Below the pieces are notes generated by a model. That model was not told the DNA's origin, did no database searches, and was given only the letters and a program-made list of their open reading frames with translations. A DNA stretch of 64,000 nt from Streptomyces clavuligerus (GTDB lineage: Bacteria > Actinomycetota > Actinomycetes > Streptomycetales > Streptomycetaceae): contig NZ_CP027858.1 in the NCBI RefSeq assembly GCF_005519465.1, positions 3,472,001 through 3,536,000 on the forward strand, read 5' to 3'. The translations under genes and the position numbers were made by a program. Numbering within the stretch: the stretch's first letter is position 1; the number at the start of each line of letters is the position of its first letter. Shown here one piece after another: positions 1 through 64,000 of this stretch.

Positions 1-176
1 GTGGAGTTCCAGTTGTTGAAGCCCATGGGGGGTGTGGGCGCGAGCGCGGTGACGCCTGCGGCGGCTGGGGGTGGCGGCGGGTCCGCGTGGGCCGGGGCGG
101 CGACGAGGCCGAGGAGGACGGCGGTGGCCGCGAGGGCGGCCGGGGCGAGGCGGTGGGGGCGGTGCCGGACGGTCAT
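1..176 (-). CDS. Exported alpha-galactosidase (GH27-like), N-terminal fragment
   Basis: Only the first 58 codons are present; the gene runs off the left edge. The protein opens MTVRHRPHRLAPAALAA, a basic N-region followed by a hydrophobic stretch ending in APAHA, so a Sec signal peptide cut near residue 32 is likely. The mature part reads LAPTPPMGFNNWNS, the typical opening of family GH27 alpha-galactosidases just before the TIM barrel. The family hydrolyses terminal alpha-galactosides outside the cell. The ATG is preceded by GGAG six bases upstream. The catalytic aspartates would lie outside the window, so the family is inferred from the N-terminus alone; other GH27 or melibiase-like sugar hydrolases are possible. 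Confidence 0.75.
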   Translation of the reverse strand, partial: MTVRHRPHRLAPAALAATAVLLGLVAAPAHADPPPPPAAAGVTALAPTPPMGFNNWNS

Positions 177-290
177 GGACGGCTCCGACGGGTCGGTGGG
201 GACGACGGGGACGGATGTGTGGAGACGGGTGTACGGGGCGTACGGGGGTGTGCGGGGCGGGGCGCGACCGGGGTGCGTGGGGCGGACGCC

Positions 291-319
291 ATCCCAACGC
301 CGAGCCCTGAACATGTCAA
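291..319 (-). promoter_or_regulatory. Candidate sigma70-type promoter of the alpha-galactosidase
   Basis: On the minus strand, TTGACA (positions 319-314) and TGGGAT (296-291) are separated by 17 bases, about 115 bases before the alpha-galactosidase start. The -35 hexamer is perfect and the -10 is weak. The call is pattern-based only. Confidence 0.35.
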
Positions 320-365
320 TAAACGGGGCCCTCCCGGTGGGCCCGGTGGCAGGTATCTGCCGCTG

Positions 366-464
366 TCACCGGGGGTGGCTCAGCGCGGACAGGAACGGGT
401 CGACGCACAGGTATCCGTAGAAGAGCGTGACCCCGAAGAGGAGCGTGGGCGCGAGATGTTTCAC
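366..464 (-). CDS. Tiny putative membrane peptide, copy A
   Basis: A 32-codon reading frame with GTG start, read as VKHLAPTLLFGVTLFYGYLC followed by a short tail ending SHPR. One hydrophobic helix spans about residues 5-20, then a VDPFLS turn. AAGG sits six bases before the GTG. Positions 366-464 closely match a second frame at 2795-2932: the first 26 residues are identical and the DNA differs mainly at wobble sites, which argues for selection on protein. The start codon lies in a near-palindrome GATTCACGTGAAAC that differs by one base from the Streptomyces parS core. Function unknown; a regulatory or toxic membrane peptide is conceivable. Confidence 0.6.
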   Translation of the reverse strand: MKHLAPTLLFGVTLFYGYLCVDPFLSALSHPR

Positions 465-531
465 GTGAATCCTTGGCAAGGGAGAAGGGCCCCGGCCGCC
501 CTGGGAGGCCCGGGAGGAGGGGAACGGCCGG

Positions 532-566
532 GGCCGGGGAACGTCGGTGCGGGGCGTTCCCCGGCC
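532..566. terminator. Hairpin between the small cysteine gene and peptide A
   Basis: GGCCGGGGAACG (532-543) and CGTTCCCCGGCC (555-566) form a perfect 12-base stem with an 11-base loop. It follows the stop of the 614-820 gene and precedes peptide A, so it probably terminates the small cysteine gene. There is no T-tract, as is common in streptomycetes. Confidence 0.55.
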
Positions 567-613
567 CTCGTGGCTGCGGCCACGGGGGCGTTGGGGATGA
601 GCCGGTCACCGTC

Positions 614-820
614 TCATCCGGAGTTTTCGCCGCCGTCCGTGTCCGTCGGCTGACGGCCGTCGCCTGCGGCGCGCCGTCCGTCAGGGCACACCGGGCGCCC
701 GCACCGGCACGGCGGCCAGTCCAGCGCCGACCGGACCGGTGGTTCGTTCCCCTCCGGGAAGTCCAGATTCACGGGGTGGTCACCGTCCCGCCCGTGGCGC
801 GGCGGCGGAGATACCGCCAC
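614..820 (-). CDS. Small protein with a C-x-C-x4-C-P motif
   Basis: A 68-codon frame with GTG start, rich in Pro, Gly and Asp. The core reads ALDWPPCRCGRPVCPD, giving a C-x-C-x4-C-P cluster that could bind a metal. The same spacing recurs in the small protein at 24833-24982 (CECPMINCP), also next to an XRE regulator, which supports the frame being real. Third codon positions are mostly G or C. No good ribosome binding site precedes the chosen GTG (AAGG directly abuts it), so an internal GTG near residue 17 is possible. It is divergent from the XRE gene at 1001. Function unknown. Confidence 0.45.
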   Translation of the reverse strand: MAVSPPPRHGRDGDHPVNLDFPEGNEPPVRSALDWPPCRCGRPVCPDGRRAAGDGRQPTDTDGGENSG

Positions 821-975
821 CCTTCGAAGATGTGGGCGATACCGTGGGTCACGTCAGCCTGCTTCCGTCAGGTTGGCCACGCCCCCGGTCCGGTCGCACG
901 GACATGGGGATTCCTTGGCGGCGACCCTTCCGTGGAAGATTGATCGAGCCCATCCCAACGCCCTATGGCAGCGCC

Positions 976-991
976 CTATATTCGGATATAG
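976..991. promoter_or_regulatory. Perfect inverted repeat before the XRE-TPR gene
   Basis: CTATAT (976-981) and ATATAG (986-991) flank TCGG. The dyad is strikingly AT-rich for this genome and its last base overlaps the GGAGG ribosome binding site of the gene at 1001. It could be an operator for the adjacent HTH protein, or an extended -10 with a small hairpin that limits translation. Confidence 0.45.
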
Positions 992-1000
992 GAGGTGCGC

Positions 1001-2233
1001 ATGGACGTGTGGTCCCACCCCGAATTGGCGGCAGCGGTCGCGGCGGACGACTGGGGTGCCGTGTTCCGCGCCTACCGGAAGCTCACCGGGCTGAGCCAGA
1101 CCAAGCTGGGCGAGCGCGTCGGTCTGGTGCAGCCCGATGTGTCGGACATCGAGCGCGGGCGGCGCCGGGTGACGTCGTCGGAGGTGCGGCGCCGGATCGT
1201 CGCAGGGCTCAGGATTCCGCGGGATCTGCACAGCGCCGACAGGGCACGGGCCGCCGGCCCGGTACCGGCGCTCTCCCTGCCCGATACGGCACCGGACGTG
1301 GACCTCCTGGCGCGTCTCACGAGTGCGGTGGACGCTTCCCACCGGGTGGACGCCGCGTCCCTCGACTGGCTCGACCGCCTGCTGGCCGAACACCGCAGAG
1401 CCGAGGACTTCATCGGCTCGCGCCCCCTCATGGACGTGATGCGCCGACAGCTCAGGACCGTGATGGATCTCCACGGTGGTGCGCGCGGCGCCCTGGCGGA
1501 CCGGGTCGTCCGACTCGCCTCCGAACACGCGCAGTTCCTCGCATGGATGTCCTCGGACCAGGGGGACACCGCCGCCGCGCTGGCCTGGTACGACCGTTCC
1601 CACGAATGGGCGTTGGAGGCGGGGGACGCCAACATGGCCGCCACGACGCTGAGTATGAAGGCCCACATGGCGTGGGGCGCCGGACGGGGAACGCGGTGCG
1701 TGCGTCTGGCCGAAGCCGCCCGGTGGTCGGCGCCCGGGACATCCCTCGGCGTCCAGGGCATGGCCGTGCAGATGGCCGCACGCGGGCACGCCCTCAACGG
1801 TGACGCCGGTGCCGCCCGGCGGCTGCTCGACGAAGCGCAGACGCTGATCAGCCGTGCGTCCGGGCACCCCGAGGACGAACCGGTCTGGATGTACTTCTAC
1901 GACGAGACGTGGTTCACCCTGCAACACGGCATGGCGGCGATGCACCTCCGGGAGTGGCACGAGGCCGTGGACCACCTCACGGCGGGGCTCGGCGCACTGC
2001 CGGACGAGTACCGGCGCGACAGGTCATGGTTCCGTTCCTGCCTCGCGCACGCCCTGGCGGGGGCAGGGGAAGCCGCGCAGGCCGCGTCGGTGGCCCTCGC
2101 GACCATCCCTGACGCCGACGCGGTCGGCCGCCCGCACGCCTGGAACGAACTGCACACCACGGCCGCCCTGCTGATGCGGGGCGGAGCCCGGGAGGCGCGG
2201 GACGTGGTCGACGCGCTCGGTCAGTACGGCTGA
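1001..2233 (+). CDS. XRE-type HTH regulator with TPR-like C-terminal domain
   Basis: A 410-residue cytoplasmic DNA-binding protein. Residues about 20-75 form an XRE helix-turn-helix (YRKLTGLSQTKLGERVGL, then QPDVSDIERGRR). The rest is alpha-helical with A/G-rich TPR-like repeats (YDRSHEWALEAGDANMAA, and DRSWFRSCLAHALAGAG), as in the streptomycete regulators whose repeats sense a partner or peptide. The ATG at 1001 is preferred over a GTG at 995 because GGAGG lies five bases upstream. A Nudix hydrolase starts 65 bases downstream on the same strand, so the two may be an operon. An AT-rich dyad overlaps the start region and may be its own operator. Target genes are unknown. Confidence 0.85.
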   Translation: MDVWSHPELAAAVAADDWGAVFRAYRKLTGLSQTKLGERVGLVQPDVSDIERGRRRVTSSEVRRRIVAGLRIPRDLHSADRARAAGPVPALSLPDTAPDVDLLARLTSAVDASHRVDAASLDWLDRLLAEHRRAEDFIGSRPLMDVMRRQLRTVMDLHGGARGALADRVVRLASEHAQFLAWMSSDQGDTAAALAWYDRSHEWALEAGDANMAATTLSMKAHMAWGAGRGTRCVRLAEAARWSAPGTSLGVQGMAVQMAARGHALNGDAGAARRLLDEAQTLISRASGHPEDEPVWMYFYDETWFTLQHGMAAMHLREWHEAVDHLTAGLGALPDEYRRDRSWFRSCLAHALAGAGEAAQAASVALATIPDADAVGRPHAWNELHTTAALLMRGGAREARDVVDALGQYG

Positions 2234-2248
2234 GCGTTGTCGACGCCG

Positions 2249-2289
2249 GTAATCCGACAGGGAAGACGTCGGTAATCCGACAGGGGAAG
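2249..2289 (+). repeat. Direct repeat between the XRE and Nudix genes
   Basis: GGTAATCCGACAGGGAAG (2249-2266) recurs as GGTAATCCGACAGGGGAAG (2271-2289), spaced 22 bases start to start, about two helical turns. The second copy supplies the GGGGAAG ribosome binding site of the Nudix gene. It could be a duplicated operator or a slip duplication of the leader. Confidence 0.7.
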
Positions 2290-2298
2290 GGGAAGACC

Positions 2299-2775
2299 AT
2301 GGGCAGGCGTGACTACGAGGACGACCCGGCCGCCCCCGCCGCGAACAGCCTGGTCCCCGCCGCCTCCGCCGTCGTCGTCGACGGCTCCGGGAGGATCTTG
2401 CTCCAGCGGCGGCGCGACAACGGGATGTGGGCGCTTCCCGGTGGTGTCATGGAGATCGGGGAGTCGCTGCCGGACTGCGCGGTCCGGGAGACGCGCGAGG
2501 AGACCGGGATCGACATCGAGATCATCGGCATCGTCGGCACGTACAGCAACCCCCGTCATGTCTTCGCCTACGACGACGGCGAGGTACGGCAGGAGTTCTC
2601 CATCTGCTTCCTGGCGCGCCCTGCGGCCGGACGGGCCGGGGAGCCGGCCGTGTCCGAGGAGTCCACCGATGTCCGTTGGTTCGAGCCCGGGGAGGTGGAC
2701 GCGCTTCCCATGGTCGCCGCTGTCCGGCGTCGGGTGGACGACTGGCGCTCCGGAGAGATGCCCGCGACGCGGTAG
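2299..2775 (+). CDS. Nudix hydrolase
   Basis: A 158-residue cytoplasmic enzyme of the MutT/Nudix fold that hydrolyses nucleoside diphosphates linked to another group. The Nudix box is complete at about residues 48-70: GGVMEIGESLPDCAVRETRE followed by ETGI, giving the G-x5-E-x7-REUXEEXGU pattern with all metal-binding glutamates. The start ATG follows GGGGAAGGGGAAG. It sits just downstream of the XRE-TPR regulator, an arrangement often seen in streptomycetes, so the regulator may control it. The substrate cannot be read from the sequence. Confidence 0.92.
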   Translation: MGRRDYEDDPAAPAANSLVPAASAVVVDGSGRILLQRRRDNGMWALPGGVMEIGESLPDCAVRETREETGIDIEIIGIVGTYSNPRHVFAYDDGEVRQEFSICFLARPAAGRAGEPAVSEESTDVRWFEPGEVDALPMVAAVRRRVDDWRSGEMPATR

Positions 2776-2794
2776 CCGGTGTGCCGCCCCTCGC

Positions 2795-2932
2795 TCAGAA
2801 CGCGTCCGCGGGCGTCGACACGTCCGTCGCTGCGGCCGGAGGGCGGCTCAGCGAGGACAGGAATGGGTCGACGCACAGGTACCCGTAGAAGAGCGTGACC
2901 CCGAAGAGGAGCGTGGGCGCGAGATGTTTCAC
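2795..2932 (-). CDS. Tiny putative membrane peptide, copy B
   Basis: A 45-codon frame with GTG start. Residues 1-26 are identical to copy A at 366-464 (VKHLAPTLLFGVTLFYGYLC then VDPFLS); the tail differs and is longer, ending TPADAF. GAGG lies six bases before the GTG. The hydrophobic segment at residues 5-20 could span a membrane. The DNA around the start is again GATTCACGTGAAAC, one base off the parS core. As in copy A, hairpins separate it from small genes further upstream, which are divergent from an XRE gene. Function unknown. Confidence 0.6.
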   Translation of the reverse strand: MKHLAPTLLFGVTLFYGYLCVDPFLSSLSRPPAAATDVSTPADAF

Positions 2933-2957
2933 GTGAATCCTCGGTCGGTGAAGCAGG

Positions 2958-3035
2958 GGCTCGGCCCTGTCCCGGCGGGGCAGGGCCGAGCCGGATGAAG
3001 CCGCCCGGGTGCCGGTGCGGGGGCACCCGGGCGGC
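2958..3035. terminator. Two tandem perfect hairpins
   Basis: GGCTCGGCCCTG (2958-2969) pairs with CAGGGCCGAGCC (2981-2992). GCCGCCCGGGTGCC (3000-3013) pairs with GGCACCCGGGCGGC (3022-3035). The stems are 12 and 14 bases with no mismatch. They lie downstream of the minus-strand pair 3588-3134 and upstream of peptide B, so they most likely end that transcript. Confidence 0.7.
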
Positions 3036-3133
3036 GTGTCGGGCCCGTCCCCGGCCGGGCCGGGGGACTTCCGGGAACGGGGGCGGGCCCTTCCCGCCCA
3101 TGCGGGGTGGGCGGGGGCTGGTGAAGAGCTTCG

Positions 3134-3307
3134 TCAGCCGTGCTCAGGGCGATGGCAGGCGCATGCGCAGTGCGGCAGCGGAGATTCCCCGTCGGTCGGA
3201 CCGGGTGGTGGCAAGGGGATCTCCCCGAGGCCGCCGCAGAGTTCGCAGGCGTCCATCCGGCACTCCGGCGTGACGTACAACCGGGGGCGGACGGCGAGAC
3301 CTCTCAT
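3134..3307 (-). CDS. Small cysteine-rich protein coupled to the DUF7848 gene
   Basis: A 57-residue protein, too short to be found by length filters. Cysteines and histidines are grouped: PECRMDACELCGG near the N-terminus and PHCACACHRPEH at the C-terminus, which suggests a zinc-binding knuckle. Its ATG overlaps the stop of the upstream DUF7848 gene (ATGA), so translation is probably coupled. The streptomycete context, in which a DUF7848 protein is paired with a tiny Cys-rich partner, supports a real gene. Function unknown; a small nucleic-acid or metal-binding cofactor of the neighbour is a guess. Confidence 0.65.
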   Translation of the reverse strand: MRGLAVRPRLYVTPECRMDACELCGGLGEIPLPPPGPTDGESPLPHCACACHRPEHG

Positions 3308-3588
3308 GAGGCGCCGGTCCCCGCAGGGCCGTCATCGGTGGGCGCCGCGTGCAGCAGCTCGGTCGTGACCTGCTGGAAGCCGCGATGACCGGACGCTCGT
3401 ACATGGCCGAGAGCCCAGTGGGCGAAGTCCGCGAGCGGCGGTCCGAGCGGCGATCGCGCCTCGCACTCGGTGCACTGGATCATCCGGGTGGTGGGTGCCC
3501 CCTCCACAGGGGTGAGGGGGCTTCTGCCGATGCCCGCAGGCTGCACGTTGATCTGCGTCACCGTGGCTCCGCTCGGGGTGGTGGACAT
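3304..3588 (-). CDS. DUF7848-type small protein
   Basis: A 94-residue protein with a CTEC pair (about residue 40) and a C-terminal HWALGHVRASGHRGFQQVTT segment. This Cys-x2-Cys followed by a W-x-L-x-H-x8-H pattern resembles the DUF7848 family of small streptomycete proteins, which are likely zinc-binding. The function of the family is unknown to me. The ATG at 3588 was chosen as the first in-frame start; no clear ribosome binding site is visible. It is first in a two-gene minus-strand unit with the Cys-rich gene, and divergent from the XRE-TPR gene at 3712. Confidence 0.7.
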   Translation of the reverse strand: MSTTPSGATVTQINVQPAGIGRSPLTPVEGAPTTRMIQCTECEARSPLGPPLADFAHWALGHVRASGHRGFQQVTTELLHAAPTDDGPAGTGAS

Positions 3589-3711
3589 GTGCCCAGTCAA
3601 CGGAGGTCAGGGCCCTGTGGTGAGGAAAATTCGGCCTCGGTCTGGGCAGTGGGTACCGGAAAATCCCCCGGATTTGGTTACGTTCGGGGATCGTGTGGCT
3701 ACTTTGGGCGG

Positions 3712-4971
3712 GTGAGCAACCTTGCCTTCATCGGTGCTTTGGCGGAGAAGGGGTACACGCAGAGCGGCGTGGCCGAGGCCGTGAACGAGGTGCTTCGTGC
3801 GCGAGGGCACGAGGGGACGGTCGGCGACCGGACGGTCCGCACCTGGGTCACAGGGAGCACGCGGTGGCCGCACCGCCGTCAACGCGAAGCGTTGGAAGCG
3901 GTGTTCGGCTGTACCGTTGAGGAACTGGGCTTCGAGGCCCCGGTTCGAAGACATCCCACCAGCGCCCGGGAGTCGACCGTGAAACGAAGGACCTTTGTTT
4001 CCACCGTCACGGGTACGGCCGCTGTGCCTGTCGCGGCCCTCTGTGCCGGGGCCCCGCCTTCTGTGGGAACCTCCGACGTGATCCGCCTCCGCAACGGTCT
4101 TGACTCCTTGGCCGAACTCGACGACACGAAAGGCGGCCATGAGAGCTTGGAACGGGCCGCGCTGGCCGGTGCGGCCGAGGCATTGGAGCTACAGAAGCGT
4201 TCAGCCACTCAGCGTACTCGGCGCAGGCTCTTCTCGGTTGCGGCCGATTACACCGGTAGCGCTGCCTGGAGCGCGCTGGACTCCAGACAGTCCGAAAGGG
4301 CCTCGAACCTTCTCCACCAGGCGCTCTATCTCACCGGTATGGCTCAGGACGCGGTCGCGGAACTGTGTGTCTGGAATCTCTGTTCCATCCTGGCCCGACA
4401 GCAGGGCGACTACGCCAAAGCTGTCGACGCGGCTCTTGCCGCACAGTCGACACTCAGCGCCAAGCGGGACCCTTTTCTGATGTCTCTCGCGCACGCCCGA
4501 ACCGCGATCGGCCATTCTCACACGGGGGGTCGTCATGAGGCCCTGCGCTCCATGGGATACGCACAGGAAGCCTTGGACAAAGCGGGCGACAGGCCAAGGC
4601 CGAGCTGGGTGGCTTTCTATGGGCGGGGCGAACTCGCGGCCCTCGACTCCTGTGTGCGAGCAGAGCTGGGGGACTTCGCTGAAGCCGAGGCGGCCTCACA
4701 CCACGCCCTGGTCGCGATTCCATCGAATTTCCGCAGAAACCGAGCCATGGCCACGATGCGACTTGCCCTGGCTCAGCTTCATCAGGGAGACATCGATCAG
4801 GCGTGTGCCACCACGTCCGAGGTCTTCGAGCTGCTGCGGGGCGTCCCCTTTCCTGGTCGGCTGCGGTCCCTCCTCGGAGACTTCCACCGGGGTCTGGCCG
4901 ATCTTGCGCCAGGCTCGTATATCGCTCAGGAATGGCGGGACCGGTATCGATCCGAATGGAGCCGGGCATGA
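3712..4971 (+). CDS. HTH-TPR regulator
   Basis: A 419-residue protein. Residues 1-75 look like a helix-turn-helix (FIGALAEKGYTQSGVAEAVN, then TVGDRTVRTWVTGSTRWPHR), followed by a basic linker and a long helical region with TPR-like repeats (QALYLTGMAQDAVAELCVWN; AQSTLSAKRDPFLMSLAHAR; YAQEALDKAGDRPRPSW). The GTG at 3712 has no obvious ribosome binding site, so the mRNA may be leaderless. The stop overlaps the start of a GNAT acetyltransferase (ATGA at 4968-4971), so the two are co-translated. Codon use is less G/C-biased than in flanking genes, hinting at recent acquisition. The ligand or partner is unknown. Confidence 0.75.
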   Translation: MSNLAFIGALAEKGYTQSGVAEAVNEVLRARGHEGTVGDRTVRTWVTGSTRWPHRRQREALEAVFGCTVEELGFEAPVRRHPTSARESTVKRRTFVSTVTGTAAVPVAALCAGAPPSVGTSDVIRLRNGLDSLAELDDTKGGHESLERAALAGAAEALELQKRSATQRTRRRLFSVAADYTGSAAWSALDSRQSERASNLLHQALYLTGMAQDAVAELCVWNLCSILARQQGDYAKAVDAALAAQSTLSAKRDPFLMSLAHARTAIGHSHTGGRHEALRSMGYAQEALDKAGDRPRPSWVAFYGRGELAALDSCVRAELGDFAEAEAASHHALVAIPSNFRRNRAMATMRLALAQLHQGDIDQACATTSEVFELLRGVPFPGRLRSLLGDFHRGLADLAPGSYIAQEWRDRYRSEWSRA

Positions 4972-5501
4972 CTCGCCCGTCTCTGGCCTGTCGACGCTTT
5001 ACACGTACAGATCTCCCGCAGATCCGGCAGGCTCTGATCGATGTGCACCATGATGCCTACGCGGAAGCGATGGGGGAAGAATTCCCTCAGCGCTTCCCCT
5101 GGTTCGTCGACCACTGGGGTGGGCACCCGGACTTCGACTGTGTGATCGCCTTCGACGCCGACGAGCCGGTTGCGTTCGCCTACGGGGCCCCGGCAGCGCC
5201 TTACCGTGAGACCTGGCGGGAGCATCTGGTGACCGCTCCGGTGAAGAGCCGGACTTTCTCCTTCTCGGAACTGGCGGTCCGCACGGCTTGGCGGAAGACC
5301 GGTACCTCCGAGCTGGTGGTGAGGTCACTGCTGGGCGAGCGGACGGAAGACCTCGTGGTCCTTCTGGTCGATACCGAACACCCTCGTGTGCAAGCGCTCT
5401 ACGAGTCATGGGGTTTCCGAAAGGTCGGTGAGCGACAGCCCTTTCCGGACGCTCCTGTGTGTGCGGTCATGCTGGCTGAACTCCCCCTGAGGGACGGCTG
5501 A
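4968..5501 (+). CDS. GNAT-family N-acetyltransferase
   Basis: A 177-residue cytoplasmic enzyme. Recognisable GNAT elements are the N-terminal LACRRFTRTDLPQIRQAL strand-helix, an acetyl-CoA region around FSELAVRTAWRKTGTSELVV (a degenerate version of the usual R/Q-x-x-G-x-G/A loop), and the C-terminal HPRVQALYESWGFRKVGERQ, where the Y-x-x-x-G-F signature is complete. GGAG lies six bases before the ATG, which overlaps the stop of the HTH-TPR gene. It probably acetylates a small molecule or the N-terminus of a partner. The substrate is unknown. Confidence 0.85.
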   Translation: MTRPSLACRRFTRTDLPQIRQALIDVHHDAYAEAMGEEFPQRFPWFVDHWGGHPDFDCVIAFDADEPVAFAYGAPAAPYRETWREHLVTAPVKSRTFSFSELAVRTAWRKTGTSELVVRSLLGERTEDLVVLLVDTEHPRVQALYESWGFRKVGERQPFPDAPVCAVMLAELPLRDG

Positions 5502-5589
5502 CTCTGCGGAAGGCACGCAGGGCCCGGCCGTGAAGCACGGACCGCTGCCCGTCGCCGGCCGACACGTCACCGCGACGCCGCCCCCGTCC

Positions 5590-6378
5590 TCAGTCGAGCA
5601 GATGCCGTTCGAACACCGCCCGCCGCGCGGTCACGTACTCGGCGTCCCCCAGGTACTGGAGGTGATGCCCCTCCGCGAGGTGGCGGGTGAAGGACGGGTG
5701 GCCCGCGGCTGCTTGGGTGCGCATGAAGTCGACCAGAGCGTGCAGACGGGTCACGACCGTGTCGAGCAGGCGCGCGCGGGCGGACGGTGCGAGGCCGTAG
5801 TGGTCGCAGAAGGCGCGGGCCCGTGCGGCCTGTCGGTCCGGGGTGCCGTGGGCGTCGGGGCTGCCGGGGGCCGTCAGCGGGGCCCAGCGGTAGACCGCGT
5901 ACGCGATGTCCCACAGGCGGGGCGCCGGGTGGGCGGTGTCGAAGTCGATGACTCCGGTGACGCGGTCGCCGGTCAGGACGCAGTTGTACGGGGCGAAGTC
6001 GCCGTGGCAGATCACCTCGGCGGGCTCGCGCGCGGGCAGCATCCAGCCCTCGGACGGTGCGGTCCCGGCGAGGGAGACCGTGCTGTCGTGGTACGCCCGC
6101 AGCAGCTCCGCGGCGGTCCGGAGGGCGTCCGCCGAGGTGACGGCGGGGGTGCGCGGGTCCGTGCCGGCCTCGCCGGGGAGGAAGTCCAGGATCTCCGTGC
6201 GGCCCTCGTCGAGAGTGCCGTGCACGGCGGGCGCCCCGGTGAAGCCCTGTTCCCGGAGGTGCCTCAGCAGGCCGTGGACGAGGGGCGACCACGGGCCGGT
6301 GGGGCGCCGCACCGTACCGCCCACCCGGAGCACATCGTTCACACCGCCCGCCATCCGCTGCGGGGTGTCGTCGCACAT
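5590..6378 (-). CDS. Aminoglycoside phosphotransferase (APH)-family kinase
   Basis: A 262-residue protein kinase-like enzyme. The catalytic loop reads VICHGDFAPYNCVLTG (H-G-D-x-x-x-x-N), followed by TGVIDFDTAHPAPRLWDIAY with the metal-binding D. This is the APH/choline-kinase family, which phosphorylates small alcohols such as antibiotics or sugars with ATP or GTP. AGGAG lies five bases before the ATG. It stands alone, convergent with the GNAT gene and followed upstream by the ClC gene on the same strand. Substrate unknown; resistance is possible but not shown. Confidence 0.87.
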   Translation of the reverse strand: MCDDTPQRMAGGVNDVLRVGGTVRRPTGPWSPLVHGLLRHLREQGFTGAPAVHGTLDEGRTEILDFLPGEAGTDPRTPAVTSADALRTAAELLRAYHDSTVSLAGTAPSEGWMLPAREPAEVICHGDFAPYNCVLTGDRVTGVIDFDTAHPAPRLWDIAYAVYRWAPLTAPGSPDAHGTPDRQAARARAFCDHYGLAPSARARLLDTVVTRLHALVDFMRTQAAAGHPSFTRHLAEGHHLQYLGDAEYVTARRAVFERHLLD

Positions 6379-6452
6379 CGGTGCTCCTCGTGGCTCACGG
6401 GCAGGGGGGACGGGGAACAGGATGCCGGGGCGCCCGGCCCGCGCGCCAAGGA

Positions 6453-7943
6453 TTAATGGCCCGCGCCCTGTCCGCCCTTCGCGTCCTCCCGCCGTTCCAG
6501 CAGTTGCGCCACCACGAAGCCGACCACCGCGCACACCGCGATCAGCGGCATCTGGTTCGCCGCGTCCGGCCCCAGCAGCAGCGCCGCCAGCACGGAACTC
6601 GTCACCGGCAGCCGGGTCACCACCGCCGTCGCCGTGGTCATCCCCACCGCCAGCGCCGGGGTCGCCCCGAAACCCGGGAGCCCCGCGCAGGCGATCCCGA
6701 GCGCCGTGCCCAGCAGCACCGCCGGGAAGATCGGCCCGCCGCGCAGCGCGCCCAGACAGATGCCCCAGGCGAGGCCCTTGCAGACGACGAGCGTCAGCAG
6801 CGCGGCGACCGGCCAGGCGCCGGGGTCCGCCGCGATCACACCGATGGTGATCTGGCCCGAGAGCGCGGCCTCCTCCGGCGAACGGCCGGTGAGCAGCGCG
6901 TACAGGGTCAGCAGTGCCCCCACCGCGCAGGCCGCGAGCACCGTGCGGACGGCGGTGTTCCGCGCGGTCCACGCCTCGCTGACGTATCCCAGCCGGTGCG
7001 CCGCCGTGACGACGACGCCGATCAGGACGGCGGCGGGCACCCCCCAGAGGAAGTCCCCCGCGTCCGGGGTCATATCCGGTGGAACGGTGGGCAGTTCGAG
7101 CGCGCCGATCGAGAAACCCGTCCAGGAGCCGAAGCCGGTGAAGACCAGCGCGCCGACGCCGCTCGCCAGCAGACACGGCAGCAGCAGGACGAGGAGGTGC
7201 GGCCCGGCGAGCCCGGCGGCCTCCACCATCATCACGGCGGCGACCAGCGGCCCGCCGAGGATCGTGGAGATGGCGGCCGTGGAACCGCTCGTCGCCAGCA
7301 CCATCGCCGCCCGGGGCTGGGCCGCCCGCCGGGACTCCCGGACGAAGAGCAGCGCGAGGCCGCTGCCGAGCGCCATCAGCGGGGCCTCGGGGCCGAGCAC
7401 CACCCCGAGCGGCAGTGTGGCGAGCGCGGCGACGACCACGCCGGGCAGCTCCCGGGGGCCGAGCGGGGCGCCGCCGAGGCCGTGGACGGGGGTGTGGCCG
7501 CCGCCGCCCGGGACCCGGGTGACGATCGGGGCCAGCAGCAGCCCCGCGAGCAGCAGCGCGGGCAGCGGCCACCACCAGGGCGCCCGGTCGTGGCCGAGGG
7601 CGTGCGGCAGGGTCTCCCAGACGCCGTGCTGGAACGCGTGCTGGAGGCTGACGAAGAGGAAGCACGCCAGCGCGATCGGGACGCCGACGAGGACGGAGAG
7701 CCCGAGCAGCCGCAGATAGGCGGGGCTGCGGAGGACGTCCCGGAGCGCGGGCGTCCCGGGCACCTCGGTTCCGCTGCCCGCCGCCCCGGCCGCGCTCCCG
7801 GTTCCGCTGCCCGCTGCCCCGCTCCCGGCCGCCCTGCCGTAGGCCCCGGCGGCCCCGGTGGTCCCGTCGGTCCCGGCCCCGCCCGGTCCGCCCGCGTCGG
7901 CGGCCGGTTCGCCGCCCGGGGCGCCCGGTCCGTTCGTACCCAT
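6453..7943 (-). CDS. ClC-family chloride channel or transporter
   Basis: A 496-residue integral membrane protein with about ten hydrophobic helices. ClC hallmarks are visible: LGVVLGPEAPLMALGSG corresponds to the selectivity-filter region (GxEGP type, here GPEAP), and GALRGGPIFPAVLLG corresponds to the GxFxP loop. The family carries chloride, often in exchange for protons. The first 70 residues are a Gly/Ala/Pro-rich cytoplasmic tail of low complexity. The ATG at 7943 was chosen; an in-frame TTG lies just upstream and neither has a good ribosome binding site. It is divergent from the membrane protein at 8111. Confidence 0.85.
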   Translation of the reverse strand: MGTNGPGAPGGEPAADAGGPGGAGTDGTTGAAGAYGRAAGSGAAGSGTGSAAGAAGSGTEVPGTPALRDVLRSPAYLRLLGLSVLVGVPIALACFLFVSLQHAFQHGVWETLPHALGHDRAPWWWPLPALLLAGLLLAPIVTRVPGGGGHTPVHGLGGAPLGPRELPGVVVAALATLPLGVVLGPEAPLMALGSGLALLFVRESRRAAQPRAAMVLATSGSTAAISTILGGPLVAAVMMVEAAGLAGPHLLVLLLPCLLASGVGALVFTGFGSWTGFSIGALELPTVPPDMTPDAGDFLWGVPAAVLIGVVVTAAHRLGYVSEAWTARNTAVRTVLAACAVGALLTLYALLTGRSPEEAALSGQITIGVIAADPGAWPVAALLTLVVCKGLAWGICLGALRGGPIFPAVLLGTALGIACAGLPGFGATPALAVGMTTATAVVTRLPVTSSVLAALLLGPDAANQMPLIAVCAVVGFVVAQLLERREDAKGGQGAGH

Positions 7944-8110
7944 GGGTTCATGCAACGGCCGCCCCGCGCCCGCTGCCCCCGGAGCGGCCCGTACGGGTGA
8001 GCCCCCGGGCCCGGCCGTCCGCGCCCGGCCACCCGTTCGGTGCACTGCGGCTCGCCGCCCGCGCCCGCGCCCCTTTCGCTGGAGATCCCTGGACCCACGG
8101 GAGGAAGCGC

Positions 8111-9667
8111 ATGGCCTCGGACGCCCCCGGACCCGGACCCGCCCCCCGTCCCGGCTCCGGCCCGGGCTCCGGCCCGGGCTCCGGCGACGCGGCGGACGAA
8201 CTCGCGCTGCTCCGTGAGCGGGTGGCGGCCCTGGAGAGCCGGTCGCCCGGCGGGGCCCGCCCGCGCCACCACCGGGTACGGGCCTTCTGGTCCGCCCTCC
8301 TGATCGTCGTCGGCTGTGTCCTCGCCCCGCTCGGCGCCGTCGCCGCCTGGACCGCCGACGAGGTCGGCGACACGGACCGCTATGTCGCCACCGTCGCCCC
8401 GCTCGCCTCCGACCCCGATGTGCAGGCCGCCGCCGCGAACCGGGTCACCGCCGCCGTGATGGACCACATCGACCTCACCTCCCTGCTGGAGGGCGTGGCC
8501 CCCGCCGACCGCCCCCTGCTCGCCCGCGCGCTCGGCCGGCTCGGCGGCGCGCTGGAGAACGCGGTACGGAGCTTCGTCCACGACAAGTCCCTGGAGGTGG
8601 TCTCGTCCAGCCGGTTCAAGACCCTGTGGACCGAGGCCAACCGCCGGGCCCACGACGCCGTCGACAAGGCCCTCACCGGCAGCGGCGGCGGCGCGGTCCA
8701 GCTCACCGGGAACACGGTCGAGATCGATCTCGCCCCCGTCGTCGACGAGGTCAAACAGCGGCTCGTCGCCGACGGGCTGACGGTCGCCGGGAAGATCCCC
8801 GAGGTCCACACCGACTTCGTCGTGGCGCGCTCCGACGACATCGGGAAGCTGAAGACCTGGTTCCGGCTGCTCCAGATCGCCGGGGTCTGGCTGCCCGTCC
8901 TCGCGGTGCTGCTCATCGCCGCCGGCGTGCTGCTGGCGGTGCGCCGCCGCCGGGCGCTGGTGGCCGCCGCGCTCGGGGCCGCCTTCGCCCTCGCCGTGCT
9001 GGGCCTCGCGCTGACCGCGTTCCGCGCGGTCTATCTGGACCGGCTGCCCGCCGGGGTCTCCCAGCCCGCCGCCGCCGCCGTGTACGACGCGCTGACCCGT
9101 TTCCTCCGGGAGGCGGTACGGATGGTGATCGCCCTCGGGATCGTCGTCGCGCTGGCCGCCTGGCTCTCCGGGCCCGGCCGCCACGCGGTCCTCGTCCGTC
9201 ACATCTGGCACACCGGTATCGACGCGCTGCGCTCCGCGGCCGACCGGCTGGGGCTGCGGACCGGGCCGGTCGGTCCGTGGCTGCGCCGTCACCGCCGGTG
9301 GGTGGTGTGGGTCCTGCTCGCCGCCGCCGTCCTCGCGTATCTCCTGTGGAGCCACCCCACCGCCTGGGTGGTGGTCGGGATCGCGCTGGTCTTCCTCTTC
9401 GTCCTCGCGGTGGTCGACTTCCTCGCCGCCGAGCCCGCCGAGCCCGCGGCCGGGGGGCCCGCCACCGGAGCGCCCGCCGGGCCTGCCGGGCCTGCCGCCG
9501 GGAGGCCCGATGGAGGAGTCGGTGGAGAGACCGGCGGAGGAACCGGTGGCGGGGTCGGTGGAGGAGCTGGTGGCGGAGCTGGTCAGGCCCCCGGGGAGCC
9601 TCCCGCCCGACCCGGGGATTCACCCGAACGGGCGTATCCGGATGGCGGCCCTACCCCGCAGAGCTGA
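8111..9667 (+). CDS. Multi-pass membrane protein with Gly-rich tail
   Basis: A 518-residue protein. A Pro/Gly/Ser-rich N-terminus and a short coiled segment (ELALLRERVAALESR) precede a first membrane helix (FWSALLIVVGCVLAPLGAVA). A 180-residue presumably extracytoplasmic domain follows, starting with DTDRYVATVAPLASDPDVQA, then five or so helices. The last 80 residues are low-complexity Gly/Glu/Pro. The layout matches a widespread actinobacterial membrane protein family of unknown role. GGGAGGAAG precedes the ATG. The next gene, also membrane, follows after 57 bases and may share the transcript. Confidence 0.7.
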   Translation: MASDAPGPGPAPRPGSGPGSGPGSGDAADELALLRERVAALESRSPGGARPRHHRVRAFWSALLIVVGCVLAPLGAVAAWTADEVGDTDRYVATVAPLASDPDVQAAAANRVTAAVMDHIDLTSLLEGVAPADRPLLARALGRLGGALENAVRSFVHDKSLEVVSSSRFKTLWTEANRRAHDAVDKALTGSGGGAVQLTGNTVEIDLAPVVDEVKQRLVADGLTVAGKIPEVHTDFVVARSDDIGKLKTWFRLLQIAGVWLPVLAVLLIAAGVLLAVRRRRALVAAALGAAFALAVLGLALTAFRAVYLDRLPAGVSQPAAAAVYDALTRFLREAVRMVIALGIVVALAAWLSGPGRHAVLVRHIWHTGIDALRSAADRLGLRTGPVGPWLRRHRRWVVWVLLAAAVLAYLLWSHPTAWVVVGIALVFLFVLAVVDFLAAEPAEPAAGGPATGAPAGPAGPAAGRPDGGVGGETGGGTGGGVGGGAGGGAGQAPGEPPARPGDSPERAYPDGGPTPQS

Positions 9668-9724
9668 GGCTGAGGCTCGAATCCCCGTCCGCGTCGGGCG
9701 ACGGGGACAAGGAAAGGAGGTCCC

Positions 9725-10198
9725 ATGAGCCACGCAGCACCGTCGGCCGGGACCCCGCCCCCCAAGCCCTCCCACGGCACCGGGCCGCACGGCACCGGCC
9801 GGCACGGGGACGGGAACAGCCAATGGGCCGTGGGCGGCGTGATCTTCGCGGGCGTCCTGATGCTCTGCAGCGGGGTCCTGGGGATCCTCCAGGGCATCGC
9901 CGCGATCGCCGAGAACGACGTCTACGGCCGGGTCGGCAACTACGTCTACCGGATCAACCTCACCGGCTGGGGCTGGATTCATCTGATCATCGGCATCCTG
10001 CTGGTGATCGTGGGTTACGGAATCCTGAAGAACATGGAGTGGGCCCGGTACTCGGGTCTCTTCCTCGCGTCGGTCAGCCTGATCGCGCAGTTCCTCTTCC
10101 TGCCGTATCTGCCGGTCTGGTCACTGATCATGATCGCCATCGACATCTTCATCATCTGGGCGCTGGCGGTCTACCACACCGGGGATCTGGACTTCTAG
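9725..10198 (+). CDS. Small four-helix membrane protein (DUF7144-like)
   Basis: A 157-residue protein with a hydrophilic His/Gly-rich N-terminus and four membrane helices, starting near WAVGGVIFAGVLMLCSGVLG. The YRINLTGWGWIHLIIGILL and ILKNMEWARYSGLFLA segments are typical of a conserved actinobacterial membrane family now called DUF7144. No catalytic motif is seen. AAGGAGG lies upstream of the ATG, an excellent ribosome binding site. A strong hairpin follows at 10267-10305. The function of the family is unknown. Confidence 0.8.
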   Translation: MSHAAPSAGTPPPKPSHGTGPHGTGRHGDGNSQWAVGGVIFAGVLMLCSGVLGILQGIAAIAENDVYGRVGNYVYRINLTGWGWIHLIIGILLVIVGYGILKNMEWARYSGLFLASVSLIAQFLFLPYLPVWSLIMIAIDIFIIWALAVYHTGDLDF

Positions 10199-10266
10199 GA
10201 GTCCCGAGCCCCCGGACCGCCGCGGACTCCCGCGGACCCCGCGGGGTCCCGGAGACGCCGGAAGCC

Positions 10267-10305
10267 GTGTGGACCGGAGGCCCCCGGTGGGCCGCCGGTC
10301 CACAC
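10267..10305. terminator. Strong hairpin after the DUF7144-like gene
   Basis: GTGTGGACCGG (10267-10277) pairs perfectly with CCGGTCCACAC (10295-10305); the loop contains a further GGCCC/GGGCC pairing. No T-tract follows. Confidence 0.7.
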
Positions 10306-10408
10306 GCCCGCGCCCCGGCCCCCAGGGGAACCCCGGGGTGCTGTCCCCACCCCCGGCCCACCGGCCTCCCGGATGGGCCGGGCCGCCGTCCCCGACCAGG
10401 CTGGGGAC

Positions 10409-11998
10409 ATGGCGACTTCACATCTCACGGCGGTCGCGCTGGCGGCCGTCCTCACGGGTCTCGACGCCTCGCTGCCGCCGCCGGACGACCGCAGTCCGTC
10501 CCGTTCCGGCGCCCCGGCACTGGAGTGGACGGGCTGCGCGCGCACCGGCGGACCGGCGGACCAGGAGTGCGCGGACCTCACGGTGCCGCTCGACCACACG
10601 GACCCCGGCGGTCCGGCCGTCACCGTCGGCGTGTCCCGGGTGCCCGGCGGGCGCCCCGCCGCCGAACGGCGCGGAACGCTGCTCGTCATCGCGGGCGGCC
10701 CCGGGGGCTCCGGGATCAAACGGCTGGCGGAGAAGGGCGAGGCGCTGCGGCAGCGCACCGGCGGACGGTACGACCTGGTGGCCATGGACCCCCGGGGGGT
10801 GGGCCGGAGCACCCGGGCGAGCTGCGGTCTCGGGCCCCAGGACCGGATGCTGACCGCGCTGCGGCCCTGGCCGGACGGGGCCGGGCGGATCGGGGAGAGC
10901 ACCGCCCGCGCCCGCCGGACGGCCGAGGCGTGCGGGCGCAACGGCGGCGCGCTGCTGCGGAGCCTCTCCACGGCCGACCAGGTACGGGACATCGAACGGT
11001 TCCGGCAGGCGCTCGGCGCGGAGAAGCTGTCCGCCTGGGGCATCTCCTACGGCGCGTACGTGGGCGCGGTGTACGCGCAGAAGTATCCGCACCGCACCGA
11101 CCGCTGGGTCCTCGACAGCGTCGGCGACCCCGATCCCGCGCTGGTCTCCCGGGCCTGGATGGCCAACACCTCCCAGGCGGTTGAGGAACGCTTCCCGGAC
11201 TTCGCGCGCTGGGCCGCCGACCCGGCCCGCGAGAACGAACCCGGGCACGGGGACGGACCCGGTCGCGGGGACGGACCCGGGCACGGGCGCCCGGGTGGGG
11301 GGCTGCGGCTCGCCGAACGCCCCGAGGACGTACGGCCGTTGTTCCTGTCGCTCGCCGCCCGGCTCGACCGCGCGCCGCGCCCGTCCGCGACCCCCGGTGT
11401 CCCGCTCACCGGCAACACTCTGCGCCAGGCCCTGCACCTCGCCCTCTACAGCGAGGCGGGCTTCGCCGGGCTGGCCCGGCTGCTCCAGGAGGTCCAGGAC
11501 CCGCGGGCCAGGCCCGTGCTCCCGGCGGAGCTGACGGCCCCGGTCCCGGACGAGGACGTCGCCGTGATGGTCGCCGTCGTCTGCAACGACGTCCGCTGGC
11601 CCGGCCGGATTCCGGAGTACGAACGGGCCGTGGCCGCCGACCGGGCCCGGTACCCGCTCACGGCGGGGATGCCCGCGAACCTCCTTCCGTGTGCGTTCTG
11701 GAAGGACGCCCCGGCCGAGGAGCCCACCCGGATCACCGACGACGGGCCCTCCAACCTGCTGCTGGTGCAGAGCCTGCGGGACCCGGCGACGCCGCACTTC
11801 GGCGCGGTGCGGATGCGGGAGGCCCTGGGGCGGCGCGCCCGGATGGTCTCCGTCGACCGGGGCGGGCACGGGGTCTACCTGGGTGTGGGGGACGCCTGCT
11901 CCGACGCCGCGGTCACCCGTTTCCTGACCACGGGGGAGCGCCCGGAGACGGACATCCGCTGCCCGGCTCCCGGCCCCGCGCGGGGCGCCGACGGCTGA
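10409..11998 (+). CDS. Alpha/beta hydrolase, tripeptidyl-aminopeptidase type (S33-like)
   Basis: A 529-residue hydrolase. LLVIAGGPGGSG (about residue 95) is the oxyanion loop, WGISYGAYVGAVYAQ contains the G-x-S-x-G nucleophile elbow, and the C-terminal domain supplies QSLRDPATP (Asp) and DRGGHGVYL (His). This matches streptomycete secreted tripeptidyl aminopeptidases, which remove N-terminal peptides. The N-terminus (HLTAVALAAVLTGL) is a weak signal peptide, so export is likely but not certain. A (GHGDGPGRGDG) low-complexity insert sits near residue 280. The ATG at 10409 follows GGGGAC; an upstream ATG at 10373 is possible. Confidence 0.85.
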   Translation: MATSHLTAVALAAVLTGLDASLPPPDDRSPSRSGAPALEWTGCARTGGPADQECADLTVPLDHTDPGGPAVTVGVSRVPGGRPAAERRGTLLVIAGGPGGSGIKRLAEKGEALRQRTGGRYDLVAMDPRGVGRSTRASCGLGPQDRMLTALRPWPDGAGRIGESTARARRTAEACGRNGGALLRSLSTADQVRDIERFRQALGAEKLSAWGISYGAYVGAVYAQKYPHRTDRWVLDSVGDPDPALVSRAWMANTSQAVEERFPDFARWAADPARENEPGHGDGPGRGDGPGHGRPGGGLRLAERPEDVRPLFLSLAARLDRAPRPSATPGVPLTGNTLRQALHLALYSEAGFAGLARLLQEVQDPRARPVLPAELTAPVPDEDVAVMVAVVCNDVRWPGRIPEYERAVAADRARYPLTAGMPANLLPCAFWKDAPAEEPTRITDDGPSNLLLVQSLRDPATPHFGAVRMREALGRRARMVSVDRGGHGVYLGVGDACSDAAVTRFLTTGERPETDIRCPAPGPARGADG

Positions 11999-12012
11999 AC
12001 GGGCGGCGGCGC

Positions 12013-12885
12013 TCAGGACGGCTTCTTCAGCAGCTCCACCATGCTGGAGAAGCTGTTCTCCGCGTAGCCCGCCGCCATGCCCCGCCGGAAGAACGCCACG
12101 ACCGCCTCGGGGAGCGCGGTGTCGACCCCGGAGTCGGCCATGGTGTGCAGGATGTGCTCGACGCTCGCGGTGCCCATGGCCAGCCGGTCCACATCGCCCC
12201 CGTGGTGCCCCGTGTCGATGCGGTCGGCGTAGAAGCGGAGGAACCCCGGGAGCGAGGCCACGGTGTCCGAGGCGTGCGGCAGGATGTCCGCCGCCTTGAG
12301 GCCGTTGGCGTCGGCCAGGGCCACCGCCTGCCAGTAGCCGAGCATCGCGTTCCAGAACATCACCATCCCGATCTGGTACATCAGCGCCGCGAGACCCGGG
12401 TCCTCGCCCCGGTAGTCGGTGCGGGTCAGCGTCCGGAGCGTTTCCCGGTGGCGCTCGAACGCCGCCGACGGACCGCTGTAGAACGCGGACGACTCGGGCG
12501 AACCGATGCCCGACGGCGGTACGGTGACGCCGCCCGCGATCAGAGTGCCGCCGTGCTCCGCGATCCAGCGGGCGCCCGCGCGGGTCTTCTCCGGGGTGTC
12601 GGAGCTGAGGTTGACGACGACCTTTCCGGCGAGCGCGTCGGCGGCGGGCCCGAGCAGCGCGTACATCGCGTCGTAGTCGGTCAGGCTCAGCACGACCAGC
12701 TCGTTCGCGGCCACCGCCGCGGCGACGTCCGGCGCGCGCACCGCGCCCCGTTCGACCAGGGCGTCGGCCCGGGAGGCGGTGCGGTTCCAGACGGTGAGCC
12801 CATGGCCCCGGTCGAGCAGGGCGTTGCCCATGGCCTGGCCCATGGGGCCGAGTCCGATGAGGGTGAGGGGCGCGGGGCGGGACAT
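12013..12885 (-). CDS. Imine-reductase-like NAD(P)-dependent oxidoreductase
   Basis: A 290-residue beta-hydroxyacid dehydrogenase-fold protein. The dinucleotide site is LIGLGPMGQAMGNALLDRGH then TVWNRT. The NLSSDTPEKTRAGA and VPPSGIGSPESSAFYSG segments are the signatures that set imine reductases apart from hydroxyisobutyrate dehydrogenases. At the position of the catalytic Asp in R-selective members (L-Y-D), this protein has Tyr170 (LAALMYQIG), as in S-selective members. GGAGG precedes the ATG by five bases; a TTG at 12897 was rejected. Two TetR-type operators lie upstream. The natural substrate of such enzymes is usually unknown. Confidence 0.82.
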   Translation of the reverse strand: MSRPAPLTLIGLGPMGQAMGNALLDRGHGLTVWNRTASRADALVERGAVRAPDVAAAVAANELVVLSLTDYDAMYALLGPAADALAGKVVVNLSSDTPEKTRAGARWIAEHGGTLIAGGVTVPPSGIGSPESSAFYSGPSAAFERHRETLRTLTRTDYRGEDPGLAALMYQIGMVMFWNAMLGYWQAVALADANGLKAADILPHASDTVASLPGFLRFYADRIDTGHHGGDVDRLAMGTASVEHILHTMADSGVDTALPEAVVAFFRRGMAAGYAENSFSSMVELLKKPS

Positions 12886-12934
12886 CAGATCCTCCAACAG
12901 GGTGCGGTGGACACGTCGTTCACCCGGGTCGCGT

Positions 12935-13005
12935 CACTAGAACGAACGCTCTATCCAGGGCGTGGCGCCGACTGTAGCACGGAAAGTGGAGCGATCGTTC
13001 TAGTG
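12935..13005. promoter_or_regulatory. Paired TetR-type operators upstream of the imine reductase
   Basis: CACTAGAACGAACGCTC (12935-12951) and GAGCGATCGTTCTAGTG (12989-13005) are inverted copies that differ at one base. Each is itself a near-palindrome of the AGAACG-NN-CGTTCT type bound by many TetR repressors. The centres are 54 bases apart, about five helical turns. They flank or overlap the probable promoter of the gene starting at 12885. No TetR gene is adjacent, so the repressor would act from elsewhere. Confidence 0.6.
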
Positions 13006-13039
13006 GGGGCGGTGGAGTGGTGGGGGAAGTTGTCCACAG

Positions 13040-14038
13040 GCTGTGGATGGCGGATGGCGGATGGCGGATGGTGCGGGACGGAGGCCGGGGCGGCCCGCCA
13101 GGTCCGACCGTGAGCCGGTGCCGGGCCCCGGGCCGGGCTCCGGTTCGGGGGGCCGCCGCCTCGGTGGGTGTCCACGTAGACGGGCGCGCGGCCCGGCGAA
13201 CGCCCGCCGCGGTAGGTGTCCACGCCGGTGAGTCCGCCGTGACGCCCGACGTGCCGCCCCGGCGGACGCGCCCGCCGCGAAAGCCCCTCGGCCCCGGCGC
13301 CGAGCGGACGGACCGTCATCATCCCGCCCTGCGGCCGATGTCACGGCACCGCCCCGCCGGACCGCCGCGCGGGGCGGCACGGCGGGGCGGCGCGCCGCCG
13401 GACCCGCCGTACGGGCCGTCGCGCCGTTGGCACCGCTCGCGGGGCGTCGTGCCGTCGGGCCCGTTGCGCGCCGGACCGCCGTACGGGGTCGCGCCGTCGG
13501 GTGCCGCGCGGGGCACCGGGCTGTCGGCACCGCCCGCCGGGTGTCGCACAGGAGAGTGCGCCGCCGGGCTGTGTACGGGGGAGAGCCCCGCCGGGTGCCG
13601 CGCGGGACGCCGCACCGCCGGGCCCGCCGTACGGGGTGCCGGTCCGCCGGGCTGCCGTCCGGGGCCACTGTCCGCCGGGCCCGCCGCCCCGGGGAACGGG
13701 CCACCGGGCGCCGTACGGGCGCCTGTACGGGGTGCCGCACCACCGGTGCCGCCGGACCCGCCGACCGGGGCGGCGCACGTTGACACCGCCGCCCCGGGGA
13801 GCGCCCGCCGGGTGTCGCGGGGCGCCGTCCCGACAGGCTCCGCGCAGGGGAACGTGTCGCCGGGCGCGGGGCACGTACGGTGGGCGCCGCCCCGTCGGCC
13901 CCGACGCCCGGGGCGCCCCCAAGCGTCGCGCGAGGTTCACGCCGCCGGGCCGCCGCCCCGGGGAGCGGGCCACCGGCGCCGCACGGGGGAGCCCGCCGCC
14001 GGGCCGCCGCCGCGCGGGAAGCGCCCCGCCGCGCGGGG
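13040..14038. repeat. About 1 kb of GC-rich degenerate short repeats, no gene seen
   Basis: The stretch starts with four 7-base units (GGATGGC type, 13047-13074) and from 13240 on is an irregular series of CCGCCGGG, GCCGTACGGGG and GCCGCGCGGGG blocks every 20-30 bases. Many blocks are self-complementary, so the strand could fold into serial small hairpins. Open frames exist on both strands but all are Arg/Pro/Gly/Ala-rich with no motif, start site or codon preference, so I do not call a gene. It looks like a decayed minisatellite. Confidence 0.55.
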
Positions 14039-14575
14039 CTACACCTCCCAGCGGGTCGCGTAGTACGCCACCTCCTCGTCCTCCCCGATGCGTTCCATCC
14101 CCGCCGCCCGCATGACCCGCTGCGAGGCGGCGTTGTCGTGACCGGCGTCCCCCTCGACCCGCCGGACGCCCGACTCCCGCGCGTGCGCGAGCAGTCCGCG
14201 CAGGGCCTCGGTCGCGTACCCCCGGCCCCGCTCCGCCGGGATCAAGCTATAGCCGATGGTCACGCTCCCGGCCTCGTCCGGCGGGCCGTGGAAACCCACC
14301 CCGCCGATCGCCCGGCCGCCGTCCCGCAGCCGCACCTCGTACGGGCGGTACGGGCCGTACGGCCGGGGGTCGCCGCCCGGTGACTCCCCGGGGATGTCCT
14401 CGTCGCACGCCCGCAGGAACTTCCGCGCGGCCACCAGGTCGCCGTCCGTGGGATACCCCGGCGACCAGTGGGCCGCCCGCCCGGGGTCCCCGTCCTGACC
14501 GGCGGTGAGCAGCCGTTCCGCCTCGGCGGGGTCGAGGGGGTGGAGGAGCAGCCGTTCCGTCTCAAGATCCTTCAT
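14039..14575 (-). CDS. GNAT-family N-acetyltransferase (RimJ/RimL type)
   Basis: A 178-residue acetyltransferase. TERLLLHPLDPAEAERLL is the usual opening of the Acetyltransf_3 group; SLIPAERGRGYATEALRGLL is the acetyl-CoA-binding R-G-R-G-Y-A-T-E-A motif; and GHDNAASQRVMRAAGMERIG is the N-x-A-S-x-R-V-x-x-x-x-G-F/M signature near the C-terminus. These enzymes acetylate protein N-termini or small amines. The first codons MKDLETERL are the standard start for the group; the ribosome binding site is weak. It is divergent from the XRE gene at 14793. Confidence 0.9.
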   Translation of the reverse strand: MKDLETERLLLHPLDPAEAERLLTAGQDGDPGRAAHWSPGYPTDGDLVAARKFLRACDEDIPGESPGGDPRPYGPYRPYEVRLRDGGRAIGGVGFHGPPDEAGSVTIGYSLIPAERGRGYATEALRGLLAHARESGVRRVEGDAGHDNAASQRVMRAAGMERIGEDEEVAYYATRWEV

Positions 14576-14792
14576 GGGGGTGAAGTATGCGGGGCCGCCG
14601 CTCCGGGGGCGCGGGCCAGGAGGCCGATGGCGTCAACAGGGCGCCGTCCAGGGGTACTTGCCTGCCGGGAGCGCCCGGCGCGCGCCCTACCATCGGGAAG
14701 CAGTCCGCGCCCGAGACCGGCCCGGGGCGGGCCACGGGTCCCGGCCCCGTGACCCCGCCCCGGGCCCCCCGAGACAAGCCGCCGAGGTGAAC

Positions 14793-16010
14793 GTGAGCAG
14801 CAATCTGTGGGCCAACCTGACCAACGGTGAGCGGATCAAGCACCTCAGGGGCGCCGACCTGACCCAACAGGGCCTGTCCGAGGCGTCCGGACTCTCGTAC
14901 GCGACGATCCAGAAGGCCGAGCAGGACCGGGGGGAGCTGTCCATCGGCTCCCTGCTGAAGCTGGCCGCCGCCCTCAACACCGATGTGGCCGTGCTGCTCG
15001 GGCAGCAGGCGCCCCGGCGCGGCATGGGGCAGTCCGACCGCGCCGCGCTGCGCCAGCTCTCCGACGCGGTGCACGAGAGCGCGCTCGGCGAGTGGGAGGG
15101 CATCGACGACCCCAGCGACGTCCGGTCCCTGGCCCGCGCCCGGGATCTCGCGTGGGCCGCGTACTGGGCCAGCGACACCGCGCGGACGAGCGCCCTCGCC
15201 GGGAAGGTGCTCCTGGAGGGGCAGGTCCGGTACGCCAGCGCCGCCGGGGCCGAACGCCGTGAGCTGGGGCTGATCCTGGCGAGCACCTACCGTGTCGCCG
15301 CCTCCTGCGCCAACGGCTTCGGGCAGCGCGACCTCGCGCTGTCCGCCATCACCTCGGCGAAGCTGCTGGCGAAGGAGGCGGGGGACCCCGTGATGGGCGC
15401 CCTCCTCGACTCCACCCTCTCCTGGGTCCATCTGCGGGGGGCCAAGCTGACCCGTGCGGTCTCCGTCGCCGAACGGGCGGCCCTCGCGATCGAGCCCAGC
15501 TTCAGCCGGGCGTCCCGGCCCCAGCTCCTCGCGTACGGGCGGCTGATGGTCTCGGCGGCGGTCGCGGCGGCCCGCCGGGAGGACGGCGGCGCGGCCGACG
15601 ACTACATCTCCCAGGCGCACGCGGCGGCGGCGCGGCTCGGCGGCGACGAGAAGCTGTACGGGACGACCTTCGGGCCGACGGCGGCGAAGACGGAGGCGGT
15701 CGGCATCCATGTGGCGCTGAAGAACTACGGGCGGGCGCTGAAGCTCGCCGACCACCCGGACATGAGAACGCTCCCGACGAGCATGTCCAAGGTGGCGCGG
15801 AACCGCTACCGGCTGGACGTCGCGCTCGCGCAGTGCGGCGCGGGGCTGTACGACGCGGCGGAGCGGACGCTGACGGAAGTGGCCCTGGACGCGCCCGACT
15901 GGGTCCGTCACCAGGCCCTGCCGGGGGTCATCGCGGCCCGGCTCGCCAAGGTGTCGACGGCCCGGGTCCGGCATCTGAGCGAGCTGATCGGCGTGCCTCT
16001 GATCGCCTGA
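14793..16010 (+). CDS. XRE-type HTH regulator with helical sensor domain
   Basis: A 405-residue protein. The N-terminal HTH reads GERIKHLRGADLTQQGLSEA, then GLSYATIQKAEQDRG with the recognition helix, and LLKLAAALNTDVAVLLGQ closes the domain near residue 75. The remainder is alpha-helical and TPR-like. GAGG lies five bases before the GTG at 14793; an in-frame GTG at 14787 is the alternative. An 8-base microsatellite begins immediately after the stop codon. It is likely an autonomous cytoplasmic regulator; targets unknown. Confidence 0.85.
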   Translation: MSSNLWANLTNGERIKHLRGADLTQQGLSEASGLSYATIQKAEQDRGELSIGSLLKLAAALNTDVAVLLGQQAPRRGMGQSDRAALRQLSDAVHESALGEWEGIDDPSDVRSLARARDLAWAAYWASDTARTSALAGKVLLEGQVRYASAAGAERRELGLILASTYRVAASCANGFGQRDLALSAITSAKLLAKEAGDPVMGALLDSTLSWVHLRGAKLTRAVSVAERAALAIEPSFSRASRPQLLAYGRLMVSAAVAAARREDGGAADDYISQAHAAAARLGGDEKLYGTTFGPTAAKTEAVGIHVALKNYGRALKLADHPDMRTLPTSMSKVARNRYRLDVALAQCGAGLYDAAERTLTEVALDAPDWVRHQALPGVIAARLAKVSTARVRHLSELIGVPLIA

Positions 16011-16042
16011 TGCCCTGATGCCCTGACGCCCTGACGCCCTGA
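16011..16042 (+). repeat. 8-base tandem repeat after a stop codon
   Basis: Four copies of YGCCCTGA follow the XRE stop directly, and the last eight coding bases are a degenerate copy. The repeat therefore seems to have grown out from the gene end. Confidence 0.8.
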
Positions 16043-16275
16043 CGGCCCCCGACCGGCCGCCTGATCCGGCGACCGGCGGTCCGTCGACCGTCGCTCGGCG
16101 GCCCTCGGCCCGTCGCCCCGGCCGCCCGCCCGCCCCTTCGCCCTGATGGCCCGCTGTCCGTGTGCCTGACCGGCCGGGCGGCCGACCGGCCATGCGGCGG
16201 CCCTCCCCGGTGCGCCGACGCCGACGGTCACCGGGCCTCAGGGCCACCGTCGCGGCCCGCCGCCCGCTCGGGAGA

Positions 16276-16365
16276 GCCCCCACTTCCGGAGCCCCCACTT
16301 CCGGAGCCCCCACTTCCGGAGCCCCCACTTCCGGAGGCTCCAACTTCCGGGGCCCCACTTCCGGA
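16276..16365. repeat. 15-base tandem array, six units
   Basis: Four perfect units of GCCCCCACTTCCGGA (16276-16335) are followed by two degenerate ones. The period of 15 bases keeps frames open and encodes PEVGA on the minus strand, but no real gene is apparent. Confidence 0.9.
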
Positions 16366-16493
16366 GGCCCGGCTCGGAGACCCCGCTCCGGGGAGACCGC
16401 CAGGCCCGGACGGCCCGCCCCCCGGCCCGGACGGTGGCCCCTCGCGCCCCGCTCCGGACAGCGGTCCCCCCGCCCCCGGCCCCGTCGATGATC

Positions 16494-16524
16494 GTCCGAC
16501 TCCTACGGAGCGTAGGAGTCGGAC
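16494..16524. promoter_or_regulatory. Perfect 14-base inverted repeat upstream of the resolvase-like gene
   Basis: GTCCGACTCCTACG (16494-16507) and CGTAGGAGTCGGAC (16511-16524) flank GAG. The stem is perfect. It lies 70 bases before the start at 16594 and is not preceded by a nearby plus-strand stop, so an operator or mRNA leader element is as likely as a terminator. Confidence 0.6.
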
Positions 16525-16593
16525 GTCCGTCATATGCCCGGTACCTACGCCCCATCGCTTCACTCGTGGTGACTGAATCGTCACGATGAGGTC

Positions 16594-17067
16594 ATGTCCC
16601 GTACTGAGAGAACCTCTGCGCCGTCGTCGACCGTCCGCACGGACAGCGACCGCCGCCGCCGGCGGAACCTCGCGGACGCCGCCGCCGGCCGTCCTTCCGC
16701 CGGGTACGACGGACCGACCCGGCCCGCCACCCGGACCGAGCGATTCCGGGTCGTCGTCTACCTCTGCGGCGCCCCGGGCGCCGATCTGACCGCCCCTCGC
16801 CGCGCCTGTACCGAGTACACCGACTCCCTGGGCTGGACCGTCACGGAGGTCATCGAGGACCGCGACGGCCTCGGCCCCCCGGACGTCCGCACCGGGCTGA
16901 GCCAGGCCCTCGCCCATGTCCGCGAGCACCGCGCGGGCGCGGTCCTGACGCCGTGGCGGTCGATGATCTCGCCGCTGCCGCAGGAGTACAACGAGGTCGC
17001 CCGGAGGGTCGAGTCCTCGGGCGGCTTCCTCCAAGTGGTGGACGACGGCCGCACGGGAGCCCGCTGA
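16594..17067 (+). CDS. Protein with a degenerate resolvase N-terminal-like domain
   Basis: A 157-residue protein. Residues 1-48 are basic and disordered (TDSDRRRRRNLADAAA). From residue 50 the order of elements follows serine-recombinase N-terminal domains: RVVVYLCGAPGADL (first strand), RRACTEYTDSLGWTVTEVIE (the C-x-x-Y/A-x-x-x-G-W-x-V helix-strand), RTGLSQALAHVREHRAGAVL, and a final strand FLQVVDD. The catalytic Ser expected in the first loop (Y-x-R-V-S) is absent, as are the arginines, so it should not recombine DNA. Only 2 bases separate GAGG from the ATG. A regulatory remnant of a resolvase is my best reading. Confidence 0.5.
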   Translation: MSRTERTSAPSSTVRTDSDRRRRRNLADAAAGRPSAGYDGPTRPATRTERFRVVVYLCGAPGADLTAPRRACTEYTDSLGWTVTEVIEDRDGLGPPDVRTGLSQALAHVREHRAGAVLTPWRSMISPLPQEYNEVARRVESSGGFLQVVDDGRTGAR

Positions 17068-17227
17068 CGGCCCCGCCCGTCGGCAGCTCGGCCCGCTGAC
17101 GGCCCCGCCCGGCGCTACGGCCTGCGCGTCCCCGCCCGCCGACGGCCGTTCGCGTCCCCGGCCTCCGGGGGAACCCCGTTCCGCTAAAGCGTTGGTGGTA
17201 CGGGAATCAACCACTCAGGATGCGGCC

Positions 17228-19225
17228 ATGACTTCTCCCGACATCGGCCGCCGTCGTCTGCTGTTCACCACCGGAGCCCTCGGCGCCCTCGGTGCCACCG
17301 CCGCGATCCCCTCGTCGGGGGCGCCCGGACCCCGGCGGAAGTGGGGGGCCGCCGCGCTCGTCGTCCACAACGCCCGGGTGCTGACCGGGGAGCCCGGCGC
17401 CCCGCCCCGCGAGGCCATCGCCGTCGGACGGGACGGGAACGTGCTCGCGACCGGCCCGTCCGCCGTCGTCCGCCGCCACGCGGGCCGGGATACCGAGGTC
17501 GTCGACGCCGCCGGGGCCACCGTGATGAGCGGCATCGTCGACGGCCACGCCCACCCCGTCGGCGCGGCCGTGCGCTCGCTCAAACTCAGCCTGGAACACC
17601 GCTCGTTCACCGTCGACGAACTGCTCGACACCCTGCGCGGCCATCTCACGGAGAAGGACGAACGCGGCGGCGGAGAGCCCGACGGCTGGCTGGAATTCGT
17701 CGATTGGAACCCCGTCGGACTGCTGCCCGCCGGGACCGTGCCCCACCACCGGCTGCTCGCCGCCCTGCCCACCCGCCGCCCCGTCGCCCTCCTCGGCGCG
17801 GACGGCCATGTCGCCTGGGTCAACCAGCGCGCGCTCGACCTCGCGGGCATCACCCGGGGCACCCCCGACCCGCCGGGCGGAACGATCGTCCGCGACCCCG
17901 ACGGCAGCCCCACCGGGCTGCTCAAGGACGACGCGCTGTACGCGGTGACCCGGCAGATCCCCGGCCCCGAGGGGGACCGGCTGCACACCGCCTGCGCCCG
18001 GATGTTCGCCCGCGCCGCCGCGCAGGGCGTCACCTCCTTCCTCGACGCCGCCTGCACCGACTGGGAGCTGGGCGTCTACGCCGCCCTCGCCTCCTCCGGC
18101 CGGCTCCCCCAGCGGATCGCGACCGCCCTGCGGCTTGATCCCGAGGAGGTCGCGGACCCGCCCGAGGCGCTGAGCTGGCTGCGGGACGCCCGCAAGGAGT
18201 TCGGCGACATCCCCAAGGTGTCCGTCCGCACCGCGAAGGTCTTCCTGGACGGGGTGATCGAACACCCCACCCAGAGCGCCGCCCTGATCGATCCCTACCT
18301 CGACGGGGACGGACGGCTCACCGGCCGCCGGGGCGATCTCTTCGCCGACGCCGCCGCGTTCGGCCGTCTCGCCGTGCTGCTCGACCGGCACGGCTTCCAG
18401 CTCCACGCGCACGCCATCGGCGACCGCGCCGTGCGGACCGCGCTCGACGGGTACGAACGGGCGCTGCGCGCCAACGGCCCGCGCGGCAACCGGCACACCG
18501 TCGCCCACCTCCAGCTCGTCCACCCGGACGACCTCCCGCGCTTCGCCCGGCTCGGGGTCGTCGCCTGTATGCAGCTCCAGTGGGCGGTGCGGAACGCGTG
18601 GACGGTGGACGCGCTCCTCCCGTACCTCGGCGAGCGGCGCCACCGGCTGCTGTACCCGGCGCGGAGCCTGGAACGGCACGGCGCCGTCCTGGCCGGGGGC
18701 TCGGACTGGCCGGTGGACCCGCTCGCGGTGTGGAACCAGATCCGCACCGCCGTCGACCGCGAGGGCACGGCGGCCGAGCAGGGCGCGCTCCACCCCGGGC
18801 TGGAGGGGCTGGCGCGGGCCGCCGCGCTGCGCATGCACACCGAGGGCGCGGCCCGGCAGCTCCGTATCGACCACCGGGTGGGGCGGCTGACCCCCGGCCG
18901 GGCGGCCGATCTGATCGTGCTGGACCGGGACGTGACCCGGATTCCGGTACGCGAGATCGGCGATACGCAGGTCCGGCTGACGCTCGTCGGCGGGCGGACG
19001 GTGTTCGACGCGGAGACGGAGGAGGGGAAGGCGGTCCGCGCGGACTCGGTCCTCTCCTCCCTCGGGTCCTCCGCGCCGCCCGTGTCCTCCGCCTCTCCCG
19101 CCTCTCCCGTGTCCGCTGCGTCCGCTGTGTCTCCCGCGTCCGCCGGGCCCGGACCGTACGCGGACCGGCACCGGGCCTGCGGCTGTCCGCGTACGGCGGG
19201 GCGGGGGACCACGGCGCGGCTCTGA
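17228..19225 (+). CDS. Exported amidohydrolase, YtcJ-like (family 3)
   Basis: A 665-residue metal-dependent hydrolase. The N-terminus (DIGRRRLLFTTGALGALGAT) is a Tat-type leader, so export as a folded enzyme is likely. VHNARVLTGEP is the usual first strand; VDGHAHP (residue about 110) gives the H-x-H metal pair; AHAIGDRAVRTALDGYE and HTVAHLQLVHPDDL carry later metal histidines; GGSDWPVDPL holds the catalytic Asp. The C-terminal GRLTPGRAADLIVLDRDV matches the amidohydrolase closing strand. The last 50 residues are a Ser/Pro/Ala low-complexity tail. AGGA precedes the ATG. Substrate unknown. Confidence 0.85.
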   Translation: MTSPDIGRRRLLFTTGALGALGATAAIPSSGAPGPRRKWGAAALVVHNARVLTGEPGAPPREAIAVGRDGNVLATGPSAVVRRHAGRDTEVVDAAGATVMSGIVDGHAHPVGAAVRSLKLSLEHRSFTVDELLDTLRGHLTEKDERGGGEPDGWLEFVDWNPVGLLPAGTVPHHRLLAALPTRRPVALLGADGHVAWVNQRALDLAGITRGTPDPPGGTIVRDPDGSPTGLLKDDALYAVTRQIPGPEGDRLHTACARMFARAAAQGVTSFLDAACTDWELGVYAALASSGRLPQRIATALRLDPEEVADPPEALSWLRDARKEFGDIPKVSVRTAKVFLDGVIEHPTQSAALIDPYLDGDGRLTGRRGDLFADAAAFGRLAVLLDRHGFQLHAHAIGDRAVRTALDGYERALRANGPRGNRHTVAHLQLVHPDDLPRFARLGVVACMQLQWAVRNAWTVDALLPYLGERRHRLLYPARSLERHGAVLAGGSDWPVDPLAVWNQIRTAVDREGTAAEQGALHPGLEGLARAAALRMHTEGAARQLRIDHRVGRLTPGRAADLIVLDRDVTRIPVREIGDTQVRLTLVGGRTVFDAETEEGKAVRADSVLSSLGSSAPPVSSASPASPVSAASAVSPASAGPGPYADRHRACGCPRTAGRGTTARL

Positions 19226-19676
19226 GCGCCGGGGTCCGGGCCGTGCGGAACGCCCGAGCGCCGCCGTGCGGGGCGGCGGTCCCGGGAGCCCGGGGCGGCG
19301 GTGGCATCCGTGCCCCCGTCTCCCGTGCCCGTCCCGTGCCCGTCCCGCGCCCGGGGCGTCAGGGCCGGTGTCCCCGCGCCCGGTGTCTTCGTGTCGGCTG
19401 CCTCAGCGCCCGGTGTCTTCGTGCGGGCGCACCGTCATCGAGGGCGGAGCCGGGGCCGGGGGCACGCCGGAGCGGGGGAACGGGTGACGCGGCGCGGGGC
19501 GCGGCGGGTGACGCGACGGCTGCGGCGGCCGGGTGATACGGGGGTGTGACTCCGCACGACCGTGGGAGTGACGGGCGCCCCGGTGGCGCCGATCCGCCCC
19601 GTGGCGCGGGCACGGTGACGCAGGGACGGCGGGCAGCCCGCCCGGCGTCCGCCCCACGACACAGAAGGAGACACGC
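19226..19676. other. 450-base intergenic stretch, no gene seen
   Basis: It contains runs of CCCGTGCCCGTCCCG-like sequence and an 18-base direct repeat GCGCCCGGTGTCTTCGTG at about 19377 and 19408. No biased frame with a ribosome binding site is visible. The last 20 bases hold AGAAGGAG for the next gene. Confidence 0.5.
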
Positions 19677-19976
19677 GTGCGACGTACGCGACGCATCACC
19701 ACGGCCCTCGGCTCCCTGGCCGCCGCCTGCGCAATGACCTTCGCCCTCGCGACCCCGGCCACCGCCGCGAACGGATGGCTCATCGTCAGCGGCGAGAAGA
19801 TCGAGAACCCCAGCGGCTGTTACTCGGGCCGGTACTGGCCGCTCGTCGTGAACAACCAGACCGACGGCTACGCCCTCGTCTACGACGGCCCGAACTGCAC
19901 CGGGCGCGTCATCGAGGTCGTCCCGCCGGGCGGGATGGCCACCTCGGAGTTGGGCCGGAGCGTCTCCATCAACTGA
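19677..19976 (+). CDS. Small secreted protein
   Basis: A 99-residue protein with a clear Sec signal peptide (MRRTRRITTALGSLAAACA, then a hydrophobic core and ATPATAA cleavage near residue 31). The mature part of about 68 residues has two cysteines (SGCYSGRYWP and GPNCTGRV), so one disulphide is likely. GRVIEVVPPGG and ELGRSVSIN suggest a small beta fold, somewhat like beta/gamma-crystallin or peptidase-inhibitor domains, but no family is certain. AGAAGGAG lies upstream of the GTG, and a hairpin follows the stop, so it is a single-gene unit. Confidence 0.75.
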   Translation: MRRTRRITTALGSLAAACAMTFALATPATAANGWLIVSGEKIENPSGCYSGRYWPLVVNNQTDGYALVYDGPNCTGRVIEVVPPGGMATSELGRSVSIN

Positions 19977-19984
19977 CCGGATCG

Positions 19985-20014
19985 GCCGGACCGGTCCCGG
20001 TCCGCCGGTCCGGC
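19985..20014. terminator. Hairpin after the small secreted protein gene
   Basis: GCCGGACCGG (19985-19994) pairs with CCGGTCCGGC (20005-20014), a perfect 10-base stem starting nine bases after the stop. Confidence 0.65.
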
Positions 20015-20127
20015 TGAGGGGGGACCCTCCGGAAGGAGTCGGGTATGCCCGGGAACTCGGCACCGGTGTCCCCCGACTACTGGGGAGTGGGGAGGACAGC
20101 GCCCCCGGAGCCGAGGAGGTCGGTGCG

Positions 20128-21108
20128 GTGAGCGGAGCGAGTGCCCCGAGGGCGGTCGACGCGGAGGCGGTCGATCCGAGGGCGGCGGCTGCCGCGCGGG
20201 CGGATGACGTGTCGGCGGACACCGGGGCGACGGACGACGTGTCGGCGGAGGATTCGTCGGCGGAGGAACGGTCGGCGGACGCCGCGTCGACGGATGACGC
20301 GTCGGCGGCTGCCGCGTCCGCGAAGAACGCGTCGGCGGATGACGCGTCGGCGGAGGACGCGGAGGCAGCCGCCTGGTACGCGGACGACGGACTGTGGGTC
20401 GACTTCGCGCCCGCCATGTTCTCGGGGACCCGCGCCGACTCCGTCGCCGGACTGGTCGCATCGGCCCGGCTGCTGGACTTCCCGCGCGGCTCCCGGGTGC
20501 TCGACCTGTGCTGCGGACCGGGGCTCTTCCTCGTCCCGCTGGCCCGGCGCGGCCACCGCGTCACCGGGGTCGACCTCAGCCCCGCCATGCTGGAACGGGC
20601 CCGCGCCGCCTGCGAACGGGCCGGGGCCGAGGTGGAGCTGATCCGGGCCGACATGCTCGACTACACCGCCCCCGGTGCCTACGACGTGATCCTCAACGTC
20701 TTCACCTCCTTCGGCTACTTCGCCGACCCCGCCGACAATCTGCGGGTCCTGCGCAACGCCCGCCGCAGCCTCGCCCCCGGCGGCACCCTCCTGGTGGACG
20801 TGATGGGCAAGGAGGTCCTCGCGGGCTGGATCGGCCGGCCCCAGGCCGTCGACCTGCCGGACGGCTCGTACGTCGTCCAGCGGGACACCGTCCTCGACAG
20901 TTGGCGCAGGCTCCGTACCGACTGGACGCTGGTGCGCGGCGACACCGCCCGTACCGCGTCGATCCACTCCTTCCTCTACAGCGCCGCCGAGCTGCACGAC
21001 CTGTTCGTGGCGGCCGGGTTCACGGAGGTGGAGTGCTTCGGCGACTTCGACGGCGGCCCCTACGACCAGCGCTCCCGCAGGCTCGTCGTCCGGGGCCGCG
21101 CGGGGTGA
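20128..21108 (+). CDS. SAM-dependent methyltransferase with repetitive N-terminus
   Basis: A 326-residue class I methyltransferase. The SAM site reads SRVLDLCCGPGLFLVPLARR then VTGVDLSPAMLERARAA; motif II is VILNVFTSFGYF and motif III SLAPGGTLLVDVMG. The first 85 residues are an acidic Ala/Ser/Asp tract built from 15-base units (DDVSA, DDASA), absent from family members, which usually start near AAWYADDGLWVDF. GAGGAGG lies upstream of the GTG. A PLP enzyme starts 128 bases downstream and an ATP-grasp ligase after it, so the three may make and methylate one product. Methyl acceptor unknown. Confidence 0.85.
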   Translation: MSGASAPRAVDAEAVDPRAAAAARADDVSADTGATDDVSAEDSSAEERSADAASTDDASAAAASAKNASADDASAEDAEAAAWYADDGLWVDFAPAMFSGTRADSVAGLVASARLLDFPRGSRVLDLCCGPGLFLVPLARRGHRVTGVDLSPAMLERARAACERAGAEVELIRADMLDYTAPGAYDVILNVFTSFGYFADPADNLRVLRNARRSLAPGGTLLVDVMGKEVLAGWIGRPQAVDLPDGSYVVQRDTVLDSWRRLRTDWTLVRGDTARTASIHSFLYSAAELHDLFVAAGFTEVECFGDFDGGPYDQRSRRLVVRGRAG

Positions 21109-21236
21109 ACGCGCCCGCCGCCCGGCCCGTGCCCCGTACTCCCGCCGCACCCCGCGCCTCCGCCACAGCCCGTGCCCGTACCGCTCCGCCCGCTCCCGCC
21201 GCGTACCGTCCCCGACCGGAGGAGAACCGTCCCCCC

Positions 21237-22370
21237 ATGGCCGCCCCCGCCCAGACCACTCCGCTCGCCGCCCCGGCGCCGGACCCCGAGTCCGAGAGAT
21301 CCCCGGCGCCCGCAGCCCCGGGCCAGGTGCCCGTCCACGAGCACATCACCGACGCCCTCAAGGCACCGGCGTTCATCCGGCTCTCCGGGTCCGTCGTCCT
21401 CGCCCGCTTCGAGACGATGAAGGTGTACGCGGCCCTCGGCGCCGTCCGCACCCTGCTGGAGAGCGGGCGGATCGTCCCCGGTCAGACGCTCGTCGACAGC
21501 TCCAGCGGCATCTACGCGCTCGCTCTCGCCATGGCCTGCCACCGCTACGGCCTCCGCTGCCACATCGTCGCCTCGACCACCGTCGACGCCACCATGCGGG
21601 CCCAGCTCGAAGTCCTCGGCGCGACCGTCGACCAGATGCCGCCGTCCCAGAGCCTCCGCCTCGACCAGGAACGGCGGGTGCGGCACGTGCGGGAGCTGCT
21701 GCGGCGGCGGCCGGACTGCCACTGGATGCGGCAGTACCACGACGGGGTGCACTACGCGGGCTACCGCGAGTTCGCCGCGCTCGCCGGGGCGGCGCTGCCC
21801 GCCGGGGCGCTGACCGTCGTCGGCTCCGTCGGCACCGGCTCGTCGACGGGCGGACTGACCCAGGCGCTGCGGGCGACGGGCCGCCCGGTGCGGCTGGTGG
21901 GGGTGCAGCCGTTCGGCAGTGTCACCTTCGGCAGCGAGGGGTTCAGCGACCCGGACGCGATCATCGCCGGGATCGGCTCCTCGATCCCGTTCGGGAACGT
22001 CCGGCACGAGCTGTACGACACCCTGCACTGGCTGGACTTCCGGCACGCGATGGCCGGGGCGGTGCAACTGCTGCGCGAACACGCCGTCTTCGCCGGACTC
22101 TCCACCGGGGCCGCGCACCTCGTCGCCCGCTGGGAGGCGGAACGCGCGTCCGCCGGGACCACCCATCTGGTGCTGGGCGCGGACACCGGACACCGTTACA
22201 CGGAACGGGTGTTCGCCCGGCACACGGAGGCGCAGGACCCGCGCGGGCTGCGGCCCCGGCGGATCGAGGACCTCGCCGAGCTGGCGCCGCCGTGGTCGGT
22301 GATGGAGTGGGCGGGCCGCGCCGCCCCGCCGGGCGCCCGTGCCACCGTGCCCCTGGGGAGCGCACGGTGA
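21237..22370 (+). CDS. PLP-dependent cysteine-synthase-family enzyme
   Basis: A 377-residue fold type II PLP enzyme. Around residue 60, SVVLARFETMKVYAALGAVR is the region of the Schiff-base lysine (here in E-T-M-K, replacing the usual S-V-K-D-R). VDSSSGIYALALAMACHRYG corresponds to the substrate-binding S/T-S-G-N loop, and GSVGTGSSTGGLTQAL is the phosphate-binding glycine loop. Relatives make cysteine, cystathionine or 2,3-diaminopropionate. GGAGGAG lies about 12 bases before the ATG. The stop overlaps the ATP-grasp start (GTGA), so the enzyme likely supplies an amino acid that the ligase couples. Confidence 0.8.
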   Translation: MAAPAQTTPLAAPAPDPESERSPAPAAPGQVPVHEHITDALKAPAFIRLSGSVVLARFETMKVYAALGAVRTLLESGRIVPGQTLVDSSSGIYALALAMACHRYGLRCHIVASTTVDATMRAQLEVLGATVDQMPPSQSLRLDQERRVRHVRELLRRRPDCHWMRQYHDGVHYAGYREFAALAGAALPAGALTVVGSVGTGSSTGGLTQALRATGRPVRLVGVQPFGSVTFGSEGFSDPDAIIAGIGSSIPFGNVRHELYDTLHWLDFRHAMAGAVQLLREHAVFAGLSTGAAHLVARWEAERASAGTTHLVLGADTGHRYTERVFARHTEAQDPRGLRPRRIEDLAELAPPWSVMEWAGRAAPPGARATVPLGSAR

Positions 22371-23623
22371 CCATCGCCTCCGTCGAATCCCTCTCCTTCG
22401 GCCTGATCAGGACCGCCGAGGCCGCGCGCGCCGCCGGGCACCGGCTGGCCCTCCTCACCGGCCACCGCGAGGTCTACCGCCATGAGCTGGCGACCATGCC
22501 CCCCGGCCTGCTCGACGTGATCGACGTCGACACCACGGACACCTGTGCCGTCCGCCGGGTGCTCAACCGGCTGCCCCGGCTCGCCGGGATCGTCAACACC
22601 ACCGACACCTGGGGGACGTCCGTCGCGACCCTGGCGGCCGAGTTCGTCCTGCCGGGCCCCGACCCCGACGCCGTACGGCTGCTGCGGGACAAGGCCCGCG
22701 TCCGCGAGGCCCTGCACCGGGCGGGAGTCAGCGCGCGCACCGCCGTCGTCGTGGACCCCCGCAGCCCCGAGGAGGCCGCCGAGCGGATCACGGCGTCGAT
22801 CGGGCTGCCCGCCGTCCTCAAGGACTCCGCCGGGACCTCCTCCCGGGGCGTGTGGATCGTCCGCACCCCCGAGGCGCTGCGCCCCGCCCTGAACGAGGCC
22901 GCCCGCGCGACGCTGAAGGGGCGGCTCCTCGCCGAGCCCTTCCTCTCCGGCCCCCTCTACAGCGCCGAGACCCTGAGCTGGCAGGGCGAGACCCGGCTGC
23001 TGGGCGTCGCGAGTCGGCTGACCTCCCGTTCCCCCGCCGTACGCGAGGAGGGCGCGGCCTTCCCCGTCGCCCTGCCGCCCGCCGACCGGGACGGCCTCGA
23101 ACAGTGGGTCCGCCGCGTCCTCGCCGCCGCCGGGCACGACCAGGGCTTCGCCCATGTGGAGTTCGTGCTCACCGCCGAGGGCCCCGAACTGGTCGAGATC
23201 AACCGCCGCATCGGCGGCGCCCTGATCGGCGAGGCGCTCTGCCGCGCGCTGCGGGTCAATGTGTACGAGGCCCTGGTGGACATCACCCTGGGCCGCCGCC
23301 CCGCACTGCTGGACGCCCCCCGCCCCCCGGCGGACCTCCGGGGCCCGGCCGTCGCCTTCGTCCTCGTCTACGCCGACGAGCCGGGCCTGCTGCTCGACTG
23401 GTCGGGCCTGGACGGCCTGGACGCCTTCCCGGGCACGGTCGAGTGGTACCCGGTCCGCGTCCCCGGCGACCCCGTCCCGGCCGTCACCGACCAACGCGGC
23501 TGCACCGGCATGATCCTCGCCGAGGCCCCCACCGCCGAACTCGCCGGCCACCGCGCCTGGGCCGCCGCGACCACGGTCCAGGCGGTGATGGCTCCGGCGG
23601 AGGGGCTGGTGCCGGTGCGCTGA
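22367..23623 (+). CDS. ATP-grasp carboxylate-amine ligase
   Basis: A 418-residue ligase. RLLRDKARVREALHRAGV is the typical helix before the ATP-grasp domain; GLPAVLKDSAGTSSRGVWIV holds the ATP-binding lysine and glycine-rich loop; GFAHVEFVLTAEGPELVEIN followed by RRIGG carries the metal-binding Glu and Asn. The family joins a carboxylate to an amine through an acyl phosphate, as in dipeptide ligases. GGGGAG precedes the GTG, which overlaps the PLP gene stop by four bases. The three-gene order methyltransferase, PLP enzyme, ligase suggests a small NRPS-independent metabolite; its structure cannot be read. Confidence 0.85.
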   Translation: MTIASVESLSFGLIRTAEAARAAGHRLALLTGHREVYRHELATMPPGLLDVIDVDTTDTCAVRRVLNRLPRLAGIVNTTDTWGTSVATLAAEFVLPGPDPDAVRLLRDKARVREALHRAGVSARTAVVVDPRSPEEAAERITASIGLPAVLKDSAGTSSRGVWIVRTPEALRPALNEAARATLKGRLLAEPFLSGPLYSAETLSWQGETRLLGVASRLTSRSPAVREEGAAFPVALPPADRDGLEQWVRRVLAAAGHDQGFAHVEFVLTAEGPELVEINRRIGGALIGEALCRALRVNVYEALVDITLGRRPALLDAPRPPADLRGPAVAFVLVYADEPGLLLDWSGLDGLDAFPGTVEWYPVRVPGDPVPAVTDQRGCTGMILAEAPTAELAGHRAWAAATTVQAVMAPAEGLVPVR

Positions 23624-23706
23624 CGGGGCCGGGGGTGCTCCGTTTGACCACGCCCGGAAGAGCCGAAACCATCGGTACGGCATGACCGTCGGCGGGAGGA
23701 GAAGCC

Positions 23707-24216
23707 GTGCTCGTGGGTGAAGATTTCGGGCGCCTCTTCGAGGAGTTCGAGCGGACCGCGTTCCGGCTGGAGACGCTGGACGAGTACGACATCGACGAGG
23801 AACGCGAGGAGATCGAGCGGTTCCTGTCGGGCGGGGACATGGGCCCGGAGTGGGCGGACAACCCGTGGGTGCGGTCGATGACGGACCAGGGCAAGCAGGT
23901 CTCCCGCGTCCATGTGCTGAGGTCGCCGCTCACGGACTACCTCCGCTACGAGCTGTCCGCGTATCCCGGCAACGTCACGGCGGGGGAGACGATCGGGATC
24001 GTCGACCTGTCGGGGCAGACGGTCACCGGTCTGCCCGACCACGATTTCTGGATCTTCGACGACCGGGATGTGTACCGGATGCACTACACGGAGACCGGTG
24101 CGTTCGTCGGCGGTGAGCTGCTGCCTCCGCAGGCCCTCGCGGAGTACCGGGGATACCGGGACCAGGCCCTGTCCGCTGCGGTGCCGTTCGTGGCGTACTG
24201 GGAGCGCCACCGCTGA
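23707..24216 (+). CDS. DUF6879-family protein
   Basis: A 169-residue soluble acidic protein. The pattern FGRLFEEFERTAFRLETLDE, then a PEWADNPWVRSM segment, RVHVLRSPLTDYLRYEL, HDFWIFDDRDVYRMHYT and the final YRGYRDQALSAAVPF matches the actinobacterial family DUF6879. Members sit beside XRE-DUF5753 and DUF397 genes, as here, and may belong to the same regulatory or toxin-antitoxin-like circuits. GGAGGAG precedes the GTG. A strong terminator follows, so it is expressed separately from the small minus-strand gene at 24280. Confidence 0.85.
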   Translation: MLVGEDFGRLFEEFERTAFRLETLDEYDIDEEREEIERFLSGGDMGPEWADNPWVRSMTDQGKQVSRVHVLRSPLTDYLRYELSAYPGNVTAGETIGIVDLSGQTVTGLPDHDFWIFDDRDVYRMHYTETGAFVGGELLPPQALAEYRGYRDQALSAAVPFVAYWERHR

Positions 24217-24239
24217 CGGACTCCATGACTTCATCGGGA

Positions 24240-24268
24240 CGGCTCCCTGCGGTATCCGCAGGGAGCCG
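24240..24268. terminator. Bidirectional terminator
   Basis: CGGCTCCCTGCGG (24240-24252) and CCGCAGGGAGCCG (24256-24268) form a perfect 13-base stem with a TAT loop, between the convergent genes ending at 24216 and 24280. Confidence 0.85.
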
Positions 24269-24279
24269 TTCGTCGTGGG

Positions 24280-24591
24280 TCAGGCGGTCACCGCTGCCGG
24301 TGTGGTGACGTGGTGGACGTCGGAGACGGCGACGGTGTGGATGTAGACGTGCCCGAGTTCCGCCCAGGCGGTCGCGTAGAAGTGTTCGCGCTGCTCCGGG
24401 GTGAGTGCTCGGGCCTCCGGTGCGGTGAAGACGGCTCGTGCTGTGGTGCTGCTGGGGCCGGTCCAGGGGCGTGCCCAGGGTGATACGGGCGCGGGGGTGG
24501 TGACGGCCGGTGTGGTGGTGCGGTGGCGGCCGTGGGCGGGCAGTAACAGGAACAGTGCCCGGGCGAGGACGCGGGCGATAGCATCGCGCAT
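24280..24591 (-). CDS. Small hypothetical protein with hydrophobic N-terminus
   Basis: A 103-residue protein. The N-terminus MRDAIARVLARALFLLLPA followed by GRHR resembles short streptomycete proteins found near XRE and DUF397 genes. The middle is Thr/Pro-rich, and the C-terminal half (LTPEQREHFYATAWAELGHV) is a predicted helix. GGAG lies nine bases before the ATG. It ends in a shared terminator with the DUF6879 gene. Function unknown; the N-terminal helix may be amphipathic and membrane-associated. Confidence 0.6.
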   Translation of the reverse strand: MRDAIARVLARALFLLLPAHGRHRTTTPAVTTPAPVSPWARPWTGPSSTTARAVFTAPEARALTPEQREHFYATAWAELGHVYIHTVAVSDVHHVTTPAAVTA

Positions 24592-24677
24592 GTCGTTCAG
24601 CTCCTCTGTAGCTGATCGGCGAAGCCCCGGTGGACCGTTGGCGCGGTCTGTCGGGGCGCTTTGCGTTCATGGGGTGG

Positions 24678-24718
24678 CCTTGGGCCGTCCCTGACGGGGT
24701 GGTGGGGACGGCCCAAGG
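24678..24718. terminator. Perfect 14-base hairpin ending the small minus-strand unit
   Basis: CCTTGGGCCGTCCC (24678-24691) pairs with GGGACGGCCCAAGG (24705-24718). It follows the stop at 24735 on the minus strand. Confidence 0.8.
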
Positions 24719-24734
24719 TCGGAAGGTTCCGCCG

Positions 24735-24866
24735 CTACGTGGGCAGGCTGAGGGCTTCCAGTTCTCGTGCGATCCCGGAGGCGATGACTCCCAGGACGAT
24801 GGCCCACAGGGAGAAGATCGCCAGGGCGCTCGCTATGGAGTGCCGTTGGGGCTTTCGGGGTCGCAC
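24735..24866 (-). CDS. Single-helix small membrane protein
   Basis: A 43-codon frame with GTG start. A basic N-terminus (VRPRKPQRHS) precedes one strongly hydrophobic helix (IASALAIFSLWAIVLGVIAS) and a short acidic tail ending SLPT. AAAGG lies six bases upstream of the GTG. The start overlaps the end of the Cys-motif gene by 34 bases in another frame, which suggests coupling, and a perfect terminator follows. By charge it should sit with its N-terminus inside. Function unknown. Confidence 0.5.
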   Translation of the reverse strand: MRPRKPQRHSIASALAIFSLWAIVLGVIASGIARELEALSLPT

Positions 24867-24982
24867 GGAAAACCTTTCGATTCCGGTGGGGGATCGTCCT
24901 GAGGGGGGCTCGGCTTGAGCGGGCAATTGATCATGGGGCATTCGCAGGGGCCGAAATCGAACGGGTTGAACTCCGGTTCCAT
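24833..24982 (-). CDS. Small protein with a C-x-C-x4-C-P motif
   Basis: A 49-codon frame starting MEPEFNPFDFGPCECPMINC, then a Pro/Asp-rich tail. The C-x-C-x4-C-P cluster matches the one in the 614-820 protein, although the rest differs. A longer start at 25051 is possible; no good ribosome binding site precedes 24982. It lies divergent from the XRE-DUF5753 gene, as the other copy lies divergent from an XRE gene. It may bind a metal. Function unknown. Confidence 0.5.
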   Translation of the reverse strand: MEPEFNPFDFGPCECPMINCPLKPSPPQDDPPPESKGFPCDPESPNGTP

Positions 24983-25157
24983 GCGATAGGGCTGACGCAA
25001 CGTCAACCTCCGGTGAGGGCGTCGGGCAGGGGAATTCCATGTGGCATGCACGGGCCATTCCTCTGTGCAGCCATTCCGCTACCGAGGAATCTCAGCGTGT
25101 ACTACAGTCGGCCCTGCCCTCAACTTGCGTGTTTTGATTGACGAGTGAGGTCCGTGA

Positions 25158-25988
25158 ATGGTGCATCGTAAAGAGCTGAACCCCGAGAGGTCGCCGCGCG
25201 ACAGGTTTGGGCAGGTCGTGCGCGCATTGCGGGACGAGCGTGGCTGGACACAGGACGAGCTGGCGGAACGTCTGGGCTGCTCGGGCTCGCATGTCTCCGC
25301 CATTGAAACTGGTCGACGGGCGACAACTCCACAGTTCGCGAGAAAACTCGATCGCGTTTTCGGAACGGGCGATCGCCTCGAACGTCAGAGCCAGTCCGCT
25401 CGGCAAACGGCGCTTCTGGAGGGATTCTCGGCGTTCCTGAGGGAAGAGGGGCAGGCGGCGGAGGTCCGACTCTACGAAGTGGGGATCATCCCGGGGCTGC
25501 TTCAGACACCGGAGTACGCTGCGGCGCTGGCGGAGAGCGCCGTCAAACGAGGGGAGATCAACACCGATCAAGCGCAGGAGCGAGTGGCGCTCGTGGCGAC
25601 GCGGCAGGCTGCGCTTGCCCGGACGCCCGCCCCGCTGATTCTGGCGGTGCTGGACGAGGGCTGCGTCCGTCGGCCCATCGGTGGCCCCGGCGTGATGGAC
25701 GCGCAGCTCGAACGGCTGCTTGAGTTCGCCGAGCAGCCGAATACGTCGCTTCAGATCGCCCCGTTCTCGATGGGAGATCTTCGTCCGTTCAATCTTCCTG
25801 TGACGGTGCTGACTCTTGTGAACCGTTCACTCATGGCCTACGCCGAGTCGGCGCACCGAGGGCATCTTGAGCGGGAAAGCCAGTTCGTAGTACCCATACT
25901 CACGTCTTATCATCAGCTACAGGTGCACGCGCTTCACCAGGCGGCAACCGTGGCCATGATTCAGCAGCTACGAAAGGGCACCCCGTGA
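25158..25988 (+). CDS. XRE-family regulator with DUF5753 domain
   Basis: A 276-residue DNA-binding protein. The N-terminal HTH (QVVRALRDERGWTQDELAER, GCSGSHVSAIETGRR) is followed from about residue 90 by a DUF5753 domain, recognisable by LYEVGIIPGLLQTPEYAAAL, ERVALVATRQAALA, the PIGGPGVMDAQLERLLE stretch and ESAHRGHLERE. Such regulators work with DUF397 partners, as in the Scr1-Scr2 pair described in Streptomyces coelicolor. GAGG precedes the ATG. The stop overlaps the first DUF397 gene (GTGA), so the two proteins are made together. Confidence 0.93.
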   Translation: MVHRKELNPERSPRDRFGQVVRALRDERGWTQDELAERLGCSGSHVSAIETGRRATTPQFARKLDRVFGTGDRLERQSQSARQTALLEGFSAFLREEGQAAEVRLYEVGIIPGLLQTPEYAAALAESAVKRGEINTDQAQERVALVATRQAALARTPAPLILAVLDEGCVRRPIGGPGVMDAQLERLLEFAEQPNTSLQIAPFSMGDLRPFNLPVTVLTLVNRSLMAYAESAHRGHLERESQFVVPILTSYHQLQVHALHQAATVAMIQQLRKGTP

Positions 25989-26188
25989 TCACCCCTGAGC
26001 ACCTGCGCTGGCACAAGTCCTCCTACAGCGACCACGGCGGTCAGTGCGTCGAGTGGGCTCCCTCGTACGCGTTGGCTCACGGTGTTGTCCCGGTCCGCGA
26101 CAGCAAGCAGAGCGACGGCCCCGTCCTGATGGTCTCCGCCGCCGCGTTCACCGGCCTTGTGACCATGGCCCGCGACACCACCCGTTAA
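25985..26188 (+). CDS. DUF397 protein, copy 1
   Basis: A 67-residue protein: LRWHKSSYSDHGGQCVEWAP is the classic DUF397 opening (W-x-K-S-S-Y-S...C-V-E), then VVPVRDSKQSDGPVLMVSAA and the C-terminal helix. DUF397 proteins bind or modulate the neighbouring XRE-DUF5753 regulator. The GTG overlaps the regulator's stop by four bases. A terminator hairpin follows at 26206-26244. Confidence 0.92.
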   Translation: MITPEHLRWHKSSYSDHGGQCVEWAPSYALAHGVVPVRDSKQSDGPVLMVSAAAFTGLVTMARDTTR

Positions 26189-26205
26189 GCGAACAGCACG
26201 CACAG

Positions 26206-26244
26206 AAGCCCCGTTCCCCCAAGCCGGTCGAGGGAGTGGGGCTT
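26206..26244 (+). terminator. Terminator after DUF397 copy 1
   Basis: AAGCCCCGTTCCC (26206-26218) pairs with GGGAGTGGGGCTT (26232-26244) through two G-T wobbles. The same hairpin design follows copies 3 (now split) and 4. Confidence 0.75.
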
Positions 26245-26286
26245 CCGGCTGCCGTCTCGCTCCGCCCGCTTCATCGCCGCCTCCAC
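26239..26286 (-). pseudogene. Remnant of the HicA-like small gene
   Basis: On the minus strand the sequence reads VEAAMKRAERDGSRKP, matching VEAALKRAEAAGLKV of the intact gene at 28568-28792. Upstream and downstream homology ends abruptly: one side runs into the DUF397 terminator. It is a short fragment left by recombination between repeated modules. Confidence 0.55.
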
Positions 26287-26397
26287 GCGGGAGTACACCC
26301 CACATGTCGGCGGGCCTTCCGTGAGCCGCGCGCACCTGGGACCGTTGCTGAAGCTCCCCGAGCAGCCGGGCCATCCGCAGCGACGAAAGGGCACTCC

Positions 26398-26595
26398 ATG
26401 ACGACCGAATCCCTCGACTGGATCAAGTCCTCCTACAGTGGCAACGGCGGTCAGTGCGTTGAGTGGGCTCCCTCGTACGCGTCCGTTCACGGTGTTGTCC
26501 CGGTCCGCGACAGCAAGCAGAGCGACGGCCCTGTCCTGATGGTCTCGGCCGCCGCGTTCACGGGCTTGGTGGCCATGGCTCGCGACACCCGGTAA
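26398..26595 (+). CDS. DUF397 protein, copy 2
   Basis: A 65-residue DUF397 protein (SLDWIKSSYSGNGGQCVEWA; VVPVRDSKQSDGPVLMVSAA). It is almost identical to copy 1 after residue 20 but has the N-terminus of copy 4 (TESLDWIKSS versus IKSLDWIKSS). GAAAGG lies upstream of the ATG. Its upstream 100 bases also match those of copy 4, so the duplicated unit includes the leader. No XRE gene of its own is present. Confidence 0.9.
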   Translation: MTTESLDWIKSSYSGNGGQCVEWAPSYASVHGVVPVRDSKQSDGPVLMVSAAAFTGLVAMARDTR

Positions 26596-26636
26596 TGATT
26601 CCTCCGACGAAGTCAGCGGCGACGAAAGGGCACTCC

Positions 26637-26840
26637 GTGATCACCCCTGAGCACTTGCGTTGGCAGAAGTCTTCCTACAGCGGCAACGGTGGTGTTTGCG
26701 TTGAGTGGGCTCCCTCGTACGCGTTGGCTCACGGTGTTGTCCCGGTCCGTGACAGCAAGCGGAGCGACGGCCTCGTCCTGATGGTCTCGGCCGCCGCGTT
26801 CACCGGCCTTGTGACCATGGCCCGCGACACCAGCCGTTAA
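26637..26840 (+). CDS. DUF397 protein, copy 3
   Basis: A 67-residue DUF397 protein with GTG start. The N-terminus (ITPEHLRWQKSSYSGNGGVC) resembles copy 1, not copy 2, so copies 1 and 3 form one subtype and 2 and 4 another. The C-terminal VRDSKRSDGLVLMVSAAAFT carries two substitutions. GAAAGG precedes the start. Its terminator was split by the IS30 element at 26889. Confidence 0.9.
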   Translation: MITPEHLRWQKSSYSGNGGVCVEWAPSYALAHGVVPVRDSKRSDGLVLMVSAAAFTGLVTMARDTSR

Positions 26841-26888
26841 GCGAGCAGCACGCACAGAAGCCCCGCTCCGCCGAATGGCGGATTCTAG

Positions 26889-28232
26889 GGATCGTTGCAA
26901 CACGTGGTCGGTTGATCAGGCCGTGAGCAGTTTAGACAGGCGCTCGGCTGGGGTTTCCCAGTCGAGCGTCTTGCGTGGGCGGCGGTTGAGCTGGGCGGCG
27001 ACGGAGTCAAGGTGTTCGCGGGTGTGGACCGACAGATCGGTTCCCTTGGGGAAGTACTGCCGGAGCAGGCCGTTGGTGTTCTCGTTCGAGCCGCGCTGCC
27101 AGGGACTGCCGGGGTTGCAGAAGTAGACCGGGACATCGGTGGCGACGCTGAATGCGTGGTGGCCGGCCATCTCGCTGCCCTGGTCCCAGGTGAGAGAGCG
27201 TTTGAGGTGGGGCGGCAGTGTCCGCACGGTCTCGGCCAGGGCATCCCTGACGCTGGCAGCGGTATGGTCGGCGGGCAGGTGGAGGAGCATCACGTAGCGG
27301 GTGCTGCGTTCGACGAGTGTGCCGATCGCCGAGCCGTTGTTCTTCCCGATGATGAGATCGCCTTCCCAGTGGCCGGGCACGGCGCGGTCGTCCGCCTCGG
27401 CGGGGCGGTCACTGATCATGACCATGGGGTCGGTGAAGCGGGCCTGTCGGCAGTTGGCCTGGCGGTGGGGCCTGCGGCGGGCGCGTCCGGTCCGCAGGGC
27501 ACCGGCGAGCTCCCGTCGCAGATGGCCGCGCCCTTGGACGTAGAGCGCCTGGTAGACCGTTTCGTGGACCACGTGCATCTCCGGCTGGTCGGGGAACTGT
27601 CTGCGCAGAGCGTGACAGATCTGCTCCGGGCTCCACTGCTCGTCCAGACCTCTCTGGACGGCGTCCCGCAGTTCGGAGTTGTGGGTGATCTTCCGTGGTT
27701 TCGGGCGAGGACGTCGGGCGTCGGCCCGGGCCTGGGCGGCGAAGGGGCGGTAGTGCCACTGGCCGCGGGTGCCCTCGGTGCGGTTGCGCCGGACCTCCCG
27801 GCTGATCGTCGAGGGACTGCGGCCCAGCTCAGCGGCTATCGAGCGGATGGGCGCCTTCTCCCGGAGCCGGTCAGCGATGTGGATGCGCTCGCGCTCCGAC
27901 AGATAGCGGGACCGCGCCCGCGCGGGCAGGGGCACCCGCTCACGGGGAACGGGTGCCCGCTGGGTGTAGACGCCCTGGCCGGGGACGGCCGTCGTCCGGC
28001 TCACCGGCGGTCTGAACCGCTTCGGGTCCCACCGGCCGTTGCGCCACTCACGGCCGGTGCGCGCGTTCACGCCGACCAGCGCGGACGCTTCTTTGCAGCT
28101 GTACCCCGCCTTCACGAGCCGGAAGTATTCCTCCCGCTCAGCACGGAGCTTCCTCCGCCCCTGAGCCACAGTCCGCACCTTACGGATCTCGAAGTCCATC
28201 ACACCCCTTGAACTGGGGTGTTGCAACAACCA
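26889..28232 (-). mobile_element. IS30-family insertion sequence
   Basis: The 1344-base element has imperfect terminal inverted repeats: GGATCGTTGCAACAC at 26889-26903 and, reversed, TGGTTGTTGCAACAC at 28218-28232 (12 of 15 match). CTAG flanks both ends (26885-26888 and 28233-28236) and is the likely target duplication. It carries one transposase gene on the minus strand. Insertion was into the loop side of a hairpin, in keeping with the known preference of IS30 for palindromic targets. Confidence 0.8.
26916..28199 (-). CDS. IS30-family transposase
   Basis: A 427-residue DDE transposase. An N-terminal HTH region (LVKAGYSCKEASALVGVNAR) and a second HTH typical of IS30 (IHIADRLREKAPIRSIAAEL, GRSPSTISREVRRN) precede the catalytic core. 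The triad is visible in VPGHWEGDLIIGKNNGS (D), RSLTWDQGSEMAGH (D) and GSNENTNGLLRQYFPKGTD (E, in N-E-N-x-N-G). The frame is intact, so the element may be active. The ATG at 28199 follows AAGGGG. The protein cuts and joins the element ends. Confidence 0.95.
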   Translation of the reverse strand: MDFEIRKVRTVAQGRRKLRAEREEYFRLVKAGYSCKEASALVGVNARTGREWRNGRWDPKRFRPPVSRTTAVPGQGVYTQRAPVPRERVPLPARARSRYLSERERIHIADRLREKAPIRSIAAELGRSPSTISREVRRNRTEGTRGQWHYRPFAAQARADARRPRPKPRKITHNSELRDAVQRGLDEQWSPEQICHALRRQFPDQPEMHVVHETVYQALYVQGRGHLRRELAGALRTGRARRRPHRQANCRQARFTDPMVMISDRPAEADDRAVPGHWEGDLIIGKNNGSAIGTLVERSTRYVMLLHLPADHTAASVRDALAETVRTLPPHLKRSLTWDQGSEMAGHHAFSVATDVPVYFCNPGSPWQRGSNENTNGLLRQYFPKGTDLSVHTREHLDSVAAQLNRRPRKTLDWETPAERLSKLLTA

Positions 28233-28281
28233 CTAGAACCTAAGAATCCGGTCGAGGGAGCGGGGCTTCCGGCTGTCGCAC

Positions 28282-28602
28282 CTACTGCGGCGCGGGGACC
28301 ACGGCAGGGGTTGCCATGTCGTTCTCCCGGAGAGCAAAGTGGTCGATCTCCACACTGCGCACGAGTACCCCCGGGAAGTCATCGAAGCGCTCCAGGGCCT
28401 CAGCGATGGCCTCGGTCAGGGTCTCGGCCTCGAAGAGGCAACTGAACTCCGCATGGCCAGGGCTTTCCACCAGGCCGATCTGTCCGTCGTGGAAGCGCTC
28501 CAGACCGGCCAGAAAATCCGACTGCTCCGGAGTCAGCGGCTCCTGAAGATGCAGAGTGAAGTACCACTCACGCACAGCCACGGTGCTTGTTGATGAAACC
28601 AT
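28282..28602 (-). CDS. Small partner protein of the HicA-like gene, copy 1
   Basis: A 106-residue soluble acidic protein: VAVREWYFTLHLQEPLTPEQ, then a helix (LAGLERFHDG), AEFSCLFEAETLTEAIAEAL and RFDDFPGVLVRSVEID. It is clearly paralogous to the protein at 29413-29754 over its whole length. Alternating strands and helices suggest a ferredoxin-like or HicB-like alpha/beta fold. GAGG lies upstream of the ATG. Its start lies inside the upstream gene 28568-28792 (35-base overlap), so the two are coupled. An antitoxin or inhibitor role is a guess from the arrangement. Confidence 0.65.
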   Translation of the reverse strand: MVSSTSTVAVREWYFTLHLQEPLTPEQSDFLAGLERFHDGQIGLVESPGHAEFSCLFEAETLTEAIAEALERFDDFPGVLVRSVEIDHFALRENDMATPAVVPAPQ

Positions 28603-28792
28603 CGATCCTCTTCGCCTCTCCTCCGGCACTCTTGGGTGTACAGCTCACCTCTTGGCGCCCACTGCACGGGCAGCAGATCAGCCAGCCCCAACGATGTCGG
28701 TTCCTGTCGTGCGTCACCTTGAGCCCCGCCGCTTCCGCCCGCTTCAGCGCCGCTTCAACGTCCTTCTTCTGGTGCTTGTCGCCCCGTCCCAT
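28568..28792 (-). CDS. HicA-like small basic protein, intact copy
   Basis: A 74-residue basic protein. KKDVEAALKRAEAAGLKVTH followed by RNRHRWGWLICC, CSGRQEVSCTPKSAGG and AKRIDGFINKH resembles the small double-stranded-RNA-binding fold of HicA-type toxins (helix, three strands with a central H-x-W-G segment, C-terminal helix with A-K-R-I). A Cys-Cys-x-Cys group near the middle may add a metal site. It overlaps the partner gene at 28602. No clear ribosome binding site is visible before the ATG at 28792. Toxin activity is inferred only. Confidence 0.6.
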   Translation of the reverse strand: MGRGDKHQKKDVEAALKRAEAAGLKVTHDRNRHRWGWLICCPCSGRQEVSCTPKSAGGEAKRIDGFINKHRGCA

Positions 28793-28937
28793 GACCGCAC
28801 AACGATGCTGACGAGACAGAGTCACCCGGCGGCACCCCGCGCATGTCGGCGGGCCTTCCATGAGTCGCGCGCACCTGGGACCGTTGCTGACGTTCCCCGA
28901 GCGGCCGGGCCATTCGCAGCGACGAAAGGGCACTCCC

Positions 28938-29138
28938 ATGACGATCAAATCCCTCGACTGGATCAAGTCCTCCTACAGCGGCAACGGCGGCGCCTGCGTC
29001 GAGTGGGCCCCGTCCTACGCATCCACCCACGGTGTCGTTCCGGTCCGTGACAGCAAGCAGAGTGACGGCCCTGTCCTGATGGTCTCCACCATCGCGTTCG
29101 CGGGCCTCGTGACCATGGCCCGGAGCGACGCCCGGTAA
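28938..29138 (+). CDS. DUF397 protein, copy 4
   Basis: A 66-residue DUF397 protein (SLDWIKSSYSGNGGACVEWA; VVPVRDSKQSDGPVLMVSTI), of the same subtype as copy 2. GAAAGG precedes the ATG. It is separated from copies 1-3 by the IS30 element and by the HicA-like two-gene unit, and is divergent from that unit. A terminator follows at 29154-29189. Confidence 0.92.
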   Translation: MTIKSLDWIKSSYSGNGGACVEWAPSYASTHGVVPVRDSKQSDGPVLMVSTIAFAGLVTMARSDAR

Positions 29139-29153
29139 GCAAACACATAGAGC

Positions 29154-29189
29154 AGCCCCGTTCCCCATGGCAACCAGGGGCACGGGGCT
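29154..29189 (+). terminator. Terminator after DUF397 copy 4
   Basis: AGCCCCGTTCCCC (29154-29166) pairs with GGGGCACGGGGCT (29177-29189) apart from one or two central mismatches. Confidence 0.7.
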
Positions 29190-29209
29190 GATCGTTGATG
29201 CCGGGAGTC

Positions 29210-29416
29210 TCAGACGCCCCCGGGATTGCACAGCGAGCAGGGCACGCTGAACGGCCCGTTTGGGTGGCGCATCACGATGACGCGCAGCCCGACGCAGGTG
29301 CGGCAGTCGGACGCCCCCCGGCGCTTCAGGGTGTACCTCGCCTCACGCCGGTAGTGGTGGAACACGTCGATGTACGCGGGGTTGGTCCACCATCGGGGAT
29401 CTTCCTCGGGTCTCAT
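29210..29416 (-). CDS. Small protein with two CxxC knuckles
   Basis: A 68-residue protein. PRWWTNPAYIDVFHHYRREA is aromatic and basic; SDCRTCVGLRVIVMRH and SVPCSLCNPGG supply two C-x-x-C pairs 26 residues apart, a likely zinc ribbon. Its ATG overlaps the stop of the upstream partner-like gene (ATGA), so translation is coupled. The first module copy (28282-28792) lacks this third gene. Function unknown; nucleic-acid binding is plausible from the fold. Confidence 0.6.
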   Translation of the reverse strand: MRPEEDPRWWTNPAYIDVFHHYRREARYTLKRRGASDCRTCVGLRVIVMRHPNGPFSVPCSLCNPGGV

Positions 29417-29754
29417 GAGTCCGACCCCGGCGGGGGCGGCGCGGGGAGCATGGCGGGAGTCGCCATGTCGTTCGAGGCGAGGTCGAAGTGGTCGATCTCC
29501 ACACTGCGGACCAGGACACCGGGGAAGTCATCGAAACGGCTCAGCGCGTCGGCGACGGCCGCAGTGAGGGTGTCCGCTGGGATCGCACACGTGAACCGGC
29601 TGTGGCCCGGACGCTCCGCGAGCCCCACGCCGCCTTCCCCGAACCGGTCCAGTCCGTCCAGGGTGTCCTTCTGCTCCTCGGTGAGGGGGGCGTCCAGCAC
29701 AAGGTTGAAGTACCAGTCACGCACAGCTCCGGTGCCTCCATGTGAATTGCTCAA
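29413..29754 (-). CDS. Small partner protein of the HicA-like gene, copy 2
   Basis: A 113-residue paralogue of the protein at 28282-28602: AVRDWYFNLVLDAPLTEEQK, RFTCAIPADTLTAAVADALS, RFDDFPGVLVRSVEIDHFDL are shared almost residue for residue. The frame begins with TTG at 29754, chosen because it aligns with the start of copy 1. The upstream HicA-like gene is broken here, yet this partner is intact, as expected if it is the protective member of a pair. Confidence 0.6.
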   Translation of the reverse strand: MSNSHGGTGAVRDWYFNLVLDAPLTEEQKDTLDGLDRFGEGGVGLAERPGHSRFTCAIPADTLTAAVADALSRFDDFPGVLVRSVEIDHFDLASNDMATPAMLPAPPPPGSDS

Positions 29755-29920
29755 TCCTGTTCGCCTCTCCGCCGACGCTCTTGGGCGTGGAGCAGAGGGG
29801 CCGTCCTCAGCGGTGACGGCTCTTGTCGTGCGTCACCTTCAGATCCGCCCGCTCCGCCTTCTTGAGCGCCGCTTCGACGTCCTTCTTCCGGTGCCCGCCC
29901 CCAAAGGCATGGTCGTACAA
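29717..29920 (-). pseudogene. Broken second copy of the HicA-like gene
   Basis: The minus strand encodes HRKKDVEAALKKAERADLKV, then THDKSRHR and a TGA (29807-29809). In the same frame after the stop it continues CSTPKSVGGEANRIEQFTWR ending RSCA, which matches the C-terminus of the intact copy (SCTPKSAGGEAKRIDGF). About ten codons around the W-G-W-L core are missing. No good start is visible, only TTG at 29920. The gene was inactivated by a deletion that created the stop. Confidence 0.65.
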
Positions 29921-30031
29921 CTACGCGCATGCCAGAGGCTGTTACGGGCTATCGCGGCGCGGTCCACCCGATTGGGCGACGCACGGCCCGCCCGGGCCAC
30001 GAGGGGCGCGGGCGGGCCGGGGGAGTGAGGG

Positions 30032-30679
30032 TCAGGCCGCGAGGAGTTGGGGGCCCTGAGGTGACCACACCTCCGCCAGGTCGCGGCGGGCCCGGGCGAC
30101 GCGGGAACGTATCGTCCCCACCGGGCAGCCGAGCAGCCGCGCCGCCTCCGCGTACGGCAGGCCCAGGACGCAGGTCAGGACGAACGCCTGCCGCCGCCCC
30201 GGCTCCAGCGCGGCGACCGCGTCGGCGAAGGCCACCGACTCCTCGAAACCGGGCAGATGGCGTGGCTGGGCCCGGTCCGCCGCGCCCAGCCAGTCCGGGG
30301 TGTCGGCGATCCGGGGGCGGGCCGCCGCGCGGCGGTAGCGGTCGACGACGACGCGGCGGGCGATGGCGAGCAGCCAGGAACGGGCGCAGGAGCGGCCCGC
30401 GAAGCGGCTGATTCCCGCGAGGGCCCGCAGAAAGACCTCCTGCGTCAGATCCTCCGCGCCGCGTGCGTCGGCGGTGAGGTGGACGACGAAGCGGCGTACG
30501 TCGTCGTACGTGGCTCTGACGAACCGTTCCGCCGCGCTCCGGTCACCGAGTCCGGCGGCCAGCGCCCAGCCGGTGATCTCCGTGTCGCGGTCCGGGCCGG
30601 ACATCCCGACGATGGCACCGGTGTCACTGCTGTCATCGACGGCACCGGAGCCCTGAGAGCGAGCATACGAATAAAGCAT
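30032..30679 (-). CDS. ECF-type RNA polymerase sigma factor
   Basis: A 215-residue sigma factor. Region 2 reads FVRATYDDVRRFVVHLTADA then AEDLTQEVFLRALAGISRF, with the W-L-x-x-I-A-R-R-V-V-V-D-x-Y-R-R segment that ends region 2; region 4 is AVAALEPGRRQAFVLTCVLG, LPYAEAARLLGCPVGTIRSR. It directs RNA polymerase to a stress or envelope regulon. The ATG at 30679 follows GGAGG by nine bases; ATGs at 30604 and 30712 are alternatives. A membrane protein gene lies just upstream on the same strand and might be its anti-sigma partner, though no zinc anti-sigma motif is seen. Confidence 0.9.
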   Translation of the reverse strand: MLYSYARSQGSGAVDDSSDTGAIVGMSGPDRDTEITGWALAAGLGDRSAAERFVRATYDDVRRFVVHLTADARGAEDLTQEVFLRALAGISRFAGRSCARSWLLAIARRVVVDRYRRAAARPRIADTPDWLGAADRAQPRHLPGFEESVAFADAVAALEPGRRQAFVLTCVLGLPYAEAARLLGCPVGTIRSRVARARRDLAEVWSPQGPQLLAA

Positions 30680-30767
30680 GAAAAAACGCCTCCACATCCG
30701 GGGCATACCCATCAGAGGTGGTGAAAGTGAAAGAAAGCTGTAAAAGGTGTTGGTAACGGCAGGAAGC

Positions 30768-31457
30768 TCAGGCCGGGAGGCGGCCGGGCGGGCCGCGCCA
30801 GGACACCGTGCGCAGCGGCAGCAGAAAGGCGGGGAGGGGCGCGGGCTCGGGATGTCCGGCGGGCGGGGGCGGGGCGGTCGGCGGCGCGTGCGTCCCGCGC
30901 AGCACCGCGTCGATCAGCGCCGTACGGATCAGCGCCGTGCGGACGCTGTGCACGGGCCCGTCCGCGAACAGGGCCAGCGCCCGGCCCAGTTGGACGAGGG
31001 CCTGCTCGCCGCGCCAGATCCACCAGCCGCAGACCGCCCCGGCGAGCAGGTGCGCCCCGGCCATGCCGGAGGTCAGCGAGGCGGCCAGCGCGTCGAGGTG
31101 CACCCCGTACCCGAAGAGGCCCCCGTCCCCGCCGAGCGGCACCTCCTGCGCGGGCGCGTGCCCGGCGGGGTGCCCGGCGGCGTCACCGGGCCCGCCGTGC
31201 GCGACCAGCCCGAACAGCACATGGAGCGCGAGCTGCTGCGCCGCGCAGGCGACGACGACGACCCCCGCCGACCGCCGCGCGCGCGTGAGCCGCCAGGACG
31301 CGGCGAGCACGGGCGGCAGCGCGAACACATACCCCTGCGGCGACGGCGAGACCCCGGCGGCGAGCGCGTGGCCGAGTCCGGACACCACGACGCACACGGC
31401 GGCGAGCACCGCCGTGTGGGCGAGGCGGAGCGCGTATCCGGCGGCCATGGGCGTCAT
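30768..31457 (-). CDS. Five-helix membrane protein upstream of the sigma gene
   Basis: A 229-residue hydrophobic protein with about five helices (LAHTAVLAAVCVVVSGLGHA; YVFALPPVLAASWRLT; RSAGVVVVACAAQQLALHVL; SGMAGAHLLAGAVCGWWIW). Several histidines lie at membrane edges, including a HPAGHAP loop, which might bind a metal. The C-terminal 60 residues are cytoplasmic and Pro-rich. It is 88 bases upstream of the ECF sigma gene on the same strand. I recognise no family; it is reminiscent of membrane proteins near copper-handling genes. Confidence 0.6.
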   Translation of the reverse strand: MTPMAAGYALRLAHTAVLAAVCVVVSGLGHALAAGVSPSPQGYVFALPPVLAASWRLTRARRSAGVVVVACAAQQLALHVLFGLVAHGGPGDAAGHPAGHAPAQEVPLGGDGGLFGYGVHLDALAASLTSGMAGAHLLAGAVCGWWIWRGEQALVQLGRALALFADGPVHSVRTALIRTALIDAVLRGTHAPPTAPPPPAGHPEPAPLPAFLLPLRTVSWRGPPGRLPA

Positions 31458-31651
31458 GGTGCCAGGGGGACCGGGGGGACGGGGAAGACCCGCTGAAACG
31501 GATAATCCCGGACATCGAACCCGTTAATCGGACAGGCGTACGGAGTGACGCACGTCACTCCGGCGGATCGGGGGGTACGGGGGAACTTTCCGGCCGTCCC
31601 GGCCGACTCCTACCCCGACGCACGCACACAGCGAGGAGCGGAGCCGAGTCG

Positions 31652-32692
31652 ATGCAGGAGAACACGGAGCCCGGCGCGTCCGGACCGGCCGCCGCTCCGG
31701 GCGCGGAGGCGTCCGTTCCGGCGGGGTCTGCTCCGGAGACGTCCGTCCCGGCGGCCCGGCGCGAGGAGCCGGGAGGCGCGAGAAACCGGGTCACCCTCCG
31801 CTCCGACCTGCGCGCGAGCGTCTGGGACGGCCTGCTCGCCCTCCTCGTCACCGGCGCGGTCTTCGCGCTGCTCTGGGTCCGTATCCAGGACCGGTCCTCG
31901 TCGACGGCCACCGTCATGCCGTTCATGGCGGACGACCCCGAGGGCTTCTGGGTGTACTTCCTCAGCCAGGCGTTCGGCTGGTCCGCGCTGCTCTGGGCCT
32001 GGGGCACGGTCGTGCTGGGGCTGCTGCTCTCCGGACCCCGCCCGGCCCGGCTGCCGCTGTCCGCCGCCCGGCTGGAACGGCTGCACCGCACCACCAGCCT
32101 CAACACCATGGCGCTGATCGGGGCGCACGCCCTCCTCTTCGCCGTCGAACTGGTCCGCCACGACAAGGACGCCTGGTACTCCGCCGCGTGGACGGCTTTC
32201 GTCGAGGCGTTCGTCCCCGGCGGCTACGACTCCGGCACCGGCCGCATCGCCCTGCCGATCGGCCAGGCGGCCCTGTATCTCGCCATCCCGCTGGGGCTGC
32301 TCTTCTATGTGCGCCACCGCATCGGCCCGAAGACCTGGCGGGTCCTGCACCGCTTCGTCCTCGTCGTCTATGTGCTGAGCGTCTGGCACACCCTGCTGTA
32401 CGGGACGAACGTCTGGTACGACGGCTGGTTCCGCACCACCGTCTGGCTGCTGCAACTGCCCATCGCCGCGCTGTTCCTGCTGCGTCTGCTCCGCCCGGCC
32501 CGGCGCTCGCAGCGGCTGGACTCCCTGGGCGCGCACGCCGGCTCCCCGGCGCTCTGGGGGGTGCGGCTGCTGGGCCGGGCGGCGGTCGCGGGGCTGGTGG
32601 TCGTCCTGCTCGCGGTCCTGTTCACGGGCCGGGACGGCGGCCGGGGGGCGCCGCCGGAGGACACCTCGTCGACGCACCAGCACGGCGAGTAG
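31652..32692 (+). CDS. Ferric-reductase-like transmembrane protein
   Basis: A 346-residue membrane protein. After a 50-residue Pro/Ala-rich cytoplasmic segment there are about seven helices. RLHRTTSLNTMALIGAHALL and RVLHRFVLVVYVLSVWHTLL each provide two spaced histidines, the arrangement that holds haem b between two helices in ferric reductase and NADPH oxidase relatives. No FAD or NAD domain is fused, so an outside electron donor is needed. It likely passes electrons across the membrane. A His-rich end (STHQHGE) may bind metal. GAGGAG lies upstream of the ATG. Confidence 0.75.
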   Translation: MQENTEPGASGPAAAPGAEASVPAGSAPETSVPAARREEPGGARNRVTLRSDLRASVWDGLLALLVTGAVFALLWVRIQDRSSSTATVMPFMADDPEGFWVYFLSQAFGWSALLWAWGTVVLGLLLSGPRPARLPLSAARLERLHRTTSLNTMALIGAHALLFAVELVRHDKDAWYSAAWTAFVEAFVPGGYDSGTGRIALPIGQAALYLAIPLGLLFYVRHRIGPKTWRVLHRFVLVVYVLSVWHTLLYGTNVWYDGWFRTTVWLLQLPIAALFLLRLLRPARRSQRLDSLGAHAGSPALWGVRLLGRAAVAGLVVVLLAVLFTGRDGGRGAPPEDTSSTHQHGE

Positions 32693-33040
32693 GACGGCGC
32701 GCAGGCCACCACGGCGAGCGGGCCGACGAGGCGAGTGGACCCCACGCGGCGGGCGGGCCACCCGGGCCGTCGGACCCGCGTGGCGACGGGCCCCGGCCGC
32801 TCGGACGCTCGGACGCTTCGGGCTCGGGCGCTGCCGGCGCGCTCGGGCGTCCGGGCCGCAGGCGCCCCGGATGCCGTCCGGCCCGCAGCCTCCGGCCCGG
32901 TGGCCCCGGGCCGTCGGACCCGCGCGGCAGACCCGCCCGCCCGGGCTCAAGGCGCGGGGCTGAGCCGCTGCCGGGGTTCAACGGTGTCGGCCACCCGGAC
33001 CCCGGGTGCCCCGGGGTCCGGCCCGGACGCCCCGCCCCGC
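32693..33040. other. 350-base stretch between convergent genes, no gene seen
   Basis: GC-rich sequence with short imperfect repeats (GCTCGGACGCT near 32803). No start with ribosome binding site leads into a biased frame. Confidence 0.5.
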
Positions 33041-33682
33041 TCAGGCGCCCCGCTGCCCGTCCTGCCCGCTCTGCCCGTCCCGCCCGTACGCCAGCGCCGC
33101 CGTCGCCGTGACCAGTAGGTCCAGCGCGCGGCGCGTCTCCTCGCCGGGGGCGGAGTCCCCCTGGATCACCAGGTGCATGCAGAGCCCGTCGAGCCCGGCC
33201 ACCAGGAAGCGGCCCAGTGCCTCGGGCTCCACCGCGTACTCCTGGCCGGAGCGCTCCGAGAGCCGCCGCAGCACGTTCGCCGCGATGGCGGCCGTTTCCT
33301 CGTGGTACCGGGCGACCACCGTCCGCAGCTCCGGCGTGCGCAGTGAGTGCGCGACCAGTTCCAGCCAGAGCAGATTGAGGTCCGGGCGGCCGGTCAGATC
33401 CTCCAGGAAGGCATCGGCGGTCAGCCGCATCGCCTCCTCCAGGCCGGTCGCGTGCTCGGCCGCCGTCTGTACCCGGGCGATCACGTCCTCGGTGAGGGTC
33501 TCCAGGACCGCCCGGTAGAGATCGGCCTTGGTCCCGAACGTGTAGTGGACGGTGGCCTGCGCCACGCCCAGTTCGGCGGCGATCGCGCGGGTGCTGCCCG
33601 CGGCGACCCCCTCCCTGGCCATCAGGGAGACAGCGGCGGCGATCAACTGGGGGCGCCGCTCGGCGGCGGTTACATGAGCCAT
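33041..33682 (-). CDS. TetR-family repressor next to the P450 fusion
   Basis: A 213-residue regulator. The HTH reads PQLIAAAVSLMAREGVAAGS then TRAIAAELGVAQATVHYTFG, the TetR signature with Y-x-x-F-x-x-K. The C-terminal ligand domain is helical (EEAMRLTADAFLEDLTGRPD). It is divergent from the CYP102-type gene at 33895; in Bacillus megaterium the TetR protein Bm3R1 controls CYP102A1 in the same way, and fatty acids or xenobiotics release it. Two dyads in the gene gap are candidate operators. The ATG at 33682 lacks a clear ribosome binding site. Confidence 0.88.
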   Translation of the reverse strand: MAHVTAAERRPQLIAAAVSLMAREGVAAGSTRAIAAELGVAQATVHYTFGTKADLYRAVLETLTEDVIARVQTAAEHATGLEEAMRLTADAFLEDLTGRPDLNLLWLELVAHSLRTPELRTVVARYHEETAAIAANVLRRLSERSGQEYAVEPEALGRFLVAGLDGLCMHLVIQGDSAPGEETRRALDLLVTATAALAYGRDGQSGQDGQRGA

Positions 33683-33689
33683 GAAAAGC

Positions 33690-33705
33690 ACTATAGCGAC
33701 ATAGT
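33690..33705. promoter_or_regulatory. Candidate TetR operator, promoter-proximal
   Basis: ACTATAGCGACATAGT: arms ACTAT (33690-33694) and ATAGT (33701-33705) around AGCGAC, eight bases before the TetR start. AT-rich and placed for autoregulation. Confidence 0.45.
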
Positions 33706-33740
33706 CCACCGCCTCTGTCAACTGCTCGTGTCGAGCGACA

Positions 33741-33754
33741 TTGTCACCTGACAA
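33741..33754. promoter_or_regulatory. Perfect dyad in the TetR-P450 gap
   Basis: TTGTCA and TGACAA flank CC (33741-33754). The 14-base palindrome lies between the divergent TetR and P450 genes and is a candidate operator; further TGTCA half-sites occur at 33716 onward. Confidence 0.55.
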
Positions 33755-33894
33755 AGTCATGCGTATGGTGGAGCTCGGGAAGGCGCCCACCAGCGGCCGT
33801 CCCGGAGCCGCGCCGTCCAGGGCCACCCGTCTCAGTCGGGGCCCGGGCCGGCCGGTCCACCCGCACCGGCAAGGACCACTGAAGGGCAGGGCCG

Positions 33895-36800
33895 ATGAAC
33901 CCGTCGACAGCACTCCGCCGCAGCACCCGCGCCACGGGCCGCCGTATCGGCACCGCGCCGGGGGCGGGCTCTGTGCCCGAGCGCACCCGGCTGCCTCTCT
34001 TCGGTCACGCGCTCAGCGTCCCTGCCGGCGGCTTCACCGAGCACACCCTGCGTGAGGCCCGCGCCCTCGGTCCCCTCTTCAACCTGCGGTTCTTCGACAC
34101 CGACTGCTGGATGGTCTCGGGCCCCGAGCTGGTCGCCGAACTGTGCGACGAGACCCGTTTCCGCAAGTCCGTCCAACCCATCGCCGCCGTACGGGAGTTC
34201 GCCGGGGACGGCCTCTTCACCGCCTTCGGCGACGAGCCCAACTGGCGCAAGGCGCACAACATCCTGATGCCCGCGTTCTCCTACAACGCCCTGCGGGCCT
34301 ACCACCCCACGATGGTGACCGTGGCCCGCCGAGTCCTCGACGCCTGGGACCGGAACGCGGGCACCCCCGTCGACGTGCCCGAGGACATGACCCGGCTCAC
34401 CCTCGACACCATCGGCCTCTGCGGCTTCGGCCATGACTTCGAGTGCTTCGAGCGCACCACCCCGCACCCCTTCATCACCGCGATGGTCTCCGCGCTCGAC
34501 CACGCCCAGCGGAAGGACACGTTCATACCCGGGCTGGACTTCCTCCGCCGGGGCGCCGAGGCCCGCCAGCGCATCAACATCGAGACCATGAACCGGCTCG
34601 CCGACGACATCGTGCGCCGCCGCCGCGCGGCGAGCGACGGCGGCGCGGACAGCGCCGACGACCTGCTCGGGCTGATGCTGCACGCCGAGGACAAGGACAC
34701 CGGCCAGCCGCTCGACGACATGAACATCCGCTACCAGATGCTCACCTTCCTGATCGCCGGACACGAGACCACCAGCGGCGCCCTCTCCTTCGCCCTCTAC
34801 TACCTGCTCAAGAACCCGTCCGTGCTCGCGGCGGCCCGCGCCGAGACCGACGCGCTGTGGGGGACGGACCCGGACCCCGACCCCACATACGAGGACATCG
34901 GACGGCTGCACTATCTGCGCCAGGTGCTCAACGAGAGCCTGCGGCTGTGGCCCACCGCCCCCGCCTTCGCCGTGGAACCCCTGGAGGACACCGTCATCGG
35001 CGGGCGTTACCCCGTGCACAAGGGCCAGCCGCTCACCGTGCTCACCCCGGTGCTCCACCGCGACCCCGCCTGGGGCGACAACCCCGAGCTGTTCGACCCC
35101 GCCCGCTTCGACCCGGAGCAGGCCGACAGCCGCCCCGGCCACCTCTACAAGCCCTTCGGCAACGGGGAACGCTCCTGCATCGGACGGCAGTTCGCGCTGC
35201 ACGAGGCCACCCTGATGCTCGGCCTGATCGTCCACCGCTACCGGCTGATCGACCACGCCGACTACGAGCTGAAGATCAAGGAGACGCTGACCATCAAGCC
35301 GGACGGGTTCACCCTCGTCCCGGTGCGGCGGGAGGAGTCCGAGCGCCGCCGGGCCGCCACTGTTTCACGTGAAACGGCCGAACGGGCCGGAGCCATGGGG
35401 CCGTCGGGGACCACGGGTGGTCCGGGGGCCACGGGGACGGCGGTGCCCGCCGGGCTGCGCGCCCCTGGCACCACTCTCACCGTCCTCCACGGCTCCAACC
35501 TCGGCACCTCGCGCACGCTCGCCGCCGATCTCGCCGACCAGGGCGCCCGCCATGGCTTCCGCACCTCCCTCGCCCCGCTGGACGACGCCGTCGGCGCCCT
35601 CGCCCCCGGACAGCCCGTGCTGATCGTCGCCTCCTCCTACAACGGCCGCCCCACCGACGACGCCTGCCGCTTCGTGGAGTGGCTGGAGAGCGGTGCCGCA
35701 CCCGCCGATGTCCCGTACGCCGTCCTCGGTATCGGCGACCGCAACTGGGCCGCCACCTATCAGCGGGTGCCCACCCTGATCGACGAGCAGCTCACCGCCG
35801 CCGGGTCGACCCCGCTCGTGGAGCGTGCCGCCGTCGATGTCTCCGCCGACGTGGCCACCGAGGTCGAGCGCTGGTCGGGCCGGGTCTGGGGCGCGCTCCT
35901 CGACCGATACGGGGTCCCCGTCGACCCCGCTGAGGCGGCCGACGCGGAGCGGCCCGCCGTGCCCACCGGCCCCCGCCACACCGTCACCGACACCGACGCG
36001 GCCCCTGGGCTCCCCGTCCCCGACGGGCTCGTCCCGCTCACCGTCGTCGAGACCGGCGAACTCGCCGACCTCGATCACCCTCTCGGCCGCTCCAAGCGTT
36101 TTCTGCGGCTGGACCTGGCCCACGGCATGGAGTACCGCACCGCCGACCATCTGCTGGTCCGCCCCGCCAACCCGGCTGCCCTCGTGGACCGTACGGCCGC
36201 CGTGCTCGGCCTCGACCCCGAGCGGACCGTCGTCCTCGGCGCCGCCCCCGGGGCCACCGGGCGGGGCCCGTCGCTGCCGACGGGCGAGCCCATGACCGTA
36301 CGGACCCTGCTCACGCACCTCGTCGAACTGGGGCGGCCCGCGACCGCCCGGCAGGCCCGCGCGCTCGCCGCCCACGCGCCCTGCCCGCCGGAGCGCGCCA
36401 CCCTGGAGCGCCACGCGGACGGGCCCACGGACGGACCCACGGCGGCCACCGCCACGGTGACCGATCTGCTGGAGCGCAACGCCTCCTGCCGCCCCGGCCT
36501 CGCGGACCTGCTCGACATCCTCGTCCCGATGAACCTCCGCTACTACTCCGTCTCGTCCTCCCCCGCCCTCGCGCCGGGCAGCGCGGACCTGATGGTCGCC
36601 GCCGCCCCCGTGCCCCACCGGAGCGGCGAGGGAACCTTCCTCGGCACCGGCGCCGCCTATATGGCGGACCTCGCGCCGGGCGACACCGTCCACGGCCGGA
36701 TCTCCCCCTGCCGGGACGCCTTCCGCCTCCCCGACGACCCCTCCGTCCCCGCGATCCTCGTCTCCGCCGGGACCGGGCTCGCCCCCTTCCGCGCCGAGAT

Positions 36801-37203
36801 CGCCGACCGCGCCGCACTCCCCGCCGGCACCGACCCCGCCCCGCTGGTCAGCTACTTCGGCTGCGACCACCCCGACGTCGACTACCTCCACCGCGCCGAA
36901 CTCGAAGCCGCCGAAGCCACCGGCGCCGTCAGCCTCCGCCCCGCCTTCTCCCGGTCCCCTGTCGACGGCGCCCGCTACGTCCAGCACCGCATCGCCGCCG
37001 ACTCCGCCGAACTCTGGGACCTCCTCCGCTCCGGCGCCCACATCCGCGTCTGCGGCGACGGCCGCCGGATGGCCCCCGCCGTCCGCGACGCCTTCCGCGC
37101 CATCCACCGCGAGCACACCGGCGGCGACGAGGAGTCCGCCGACGCGTGGCTCTCCGCCCTGATGGCGGAGGACCGCTACGTCGAGGACGTCTGGGCGGGC
37201 TGA
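33895..37203 (+). CDS. Self-sufficient cytochrome P450 / P450 reductase fusion (CYP102-type)
   Basis: A 1102-residue protein joining a P450 to its FMN/FAD reductase. In the P450 part, FAGDGLFTAF aligns with the Phe87 region of CYP102A1; FLIAGHETTSG is the I-helix; NESLR is the E-x-x-R pair; FGNGERSCIGRQFA holds the haem Cys near residue 428. A low-complexity linker (about 480-525) leads to a flavodoxin domain (LTVLHGSNLGTSRTLAADLA), then FAD (LRYYSVSSSP) and NADPH (VSAGTGLAPFRA) sites, ending RYVEDVWAG like CYP102A1. Such enzymes hydroxylate fatty acids with NADPH. It is cytoplasmic, alone in its unit, and probably controlled by the TetR protein. Confidence 0.97.
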   Translation: MNPSTALRRSTRATGRRIGTAPGAGSVPERTRLPLFGHALSVPAGGFTEHTLREARALGPLFNLRFFDTDCWMVSGPELVAELCDETRFRKSVQPIAAVREFAGDGLFTAFGDEPNWRKAHNILMPAFSYNALRAYHPTMVTVARRVLDAWDRNAGTPVDVPEDMTRLTLDTIGLCGFGHDFECFERTTPHPFITAMVSALDHAQRKDTFIPGLDFLRRGAEARQRINIETMNRLADDIVRRRRAASDGGADSADDLLGLMLHAEDKDTGQPLDDMNIRYQMLTFLIAGHETTSGALSFALYYLLKNPSVLAAARAETDALWGTDPDPDPTYEDIGRLHYLRQVLNESLRLWPTAPAFAVEPLEDTVIGGRYPVHKGQPLTVLTPVLHRDPAWGDNPELFDPARFDPEQADSRPGHLYKPFGNGERSCIGRQFALHEATLMLGLIVHRYRLIDHADYELKIKETLTIKPDGFTLVPVRREESERRRAATVSRETAERAGAMGPSGTTGGPGATGTAVPAGLRAPGTTLTVLHGSNLGTSRTLAADLADQGARHGFRTSLAPLDDAVGALAPGQPVLIVASSYNGRPTDDACRFVEWLESGAAPADVPYAVLGIGDRNWAATYQRVPTLIDEQLTAAGSTPLVERAAVDVSADVATEVERWSGRVWGALLDRYGVPVDPAEAADAERPAVPTGPRHTVTDTDAAPGLPVPDGLVPLTVVETGELADLDHPLGRSKRFLRLDLAHGMEYRTADHLLVRPANPAALVDRTAAVLGLDPERTVVLGAAPGATGRGPSLPTGEPMTVRTLLTHLVELGRPATARQARALAAHAPCPPERATLERHADGPTDGPTAATATVTDLLERNASCRPGLADLLDILVPMNLRYYSVSSSPALAPGSADLMVAAAPVPHRSGEGTFLGTGAAYMADLAPGDTVHGRISPCRDAFRLPDDPSVPAILVSAGTGLAPFRAEIADRAALPAGTDPAPLVSYFGCDHPDVDYLHRAELEAAEATGAVSLRPAFSRSPVDGARYVQHRIAADSAELWDLLRSGAHIRVCGDGRRMAPAVRDAFRAIHREHTGGDEESADAWLSALMAEDRYVEDVWAG
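35362..35375. promoter_or_regulatory. Perfect parS-type site inside the P450 fusion gene
   Basis: GTTTCACGTGAAAC is identical to the Streptomyces parS core bound by ParB; with flanks it reads TGTTTCACGTGAAACG. It encodes V-S-R-E-T in the linker between P450 and reductase domains, where sequence is free to vary. Streptomyces parS sites cluster around the replication origin. Confidence 0.7.
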
Positions 37204-37224
37204 CCCCGCGCCGTCCACGGTGAA

Positions 37225-37267
37225 CAGCCCGTTCCCCCGTCGCGCTGGTCGGCGGGGGGACGGGCTG
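37225..37267 (+). terminator. Terminator after the P450 fusion
   Basis: CAGCCCGTTCCCCCG (37225-37239) pairs with CGGGGGGACGGGCTG (37253-37267), with only a small central mismatch. Confidence 0.75.
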
Positions 37268-37317
37268 CTTGACTGCTCCCCGACCGCCGCTGTTCGGCCG
37301 CGCCGCCGCAGTCGGCC

Positions 37318-37356
37318 GACGAGCACCGAGGACGAGCACCGAGGACGAGCACCGAG
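37318..37356 (+). repeat. 13-base tandem repeat, three units, in a leader
   Basis: GACGAGCACCGAG is repeated three times exactly, ending nine bases before the GTG of the cupin gene and running into its ribosome binding site (GAGGGGGAG). Confidence 0.9.
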
Positions 37357-37364
37357 GGGGAGCC

Positions 37365-38078
37365 GTGCGCGGGAACGGGAAACGGGGCACCGCGGGGGGA
37401 ACCGGCGGAACGAGTCCGGTCCCCGGGGGGCCGGAAGCGGGGACGATCGGGTTCGTCTCCCTCGGACTGGCCGAGTCGGCGCTGCGGGCCGCCCTGCACG
37501 GCACCTGGGACGGCGTCTGTAACGGCGGACTACTGCCGCCCCGCGCCCCGGCGGCCGTCGCCCACCCCAACGGGTTCGTCAAACTCCCCCTCGCCCGGCT
37601 CGCCCACGACCCCCGGCGGCTGTTCCTCCACGTCTGGCAGGACGGCTGCGAGGACGCGCACATCCACAACCACCGCTGGGACTTCGCCTCCACGCTCCTC
37701 AGCGGCGCCCTCGACAACACCGTGGTGGACATCACCCCCGCCGGGCCGCCCCGCGCGACGGACCGGACCGCCGTCCGCCACCGCCCGCACGGCGACGGCT
37801 ACCGCCTCGACGCCGACGGTGCCCGCCGCGTCGCTGTCACCGCGGTCCGCACCACCACTCTGCGCGCGGGCGACCACTACGGCATGTCCGCCCGCACCCT
37901 GCACCGCGCCACCGCACCTCCCGGCACTCTGACCCTGGTCGCCCGTGGCGCCCCCCTGCACCGGAACTCCCTCGTCCTCGTCGATGACGAAATCTCGGGC
38001 GAGCCCGTCCGCTGGACCCGGGTGAGCCCCGCCGAACGCCGGGCCCACCTGCGGCGGGCGCTGGGGTGCCTCGCGTGA
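37365..38078 (+). CDS. Cupin-like protein, first of a three-gene operon
   Basis: A 237-residue cytoplasmic protein. DAHIHNHRWDFASTLLSGAL gives an H-x-H-x-H start of a cupin metal site, and LRAGDHYGMSARTLHRATAP gives the second cupin motif with a further His. The layout recalls cysteine-dioxygenase-like cupins, but the residues around the site are not those of a family I can name. GTG at 37365 follows GAGGGGGAG. The stop overlaps the next gene (GTGA). Its partners are unrecognised, so the substrate cannot be guessed. Confidence 0.6.
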   Translation: MRGNGKRGTAGGTGGTSPVPGGPEAGTIGFVSLGLAESALRAALHGTWDGVCNGGLLPPRAPAAVAHPNGFVKLPLARLAHDPRRLFLHVWQDGCEDAHIHNHRWDFASTLLSGALDNTVVDITPAGPPRATDRTAVRHRPHGDGYRLDADGARRVAVTAVRTTTLRAGDHYGMSARTLHRATAPPGTLTLVARGAPLHRNSLVLVDDEISGEPVRWTRVSPAERRAHLRRALGCLA

Positions 38079-39466
38079 GCGGCACGGAAACGGCGGAGGC
38101 GCCGGACGGGGGAGCGGCCCCGGACCGCGACGATCCGAACACGCTCGTCCGCAGGGATGCGGTGCTCATCGTCGCGGTCCTCCTGGACAGGACCCCGGCG
38201 GAACCGTTCCGTCCCGGCCCGCTGGAGCGCGTCTGGCGCGCGGGACGTCACGACGAGGTCGTCTCCCACGCCGAACGCCGGGCGGCGTACACCGATGCCG
38301 GGCTCACCCCGCTCCTGTGGTCGCCCGAGGTCCGCTGGCACCGGGAGACGACCGGCCCAGTGGTCTCCCCCTTCGGCTTCCGCCTCGATGCCGTCGAGTT
38401 GATCCGCCTCACCGGGTCCGCACGCCAGACCCTGGCCGCCATGGGCACCCCGCCTGTCGCGAACGGGGTGGCCCTTCTCCACGGCACCCTGCCGCCCCAC
38501 GCACCCGTCCGGATGGCGAAGACCCTCCAGGAGTGTGCCGATGTGAACGCGCACCGGCCGCACCCGGCGCAGCGCATGTGGGTCGCCGACCAACTGCCGC
38601 CGGGCTGCCGGATTGCGGACTTCGAACGCAAGGCGGTCCACTGCACCCTGATGACCCCTCGGGGCGCGCTGCCCCCGCCCTACGAGGCGGACCTCCCCGA
38701 GTGGGAACTCCTCGACCAGTGGCTGTGGTCCATGCAGCACGCGACGCAGTACCCGCCGTCTGATGAGGCGCGGGAACAGCTCGACGGGATACGTTTCCCG
38801 CTGCCGCACTGCGTGCGCGCCGCACTGGGCTCGCGTGGGCTCACCCTGATCGGGGCCGACCCCGAACCAGCCCGCAACTACTACACCGGTGCCGCCTACC
38901 ACCTGACGACCCTCTACGCCGATGCCCTGGCCCTGGCCCGGTTGCAGCAGATCGTGCTGGACGCCTTCGGCGCCGAGGTGGCCCGGGTGGCCGAACGGGA
39001 ACCGGGCCGTCGGCCCGTGGCCCTGCTCGAACGCGAACTGCTGGTGTTTCGCCGGAGCTATTGGTCCGCCGGATTCGGTCGGCAGGAGAACGTCGACGAG
39101 ATGACCCGGGCCTGGCAGCGAGCCGCCGGGCTGCCCGACGCACTCCAACGGCTCACCGGCGACTTGGGCGAACTCTCCCGGCAGGTGCAGGCGGCCGAGA
39201 CCGCCACCACCAATGCGATCCTGGGGCTGATCGCCGCGTTCGGTCTGCCGCTGACCGCGGGTCTCGCCGTCTGGGCCGGGCTCCCGTCGGCGGGGACGAC
39301 CTCCCTATGGCGCTTCCTGGGTGTCATAGCGGTCGCTACGGCGGCACTCGTGGTGTTCTTCCCCGGGCTGCGTCGGCTCCTCGTCGACCTCTTCCGGCGC
39401 AGGCGCCCCGGGACGGCGGCGCGGGCGGACGGAAGGCGGTGGCGCCGATGGCTCCGCCGGAGCTGA
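38075..39466 (+). CDS. Unrecognised protein with two C-terminal membrane helices
   Basis: A 463-residue protein, mostly soluble. RRDAVLIVAVLLDRTPAEPF opens the fold; a long central region has no known motif; residues 330-375 look coiled (LQRLTGDLGELSRQVQAAET). Two helices follow (TTNAILGLIAAFGLPLTAGL; FLGVIAVATAALVVFFPGL), then a very basic tail (RRLLVDLFRRRR). The coiled segment followed by a helix pair recalls CorA-like or effector membrane proteins, but the G-x-N motif of CorA is absent. It overlaps both neighbours, so the three proteins probably act together. Confidence 0.55.
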   Translation: MSGTETAEAPDGGAAPDRDDPNTLVRRDAVLIVAVLLDRTPAEPFRPGPLERVWRAGRHDEVVSHAERRAAYTDAGLTPLLWSPEVRWHRETTGPVVSPFGFRLDAVELIRLTGSARQTLAAMGTPPVANGVALLHGTLPPHAPVRMAKTLQECADVNAHRPHPAQRMWVADQLPPGCRIADFERKAVHCTLMTPRGALPPPYEADLPEWELLDQWLWSMQHATQYPPSDEAREQLDGIRFPLPHCVRAALGSRGLTLIGADPEPARNYYTGAAYHLTTLYADALALARLQQIVLDAFGAEVARVAEREPGRRPVALLERELLVFRRSYWSAGFGRQENVDEMTRAWQRAAGLPDALQRLTGDLGELSRQVQAAETATTNAILGLIAAFGLPLTAGLAVWAGLPSAGTTSLWRFLGVIAVATAALVVFFPGLRRLLVDLFRRRRPGTAARADGRRWRRWLRRS

Positions 39467-40794
39467 GCTTCCGGTGGCCGCCCCGGCACGCCCCCGGCTT
39501 CCCGCCCGGCTGCCCCGACAGCGGTGACGTCCTCACCCGGATCGCCGAGGAGACGGCCGCCGGGACGGCCCTGACGCTCGTCGTCGTCACCAGCGCCCTG
39601 CGGGCCGCCGTCGAGGACAGCGCGGACCACGGGGCGGGACTCGCCCGGGTCCGTCGCGGCCTGGCCCGGATCGGGCACGCCGCCGGGGACGCCTGGCATC
39701 CCTCGTACTACGGGAAGGACCTCGTCCTCGTGGGCCCCGGGAGCACCCCGGCACCGGCCCGGCTGCTCGACCGGCACACCGGCGCCGGCAACGGGGTACG
39801 GCACGGCTGGGCGTGGGCCCGGCCCGTCCTGGACGGCGGCGCGGCGGACCGCGGGGAGACGCTGCTGCGCGCCTGCTACACCGTGTCGATGGCCGCCCGC
39901 GCCCGCCGGGACGCCCCCGGCGCGCTGCCGGACCACGCGGACACGGCGCTGGCACGGCTCCCGGAGCGGTACCCCGTCGCACGTCTCGCGTCCCTGCTCG
40001 CCGGGGTGCTCGTACGCCCCCACGGGAGCGAAGGCCCCGGGGCCGGCCCCGGCGAGGACCCCCGGCTGCCCGGGGTGCTCTCCGCGGACGGCTGGTCCGG
40101 CCCCACGGGAACGGGGGTCCACCTGGTGACCGACGTCCACGACATCGAGTGGGGGACGCTCGCCCGCCCCGGTGGCACCCGTCTGACCGGCGGCACCCGT
40201 CTCACCGAGGGCAACGCCGAGCGGTTGCTGCCGCTCGCCGAGTCCTGGCGCCGGGGTGGCCTGCCCCTGGGCACCGTGCTCGACCGCGCCTACGGGCTGC
40301 GTCTGGCCCGGGAGACGCTGCTCGCGGAGCATCTGCGGGTGATCAGCGACGCGGTCGGTGAACGGGGACGGGTCTTCGCCACGCTGGGGGACGGGCTGTC
40401 CGGTGTGGTCGCCGACGAGGCGACGGCCCGTGCGGCGGTCGGCGCCGCCAACCGCCGCACCGTGGGCCGCATGGCGAGCGGCGCGGGTCTGACCCTGTTG
40501 ACCGGCCAGGACCCCGATGCAGCCGCCCGCCAGGCGCAGTTCGCCCTCCATGTGACGAAGACCCTCAAAGGCACTGCGTACTCCGGAGCCGCGACCCGTC
40601 TCTTCGGCCACCGCCTCACCCCACCCGAGGCGGACGCGGCGCTCGCCTTCCTGACCGCCCTGCACACGACCGGCCCCACCGCGCCAGGCTTCCACCATCT
40701 TGCTCACGCCTATCGGTGGCGGTCCTGGTGGCGGTCTCACCTGCCGGTGGTGGCGTGGCCACGGCTGGGGGTGCTTCTCTCGGGTGTGAGGTGA
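39448..40794 (+). CDS. Unrecognised protein, third of the cupin operon
   Basis: A 448-residue soluble protein. The N-terminal part has AAGTALTLVVVTSALRAAVE; the middle shows LPGVLSADGWSGPTGTGVHL; and the C-terminal half is helical (LARETLLAEHLRVISDAVGE; DPDAAARQAQFALHVTKTLK), ending in a Trp/Arg-rich WRSWWRSHLPVVAWPR. No catalytic motif stands out. Its ATG lies 19 bases inside the preceding gene. A duplicated TRLTGGTRLTEG near residue 250 comes from a short DNA repeat. Function unknown. Confidence 0.55.
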   Translation: MAPPELSFRWPPRHAPGFPPGCPDSGDVLTRIAEETAAGTALTLVVVTSALRAAVEDSADHGAGLARVRRGLARIGHAAGDAWHPSYYGKDLVLVGPGSTPAPARLLDRHTGAGNGVRHGWAWARPVLDGGAADRGETLLRACYTVSMAARARRDAPGALPDHADTALARLPERYPVARLASLLAGVLVRPHGSEGPGAGPGEDPRLPGVLSADGWSGPTGTGVHLVTDVHDIEWGTLARPGGTRLTGGTRLTEGNAERLLPLAESWRRGGLPLGTVLDRAYGLRLARETLLAEHLRVISDAVGERGRVFATLGDGLSGVVADEATARAAVGAANRRTVGRMASGAGLTLLTGQDPDAAARQAQFALHVTKTLKGTAYSGAATRLFGHRLTPPEADAALAFLTALHTTGPTAPGFHHLAHAYRWRSWWRSHLPVVAWPRLGVLLSGVR

Positions 40795-41374
40795 ATTTCG
40801 GCCGGGGTTCCCCAGATCCCGTACTGACAAGGGCCCGTGCCTGGGTGGTGGCCTGGAAGGTCATCGGCCCGCGTGTGAGCCTTTCCGGTGGCACGGGGGC
40901 CGTCCTCAATCCCCCCGGAGGGGCACCCCTCCCATGGACCTGATCTGTGCGGGCTGCCCGCACACTTCAGCCTCGTGGGGGTGCCCGAAATTCAGCCCCT
41001 CCGGCGTTTGAGGAGCGGGGGTTCGGGGGCTGGCCCCCGACGATGGGGCCGCGCGGGGCGGGGGCCGGGGGTCCGTCGGCTTACGCGTGAGCCTTGCGTT
41101 GGTGCGGGGTCCGTCCTCAATCTCCCCCAGAGGGGGTACCCCCAACGGGCTTGTTTTGCTCGGGTCACCCGTCGGGTGCGGGGGTGGGGGCCTCCGGGCT
41201 CGACTCCTCAGGGCCGGCAGACCGGGCGTCCGTCGTCCGGGCGCGGGCCCTTGTCCGCCGGTCCCTTCCGGGGACGACCCTGCACCCCCCACCACGGGCA
41301 GACGGCCACTCGGTGCCGGAAGGGGGCACACTCCCGCCCGGGGGGAGGTAAAGGCCCCGGCCCACGTCGTCGTG
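40795..41374. repeat. 580-base intergenic stretch with palindromic repeat elements
   Basis: Two related blocks occur: GTCCGTCCTCAATC then a CCCCC...GGGG palindrome, at 40901-40933 and 41110-41140. Between them, at about 40989-41043, lies CAGCCCCTCCGGCGTTTGAG followed by GAGCGGGGGTTCGGGGGCTGGC, a palindromic motif of a kind widely dispersed between streptomycete genes. No gene is supported in this stretch. Confidence 0.6.
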
Positions 41375-41815
41375 CTACTGGTCCCGAGCCGTCCGCCCGC
41401 TGAGCCGTTCATAACGCTGCCGCGCGGCCTGCGTACTGCCGAGGCCGAGACCGAAGGCGATCTCCTGCCAGGTGAGACCCCGCCCCCGGGCCATCGCCAG
41501 AAGCGATTCCTCCAAGATGTCGACATCCCCCCGCATCCGCGGCACGAGCGACAGCGCGGCAATGATGTCGCTGCGGTCGACCTCGGGTTCGTCCTCCTCC
41601 CGAAGCCCCGCGTTGGCGGCGAGCGCGACCGTCAGCCGGACCGCCTCGTGCGGGGTGACGACCGGGGTCCGCGCGGGTCGGACGCGCTGTTCCTCGGTGG
41701 CGGCGTGGCGGTCGTTGAGCCGTATCAGCGCGGCGAATTCGCGCTCGACCCGCTGGGCGGCGGGGTCCGTCGGACTGAAGACATCGGATGAGGTCGAACC
41801 GGTGGTCTCTTCCAT
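41375..41815 (-). CDS. Putative DNA-binding HTH protein
   Basis: A 146-residue protein. The C-terminal segment LLAMARGRGLTWQEIAFGLG followed by LGSTQAARQRYERLSGR is a helix-turn-helix like those of small actinobacterial DNA-binding proteins. The middle, VTPHEAVRLTVALAANAGLR, is helical. A good promoter (41824-41852) places the RNA start within a few bases of the ATG, so the mRNA is probably leaderless. It is divergent from a secreted protein gene, with a dyad in the gap that it could bind. Targets unknown. Confidence 0.7.
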   Translation of the reverse strand: MEETTGSTSSDVFSPTDPAAQRVEREFAALIRLNDRHAATEEQRVRPARTPVVTPHEAVRLTVALAANAGLREEDEPEVDRSDIIAALSLVPRMRGDVDILEESLLAMARGRGLTWQEIAFGLGLGSTQAARQRYERLSGRTARDQ

Positions 41816-41823
41816 GGCACAGA

Positions 41824-41852
41824 CGCTAGGGAACGACCCTTGTGATGTCAAT
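41824..41852 (-). promoter_or_regulatory. Promoter of the HTH gene, leaderless
   Basis: On the minus strand TTGACA (41852-41847) and TAGCGT (41829-41824) are 17 bases apart. The expected RNA start, about 41817, nearly coincides with the ATG at 41815. Confidence 0.65.
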
Positions 41853-41860
41853 GTGGCGTT

Positions 41861-41879
41861 GTGAACGATGTGTTCACAG
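41861..41879. promoter_or_regulatory. Dyad between divergent genes
   Basis: TGTGAAC (41861-41867) and GTTCACA (41873-41879) flank GATGT. The perfect 7-base arms lie just upstream of the HTH gene's -35 box and are a candidate operator. Confidence 0.5.
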
Positions 41880-42036
41880 GGTGGGGTCGCGCGCCGTACT
41901 GGAGTCCGCCCAGAGAAGGGCCAATCGGGTGAACCGCCGCATGGACGTCGTCGTGCCACAGAGCGAAGAGATGTCTGCCCCCCCGGCCCGTCGACGCACC
42001 GGCTCCGCAGGGCCGTCGGACACCCCAAGGAGAACC

Positions 42037-42465
42037 ATGGCGTTCACCCCCTTCAGATCCTCAGCGGCACTCGCGATCGCGGCCGGACTGGCGCTGGTCC
42101 TCGGAATCCCGGGACCGGCGACGGCAGCGGACGGTCCGGCGGTGCTGGAAGTCCGTACGGAGGCACGGAACATGGACGACATGGTCCATGTGGCGACCGC
42201 CTGGGAGCACACCTTCTACGGGGGTGCGCACATCTCCTTCTACGCCAGGGACTGCCGGACGGCGGGCAGCCAGATCCTCGACTCGCTGCCCCCCGGCTGG
42301 AACGACCGGCTCAGCTCGATGCAGGTCTACAGCCAGTGCTCGGTGCGTCTCTACCGTGAACTCAACCGCCAGGGCCCCTATGTCTGGCTCCACGCGGGCA
42401 AACGGATACCGGACCTCTGGGCGGACAACGACCTGACGAGTTCGATGCTGTTCATGGCGCCGTAG
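42037..42465 (+). CDS. Secreted small protein
   Basis: A 142-residue protein with a Sec signal peptide (FRSSAALAIAAGLALVLGIP, then GPATAA; cut near residue 31). The mature part has two cysteines (YARDCRTAG and YSQCSVRLY), so one disulphide is likely, and short strands (DDMVHVATAWEHTFYGG). I recognise no family. AAGGAGAACC precedes the ATG. Its 3' end overlaps the end of the convergent nucleotidyltransferase gene by 14 bases. Confidence 0.75.
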   Translation: MAFTPFRSSAALAIAAGLALVLGIPGPATAADGPAVLEVRTEARNMDDMVHVATAWEHTFYGGAHISFYARDCRTAGSQILDSLPPGWNDRLSSMQVYSQCSVRLYRELNRQGPYVWLHAGKRIPDLWADNDLTSSMLFMAP

Positions 42466-43465
42466 CGGCTCCGTGCCGCCCGTGCGGCGGTTCGTCCGGG
42501 CCCGGTTCCCACCGCCAGGCCCGCGGCGACCACAGGGCATCCCCGTGCGCGGCCGGAGCGGCGGACGGGGATGCGAAGGGCGGTGCGGGGCGCTCCAGGA
42601 CCGGGTGCCAGAAGGCGGCGAGGCGGTCCGCCGCCTCCGGGAGGCGGCCGAGGGCCGGGGCGGTGCGGAAGACGGCGGTGTCCCAGAAGTCCAGCCACTC
42701 CCGGGGCGGCGGGGGCAGCCGGAGCGGCCAGGCGCGGCGCATGGGGGCGAACTCGGCCGCCACATCGCGGCGCAGCCCGTCCAGGGAGAGCCGGGGCGCC
42801 CGGTGGCACCTGGCCACCAGGAGGAAGTCCAGCAGATCGGACCAACGGGTGTTGACCTTCCCGCTCTCGCGCCGCCGGGTGTAGCGCAGCAGCTTCTGGG
42901 CGAGACAGCGGCTGAGCGTCGCCGCCGGGACGGTGACCGTGGCCGCTCCCGGACCGTTCCCGCCGTACGGGAAGGCGAGCGGGGCGGTACGGGTGTCGTG
43001 CGCGGCGGAGTCGTCCGGTGTCAGCAGGACGTTCAGCAGGACACGGTCGTACAGCTCGCGGCCGTACAGCTCGCGGTCGTGCAGGACCCGGTCGTCCAGG
43101 CGCTCCCGCGGACCGTGCGGCGGTGGCCCGTCCACCTCGACGAGGACCCGGTGCACGGTCGCCCGGCCCGGTGAGCCGAAGACGACCGGCTCGGTCCGCA
43201 GGACCGTGATCCGCTCGCCGCCCGGCCCCGGCGGCAGCCCGGTGGCCGTCAGCAGCAGCGGACCGGCGCTCTCCGGCAGCGAGAGATCCACATCCTCCGG
43301 CATCCGTGCCCCCGGGCCGATCCGGCCGAGGATCGCCGCCGAGCCCTTGAGGTGCCAGCCGTGCGGCGGCAGCAGCCGGTTCAGACCGGCGAGCACGGCG
43401 CCGATCGCGCGCAGCGACTGCCGGTCCCGGGTGGGCGTCCGGGCGGTGCCCCACACGTCGTCCAT
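42452..43465 (-). CDS. AbiEii-type nucleotidyltransferase paired with the RT
   Basis: A 337-residue protein with a nucleotidyltransferase-beta fold. HGWHLKGSAAILGRI corresponds to the K-G-G/S-T-A-L motif, and RMPEDVDLSLPES gives the D-x-D metal pair. LAQKLLRYTRRRESGKVNTR then WSDLLDFLLVARC matches the later E/Q-K-L...R-x-K-D-x-x-D block of the AbiEii/AbiGii family. AbiEii enzymes are the toxins of type IV toxin-antitoxin systems and transfer nucleotides to tRNA or other targets. No AbiEi antitoxin lies nearby; instead GGGAGG and 28 bases separate it from the reverse transcriptase gene upstream. Confidence 0.65.
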   Translation of the reverse strand: MDDVWGTARTPTRDRQSLRAIGAVLAGLNRLLPPHGWHLKGSAAILGRIGPGARMPEDVDLSLPESAGPLLLTATGLPPGPGGERITVLRTEPVVFGSPGRATVHRVLVEVDGPPPHGPRERLDDRVLHDRELYGRELYDRVLLNVLLTPDDSAAHDTRTAPLAFPYGGNGPGAATVTVPAATLSRCLAQKLLRYTRRRESGKVNTRWSDLLDFLLVARCHRAPRLSLDGLRRDVAAEFAPMRRAWPLRLPPPPREWLDFWDTAVFRTAPALGRLPEAADRLAAFWHPVLERPAPPFASPSAAPAAHGDALWSPRAWRWEPGPDEPPHGRHGAATAP

Positions 43466-43493
43466 GTCGCCTGCCTCCCTGTGGATTCAGGGC

Positions 43494-44765
43494 TCACAGC
43501 AGGGTGTCCACCGACGGCGGGCTGTCCCGGACGTCCGCTCCCCGCTCCAGCCACCGCAGCATGCGGACCGGTGGCTCCGGAAGCCCGCCGGGCCGTCCGC
43601 CGACCGCCCCCGCCCGCACCGCCAGTGCCGTCAGCGCCGGGATGCCGGACGAGGCCGCCGCCGCGAGCACCGCGTCCGGGACCGCGTCGGCCACCGCGCG
43701 GTGCCGTCCCGCGAGCGCCAGCAGCCGCCCCGCCGCGAAGAGCCCTACCGCCGCGAAGAGTTGACCCGGGTCGCCCTCCCCGGCCCCCTCCAGCAGCTCG
43801 TGCGCGGCGGCCAGCCCCTCCCGTGTGCCCACCGCCCGGTCCAGATAACGCACGGCGCGCGGCAGGAGTTCCGGCCGGGCCCGGACCACCCCGGGCAGGC
43901 TCCGGCTGACCTCCGCCCCGGGCGCGAGCCGGGGCAGCGCGTACCGCAGCGAGCGGAGGTCGTCCGTCGCCAGCCCCTGCCGCCACACCCGTTCCGCCGG
44001 TCCCGCCACATCCCGGGCGACCCCGGTGAGCAGGGTGTCCACCGGGCCGACGCCGGTCTTCCCGGTGGCCGGCCGCAGTCCGAGCCCGGCGAGCGCCGCC
44101 GTCATCGCCGCCCGCACCTCCTGTGCCTCGTCGGCTCCGGACACGCACACATGCCAGTCGTCGCCCCAGCGCACCCACCGCCCCGGCGCCCGTTCCGCCA
44201 GCACCGCGTCGACGGGGTCCAGTACCGCCGTGCCGAGCCTGCTGGCCCAGCGGTGCCCCGGCAGCAGACAGCGGCCGGAACGGGTGTGCAGCGCGGTCAG
44301 CCGTTCCGCGAGCGCGCCCGTCATCCAGGCGGCACGGAGCAGCACGTCCAGCGGCAGGGAGCGGAAGAAGCGGTGGACGTCCAGCGTGAGGACGTACGGG
44401 AGTTCGTCGCGGCACTCCCCGAGCGCGCGCAGCCGCTCCTGCCGGGCCCGGTAGCCGTGCCGGTACTCCCAGGTGGCGGAGCGGTAGCCGAACACCTCCG
44501 GGCGTGGCCGGTACCCGGCGAGGGCCCGTTCGGCGAGGGCGTGCAGATGGGCGCGGACGTCGGGGCCGACCACGGGCGCCGGTTCCGCGCGACACGCCGG
44601 AGGGACCGTGATCCAGCCGACCTCCAGCGGCGGCGGTTCCGCCGTGGGACGCAGATACGGCAGCGCATCGACGGCTCCGAGGGCGTCGGGTATCAGCTCC
44701 GTCAACAGATCCTGGCCGAAACTCTCCCTGAGAGCCCGGTCAACCAGAAGGACTTCGTCTCCCAC
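43494..44765 (-). CDS. Reverse transcriptase with helical C-terminal domain (Abi/DRT-like)
   Basis: A 423-residue protein with reverse transcriptase motifs in order: YVLTLDVHRFFRSLPLDVLL (motif A, catalytic Asp near residue 128), LLPGHRWASRLGTAVLDPVD (motif B), RWVRWGDDWHVCV (motif C, G-D-D near 200, in place of Y-x-D-D), and LGLRPATGKTGV (motif D). The last 190 residues are helical with HEAT-like repeats (DDLRSLRYALPRLAPG; ELLPRAVRYLDRAVGT), like abortive-infection RTs such as AbiK. No intron maturase, Cas1 or integrase domain is present. It shares a transcript with the nucleotidyltransferase. The GTG at 44765 lacks a clear ribosome binding site and leaves only 46 bases to cas3. Confidence 0.75.
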   Translation of the reverse strand: MGDEVLLVDRALRESFGQDLLTELIPDALGAVDALPYLRPTAEPPPLEVGWITVPPACRAEPAPVVGPDVRAHLHALAERALAGYRPRPEVFGYRSATWEYRHGYRARQERLRALGECRDELPYVLTLDVHRFFRSLPLDVLLRAAWMTGALAERLTALHTRSGRCLLPGHRWASRLGTAVLDPVDAVLAERAPGRWVRWGDDWHVCVSGADEAQEVRAAMTAALAGLGLRPATGKTGVGPVDTLLTGVARDVAGPAERVWRQGLATDDLRSLRYALPRLAPGAEVSRSLPGVVRARPELLPRAVRYLDRAVGTREGLAAAHELLEGAGEGDPGQLFAAVGLFAAGRLLALAGRHRAVADAVPDAVLAAAASSGIPALTALAVRAGAVGGRPGGLPEPPVRMLRWLERGADVRDSPPSVDTLL

Positions 44766-44811
44766 AGCGGCATCATGGCACCCGGTCGCACGGCGGTAAG
44801 GGGGGAAGCAC

Positions 44812-47800
44812 GTGGCCGCCAGGGGGAAAGTGCGCGACATGAGAGCGCGGGGGCCGCTGGACATCCGGCGCGCCCTGGGCATTCTGTGGGCGAAATCGCC
44901 GGATCGGGCGGGCGGCACGATGAATCTGCTGCTCTCGCATCTGCTGGACACGGCGGCCGTCGCCGGAGTGATGTGGGACCGCTTTCTGCCCCGCGTTGTC
45001 CACGAGGAGCTGGACCGGGTGGCCGGAGGTCCGGGCCGGGGTCGCGGACTGCTCATGTGGCTCTGCGGCATCCATGACTTCGGCAAGGCCACGCCCTCCC
45101 ACCAGCGGCAGCGGCCCGAGCTGGCAGCCGAGTTGCCCGCCGCCGGACTCGGCTGGGAGGAGGAGATCGGGGAGCGGTACAGGTGGGAGCACGCCCCGGC
45201 GGGGGCCTTTCTGCTGCGTCCGCTGCTGACCGGAGCGGGCTGGCCGCAGGAGCACATCCGGTGGGTGTGGCCGCTGGTCGCCGGACACCACGGGTTCTTC
45301 CCCGTGGAGAGCGCCCTCGGGTCACCGCCCGCCGCGTTGCGCCGTGTCGACGGTGACAGCGCGTGGGAAGCAGTCCGGCAGAAGTTGATGTGCGTGATTC
45401 TGGACGAACTCGGCTTCGGGGACGGCCTCGACGGCCTCGCCGCTCTGTGCCCCGCCCGTCCGCCGTCCCGCGCTCTCCAGCTCCAGATCAGCGGCCTGGT
45501 GGTGATGGCCGACTGGATCGCCTCCGGCCCGGAGAACTTCCCCGGCGTCGATGTCCTGGAGGACGTGTCGTACGCGGGGGCGCGGCGCCGTGCCGAGGCC
45601 GCCTGGGCCGCGATCGGGCTCCAGGGCGGCTTCCGGTACCTGGCCGAGCCGGGCCCCGGGACGTTCCGCCGCCGCTTCGGCCACGACCCCCGCCCCGTGC
45701 AGGAGTTGGCGGCCCGCGCCGCCCGCGAACTCGACGGGCCGGGCCTGCTGATCGTCGAGGCGCCCCCGGGCGAGGGCAAGACCTGGGCCGGGCTGATCGC
45801 GGCCGAGACCCTCGCCGCCCGCACCGGCGCCGGAGGCGTCTTCGTCGGTATGCCGGTCCACTCCACCTGCGACCCGATGTTCCGGCGGGTACGGGAGTGG
45901 GTACGCGGCATCGACGAGGCCCTGGCCCCGGCGGTCGCCCTGCTCCACGGGCGGCGCACCCTCGACAGGAGCTGGAACGTCCTGCTGCCCCAGGACGCCG
46001 TCGGCCACTGCGGAGAGGAACCCGCGGCGGCGGTGCACGGCACCGCGGGCGATCCCCGTCTCGTTCCCGCCCAGTGGTTCTTCGACTACGCGCGCGGGCT
46101 GCTCTGCCCCTTTGTCGTGGCCCCCCTCGACCAGCTCCTGTACGCGACCACCCGCACCAAGTTCGTGATGCTCCGCATGGCGGGCCTGCCGGGCAAGGTG
46201 GTCGTCCTGGACGAGATCCACGCCGTGGACGTCCACGCCCAGCAGTACCTCCAGGAAGGGCTGCGCTGGCTGGGGCAGGCCCGGGTCCCCGTCGTCCTGC
46301 TGTCGGCGACCCTGACCGCCGGGCAGCGGCGCTCCCTCGTGGACGCGTACCTCGCGGGCGCGGCGGGCGAGGAGGAGTACACGTACGACGGCCTTCCGCA
46401 GCCCGACGGATACCCCTCGGTGACCGCCGTCCGGTACGACCACGGCGGCGACGGAGCGGCACCCCGGTGCGTCGTCCGCCGCTGTGCCAGCGCGCTGAGG
46501 GAACGGGACGTCATCGTCGAGATCCTTCCGGAGGGCCCCGAGGGCGCGGAGGACACCGCCGTCGACCGGGCCGTCGCCGATCGGGCCGTCGCCGCCCTGC
46601 TCGGCGAAGCGCTCGCCGACGGCGGTCGCGCCCTGGTCGTCCGCAACACCGCCCACCGCGCCCAGACCCTCTGGACCGGGCTGCGCACCCGTTTCGGCGA
46701 CGAGGTCCTGCTGCTGCACCGGCAGTTCACGGCGGAGCGGCGCGCGGAGATCGCCGACGACTGTCTGCGGCAGCTCGCCCCCGGCTCCCCGGAGCGGCCC
46801 CGACGGTTGATCGTCGTCGCCGACCAGACCGCCGAGCAGGCGTTCGACGTGGACGTGGACCTCCTGGTCACCGATCTGGCCCCCATCGATCTGCTGCTCC
46901 AGCGCGCCGGACGGCTGCACCGCGACACCACCGTGGTCCGGCCGGTCCGCCTGGCCGCGCCCCGGCTCGTCGTCACCGGCACCACCGCCGTGTCCGGGAC
47001 CGGCGGGCCGCCGCGCTTCCCCGCCCGTTCCACGGCCCTCTACGGACGTCATCCGCTGCTCCGCGCCGCACACCTGGTCCACCGCGCGGCCCGGACGGGC
47101 GCCCGGCTGCCCGGCGCCGTCCCCCGGCTGGTCGGCGAGGGATACGCCGACGGCGACACGGACCTCCCGGACGGCTGGCGGGCCACCGCCGGGGCGGCGC
47201 GCGAGCAGGCGCGACGGGACCGGGAACGGCGGGTGGAGCGCGCCGTCCCCCGACTGCTCACCCGGCGCGGCGACGGACGGGGGCGGACGCTGGGCGGGCT
47301 GAGCTACATCGGCCTGCCCCCGGCCGACGGGGACGAGGGCCTGTCCGCCCTGGTCCGCGACCGGGCCGCGGCCGAGGCGATCCTCCTCGTCCGGGACGGC
47401 ACCGGCTACCGGACCCCGTGCGGCACGGCCCTCGGCCCCGAGGGCTTCGTGGCCGACCGGGACGACCGGCTGGTCGACCTCGTCCGCCGCCACACCGTGG
47501 AACTGCCCGTGAGCTGGTGGGGACAGCCCGCGCTGAAGCTGGGGCCGCTCCCCGTCTGGGGCCGGAAACCGAAGGTCAACTACCGCCTGGTGACGGCCCG
47601 GGTGCTGATCCTGGACGAGCACCACCGGGGCGTACTCGGCGGCCGTGCGGTGCGCTACGACGCCGATCTCGGACTCGTCGAAGCCGAAGCCGAAGCCGAA
47701 GCCGGACTCGAAGTCGAAGCCGATGCCGGAGCTGATGCCGGAGCCGAAGTTGGAGTCGGAGTCGAACCCGGAGTCGAAGCCGAAGCCGAACGGGGCCTGT

Positions 47801-47889
47801 CCGGCAGCTCCGTCGACGGGACAGGCCACGGCCCGGCGGAGAATCCCCCGGACCGACGGAGCCCCATGGGGGGAGAGCTGTGGATCTGA
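44812..47889 (+). CDS. cas3: Cas3, type I-E nuclease-helicase
   Basis: A 1025-residue protein with an N-terminal HD nuclease and SF2 helicase. HD residues: LLLSHLLDTAA (H), CGIHDFGKATPSH (H-D), YRWEHAPAG (H), VAGHHGFF (H-H). Helicase: APPGEGKTWAG (Walker A, about 317), VVVLDEIHAVD (D-E-I-H, about 466), LLSATLTAGQR, and LLQRAGRLHRD (motif VI). It unwinds and cuts DNA marked by Cascade. The last 70 residues are an (EA)n/(GA)n repeat tail from GAAGCC hexamers, not part of the family. GGGGGAAG precedes the GTG. It overlaps cas8e by ten bases. Confidence 0.97.
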   Translation: MAARGKVRDMRARGPLDIRRALGILWAKSPDRAGGTMNLLLSHLLDTAAVAGVMWDRFLPRVVHEELDRVAGGPGRGRGLLMWLCGIHDFGKATPSHQRQRPELAAELPAAGLGWEEEIGERYRWEHAPAGAFLLRPLLTGAGWPQEHIRWVWPLVAGHHGFFPVESALGSPPAALRRVDGDSAWEAVRQKLMCVILDELGFGDGLDGLAALCPARPPSRALQLQISGLVVMADWIASGPENFPGVDVLEDVSYAGARRRAEAAWAAIGLQGGFRYLAEPGPGTFRRRFGHDPRPVQELAARAARELDGPGLLIVEAPPGEGKTWAGLIAAETLAARTGAGGVFVGMPVHSTCDPMFRRVREWVRGIDEALAPAVALLHGRRTLDRSWNVLLPQDAVGHCGEEPAAAVHGTAGDPRLVPAQWFFDYARGLLCPFVVAPLDQLLYATTRTKFVMLRMAGLPGKVVVLDEIHAVDVHAQQYLQEGLRWLGQARVPVVLLSATLTAGQRRSLVDAYLAGAAGEEEYTYDGLPQPDGYPSVTAVRYDHGGDGAAPRCVVRRCASALRERDVIVEILPEGPEGAEDTAVDRAVADRAVAALLGEALADGGRALVVRNTAHRAQTLWTGLRTRFGDEVLLLHRQFTAERRAEIADDCLRQLAPGSPERPRRLIVVADQTAEQAFDVDVDLLVTDLAPIDLLLQRAGRLHRDTTVVRPVRLAAPRLVVTGTTAVSGTGGPPRFPARSTALYGRHPLLRAAHLVHRAARTGARLPGAVPRLVGEGYADGDTDLPDGWRATAGAAREQARRDRERRVERAVPRLLTRRGDGRGRTLGGLSYIGLPPADGDEGLSALVRDRAAAEAILLVRDGTGYRTPCGTALGPEGFVADRDDRLVDLVRRHTVELPVSWWGQPALKLGPLPVWGRKPKVNYRLVTARVLILDEHHRGVLGGRAVRYDADLGLVEAEAEAEAGLEVEADAGADAGAEVGVGVEPGVEAEAERGLSGSSVDGTGHGPAENPPDRRSPMGGELWI

Positions 47890-49814
47890 TCGAAGCACCC
47901 TGGCTCGTCGCACGGCGCGACGACGGCGGCGAGGACTCCGTCGGCCTGCGCGCACTGCTGCTGAACGCCCATCGCTACACGGACCTGGAGGTCGAACTCC
48001 CCACCCAGAAACCCGCGATCCTGCGCCAGGTGCTGCTGCCCGTCGTCGTCGACGCGCTCGGCTTCCCCGAGACCCCCGAGGAGTGGGCGGAGCACTTCCA
48101 CGCGCCGGACGGCTTCACCGGGCAGGCCGCCGAGCGGCTGACGGAGTACCTGGACGAGCACCGCGACCGGTTCGGGCTCTTCGACCCCGTCGACCCCTTC
48201 GCCCAGGTCGGAGGGCTCCGCACCGGCAAGGACGAGACCCGGAACTCCGCACTGATCGTCGCGACGGCGGCGAGCGGGAACAACGTCCCCTTCTGGTCCG
48301 CGCGGACCGACGGACAGGCGCCCCGGCTCAGCCCCGGGCGGGCCGCCCACTGGCTGCTCCACACCCACTGCTGGGACCCCGGGGCCATCAAGACCGGGGC
48401 CTTCGGGGACCCCCGGGCCAGGGCCGGGAAGGTCATGGGCAACCCCACCGGCCCCCTCGGCGCGCTGGGCCTCGTGCTGCCGATGGGCCGCACCCTGTAC
48501 GAGAGCCTGTGGCTGAACGTCCCCTTCGGCGTGACCCGGCTCGCCGGCGATCTGCCGCAGTGGCGCCGCAGGGACCGGGAGGGACCCGTCGAGGAGACCC
48601 GGTCCACGGCCACCCCCGGCTGGGACAGCCGCCCCCCGCGCGGCCCGCTCGACGCGTGGACCTGGCAGGCCCGCCGCATCCGGCTCGTCCCCGAGACCGC
48701 CCCCCAAGATGCGGACGGGGACGGGGAGCCCGAGGTCAACCGGGTCGTCGTGGCGGCGGGCGACCGGCTGCGGCTCCAGCCCGACCACGAGTTCCACACC
48801 GCGTGGACCGTCGACAGCCAGACCGTCCACCGCAAACGGCTCGCGAAGGACCCGGACGCCCTCCAGATCCGGCCCCGGCGGCACCGCGCCGGACGGGCGG
48901 CCTGGCGGGGGCTCGACGCGCTGCTCGCCGTGGAGGGATCGACCTGGCAGCAGGACGCCACGGAGGTCGGCCAGGGCTTCCACACCGCCCAGATCCTGGT
49001 GAAACTGGCGGAGGCCGGTGCGGAGCTGCCGCCGGACTATCCGCTCCGGCTGGAGCTGACCGGGATCGCCTACAACAGCAAGTTCAGTGCCATCGAGGAC
49101 ACCTTCCACGACGAGCTCCCGCTGCCGGTCGCCGCCCTGCGCCGGGACGGTCTGGTCCGGGCCGCCCTGATCGGGGCCGTGGCCCAGGCCGAGCGGCTCG
49201 CGGACGCCGTCAACCGGCTGGTGGCCGACCTGCGCCGCGCCGCCGGTGCCCGGCCGGTCCCCGGGGGCGAGTGGCAGCACCCCGGCGAGAGCCTGCTGCA
49301 CGCGCTCGACCCGGTCGTACGGCTGCTGCTGCGGCTGCTGCGCACGTCCGACGAGGACTTCGACCGCGTCGACGAGCTGCTGCGGGCCTGGGAGGAGAAA
49401 GCGGGCCGCGAGACCTGGAAGGTGGCGGAACACCTGCTGGCGCAGAGCCCGCCGGGGCTGTTCCAGGGCAGCGTCCTCGTCCAGGGCGGAAAGACCCGTA
49501 CCTATCGGCTGAGCACCGCCGAGCGGACCTTCCGCGACACGCTGGACGACACCCTGTGGCGGCGCGCGAACCGGCGGAAGGGCCGTGGGAACGCGCTGTC
49601 GTCCGTGGTGCAGGGGCAGCCCTTGGGGCCGCCGGGGCAGGAGTTCCGCGCCGAGCAGCCCGACGGAAGCCGCCAAGGAAGCCACCAAGGAAGCCCCGGC
49701 GGAAAGCCCGACGCGGGGCCCGGCGGAAGGCCCGGTACGGAGCCCCATGGAAAGCCCGACGCGGGGCCCGGCGGAAGGTCCGCTACGGCGCCCGATGGAG
49801 AGGGGGCGGCATGA
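47880..49814 (+). CDS. casA: Cas8e (Cse1), large subunit of type I-E Cascade
   Basis: A 644-residue protein. DLIEAPWLVARRDDG is the standard Cse1 opening (family: F-N-L-x-x-x-P-W-I-P-V); VGLRALLLNAHRYTDLEVEL, LPVVVDALGFPETPEEW, and WALLHTHCWDP-type segments (HWLLHTHCWDPGAIKTG) follow. It recognises the PAM and recruits Cas3. The C-terminal 55 residues are a low-complexity tail of repeated DAGPGG and GGKPDAGPGG units. GGGGGGAG precedes the GTG. It overlaps cas3 and cse2. Confidence 0.95.
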   Translation: MDLIEAPWLVARRDDGGEDSVGLRALLLNAHRYTDLEVELPTQKPAILRQVLLPVVVDALGFPETPEEWAEHFHAPDGFTGQAAERLTEYLDEHRDRFGLFDPVDPFAQVGGLRTGKDETRNSALIVATAASGNNVPFWSARTDGQAPRLSPGRAAHWLLHTHCWDPGAIKTGAFGDPRARAGKVMGNPTGPLGALGLVLPMGRTLYESLWLNVPFGVTRLAGDLPQWRRRDREGPVEETRSTATPGWDSRPPRGPLDAWTWQARRIRLVPETAPQDADGDGEPEVNRVVVAAGDRLRLQPDHEFHTAWTVDSQTVHRKRLAKDPDALQIRPRRHRAGRAAWRGLDALLAVEGSTWQQDATEVGQGFHTAQILVKLAEAGAELPPDYPLRLELTGIAYNSKFSAIEDTFHDELPLPVAALRRDGLVRAALIGAVAQAERLADAVNRLVADLRRAAGARPVPGGEWQHPGESLLHALDPVVRLLLRLLRTSDEDFDRVDELLRAWEEKAGRETWKVAEHLLAQSPPGLFQGSVLVQGGKTRTYRLSTAERTFRDTLDDTLWRRANRRKGRGNALSSVVQGQPLGPPGQEFRAEQPDGSRQGSHQGSPGGKPDAGPGGRPGTEPHGKPDAGPGGRSATAPDGEGAA

Positions 49815-50584
49815 CCGCCGGTACATCCCCGTCCGACACCCCGGCCGGCACCCCGTCCGACACCCGGTCCGAACGGGACACCGCGCCCGAACGGGACACC
49901 GCGCCCGAACGGGACACCGTGCCCGGGGCCGCGCGCCGCACCGGGCCGCCCCGCTACTGGCACCGCCATGTGGGAGCCGACGGCGCCTGGCGGAAGGAGC
50001 ACACCGGCGGGCCGCCCGGCGAGGACCTGGCGGCCCTGCGCGCGGGTCTCGGGAAGCCCGCAGGGACCGTTCCGTCGCTGTGGCAGCACTACACCAGTCG
50101 CACCGACGGCAGGCCCACCCCCGAACTGGAGGCCGAGCACGGCGCCCTCTCCCTCTACGGCCTGCACCAGCAGAGCCGGCGCAGGCCCATGCACCGGCCC
50201 GGCGTGGGCCTCGGCGAGGCCCTGCGCAGGCTGCGGCAGAGCGGCGGCGTCAGCGCGGACGCCCTCGACCGCCGTACCGCCGCCGCCGTGAACGCCACCT
50301 CCGTGCCCGCCCTGCTGTACCGGCTGCGCGGGCTGATCCCGCAACTGCGGTCCGCCGCCATCCCCCTCGACTACGACCAGCTCCTGCGCGATCTGCGGAA
50401 CTGGGCCCACCCCGAGTCCCGGCAGCGCGTCCGCCGGACCTGGGGGCTCGCCTACCACACCGACAAGCGGGACGTGCCCGAGGAACCCGTCCCCTCCGCC
50501 CCCGACCCGGCCGGGCAGGCCCCCGCACCGGCCACCACCGCGACAGCCCCAGCACACCGCGCACCGGACCAGGAGACCCCGTGA
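49811..50584 (+). CDS. casB: Cse2 (Cas11e), small subunit of type I-E Cascade
   Basis: A 257-residue protein, longer than usual (about 160-200). The family core is seen in LWQHYTSRTDGRPTPELEAE, ALSLYGLHQQSRRRPMHRPG, GLGEALRRLRQSGG, and VPALLYRLRGLIPQLRSAAI. Helical subunits of this type line the crRNA and target strand. The N-terminal 40 residues are an 18-base repeat product (ERDTAPERDTAPERDT) and the C-terminal 35 are Pro/Ala-rich. The ATG overlaps the cas8e stop (ATGA). Confidence 0.93.
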   Translation: MTAGTSPSDTPAGTPSDTRSERDTAPERDTAPERDTVPGAARRTGPPRYWHRHVGADGAWRKEHTGGPPGEDLAALRAGLGKPAGTVPSLWQHYTSRTDGRPTPELEAEHGALSLYGLHQQSRRRPMHRPGVGLGEALRRLRQSGGVSADALDRRTAAAVNATSVPALLYRLRGLIPQLRSAAIPLDYDQLLRDLRNWAHPESRQRVRRTWGLAYHTDKRDVPEEPVPSAPDPAGQAPAPATTATAPAHRAPDQETP

Positions 50585-51744
50585 CCGGCCCCGTGACCGA
50601 CACCGCGCCCCGCGCCTACATCGACGTCCACATCCTCCAGACCGTCCCCCCGGCCAACCTCAACCGCGACGACCAGGGCAACCCCAAGGAGGCCATGTTC
50701 GGCGGGGTGCGCCGCTCCCGGGTCTCGTCCCAGGCGTGGAAGCGCGCCACCCGGATGCACTTCACCGAACGGCTGCCCCGGGAGGGCCTCGCGACCCGCA
50801 CCCGGCGGGTCGCCGACGTCCTCGCCCGGCGGATCGAGCAGCTCACCGAGGTGCCGCCGGAGGGCTCCGCCCGGCTCGCGCGGGCGCTGCTCGCCCCGTT
50901 GGGGATCAAGGAGGGCAAGAAGGACGGCGACACGGCCTATCTCTTCTTCTACGGCCGGGGCCAGCTCGACGCCGTGGTCGGCCTGATCGAGGACGAGGCC
51001 CTGGAGCTGGCCGCGCTCGACGACAAGGCGCTGGCCAAACGGGTCGAATCGTTCGACGTACGGGGGAGGTTCGGCAGCGGACACCCGCTCGACGTGGCCC
51101 TCTTCGGCCGGATGGTCGCCGATGTCCACGCGCTGAAGGTCGACGCCGCCACCCAGGTCGCCCACGCCCTGTCCACCCATGCCGTGGAGCTGGAGTTCGA
51201 CTACTTCACCGCCGTCGACGACGAGACGAAGGACGAGGGACCGGGCGCCGGGATGATCGGCACCATCGGCTTCAACTCGGCCACCCTCTACCGCTACGCC
51301 ACGGTGGGGCTGCACCAGCTCCACGACAACCTCGGCGGGTCCGACGAGGGAACCGTCGACGGCGTCCGGGACTTCGTCGGCTCCTTCGCCCGCTCCGTCC
51401 CCTCCGGTTACACCAACTCCTTCGCCCATCGGACCCTGCCCAGCCTGGTCGCGGTCGTGGTCCGCTCCGACCAGCCGGTGAACCTCGTCTCCGCCTTCGA
51501 ACGGCCCGTCTCCTCCGTCCGGGGCATCTCCGAGAAGTCGGCCTCCGCGCTCGCGGACGAGCACACACGGGCCGTGCGCAACTGGGGCGACACCCCCTCC
51601 TTCACCTCCGTCTGCCACGCGTACGAGGACAGCGCGGACACCGCCGGGAAGCTGCGGGACGCGTTCGGCGACCCGGTGGACTTCCCCGCGCTGCTGGCCG
51701 GTCTGGGGGACCATCTGGCGACGCTGCTGCGGGGGCCGCGATGA
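50581..51744 (+). CDS. casC: Cas7e (Cse4), backbone subunit of type I-E Cascade
   Basis: A 387-residue protein. YIDVHILQTVPPANLNRDDQ, then the diagnostic MFGGVRRSRVSSQAWKRATR, and GMIGTIGFNSATLYRYATV followed by PSGYTNSFAHRTLPSLV are hallmark Cas7e stretches. It forms the helical filament that holds the crRNA. The GTG overlaps the cse2 stop (GTGA). No insertion is seen, unlike in its neighbours, which suggests that the filament tolerates none. Confidence 0.97.
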   Translation: MTGPVTDTAPRAYIDVHILQTVPPANLNRDDQGNPKEAMFGGVRRSRVSSQAWKRATRMHFTERLPREGLATRTRRVADVLARRIEQLTEVPPEGSARLARALLAPLGIKEGKKDGDTAYLFFYGRGQLDAVVGLIEDEALELAALDDKALAKRVESFDVRGRFGSGHPLDVALFGRMVADVHALKVDAATQVAHALSTHAVELEFDYFTAVDDETKDEGPGAGMIGTIGFNSATLYRYATVGLHQLHDNLGGSDEGTVDGVRDFVGSFARSVPSGYTNSFAHRTLPSLVAVVVRSDQPVNLVSAFERPVSSVRGISEKSASALADEHTRAVRNWGDTPSFTSVCHAYEDSADTAGKLRDAFGDPVDFPALLAGLGDHLATLLRGPR

Positions 51745-52643
51745 CCCCTCCCGGCGCCCATGGCCCTCAGAGTGCCGGTGCCGCTGCTGGTGCTGGTGCT
51801 GGGGGTGCGGACGCCGCAGCCGCTGCCGGGGCCGTGCTGCTGCTGCGGCTCGCGGGCCCGCTCCAGTCCTGGGGCTCCGCCAGTGCGTTCAACAGCCGCC
51901 AGACCGGGGCCGAGCCCACCAAGTCCGGGGTGATCGGGCTGCTCGCCGCCGCCGACGGGCGGGCGCGGGGCGCCTGCATCGAGGATCTGCGGGCGCTGCG
52001 CCTCGGGGTCCGCGTCGACCGGTCCGGGACCCTGTTGCGGGACTACCACACCGCGAGCGACCATCGGGGCCGTCCGCTGGCCCAGGCGGGCGTCGGCGCC
52101 AAGGGGACCCAGCGGCCTACGTCCCCCGCGAAGTACACGCAGGTCACGACCCGTTACTACCTTCAGGACGCGGTCTTCCTCGCCGCCCTCGCGGGCCCCC
52201 GCGCCCTGCTCGACCGGCTCGACCGGGCGGTCCGGGCCCCCGCCTTCCCGCTGGCGCTCGGCCGCCGTTCCTGTGTGCCCTCGCTGCCGCTGGCCCTGGG
52301 GGTCCACCCGGGTTCCCTGGGCGAGGTCCTGAGCACCCACCCCTGGGCGGTCTCCGCGTACGCCCGCGACCTGTACGCCCGACAGCTCGGTCACGAACGG
52401 GCCGAGGACGGCGGGCCCCAGCGCGGCCCGGCCGCCATCGACCGCCCGGTGACGCTGGACGACCCGGACGGGGACGACCGGCTCCAGGACGCCCCCGTCT
52501 CCTTCGACCCCGTCGACCGCCGTTTCACCGGCCGCCGGGTGACCCGGACCTGGGTCCGCGTCCCCACCGGCCTCACCCCGCCGGACGGGGCATCCGACCA
52601 CGACGACGCCGGGCACGACCCGTTCGCCCTGCTGGGCAGGTGA
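51741..52643 (+). CDS. casD: Cas5e, crRNA 5'-handle subunit of type I-E Cascade
   Basis: A 300-residue RAMP protein. LLLRLAGPLQSWGSASAFNS, then RQTGAEPTKSGVIGLLAAAD are the Cas5e signatures; RYYLQDAVFLAALAGP, LALGRRSCVPSLPLALG follow. It binds the 5' handle of crRNA. An Ala/Gly-rich tract (residues 10-30) precedes the usual start of the fold near LLLRLAG, another added segment. The ATG overlaps the cas7 stop (ATGA). Confidence 0.95.
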   Translation: MTPPGAHGPQSAGAAAGAGAGGADAAAAAGAVLLLRLAGPLQSWGSASAFNSRQTGAEPTKSGVIGLLAAADGRARGACIEDLRALRLGVRVDRSGTLLRDYHTASDHRGRPLAQAGVGAKGTQRPTSPAKYTQVTTRYYLQDAVFLAALAGPRALLDRLDRAVRAPAFPLALGRRSCVPSLPLALGVHPGSLGEVLSTHPWAVSAYARDLYARQLGHERAEDGGPQRGPAAIDRPVTLDDPDGDDRLQDAPVSFDPVDRRFTGRRVTRTWVRVPTGLTPPDGASDHDDAGHDPFALLGR

Positions 52644-52647
52644 CCGC

Positions 52648-53586
52648 ATGAGCTATCTCTCCCGTATCCGTATCAATCCGCTCCGGGCGGAGAGCCGCAA
52701 ACTGCTGGCCAGCCCCCGTGCCATGCACGGGGCCGTCCTGGGCGGTGTCCCGGGCGGGGCCGGTGCTCCCGGCATGCCCGGCGTCCCCGGCGTGCCCGGC
52801 GTGCCCGGTGTTTCTGAGGGGACGGAGGGTGAGCAGGCGAAGGGGGCGCCCCGGGTGCTGTGGCGGCTGGACGCGGACGATCCGCACCGGCCGCAGCTCT
52901 ATGTCCTGACCCCCGGCCGTCCCGACTGGTCCCATGTCGTCGAACGAGCGGGCTGGCCGGACGCGGACGGCGAGCACGCCGTCATCCGCGACTGCGCGCC
53001 GCTCATCGAACGGCTCGCCGTGGGACAGGAGTACGCGTTCCGGCTGACCGCCAACCCCGTGCAGACCACCGCCACGCCCGTCCGGCCGACCTCCGCCCAG
53101 GAGAAGCGGATCGCGGAACGGGTGGAGGGCGAGCGCCCGCGCGGCTTCCGGCTGGCGCACCGTACGGCCGCGCATCAGCTCAACTGGTTTCTGCGCCGGA
53201 CGGACGGCTGGGGCTTCGCGGTGCCGCCCTCGCGCACGGACCCGGCCGCACCGGGGCTCGACGCGGCTTCGGGGCTCGACGCGGCTTCGGGGCTCGACGG
53301 GGCTTCGGGAGGTGACGGGGCTTCTGGAGGTGACGGAGGGCCGGATTCCGTCGGGGCACGGGACCCCGTGCGCGAGGTCCGGATCACCGCCCGGCAGCGG
53401 CACACGTTCAGCAAGGGCCGCCGGGGGACGCAGGTGACCTTCCACAGCGCCACCTACGAGGGGCTGCTGCGGGTCACCGATCCGGAGCTGCTGGCCGCCC
53501 GGCTCCTCGGCGGCATCGGACCGTCCAAGGCGTACGGCTGCGGCCTGCTGACCCTCGCCCCCGCGCCGCCGGGAGGGGACGGCTGA
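52648..53586 (+). CDS. casE: Cas6e, crRNA-processing endonuclease
   Basis: A 312-residue RAMP nuclease. SYLSRIRINPLRAESRKLLA starts the fold; RAMHGAVLGG carries the catalytic His27; the C-terminal GIGPSKAYGCGLLTL is the glycine-rich loop. It cuts the precursor crRNA at each repeat hairpin, so its presence implies that an array exists elsewhere. Two repeat insertions occur: a collagen-like GMPGVPGVPGVPGV after the catalytic His, and GLDAASGLDAASGLDGASGG near residue 210. It starts four bases after cas5. Confidence 0.95.
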   Translation: MSYLSRIRINPLRAESRKLLASPRAMHGAVLGGVPGGAGAPGMPGVPGVPGVPGVSEGTEGEQAKGAPRVLWRLDADDPHRPQLYVLTPGRPDWSHVVERAGWPDADGEHAVIRDCAPLIERLAVGQEYAFRLTANPVQTTATPVRPTSAQEKRIAERVEGERPRGFRLAHRTAAHQLNWFLRRTDGWGFAVPPSRTDPAAPGLDAASGLDAASGLDGASGGDGASGGDGGPDSVGARDPVREVRITARQRHTFSKGRRGTQVTFHSATYEGLLRVTDPELLAARLLGGIGPSKAYGCGLLTLAPAPPGGDG

Positions 53587-53595
53587 GCCTCGCCC

Positions 53596-53653
53596 GGTGC
53601 CGCGCGGGGGCGGCCGGGCCTCGCCCCGCGCGGTGCCGCGCGGGGGGCGGCCG
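53596..53653. repeat. Two-copy GC-rich repeat after cas6e
   Basis: GGTGCCGCGCGGGGGCGGCC occurs at 53596 and, with one extra G, at 53632. With two copies and 15 bases between them it is not a CRISPR array. Confidence 0.7.
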
Positions 53654-53679
53654 AGCCCGCCGACGTCCTGCCCCCGGTC

Positions 53680-54957
53680 TCAGATCCCGGCGTCCGGCTC
53701 CTTGCTCACCTTCAGGTTCTTCGGGATGGCGGGCAGGACGCGCTGTTCCGAAGAGGTCAGCGGGATGTGGTGGGGCTCGGTGTACGGGGTGGCCGTGGCG
53801 GGGCGGAGCGTGACGGCCGGGCCGCCCTTGCGGAGGTTGACCGCCTTCGGGGCGAGGCCCTTGAGCGCCGGGAGGCGGTAGGCGGGGGCCTTCTTCAGGG
53901 CCTGGGCGAGGAAGTCGGCCGTGAGCTGGGCGGTCTGGGCGCGGGCCGCCGAGGGGGACGCGACCTGGGCGCGCTCGCATGTGCCGATGGCGCCGCCCGG
54001 GTCGGTCGCGGACAGATTGGTGTTGAGCATCCGGTGCCCGGTGCCCGCGAGCAGGACATCGGCGGCGACCCTGGTGGTGCCCGCCCTGGCGAGCTGCTTC
54101 ATCGTGTCCAGGCCCGCGGTCGGCGAGGTGTCCTCGTCGCAGGCGCCCCGGATGTTGAGGACGGGCACCTTGTGCGGGGCGGGCTCGGCGTTCTCGGCGG
54201 GCTGGATGGCGACCGTGCCGAAGAGCCCCGCGCGCCGGGCGGCGGCGGGGGAGAGGACATGGCCGCCGCCCCTGCTGTGGCCGACGAGACCCACCCGTGA
54301 GGTGTCGATGCGGCCCTTGGCATTGATCCTGAGCCCGTGGTTCTTGCCCCGGTCGAGGTCGGCGAGCAGCTTCAGATGGGCGTTGACGAGGTCGGTGTAG
54401 CCCTTCGCGGGCTCGGTCTCGCCGCCCCACCAGATCTCGGGGGACACGACGTCGATGGCGACCGCGGCGAAGCCCTTCCGGGTCAGCTCCTCGACGAGGT
54501 AGGACTGGCCCACGTTCTGGCGCAGATAGTCGGGGCCGAGGGAGCCCTTGACGGGGACGCCGGGCTTCGCGCAGACCAGGGGCCAGGTGGTCTTCACAGG
54601 CTTCTTGGCGATGTACGGGTTGCCCGGGGCGACGCAGTTGTGGTGGGTGCCGTGGAGGACCACCACGACCGGGTGCGGGCCCTTGCCCCGGGGTATGCCG
54701 AGGACGCCGTGGAACTGCGAGGGGTTGCCCGCGGTCCGGCCGCCCGTGATCCGCAGCAGGCCCGGGGCCAGCTTGTAGCCGGTCAGCACGGCGGGGGCGG
54801 TCGCCGCCGTCTTCTGCGCCGTCTTCTGTGCTGTTTTCTGTGCGGGCGTCGGCTTCGGCCCGGCGGTCGCGGCGGGGGCCGTCGCCGCGGTGAGGGTCAG
54901 GGTGACGGCGGCGGCGGTCGCCACCAGGCCCAGGGGGCGCAGCTTCGCGGTGTTCAC
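53680..54957 (-). CDS. Exported alpha/beta hydrolase
   Basis: A 425-residue protein with a signal peptide (LRPLGLVATAAAVTLTLTAA, cut near ATAPAATA, residue about 36). HPVVVVLHGTHHNCVAPGNP is the oxyanion strand; RVGLVGHSRGGGHVL is the G-x-S-x-G elbow; the later VLNIRGACDEDTSP and LAGTGHRMLNT hold candidate Asp and His. A KTAQKTAQKTA repeat lies after the signal. The GTG start at 54957 has no visible ribosome binding site, so the true start may differ. It resembles streptomycete secreted esterase or lipase-like enzymes. Substrate unknown. Confidence 0.8.
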   Translation of the reverse strand: MNTAKLRPLGLVATAAAVTLTLTAATAPAATAGPKPTPAQKTAQKTAQKTAATAPAVLTGYKLAPGLLRITGGRTAGNPSQFHGVLGIPRGKGPHPVVVVLHGTHHNCVAPGNPYIAKKPVKTTWPLVCAKPGVPVKGSLGPDYLRQNVGQSYLVEELTRKGFAAVAIDVVSPEIWWGGETEPAKGYTDLVNAHLKLLADLDRGKNHGLRINAKGRIDTSRVGLVGHSRGGGHVLSPAAARRAGLFGTVAIQPAENAEPAPHKVPVLNIRGACDEDTSPTAGLDTMKQLARAGTTRVAADVLLAGTGHRMLNTNLSATDPGGAIGTCERAQVASPSAARAQTAQLTADFLAQALKKAPAYRLPALKGLAPKAVNLRKGGPAVTLRPATATPYTEPHHIPLTSSEQRVLPAIPKNLKVSKEPDAGI

Positions 54958-55092
54958 ATGGGTGAGGAGGGAGAAATGGACGGATTGGTTCCGGCTTCTT
55001 CCGTGTTCTCGGCGCCGGTCGGGAAGGCCGTGGTCCGGAGGATCTGGAGGGTCTGGAGGGACCGGAGAGGCTGGAGGGGGCGTGATCCGACC

Positions 55093-55197
55093 GGTCCGGA
55101 GGACGACGGTCCGGGAGGTGCCGGTCCGGAGGGCGACGGCTCGGAGGGCGACAGTCCGGGAGGTGCTGGTCCGGAAGGCGCGGGTCCGGAAGGGCCC
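55093..55197. repeat. 15-base tandem array, seven units
   Basis: Seven degenerate units based on GGTCCGGAGGGCGAC lie between the convergent-to-divergent genes 54957 and 55258. The period again is 15, as at 16276, but the unit is different. No gene is apparent. Confidence 0.85.
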
Positions 55198-55257
55198 GGG
55201 CATCCGTGGTGCCCGGGCCCCTCCTCGTCCCCGTGCGGAATCCGTGGCGGACGCGCG

Positions 55258-56586
55258 TCAGACCCGTATCCCGCCGGACCGCAGCAGCGGCAGCCCCGTC
55301 ACCGCCGCCGCCAGCGTCGCGTCCCGCCGGGCGAAACAGAAGCGGATCATCCCGCTCCCCCGATGGGTCCCGGCGAAGAAGCACGTACCGGGAACGGCGG
55401 CCAGGGAGAGGTCCTGGAGCAACGCCTGCGTCAGCCGTTCGCTGTCGCGTCCCAGGGTGCCGGAGAAGGCGAAGATCGCGCCCTGCGGTGACGAGGTCGG
55501 CAGCCCGGCGTCATTGAGGGCACCCACCAGCAGATCGCGCTTGCGGCGTAACTCCTCGCGCAGCCGCGCGTGGTACGCGGGCGAGAAGTCGGCGCGGGCC
55601 AGCGCCGCGGCCTGACCGGTGGTGAGCGGGTCCGCCGCGCATCGGGAGATCGTCTGCTGGGCCAGCCGCAGCCGGTCGGTGAGCGGGGCCGGGGCCGCCG
55701 TCCAGCCGACGCTGCGGCCCGCCGTTCGATGGCTGAGGGAGAGGCTGCCGATGACCACGGTCCGTCCCCGGCCCGCGGGGAACTGCCAGGGCGAACAGTG
55801 TTCCCCCGCGTAGACCATGGCCGCGTACGCCTCGTCGCTGACGATGCCGACGCGATGCTCGGCGCACAGCTCGGTCAGCGTCCGCATCTCGGCGGGCCCG
55901 AGCACCCGGCCGGTGGGGTTGTGGGGGGAGTTGACGATGATCGCGCGGGCGCGGGGGGTGAAGGCGGCCCGCAGTTCGCGTTCGTCGTACTCCCAGTCCG
56001 GCGGGTGCAGCCGGACCAGCCGGACCCGTGCCCCGGCCAGCTCGACGGCGTGGAGGAAGCCCTCGTGGTAGGGCTCGAACACGATCACCTCGTCACCGGG
56101 GTCGACCAGCACCAGCAGTGCCGCGTAGAGCGCTTGGGCGGTGCCCTGGGAGAGGGTGACCTCGGTCTCCGGGTCCACGGTGGTGCCCAGCCGGGTGCCG
56201 AGGACACGGGCCACGGCGGAGCGCAGCGCGAACGGTCCGTCGGGCGCCGCCGGGGACCCGTCGCCGTTCACCGGCGGGTCGGGGTCGAGGAGCACGTCCC
56301 CGCCGACCGGGCCATGAGGGGCGCCGCCGGGCGCCTCGCCGATGTCGGTGCCGGTGTTCTCGCCCGTGGGGACGGTGTGACCGCCGTGGTCGTCGTCCCA
56401 GTCGCAGTGCCCGTGCGCGAGGTCGATCGCGGCGCCCGCCCCGGCGGCGGTGAACCGGTCGATGGCGGGCGGCGCCAGCCGCCGGACCCGGCGGGAGGGC
56501 GGCTGGCCCCCGGAGCCGGGACCGGAGCGGGGTCCGCCCGGGGCGGACCCGTCCCGGGCGCCCGTGATCGTCGATGGCTGTCGCAT
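55258..56586 (-). CDS. Aminotransferase-like fold type I protein lacking the PLP lysine
   Basis: A 442-residue protein with class I/II aminotransferase features: VTLSQGTAQALYAALLVLVD, VIVFEPYHEGF, AIIVNSPHNPTGRVL (N-P-x-x-P-T-G), GIVSDEAYAAMVYAG (D-x-x-Y), and C-terminal GMIRFCFARRD with the substrate-binding Arg. At the lysine site (usual S-x-S-K-x-x-x-x-x-G-x-R-x-G-W) it reads SLSLSHRTAGRSVGW, with His286 (CAT codon). It therefore cannot form the normal internal aldimine and may be a ColD-like dehydratase or a pseudoenzyme. The first 90 residues hold a His/Asp-rich insert. GGGGG lies upstream of the ATG. Confidence 0.8.
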   Translation of the reverse strand: MRQPSTITGARDGSAPGGPRSGPGSGGQPPSRRVRRLAPPAIDRFTAAGAGAAIDLAHGHCDWDDDHGGHTVPTGENTGTDIGEAPGGAPHGPVGGDVLLDPDPPVNGDGSPAAPDGPFALRSAVARVLGTRLGTTVDPETEVTLSQGTAQALYAALLVLVDPGDEVIVFEPYHEGFLHAVELAGARVRLVRLHPPDWEYDERELRAAFTPRARAIIVNSPHNPTGRVLGPAEMRTLTELCAEHRVGIVSDEAYAAMVYAGEHCSPWQFPAGRGRTVVIGSLSLSHRTAGRSVGWTAAPAPLTDRLRLAQQTISRCAADPLTTGQAAALARADFSPAYHARLREELRRKRDLLVGALNDAGLPTSSPQGAIFAFSGTLGRDSERLTQALLQDLSLAAVPGTCFFAGTHRGSGMIRFCFARRDATLAAAVTGLPLLRSGGIRV

Positions 56587-57136
56587 GGAGATCCCCCTTG
56601 CCGTGCGTCTGCCGGACCTCCCCTCGTGGGTGTCCGGCGTTCGAGGAACCCTGGGGCCGGTGCGGCCCACAGGGACCGGTCACCCCATTCGTCCCCGCGC
56701 CCGCGCCGGTGTCCGCCGCTGTGCCGGTACGGGTATCCGCCCGCCGGCCGCCTCCACGGCTCTGTCCGCGGCTCTGCCCTCGGCCGTGTGCACGGTCGTG
56801 TGCACGGCTCTGTCCGCGGTCCGTCTCCGTGCTTCGAATTCCAGCCGAGGGAATTCCGCCGGTACGTTTTTGTGGACCGTTTCCCGGGCGACGGGAAGAA
56901 ACCCCGGGAACGGGCGCATCGGTACGGCCGGTTCGGTGCCGGTGCCGTTTATCGCCGACGCATATGCCGCGGACAGAGCACGGTCCGGTATGCGGCGCCT
57001 GAGGCCGGTCCGGCCTGGACTCCCGGGGGTGCCGGGGAGCCGGGACGGGGTCCTGGGCAGGGGAAAAGCCGCCGCCGTGGCTAAGTCGGCGATATTTTCC
57101 CCTGGTTCGCACAACATGGTCCGCCCGACGCTCCTC
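56587..57136. other. 550-base stretch, no gene seen
   Basis: GC-rich sequence with tandem GGCTCTGTCCGCGG-like pieces near 56760-56820 and a more AT-containing part at 56835-56960. I see no frame with a ribosome binding site and biased codons. It may hold the aminotransferase promoter. Confidence 0.4.
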
Positions 57137-57490
57137 TCATCGATGAGGACGCTCTGCGCGGTGCGCCGTGATGGGGCACAGTTTCTCCGGAAGCGGTCCG
57201 TCCGTCCAGAGTTCCCGCCGTGTCCCCGGGAGTAGTCCGGTAATGGGTCGTCGGAAGTGCGCCGGAAGTCCGCCGGAAGTCCCACGGGAGTGCGCCGTAA
57301 GTCCGCGCGCGGTCAGGGAATTGACCGAACATCCGTTCCTCGCTTCCTGTGTGCGACGGTTGGAGGCTCGCCGACGGTCCATCACCGCAAGCGGAACAGA
57401 TACTTCCGCGTGGAGCGGTCCTGACGCGGCGGACCCGGAGAGGGCCCTGACGAACCCCCCGGAACCGGCCCTTCCCATGTTCTCGATCAC
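57137..57490 (-). CDS. Possible small basic protein, weak support
   Basis: A 117-codon frame whose GTG start follows a perfect AAGGAGG by eight bases. It starts VIENMGRAGSGGFVRALSGS. After about residue 25 the codons lose their G/C bias and the sequence becomes Arg/Thr-rich without motif, so a shorter or frame-shifted gene, or chance, are real alternatives. It lies alone. Function unknown. Confidence 0.3.
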   Translation of the reverse strand: MIENMGRAGSGGFVRALSGSAASGPLHAEVSVPLAVMDRRRASNRRTQEARNGCSVNSLTARGLTAHSRGTSGGLPAHFRRPITGLLPGTRRELWTDGPLPEKLCPITAHRAERPHR

Positions 57491-58023
57491 GTCGTAAACC
57501 TCCTTGCGCATCCCCTACGGCTTTGCCACGATCCCTTCCATGACGAACGGAAAGGCAGACGCCACCACCTCCTGGTGAGCCGCCCGGCGCTTCCCCGCGG
57601 GCCTCTCTCCCGGGACACAGCCGCGCGCTTCACCCCGCCGGGCCCCTCCGGGGCACCTCCTCCTCGCCCTCTCCTCCTTCCGTCCTTCCGGCGGACCACT
57701 GTGCCCGGCCCGGCTCCGCGGAGTTCTCCGCCTGCCTCGCCCCGGCACATCGGTGACCACCCCGGATCTCTGCGACTCCTGGGGGAACGGCGGGCACGAC
57801 ACCCCATCGGATCGGCCGGTCCGACCCGTCCGGTCCACTTGTTCGGGCTGCCCTGAACCGGTACTGCCGGTCCGGAGCGCCCCGTTCCGCGCCGGTCCGT
57901 CCGCCGTCCGCCTGACCATCTGTCCCACCATGCGTCCGCCCCTGCGCACGGTCCCCGCCGCCTGCGGGCGACCCGCCATGGGCGCACAACCGACCCATCG
58001 ACCGAACCGAAACGAGGATTGAG
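57491..58023. other. 530-base stretch, no gene seen
   Basis: Frames on both strands are Pro/Arg-rich and unconvincing. The right end carries the promoter region and GAGG for the peptide gene at 58024. Confidence 0.4.
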
Positions 58024-58200
58024 ATGATCACGATCACCTACACGCCGCTGCTGAAGCCCACCCGGACCACAGGTACCACCCGGGGCACCGAGGGCACCGG
58101 CACCCCCGGCATCACCCGGATCACCGGCTCGCTGGACTCCACGATCACCCTGAGCATCGGTGGCAGCGGCGACCCCGGTGACGGCTGGGACCCAGGCTGA
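58024..58200 (+). CDS. Thr/Gly-rich 58-residue peptide
   Basis: A short gene starting MITITYTPLLKPTRTTGTTR and ending GGSGDPGDGWDPG, with 15 threonines and no cysteine. GAGG lies six bases before the ATG, and a perfect 12-base terminator hairpin follows four bases after the stop, so it is a true single-gene transcript. It has no signal peptide or membrane segment. The threonine-rich core with an acidic Gly/Asp/Trp tail could be a RiPP precursor or a small regulatory peptide; the nearest genes are an oxygenase-like protein and a PLP protein, but there is no proof of a link. Confidence 0.65.
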   Translation: MITITYTPLLKPTRTTGTTRGTEGTGTPGITRITGSLDSTITLSIGGSGDPGDGWDPG

Positions 58201-58203
58201 CCA

Positions 58204-58248
58204 CCGGGGCGCGGCCGACGGCCTTCCCGGCCCGAAGCCGCGCCCCGG
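58204..58248 (+). terminator. Terminator of the peptide gene
   Basis: CCGGGGCGCGGC (58204-58215) and GCCGCGCCCCGG (58237-58248) form a perfect 12-base stem starting four bases after the stop at 58200. Confidence 0.85.
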
Positions 58249-58316
58249 AGTACGCCTATATGACTTAATCACCACGAGTTTCCCGGCAGTCCGGGGGGAG
58301 CAGACCGGGTGTGTCG

Positions 58317-58359
58317 CTGAGTACGCCGCTGAGGCCGCTGAGTACGCCGCTGATCGCTG
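58317..58359 (+). repeat. 21-base direct repeat before the oxygenase gene
   Basis: CGCTGAGTACGCCGCTGA occurs twice, 21 bases apart, upstream of the DUF2236 gene. It may be a slip duplication in the leader. Confidence 0.7.
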
Positions 58360-58395
58360 ATCACCGAGAACCCGCGCACCCAGAGGAGTCCATCC

Positions 58396-59799
58396 GTGGA
58401 CCACACCGCCCTTCCCGGATTCGCCCCGCTGCTCCGCCGCCATCTGGGAGAGGCCCGTATGGTCCTTGTGGCCTGGCGGCTGCTGGTGCTCCAGGTCTCC
58501 CATCCGGTCGTCGCGGCGGGCACGAACGAGCACTCCACCTACCGGGCCCACCCCTGGCGCAGAATCGAGCACACCCTCACCAGCGGCCGTCGCCTCGTCC
58601 ACATGGACCGGGACACCCTGCGGACCGAAGTCGCCCGGCTCGACCGGGCCCACCGCCGCATCCACGGCGTCGACCGCGGCGGCCGGACCTACTCCGCCCA
58701 GGACCCCGGGACCCGGGCCTGGGTGCTGATCACCCTCTATGAGTCCGTCATCGCCCTGCGCGCGCTCTCCGGCGACCCCGCCGGGCCGGAGGAACAGGAG
58801 CGGATGTACGGCGAATTCCGCTCCGTCATAGCCGAGTTCGGAGTGGAACCGGGCAGCCTCCCGGCATCGGCCGCCGATGTACCCGCCTATATGGACACCG
58901 TCATCCGCACCCGGCTGGAGTTCGGCCCCGAGGTCCGCCATCTGCTGTACGACATGCTCCGCGAGGCGCCGCGTCCGCACCGGGCCCGGCTGCTCACCCC
59001 GGTCTGGCCGCTGGCACGGCGCCTGATCGCCGCCGTGCTGACCTCGCTCACCGTCGCCGATCTCCCTCCCGCGTACCGCGAACGCTTCCGCCTCGCACCG
59101 ACCCGCGCCCAACGGCTCCTCTCCCGACTGCTGCACCGGGCCGCGCGCCGGACAGCGCCCCTGCTCCCCGACCGCTGGCGCTACCGCACCCTGCCGGGTA
59201 CGGGGAACGGCGCGGCCCGGGGCCCCCGGCACGCCGGACCACCGCGCCCCCGCTTCTCCCGGCACGACGCCCGCCCGCCCAAGCTGGACCGCTTCTTCAG
59301 CGAGGTCCTTGACCAGACCGGCGACGGCTTCATCGGCGCGCCCGATCTGCGGGCCATGGCGCACAACGTCTGCTGGCAGCTCGACCTCGACGAGGAGGGC
59401 GAGGCCCGCGTACACGCCGGATTCGATGTCTGGTGGGGACAGTTGCGCCGGACCATGGCCACGGACGGCGACGGGCGCATCGACCGCGAGGAGTTCATCG
59501 CGGCGACCCTCGACGCCTGCGACCGCGACTCCCGCCATCTGGAGGACGGACTCCAGGTCGCGCTGCGAGCGGTCTTCCACGCCGCCGACACCGGCCGCAG
59601 CGGCTTTATGGAGGTGGACGAGTATCGCGTCCTCTTCGGCGCCCGGCTCCACCCCGCCGAGGTGACCCACGGCTTCCGCCAGCTCGACCGCGACGGTGAC
59701 GGAAGGATCACCGAGGCGGAATTCGTCGGCGGATTCACCGAGTTCTTCACCGCGCGCAACCCCCTGGCGGCGGGCAGCCAACTCCTCGGCCACCCCTGA
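58396..59799 (+). CDS. DUF2236 (MpaB/Lcp-like) oxygenase fused to EF-hands
   Basis: A 467-residue protein. Residues 1-250 match the DUF2236 family, which includes the haem rubber oxygenase Lcp and fungal MpaB: LVLQVSHPVVAAGTNEHSTY, RRIEHTLTSGRRLVH, WVLITLYESVIAL. From residue 290 there are four EF-hand loops: DQTGDGFIGAPD, ATDGDGRIDREE (first ligand lost), DTGRSGFMEVDE and DRDGDGRITEAE. The fusion suggests calcium control of an oxidase. GAGGAG precedes the GTG. No signal peptide is present, so it acts inside the cell. Confidence 0.85.
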   Translation: MDHTALPGFAPLLRRHLGEARMVLVAWRLLVLQVSHPVVAAGTNEHSTYRAHPWRRIEHTLTSGRRLVHMDRDTLRTEVARLDRAHRRIHGVDRGGRTYSAQDPGTRAWVLITLYESVIALRALSGDPAGPEEQERMYGEFRSVIAEFGVEPGSLPASAADVPAYMDTVIRTRLEFGPEVRHLLYDMLREAPRPHRARLLTPVWPLARRLIAAVLTSLTVADLPPAYRERFRLAPTRAQRLLSRLLHRAARRTAPLLPDRWRYRTLPGTGNGAARGPRHAGPPRPRFSRHDARPPKLDRFFSEVLDQTGDGFIGAPDLRAMAHNVCWQLDLDEEGEARVHAGFDVWWGQLRRTMATDGDGRIDREEFIAATLDACDRDSRHLEDGLQVALRAVFHAADTGRSGFMEVDEYRVLFGARLHPAEVTHGFRQLDRDGDGRITEAEFVGGFTEFFTARNPLAAGSQLLGHP

Positions 59800-59969
59800 A
59801 CCGGCAACCGTCCTTCCCTGGCGCCCAGGCACACCGACCGCCCGTCCCCGGCGCCCGGGTCCGACGGCTGCCCGGGTCCGACGGCTGCCCGGTCCGACGG
59901 TTGTCCGGTCCGGTGGCCGGTGGCCGGTGGCGTGGGGCGGCCGGGCGGCGCGGGGTCGAGGGAGTCGGT

Positions 59970-60650
59970 TCAGACAAGGCCGTTCTCCCAGGCCCAGGCG
60001 GCGATCTCGACCCGGTTCCGCGCCGAGAGCTTGCGCTGCACATTCCCCAGATGGGTCTTCACGGTCGACAACGTGACGTACAGCTCCGCCGCGACCTCCT
60101 CGTTGGTCCGCCCCCGGGCGACCCGGCGGATGACATCCAGCTCCCGCTCGGTCAGCGGCTCCGACAACCGGGCGGGCGCTCGGTGCTCCGCGGCGGGGCG
60201 GCCGTTCCGGTCCGGTTCGGGGGACGCCATGTGCCGCAGCAGACGAACGGTGATCGTGGGCGAGATCAGCGAGCCGCCCGCCGCTGCCGCGCGTACCGCC
60301 TCGGTGAGCAGCGTGGGTGATCCGTCCTTGAGGAGAAAACCGCAGGCCCCGTTGCGCAGCGCCCGGTAGACGTACTCGTCCAGGTCGAACGTGGTCGCCA
60401 CGATCACCTTGAACGGCTGCGGCACTGCGGGCCCCGCGAGCAGCCGGGTCGCCTCCAGGCCGTCCAGCTCCGGCATCCGGATGTCCAGCAGACAGACGTC
60501 GGGCCGAAGCGACCGGGCCAGTTCGACGGCGGTGGCGCCGTCGGCGGCCTCGGCGACGACCTCCATGTCCGGCTGGGAGTCGAGGATCATGCGGAAGGCA
60601 CCCCGCACCATCTCCTGGTCGTCCGCGATCAGTACCCGGATGATGGTCAT
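59970..60650 (-). CDS. NarL-type response regulator
   Basis: A 226-residue regulator. Receiver: VLIADDQEMVRGAFR (acidic pocket), PDVCLLDIRMPELDGLEATR (phosphorylated Asp), VATTFDLDEYVY, FLLKDG (Lys). LuxR-type HTH: LTERELDVIRRVARGRTNEE, then VAAELYVTLSTVKTHLGNVQ. The ATG overlaps the histidine kinase stop (ATGA at 60647-60650), so the pair is co-translated; an ATG at 60659 is possible. It probably controls the divergent ABC permease gene, as in many streptomycete pairs. Confidence 0.95.
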   Translation of the reverse strand: MTIIRVLIADDQEMVRGAFRMILDSQPDMEVVAEAADGATAVELARSLRPDVCLLDIRMPELDGLEATRLLAGPAVPQPFKVIVATTFDLDEYVYRALRNGACGFLLKDGSPTLLTEAVRAAAAGGSLISPTITVRLLRHMASPEPDRNGRPAAEHRAPARLSEPLTERELDVIRRVARGRTNEEVAAELYVTLSTVKTHLGNVQRKLSARNRVEIAAWAWENGLV

Positions 60651-62065
60651 GGCGTCCATGGTCGCAGCTCGTCGCCGGGGTCCGCTGTATCCGGTCCCGA
60701 CGGACGCGCCGGCTCCCCTTGGTGGCGGTCGCCCGTGTCCGTGGTATCCGTGTCCGTGGTGTCCGCGGCCCCTGGGGCGAAGGAGGGCGGAAGCGGCAGC
60801 CGGGCGCTGACCTCCCAGCCGTCCAGGGCCGGGGAGGGCCCGGCGGTGAGGGTGCCGCCCATGGTCTCGACCCGTTCACGCAGACCGAGCAGTCCGAAAC
60901 CGGTCCCGGAGCCGCTCCCCGGGCGGTTCCGGGACCGCCCGTCGTCGACGACGGTCACCCGCACCTCGCCACCGTCCCCATCCCCGCCGCCGATCGTCCT
61001 TCCGGCGCTGCCTGCTGTCCCGTCACTGCCCCCGTCGCCAGCATCGACCGTTCTCCCCTCGTCGCTCATGGGTCCTTCGTGCAGGCGGACATCGACCGTG
61101 ACCCGGGTCGCGCCGGCCGCGTGCTTCCGGACATTCGTCAGGGCCTCCCGGACCACCCGCTGGACGGTGCCCCCCATGCCCGGCGGCAGCACCCGTCCAG
61201 GGAGCCGTGGGTCGACGGCCAGTTCCACCCGGGTCCCGGTCCCCTCGAACGGGCCGGTCAGCTCCCGCAAACCGGACAGATCGTCGCCGGGGCGGGTGGC
61301 CGCCGGTATCGCGGGGTCGCGGAGGACGGAGACCATGCCGCGCATCGAGTCCATGGCCTGCGAACCGGCCTCCTCGATCCGCCCCAGCAGGGCGTCCAGC
61401 TCGTCCGGCGTCGGGGTCTGCCCGGCGGCCATCGTGAACCGCACTGCTTTCGACTGCGCGACGATCGCGGTGATGTGGTGCGCGACGAAGTCGTGCAGCT
61501 CCCGCGCGTACTCCAGGCGCTGCGCCGTACGGTCGGCCTCCCGCTCACGGGCACGGACGGAGTCCAGCAGCCGGAGATAGGCACCGAGGAGGCAGGCGAG
61601 CGTGAGCCCGAAGAGGGCTCCGTACCCCAGGAATTCGGTGGCGAGTCCCCACTCGGACTCCGCCAGGCGCAGCGGCAGCAGTCCCGCCGTCAGACCGGTC
61701 GGTATCGCGAGGGCGATCGCGCGGAGCGGGGAGAGCAGTCGCACCCCGCGGGTGACGATCAGCAGCAGGGCGCACTGTTCCACCAGGCCCGGTGTCAGTA
61801 CCGGCCGGTGCGTCAGGGTCAGGGTCACCACGGTCAGGGTGAACGAGGCGGCCACCGCCACCCCGGCCACCAGCGGGAAGCGGCGAGGCAGCACGACCAG
61901 GGCCGTCATGCACAGCGCCCCTGTGAGCACGGTCGCCACCACTGTCGGTGCCCAGCCGGTGGCGGAGCCCTCGATGATGAGCAACGAGAGGACGCCGCAG
62001 CTCGCGAGGATGAGGGCGAGCTGCTCATGCCGGGGCCGGGATCGGAATTCTGGGATCACGTCCAT
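60647..62065 (-). CDS. Sensor histidine kinase (HisKA_3)
   Basis: A 472-residue membrane kinase. The first 165 residues hold five or so helices (LALILASCGVLSLLIIEGSA; TVVATVLTGALCMTALVVLP). ARELHDFVAHHITAIVAQSK is the HisKA_3 phospho-histidine helix, VREALTNVRKHAAGATRV is the N-box, and GTGFGLLGLRERVETMGG the G-box. A Gly/Asp insert of about 45 residues sits between N- and G-boxes. It has no large outside loop, so it likely senses in or near the membrane, as kinases linked to ABC exporters do. Confidence 0.95.
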   Translation of the reverse strand: MDVIPEFRSRPRHEQLALILASCGVLSLLIIEGSATGWAPTVVATVLTGALCMTALVVLPRRFPLVAGVAVAASFTLTVVTLTLTHRPVLTPGLVEQCALLLIVTRGVRLLSPLRAIALAIPTGLTAGLLPLRLAESEWGLATEFLGYGALFGLTLACLLGAYLRLLDSVRAREREADRTAQRLEYARELHDFVAHHITAIVAQSKAVRFTMAAGQTPTPDELDALLGRIEEAGSQAMDSMRGMVSVLRDPAIPAATRPGDDLSGLRELTGPFEGTGTRVELAVDPRLPGRVLPPGMGGTVQRVVREALTNVRKHAAGATRVTVDVRLHEGPMSDEGRTVDAGDGGSDGTAGSAGRTIGGGDGDGGEVRVTVVDDGRSRNRPGSGSGTGFGLLGLRERVETMGGTLTAGPSPALDGWEVSARLPLPPSFAPGAADTTDTDTTDTGDRHQGEPARPSGPDTADPGDELRPWTP

Positions 62066-62315
62066 TCACGTTACGGACCGGGCCGGGGCCCCGCCTCGGC
62101 CGTTCGGCCGACCGATGTCCCGCTCGTCATTCGGCTGTCCGGCCGATCCGCCGGGGCCGTTCCCTCCGCGAGTCTGAGAACTCAGCGGACCCCGTCGCCC
62201 CGTGCCGACGGCCGGCCCGCACTCACCTGCCTGTCTCTTCCGGGCTCCCTCTCAGTCCCTGCTCCTGTCCCGTTCCCCTGTCCGTGTCCCTGCCCATTCC
62301 CGTGGTGAAGGCCCC

Positions 62316-64000
62316 ATGATCCGCACTGCCCTGCGCTCCCTGCGCACCCACACGATCCGCTTTCTCCTGCCCGCCTTCGCTGTTGTGCTGGGCGTGGCCT
62401 TCACCTCCGGTTCGCTGATCCACGCGGAGTCCGTGCGCGCCGACCTCCGCCAGGGGCTGCGGGGCGCGCAGCCCGACGCGTCCGTGGTGGTCCGCCCGGA
62501 CCCGGGGGCGAGCCGTTCGGCGGAGCCCGCTCTGGACATCCGGCTCGCGGAGCGGCTGCGGGCGCTGCCGGGGGCGGCGGGTGTCCGGGGGGCGGCGGAG
62601 GGGGTCGCGTTCGTGGTCGGCCCCGGTGGGGAGCTGGTCGGGGCGCGGGAGAAGACGACCGGGACCAACGCCGTACCCGGCCCGGACGGTGCGGACCCCC
62701 GCCATCCGATGGTGACGGGCCGCGCCCCGCGCGCCCCGGGTGAGCTGGCCCTCGACCGCGCCACCGCCGTGTCCACCGGGTACGGAGCCGGCGACCGGGT
62801 CCGGTTCGTCGTGGCCGGTGAGACACGGACCGGTGTGGTGACCGGTGTGTTCACCTCCGACGACCCCCGGCTGCTCTCCGGCGGTACGCTCACGCTCTTC
62901 GACACCGCCTCCGCACGGCGCTGGTTCGCGCCCGCGCCCGACGCGTACACCGCACTCTCCCTCACCGCCCGCCCCGGGGTCCCGGACTCCGACCTCGCGG
63001 GGCAGGCAGCGGCGTTGCTCCCGGCGGGTCTTGAGGCCGTCGACCGGGCCACCCTCGACGCGGAGACCGAGGCCGAGGTCTCCGCCGCCCTGGAGAAGAT
63101 CACCGGGCTGCTGCTCTCCTTCGCCGCGGTGGTCCTGCTGACAGCCGGTTTTCTCGTGGCCAACGCGTTCACCATGCTCAGCGCCGCCCGTGCCCGGGAG
63201 CACGCCCTGCTGCGCGCGGTCGGGGCGACGCGCGGATACCTCACCCGACTGGTACTGACGGAGGCAGTGCTCGTGGGTGGTGCCGCCGCCCTGCTCGGGC
63301 ATCTGCTGGGGATGGCGGCGGCGGTGCCGCTCGACCGTTTCTTCGGGGCCGGTACCGGCGGCGGGCCGCGGCTCACGGGGCTCATGCCGCCATTGGTCTC
63401 TGTCGGGGTCGGCGTCGTGGTCGCCGTGGTGTCCGCGTATGTCCCCGCCCGCCGGGCCGCTTCCGTCTCCCCGGTGGCCGCGCTGCGCACCGGATTGCCG
63501 CAGCCGCCCGCCTCGCTGCGCCGCCGTTCGCTCGCGGGTGCGGCCGTGACGGTGCTGGGTGGTCTGCTGCTGGCCGCCGCGACGGACACGGCGGATCTGG
63601 GGCTGCTCACATGCGGCGGGGCGGTGCTGCTGCTGGGGCTGATCCTGCTCACCCCGCTGTGCGCGCTGGCGCTGGTCCGGTTGGTCCGTACGGTCGCGGG
63701 GCCCCGGCTCGGTGTCCGGGGCAGGCTCGCGGCCGAGAACATGTGCCGCAACCCCCGGCGTACGGCGGCCACGGCGGCGTCCCTGATGACCGGGCTCTCG
63801 CTGGTGGCGGCGGCCACGATGGGCGCGGCGGCGCTGCGGGCGACAGCCGACGCGGAGGCGCGGGCGGCGATGAGCGGAGATCTGCGGGTGGTCCCCGTCA
63901 CCTATGGGCGGATTGCCGACGGCACCGCGGAGCGGGTCGCGCGGGTGCCGGGGGTGGCCGCGGTCACCCCCCGGGTACCCGGGGAACTGGAACTGTCCGG
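62316..64000 (+). CDS. FtsX-like ABC transporter permease, 5' part
   Basis: The frame is open to the right edge, with about 561 codons visible. It starts MIRTALRSLRTHTIRFLLPA, an inner-membrane helix, followed by a large outside domain. From residue about 245 the FtsX core is clear: KITGLLLSFAAVVLLTAGFL, then AREHALLRAVGATRGYLTRL and VLTEAVLVGGAAALLGHLLG. PARRAASVSPVAALRTG is a typical end of the first core. Such permeases work with an ATPase to export peptides, antibiotics or lipids. It is divergent from the NarL-type two-component genes, which probably regulate it. The ATPase gene must lie elsewhere. Confidence 0.9.
   Translation, partial: MIRTALRSLRTHTIRFLLPAFAVVLGVAFTSGSLIHAESVRADLRQGLRGAQPDASVVVRPDPGASRSAEPALDIRLAERLRALPGAAGVRGAAEGVAFVVGPGGELVGAREKTTGTNAVPGPDGADPRHPMVTGRAPRAPGELALDRATAVSTGYGAGDRVRFVVAGETRTGVVTGVFTSDDPRLLSGGTLTLFDTASARRWFAPAPDAYTALSLTARPGVPDSDLAGQAAALLPAGLEAVDRATLDAETEAEVSAALEKITGLLLSFAAVVLLTAGFLVANAFTMLSAARAREHALLRAVGATRGYLTRLVLTEAVLVGGAAALLGHLLGMAAAVPLDRFFGAGTGGGPRLTGLMPPLVSVGVGVVVAVVSAYVPARRAASVSPVAALRTGLPQPPASLRRRSLAGAAVTVLGGLLLAAATDTADLGLLTCGGAVLLLGLILLTPLCALALVRLVRTVAGPRLGVRGRLAAENMCRNPRRTAATAASLMTGLSLVAAATMGAAALRATADAEARAAMSGDLRVVPVTYGRIADGTAERVARVPGVAAVTPRVPGELELS

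Follow-up and report, generated by a model that had tools for sequence, protein, structure and literature searches.

A five-gene block with a reverse transcriptase and an AbiEii-like nucleotidyltransferase beside a type I-E CRISPR effector set without cas1-cas2 in Streptomyces

A reverse transcriptase (RT) gene and an AbiEii-like nucleotidyltransferase (NTase) gene lie beside a divergent type I-E CRISPR operon in Streptomyces clavuligerus, which raises the question of whether the pair belongs to the CRISPR system and, if so, what it might add. We addressed this question in the window, a stretch of 64,000 nucleotides of that genome in whose positions all coordinates are given, and in nine compared loci. 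An earlier note on this DNA had placed the unit at 42452–44765; its RT and NTase stood up to analysis, whereas the rest of the conserved unit, reaching to about 37.3 kb, had been missed, so that three more conserved genes, among them a CorA-like one, and the absence of cas1-cas2 went unseen. We tentatively propose, with somewhat less than even confidence, that the five genes are a fixed accessory effector block on an I-E effector set without adaptation genes and would serve as its second, cell-level arm.

Gene content of the locus

The features are as follows:

37269–38078, forward strand: cupin-like protein, named by eye from an HxH...H pattern
38066–39466, forward strand: CorA-like protein, 466 aa, matched by PADLOC CorA models
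39448–40794, forward strand: X, 448 aa, no detected family, convergent with the NTase gene
42452–43465, reverse strand: AbiEii-like NTase, 337 aa, matched by Pfam and PADLOC AbiEii
43494–44765, reverse strand: RT, 423 aa, GTG start at 44765, WGDD motif, without Cas1 fusion
44766–44838: short RT-cas3 intergenic region, aligned across nine loci
44839–47889, forward strand: cas3, ATG at 44839 (the reading frame opens with GTG at 44812), TIGR01596 and TIGR01587 over cut-off
47880–49814, forward strand: cse1/casA, TIGR02547, 145.2 bits (cut-off 70.05)
49811–50584, forward strand: cse2/casB, TIGR02548, 102.9 bits (cut-off 28.5)
50581–51744, forward strand: cas7e, TIGR01869, 290.1 bits (cut-off 178.05)
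51741–52643, forward strand: cas5e, TIGR01868, 160.4 bits (cut-off 68.95)
52648–53586, forward strand: cas6e, TIGR01907, 80.5 bits (cut-off 45.2)

Profile searches bore out the RT called in the earlier note. The PADLOC model PDLC01135, titled 'RT associated with distinct I-E system from Streptomyces', gave a full-length match (residues 15–423, E = 3.1e-188). Pfam RVT_1 reached only E = 0.35 and a group II RT model 3e-7, both below cut-off, and the partial matches to UG/DRT models (E from 8e-9 to 3e-4; UG33 8e-9, UG22 4e-8, UG20 1e-7) fell far below that to the I-E RT model. Among 25 aligned RTs the catalytic aspartates are conserved (motif A Asp129 in 25, motif C Asp202 in 25 and Asp203 in 24), as are, invariantly, the last three residues of the C-terminus (...TLL). 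No cas1 is fused to or adjoins the RT at the locus.

The assignment of the second gene to the AbiEii type likewise proved sound: the NTase scores 23.9 bits against Pfam AbiEii (PF08843; cut-off 22.5) and E = 1.1e-20 against PADLOC AbiEii, with weak profile matches to Rv1045 and guanylyltransferase-like toxin chains (E = 0.005–0.008). Across 28 aligned NTases, the GS...DxD motif is retained (Gly41, Asp58 and Asp60 in all 28, Ser42 in 23), and Lys191, Asp210 and Asp213 are each present in 28 of 28. The two genes form an apparent operon, separated, as had been claimed, by 28 bases (43466–43493) with a putative ribosome binding site, GGGAGG, just upstream of the NTase ATG; the projected gap ranges from 29 to 98 bases across loci. 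No AbiEi match was obtained in a profile search of the block genes, and the neighbour of the NTase is the RT.

Convergent with this pair is an operon of the cupin-like, CorA-like and X genes (37269–40794). PADLOC CorA models match all nine CorA-like members, in their C-terminal part only (E = 6.1e-9 for the window's protein), and no Pfam model over cut-off was shown for the window's protein; by eye, its N-terminal part looks soluble and its C-terminal part is hydrophobic, resembling a pair of membrane helices. The cupin-like gene, present in 9/9 loci, has conserved features (HPNGFVKLPL, HxHRW and a later histidine) and an uncertain start, its conserved part beginning at about 37.5 kb; two members gave no cupin match in Pfam, and there was no PDB match. 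X occurs in 9/9 loci and has 47 homologues among the matches listed, with no Pfam or PADLOC match (15 members each) and no PDB match. Its motif order, TDVHDIEWGT ... TLGDGLSG, resembles that of class III cyclases; we do not claim X as a nucleotide cyclase, since no Pfam, PADLOC or PDB profile matched at E up to 10. All five genes are present in 9/9 loci. No integrase was recognised within the five-gene block and no Tns gene among its genes.

The divergent type I-E operon described earlier was confirmed, with models for Cas3 HD and core, Cse1, Cse2, Cas7, Cas5 and Cas6 over NCBIfam cut-offs; the long Cas3 equivalog model NF007248 stayed under its cut-off (193 of 569 bits). By profile the six effector genes are intact, forming a complete set without cas1-cas2, and this cas7e is the sole cas7e match in the window's genome. 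The operon ends at cas6e, after which PET-hydrolase-like and aminotransferase genes are convergent with it. No Cas10 was found in a profile search of the cas and block genes. The RT is divergent from cas3 in 9/9 loci, the cas3 being of one I-E lineage, and in two of them (L009 and L023) the Cascade genes are encoded on the opposite strand, convergent with cas3. The RT-cas3 gap in the window is 46–73 bases, depending on the start codon chosen, and in all nine aligned intergenic regions GTGnCATnnTGC directly precedes the RT start, where we read it as the predicted −10 element of a leaderless RT transcript. A dedicated non-coding RNA for the RT was considered and rejected, because of the absence of an Rfam match in the window, the lack of room for one in the RT-cas3 region and the RT-NTase gap lengths given above.

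Distribution and inheritance of the block

In a draw of 392 Streptomyces genomes, the RT occurs in seven and the NTase in exactly those seven, all of which carry cas7e. The pairing, whose frequency the earlier note had wanted checked, is therefore strict in this draw, and the neighbourhood is not the single occurrence that would have spoken against its reading. Elsewhere in the actinobacteria the RT is uncommon: of 394 genomes from 137 genera drawn at class level, with one genome that matched 48 positions of the RT only left out, the window's own was the only one to give a full RT match. Carriage of the block by plasmids or viruses was rejected, as 72,556 plasmid records (a search from which records near the window's own genome may be left out) held no match of the RT, the NTase, the CorA-like protein or an X relative (P0075), and viral contigs held no NTase relative. 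Eleven of the longest contigs appear among the matches listed for both the NTase and X and are missing from those listed for the RT. We do not accept these as real NTases without an adjoining RT because the RT list is incomplete: that search scored only 8000 candidates, and no RT among the matches listed exceeds 78% identity to that of one locus (L012).

The distances of the five block proteins track those of the Cas proteins (r = 0.78–0.98; 0.98 for RT and cas3), r being computed without a housekeeping-gene control, so that part of it reflects common descent of the genomes. The block is separable from the cas genes. In one relative, G094, gene order largely equals that of the window on both flanks and the segment corresponding to 37.2–44.9 kb is gone, with nothing for any of the five genes at E below 0.03 in that region. 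Same-lineage cas genes stand without RT and NTase in four genomes examined (G094, G316, G023 and G205), indicating that Cascade can persist without the block. Two changes in the RT label are required on the Cas7e tree, a single change sufficing in none of 200 bootstrap trees (0%), and the RT-less G094 nests among the RT loci (support 91/86). This nesting makes loss in G094 likely.

Missing Cas1, spacer arrays and what the block may do

None of the nine loci has cas1-cas2 at the end of the effector set. I-E Cas1 (TIGR03638) was over cut-off in 2/9 RT genomes compared with 86/104 RT-less genomes with a strong cas7e (Fisher p = 0.004, a guide only, since related genomes such as the sisters G031 and G154 are not independent), and any Cas1 (PF01867) in 3/9 RT genomes. 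For this contrast, the 151 cas7e genomes were reduced to 129 by a limit of E < 1e-51 and to 111 by one of E < 1e-75, the profile tool's own cut-off giving 132, three more than the E < 1e-51 set; with the looser cas7e cut the counts were 2/7 and 89/122 (p = 0.023). The window's genome has no I-E Cas1 over cut-off, and its only Cas1 is of another type, 1.03 Mb away.

I-E-like arrays are nonetheless present in 9/9 RT genomes (on contig C2 of the window's genome and in all eight others). Spacers are mostly 32 nt long (74/84 in G064, 31/37 on C2), the size stated for I-E (PMC4762764). On C2, four of 13 small arrays share a trailer-end spacer and the other spacers, 32 of 36, each occur only once, a pattern that would fit gain at the leader end once the arrays had been duplicated. 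The Cas1-less sisters G031 and G154 have an orthologous array with a conserved leader and no spacer in common there. In a search for spacer targets, an 8-kb stretch of array from G064 matched no phage; a 7-kb stretch of C2 returned seven records, none on a spacer by position reckoning.

These arrays bear on the proposal that RT and NTase stand in for Cas1-Cas2, with invader RNA or DNA copied into spacers by the RT independently of Cas1. The shortage of Cas1, the arrays in every RT genome, the largely unique spacers of C2 and the unshared ones of the sisters are in its favour, as is the precedent of Streptomycetaceae I-E systems with TnsB/TnsC in the place of cas1-cas2, for which PMC12231136 relays a proposed alternative adaptation. 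If the block were tied to adaptation, it would explain why related arrays differ in their spacers in genomes without I-E Cas1. We hold the proposal to be improbable, however, because the spacers are of the usual I-E size and G094 lacks both an I-E Cas1 match and the block; in addition, no integrase was recognised, the RT is neither fused to nor next to Cas1, and a Cas1 encoded elsewhere may act, or the loss of Cas1 may be recent. A larger share of our confidence, although still a clear minority, goes to a stand-alone abortive-infection (DRT-like) block that shares a defence locus with I-E without interacting with it, as would fit the UG/DRT matches of the RT, the AbiEii-like NTase and the separability seen in G094. 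Against it stand the divergent position of the RT from a same-lineage I-E cas3 in every locus, the RT-cas3 distance correlation and the presence of cas7e in all seven RT genomes of the Streptomyces draw.

Two further explanations treat the block as a toxin. In a CreTA-like guard, the block would be repressed by Cascade carrying a degenerate guide, and loss of Cascade would free the toxin; the short divergent RT-cas3 promoter region and the known toxicity of AbiEii-like proteins (by family name) suit this idea, which is decidedly improbable given that no degenerate repeat guide was found beside the block in the six of nine loci scanned. In five of these six the best repeat-like site did not surpass those in sequence shuffled by 3-base blocks (equalled in 11, 33, 27, 90 and 100 of 100 shuffles), and in L023, the sixth, the site at 8025 marks where an ordinary array ends. 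A simple toxin-antitoxin pair of type IV, with the NTase as toxin and the RT as antitoxin or primer partner, would account for an AbiEii-type gene and an RT gene kept together in one apparent operon; it appears very unlikely to us, as the other block genes gave no AbiEi-type match and an antitoxin would not be expected to keep RT catalytic residues.

We return to the accessory arm on the I-E effector set. It draws on the strict RT-NTase co-occurrence, the block in all nine loci, the distance correlations, the gap in G094, the CorA matches in all nine members, the retained catalytic aspartates and the six intact effector genes; it is weakened by the four genomes with cas genes and no block, by the arrangement in L009 and L023 and by the CorA match being C-terminal only. 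From the genes present we infer the following steps. Cascade-Cas3 would target DNA, guided by arrays that lie elsewhere in the genome. When infection is sensed, RT and NTase may generate or activate a nucleic-acid or nucleotide product; having no RNA gene of its own, the RT would work template-free or be templated by crRNA, phage or host RNA. The CorA-like protein would be the toxic end point at the membrane, and X and the cupin-like protein might make, trim or cancel the signal. The order from RT/NTase to CorA is a guess from gene content. A more specific form, a type I CRISPR with a type III-like signalling arm in which a messenger derived from nucleic acid, made by RT and NTase and possibly X, opens the CorA-like channel and arrests the cell, seems to us unlikely. 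The all-or-none contrast with G094 and the set of five genes, X especially, open the question to direct tests in laboratory Streptomyces.

Comparison with known systems

The Streptomyces I-E RT was reported by Silas 2017 (PMC5513706, branch 10) and Toro 2018 (PMC6013744), the latter naming S. clavuligerus, S. lydicus A02 and MUSC164; the RT here is of the same family as theirs and PDLC01135, with WGDD and a place beside cas effector genes. What is new beyond it, going by the parts of these reports that concern the RT, is the five-gene block, its all-or-none presence and the lack of Cas1 in RT genomes. The belief that no RT-AbiEii pair had been described was mistaken: besides the dedicated PADLOC model, myRT 2021 (PMC8934634) lists three I-E RTs with an adjacent cas3 and two with an adjacent AbiEii gene, a neighbour noted there in passing and, in the passages concerned, without a conservation test; the words CorA and cupin are absent from its main text.

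RTs of RT-Cas1 adaptation modules are fused or adjacent to cas1, and the RT here is neither. The Tns-linked I-E systems (Faure 2019, as related in PMC12231136) likewise have Streptomycetaceae I-E effector genes without cas1-cas2, with TnsB/TnsC instead; here there is an RT/NTase block, with no Tns gene recognised in it. With AbiE type IV toxin-antitoxin systems the locus shares an NTase of the AbiEii family by Pfam, with G-S and D-x-D motifs, while its partner is an RT, no AbiEi being recognised. Type III CRISPR systems use CorA-family proteins as membrane effectors (PMC10600005), and the CorA-NrN type III-B system described there likewise has a CRISPR-linked CorA-like membrane protein with a soluble N-terminal part; the chassis here, by contrast, is I-E with no Cas10 recognised in the locus, and the partners are RT, NTase, X and a cupin-like protein in place of NrN or SAM lyase.

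A conserved block beside the type I-E cas genes

The conserved unit is bigger than the pair described in the earlier note, which had reported a reverse transcriptase (RT) and an AbiEii-type nucleotidyltransferase (NTase) divergent from a type I-E operon. Both genes and the operon were recovered where claimed, and the window layout, cupin-CorA-X > < NTase-RT < > cas3-...-cas6, comprises the following features.

37269-38078, convergent with NTase: cupin-like protein, 9/9 loci
38066-39466, convergent with NTase: CorA-like protein, 9/9 loci
39448-40794, convergent with NTase: X, 448 aa, 9/9 loci
42037-42465: small ORF overlapping the NTase gene 3' end; Pfam Inhibitor_I36 barely above cut-off
43465-42452, minus strand: AbiEii-like NTase, 337 aa
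44765-43494, minus strand: RT, 423 aa, starting with GTG at 44765, last base of the stop codon at 43494
44839-53586, divergent from RT: cas3-cse1-cse2-cas7-cas5-cas6, complete effectors by NCBIfam domain models

The RT identification held on profile comparison: the PADLOC model 'RT associated with distinct I-E system from Streptomyces' matched residues 15-423 (E 3.1e-188), far more strongly than the UG33, UG22 and UG20 models (8e-9 to 1e-7), and Pfam RVT_1 stayed under its cut-off. In an alignment of 25 RTs, the active-site residues Asp129 and Asp202 were conserved in 25/25 and Asp203 in 24/25. The S. uncialis RT (P0022) naturally carries WGDG rather than WGDD at motif C, the sole case among the 25. 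All 25 RTs end in the residues TLL (window 43497-43505), an invariance suggesting that the free C-terminus is functional. The gap between RT and cas3 held only GTGnCATnnTGC, adjoining the RT start and read as a putative leaderless promoter; no dedicated RNA gene was visible, and there was no Rfam match in the window.

The NTase gene begins 28 bases past the RT stop and is preceded by a good ribosome site. Its product was barely above the Pfam AbiEii cut-off and matched the PADLOC AbiEii model at E 1.1e-20, with Asp58 and Asp60 conserved in 28/28 aligned sequences. Two additional small ORFs lie between X and NTase in the window, neither with a match in another genome among 105 loci; one is likely an I36-type inhibitor. 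NTase relatives from S. koyangensis, Kitasatospora and Nonomuraea (P0056-P0065, P0069, P0072) had no RT among the matches listed, and for some of them the longest contigs encode X too.

The label 'CorA-like' is based on PADLOC CorA models, which matched the members at 9/9 loci, while 'cupin-like' and 'two-helix' come from alignments read by eye, with no profile match. For X, nothing was found in Pfam or PADLOC (15 members) or, by profile, in the PDB; its mean column identity was 57%. A P450-flavodoxin/FAD reductase fusion gene (window 33895-37203) adjoins the block; such a fusion also adjoins the cas genes in the related genome G094 and is absent from the other loci examined. An ARAGORN tRNA-Asn call within cse2 (window 49854-49946) overlaps a short tandem repeat and is probably false.

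All-or-none presence and co-inheritance

The full comparison covered nine loci from nine genomes: the window, L009 (S. antioxidans), L010/L026 (S. buecherae), L011 (S. flavofungini), L012 (S. longispororuber), L013 (S. alboflavus), L023, L024 and L025. Each of the nine loci had the Cascade genes (cse1 and cse2 of L023 in the next stretch) as well as cas3, NTase and RT, with RT divergent from cas3 throughout; cas3 and Cascade share a strand in seven and are convergent in L009 and L023. In all nine, the cupin-like, CorA-like and X genes make up a three-gene operon that converges on NTase. RT occurred in 7/392 Streptomyces genomes, and NTase in the identical seven. Among 394 genomes drawn at class level from 137 genera, a full RT match was found in the window's own genome only, a second match (G402) spanning just 48 positions, and 72,556 plasmid records yielded no match to RT, NTase, the CorA-like protein or one relative of X. 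Protein lists comprised at least 29 RT, 44 NTase and 47 X sequences; at least 17 longest contigs were common to the RT and NTase lists, 12 to RT and X, and 19 to NTase and X, counts that are lower bounds because one contig was taken per cluster and 8000 candidates were scored.

G094 largely keeps the window gene order over ~20.4-53.6 kb (P450-reductase fusion, then cas genes), with additional unmatched stretches, e.g. 23.6-30.0 kb, and 1.5 kb stands in place of window 37.2-44.9 kb; within the 60 kb examined, no match to a block gene was better than E 0.03. G316, G023 and G205 carry Cas genes of the same lineage, with the block absent from the stretches examined, and none of these four genomes had an RT or NTase match genome-wide. 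A Cas7e tree built from 29 loci grouped these four with the nine RT loci in one strongly supported clade. G094 was nested, at moderate support (91/86), among the loci with RT, so the RT label does not mark one clade, and this position suggests that G094 lost the block. Pairwise distances of block and Cas proteins correlated at r 0.78 to 0.98 (RT-cas3 0.98), values to which common descent of the genomes contributes. All five block genes stay together and are inherited jointly with the Cas genes, and the block moves as a unit.

Cas1 and the CRISPR arrays

Neither cas1 nor cas2 lies downstream of the window cas6, whose genome (6.75 Mb C1 and 1.80 Mb C2) has a single cas7e match, the window copy. 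This genome had no I-E Cas1 above cut-off; the Cas1 encoded 1.03 Mb from the locus is of a different type. I-E Cas1 was above cut-off in 2/9 RT genomes, and any Cas1 (PF01867) was present in the window's genome and 2/8 others. Within the 392-genome draw, genomes with strong cas7e (E < 1e-75) had I-E Cas1 above cut-off in 2/7 cases with RT versus 86/104 without, and at a looser limit in 2/7 versus 89/122; the Fisher p values (0.004 and 0.023) are a guide only, the genomes being related by kinship. In the close relative G316, cas1 directly follows cas6, and two cas1 pieces occupy that place in G023, from which we infer that the RT lineage probably lost cas1-cas2. L009 carries a second cas6 with cas1, cas2 (Pfam) and arrays at 16102-18231, ~1.7 kb past the block's cupin-like gene.

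I-E-like paired repeats were found in 9/9 RT genomes (28 pairs in the window's own, between 4 and 57 in each of the remaining eight). The own C2 contig holds, at 204746-233855 (L056, L057), a scattered, amplified mini-array family: 13 small I-E-like arrays of 2-6 repeats with 36 spacers, 12/13 having the same leader. One trailer-end spacer is common to four arrays and the other 32/36 are unique; seven aligned arrays have ~700 bases of upstream DNA in common (79-100% identity). It looks as if a leader-array unit was duplicated and then gained new leader-side spacers. Spacers measured 32 nt, the I-E size per the available text of PMC4762764, in 74/84 cases in G064 and 31/37 in own C2.

The sister RT genomes G031 and G154, each represented by a single contig, are 93% identical over ~106 kb of aligned DNA. 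Their orthologous array (L061, G031:C1:4049675; L066, G154:C1:3972219) has a conserved leader and zero spacers in common, indicating that spacers changed after the split, though neither genome now encodes detectable Cas1; a second, degenerate array has one spacer in common. The change may reflect Cas1 acting from elsewhere, a Cas1 that was lost recently, exchange of arrays or some other route.

Relation to described systems

The RT-NTase core pair of the block is already known. In their accessible portions, Silas 2017 (PMC5513706) found that several Streptomyces carry RTs next to I-E effector genes, calling the function unexpected, and Toro 2018 (PMC6013744) described Streptomyces I-E RTs without RT0 and RT7, with WGDD and far from group II RTs, naming S. 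clavuligerus ATCC 27064. The earlier note, which knew of no described RT-AbiEii pair, is corrected by the portion seen of myRT 2021 (PMC8934634), where cas3 adjoins three such RTs and an AbiEii gene two. According to part of PMC11507055, S. clavuligerus genomes each have two cas operons and one I-B system. We found no paper on the five-gene block in the open literature; Shmakov 2018 may contain part of it.

By profile, the I-E interference set is intact, and the RT polymerase and NTase active-site residues are conserved. The block would be a cell-level effector arm, in which RT and NTase would act upstream of the CorA-like protein. In the sections available of PMC10600005 and of the 2025 classification (PMC12669027), an I-E system carrying RT, AbiEii or CorA does not appear, and the latter treats CorA alongside type III systems. 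In type III-B CRISPR, CorA-family proteins are membrane effectors, according to the accessible part of PMC10600005, whereas here the CorA-like protein stands beside a type I-E system.
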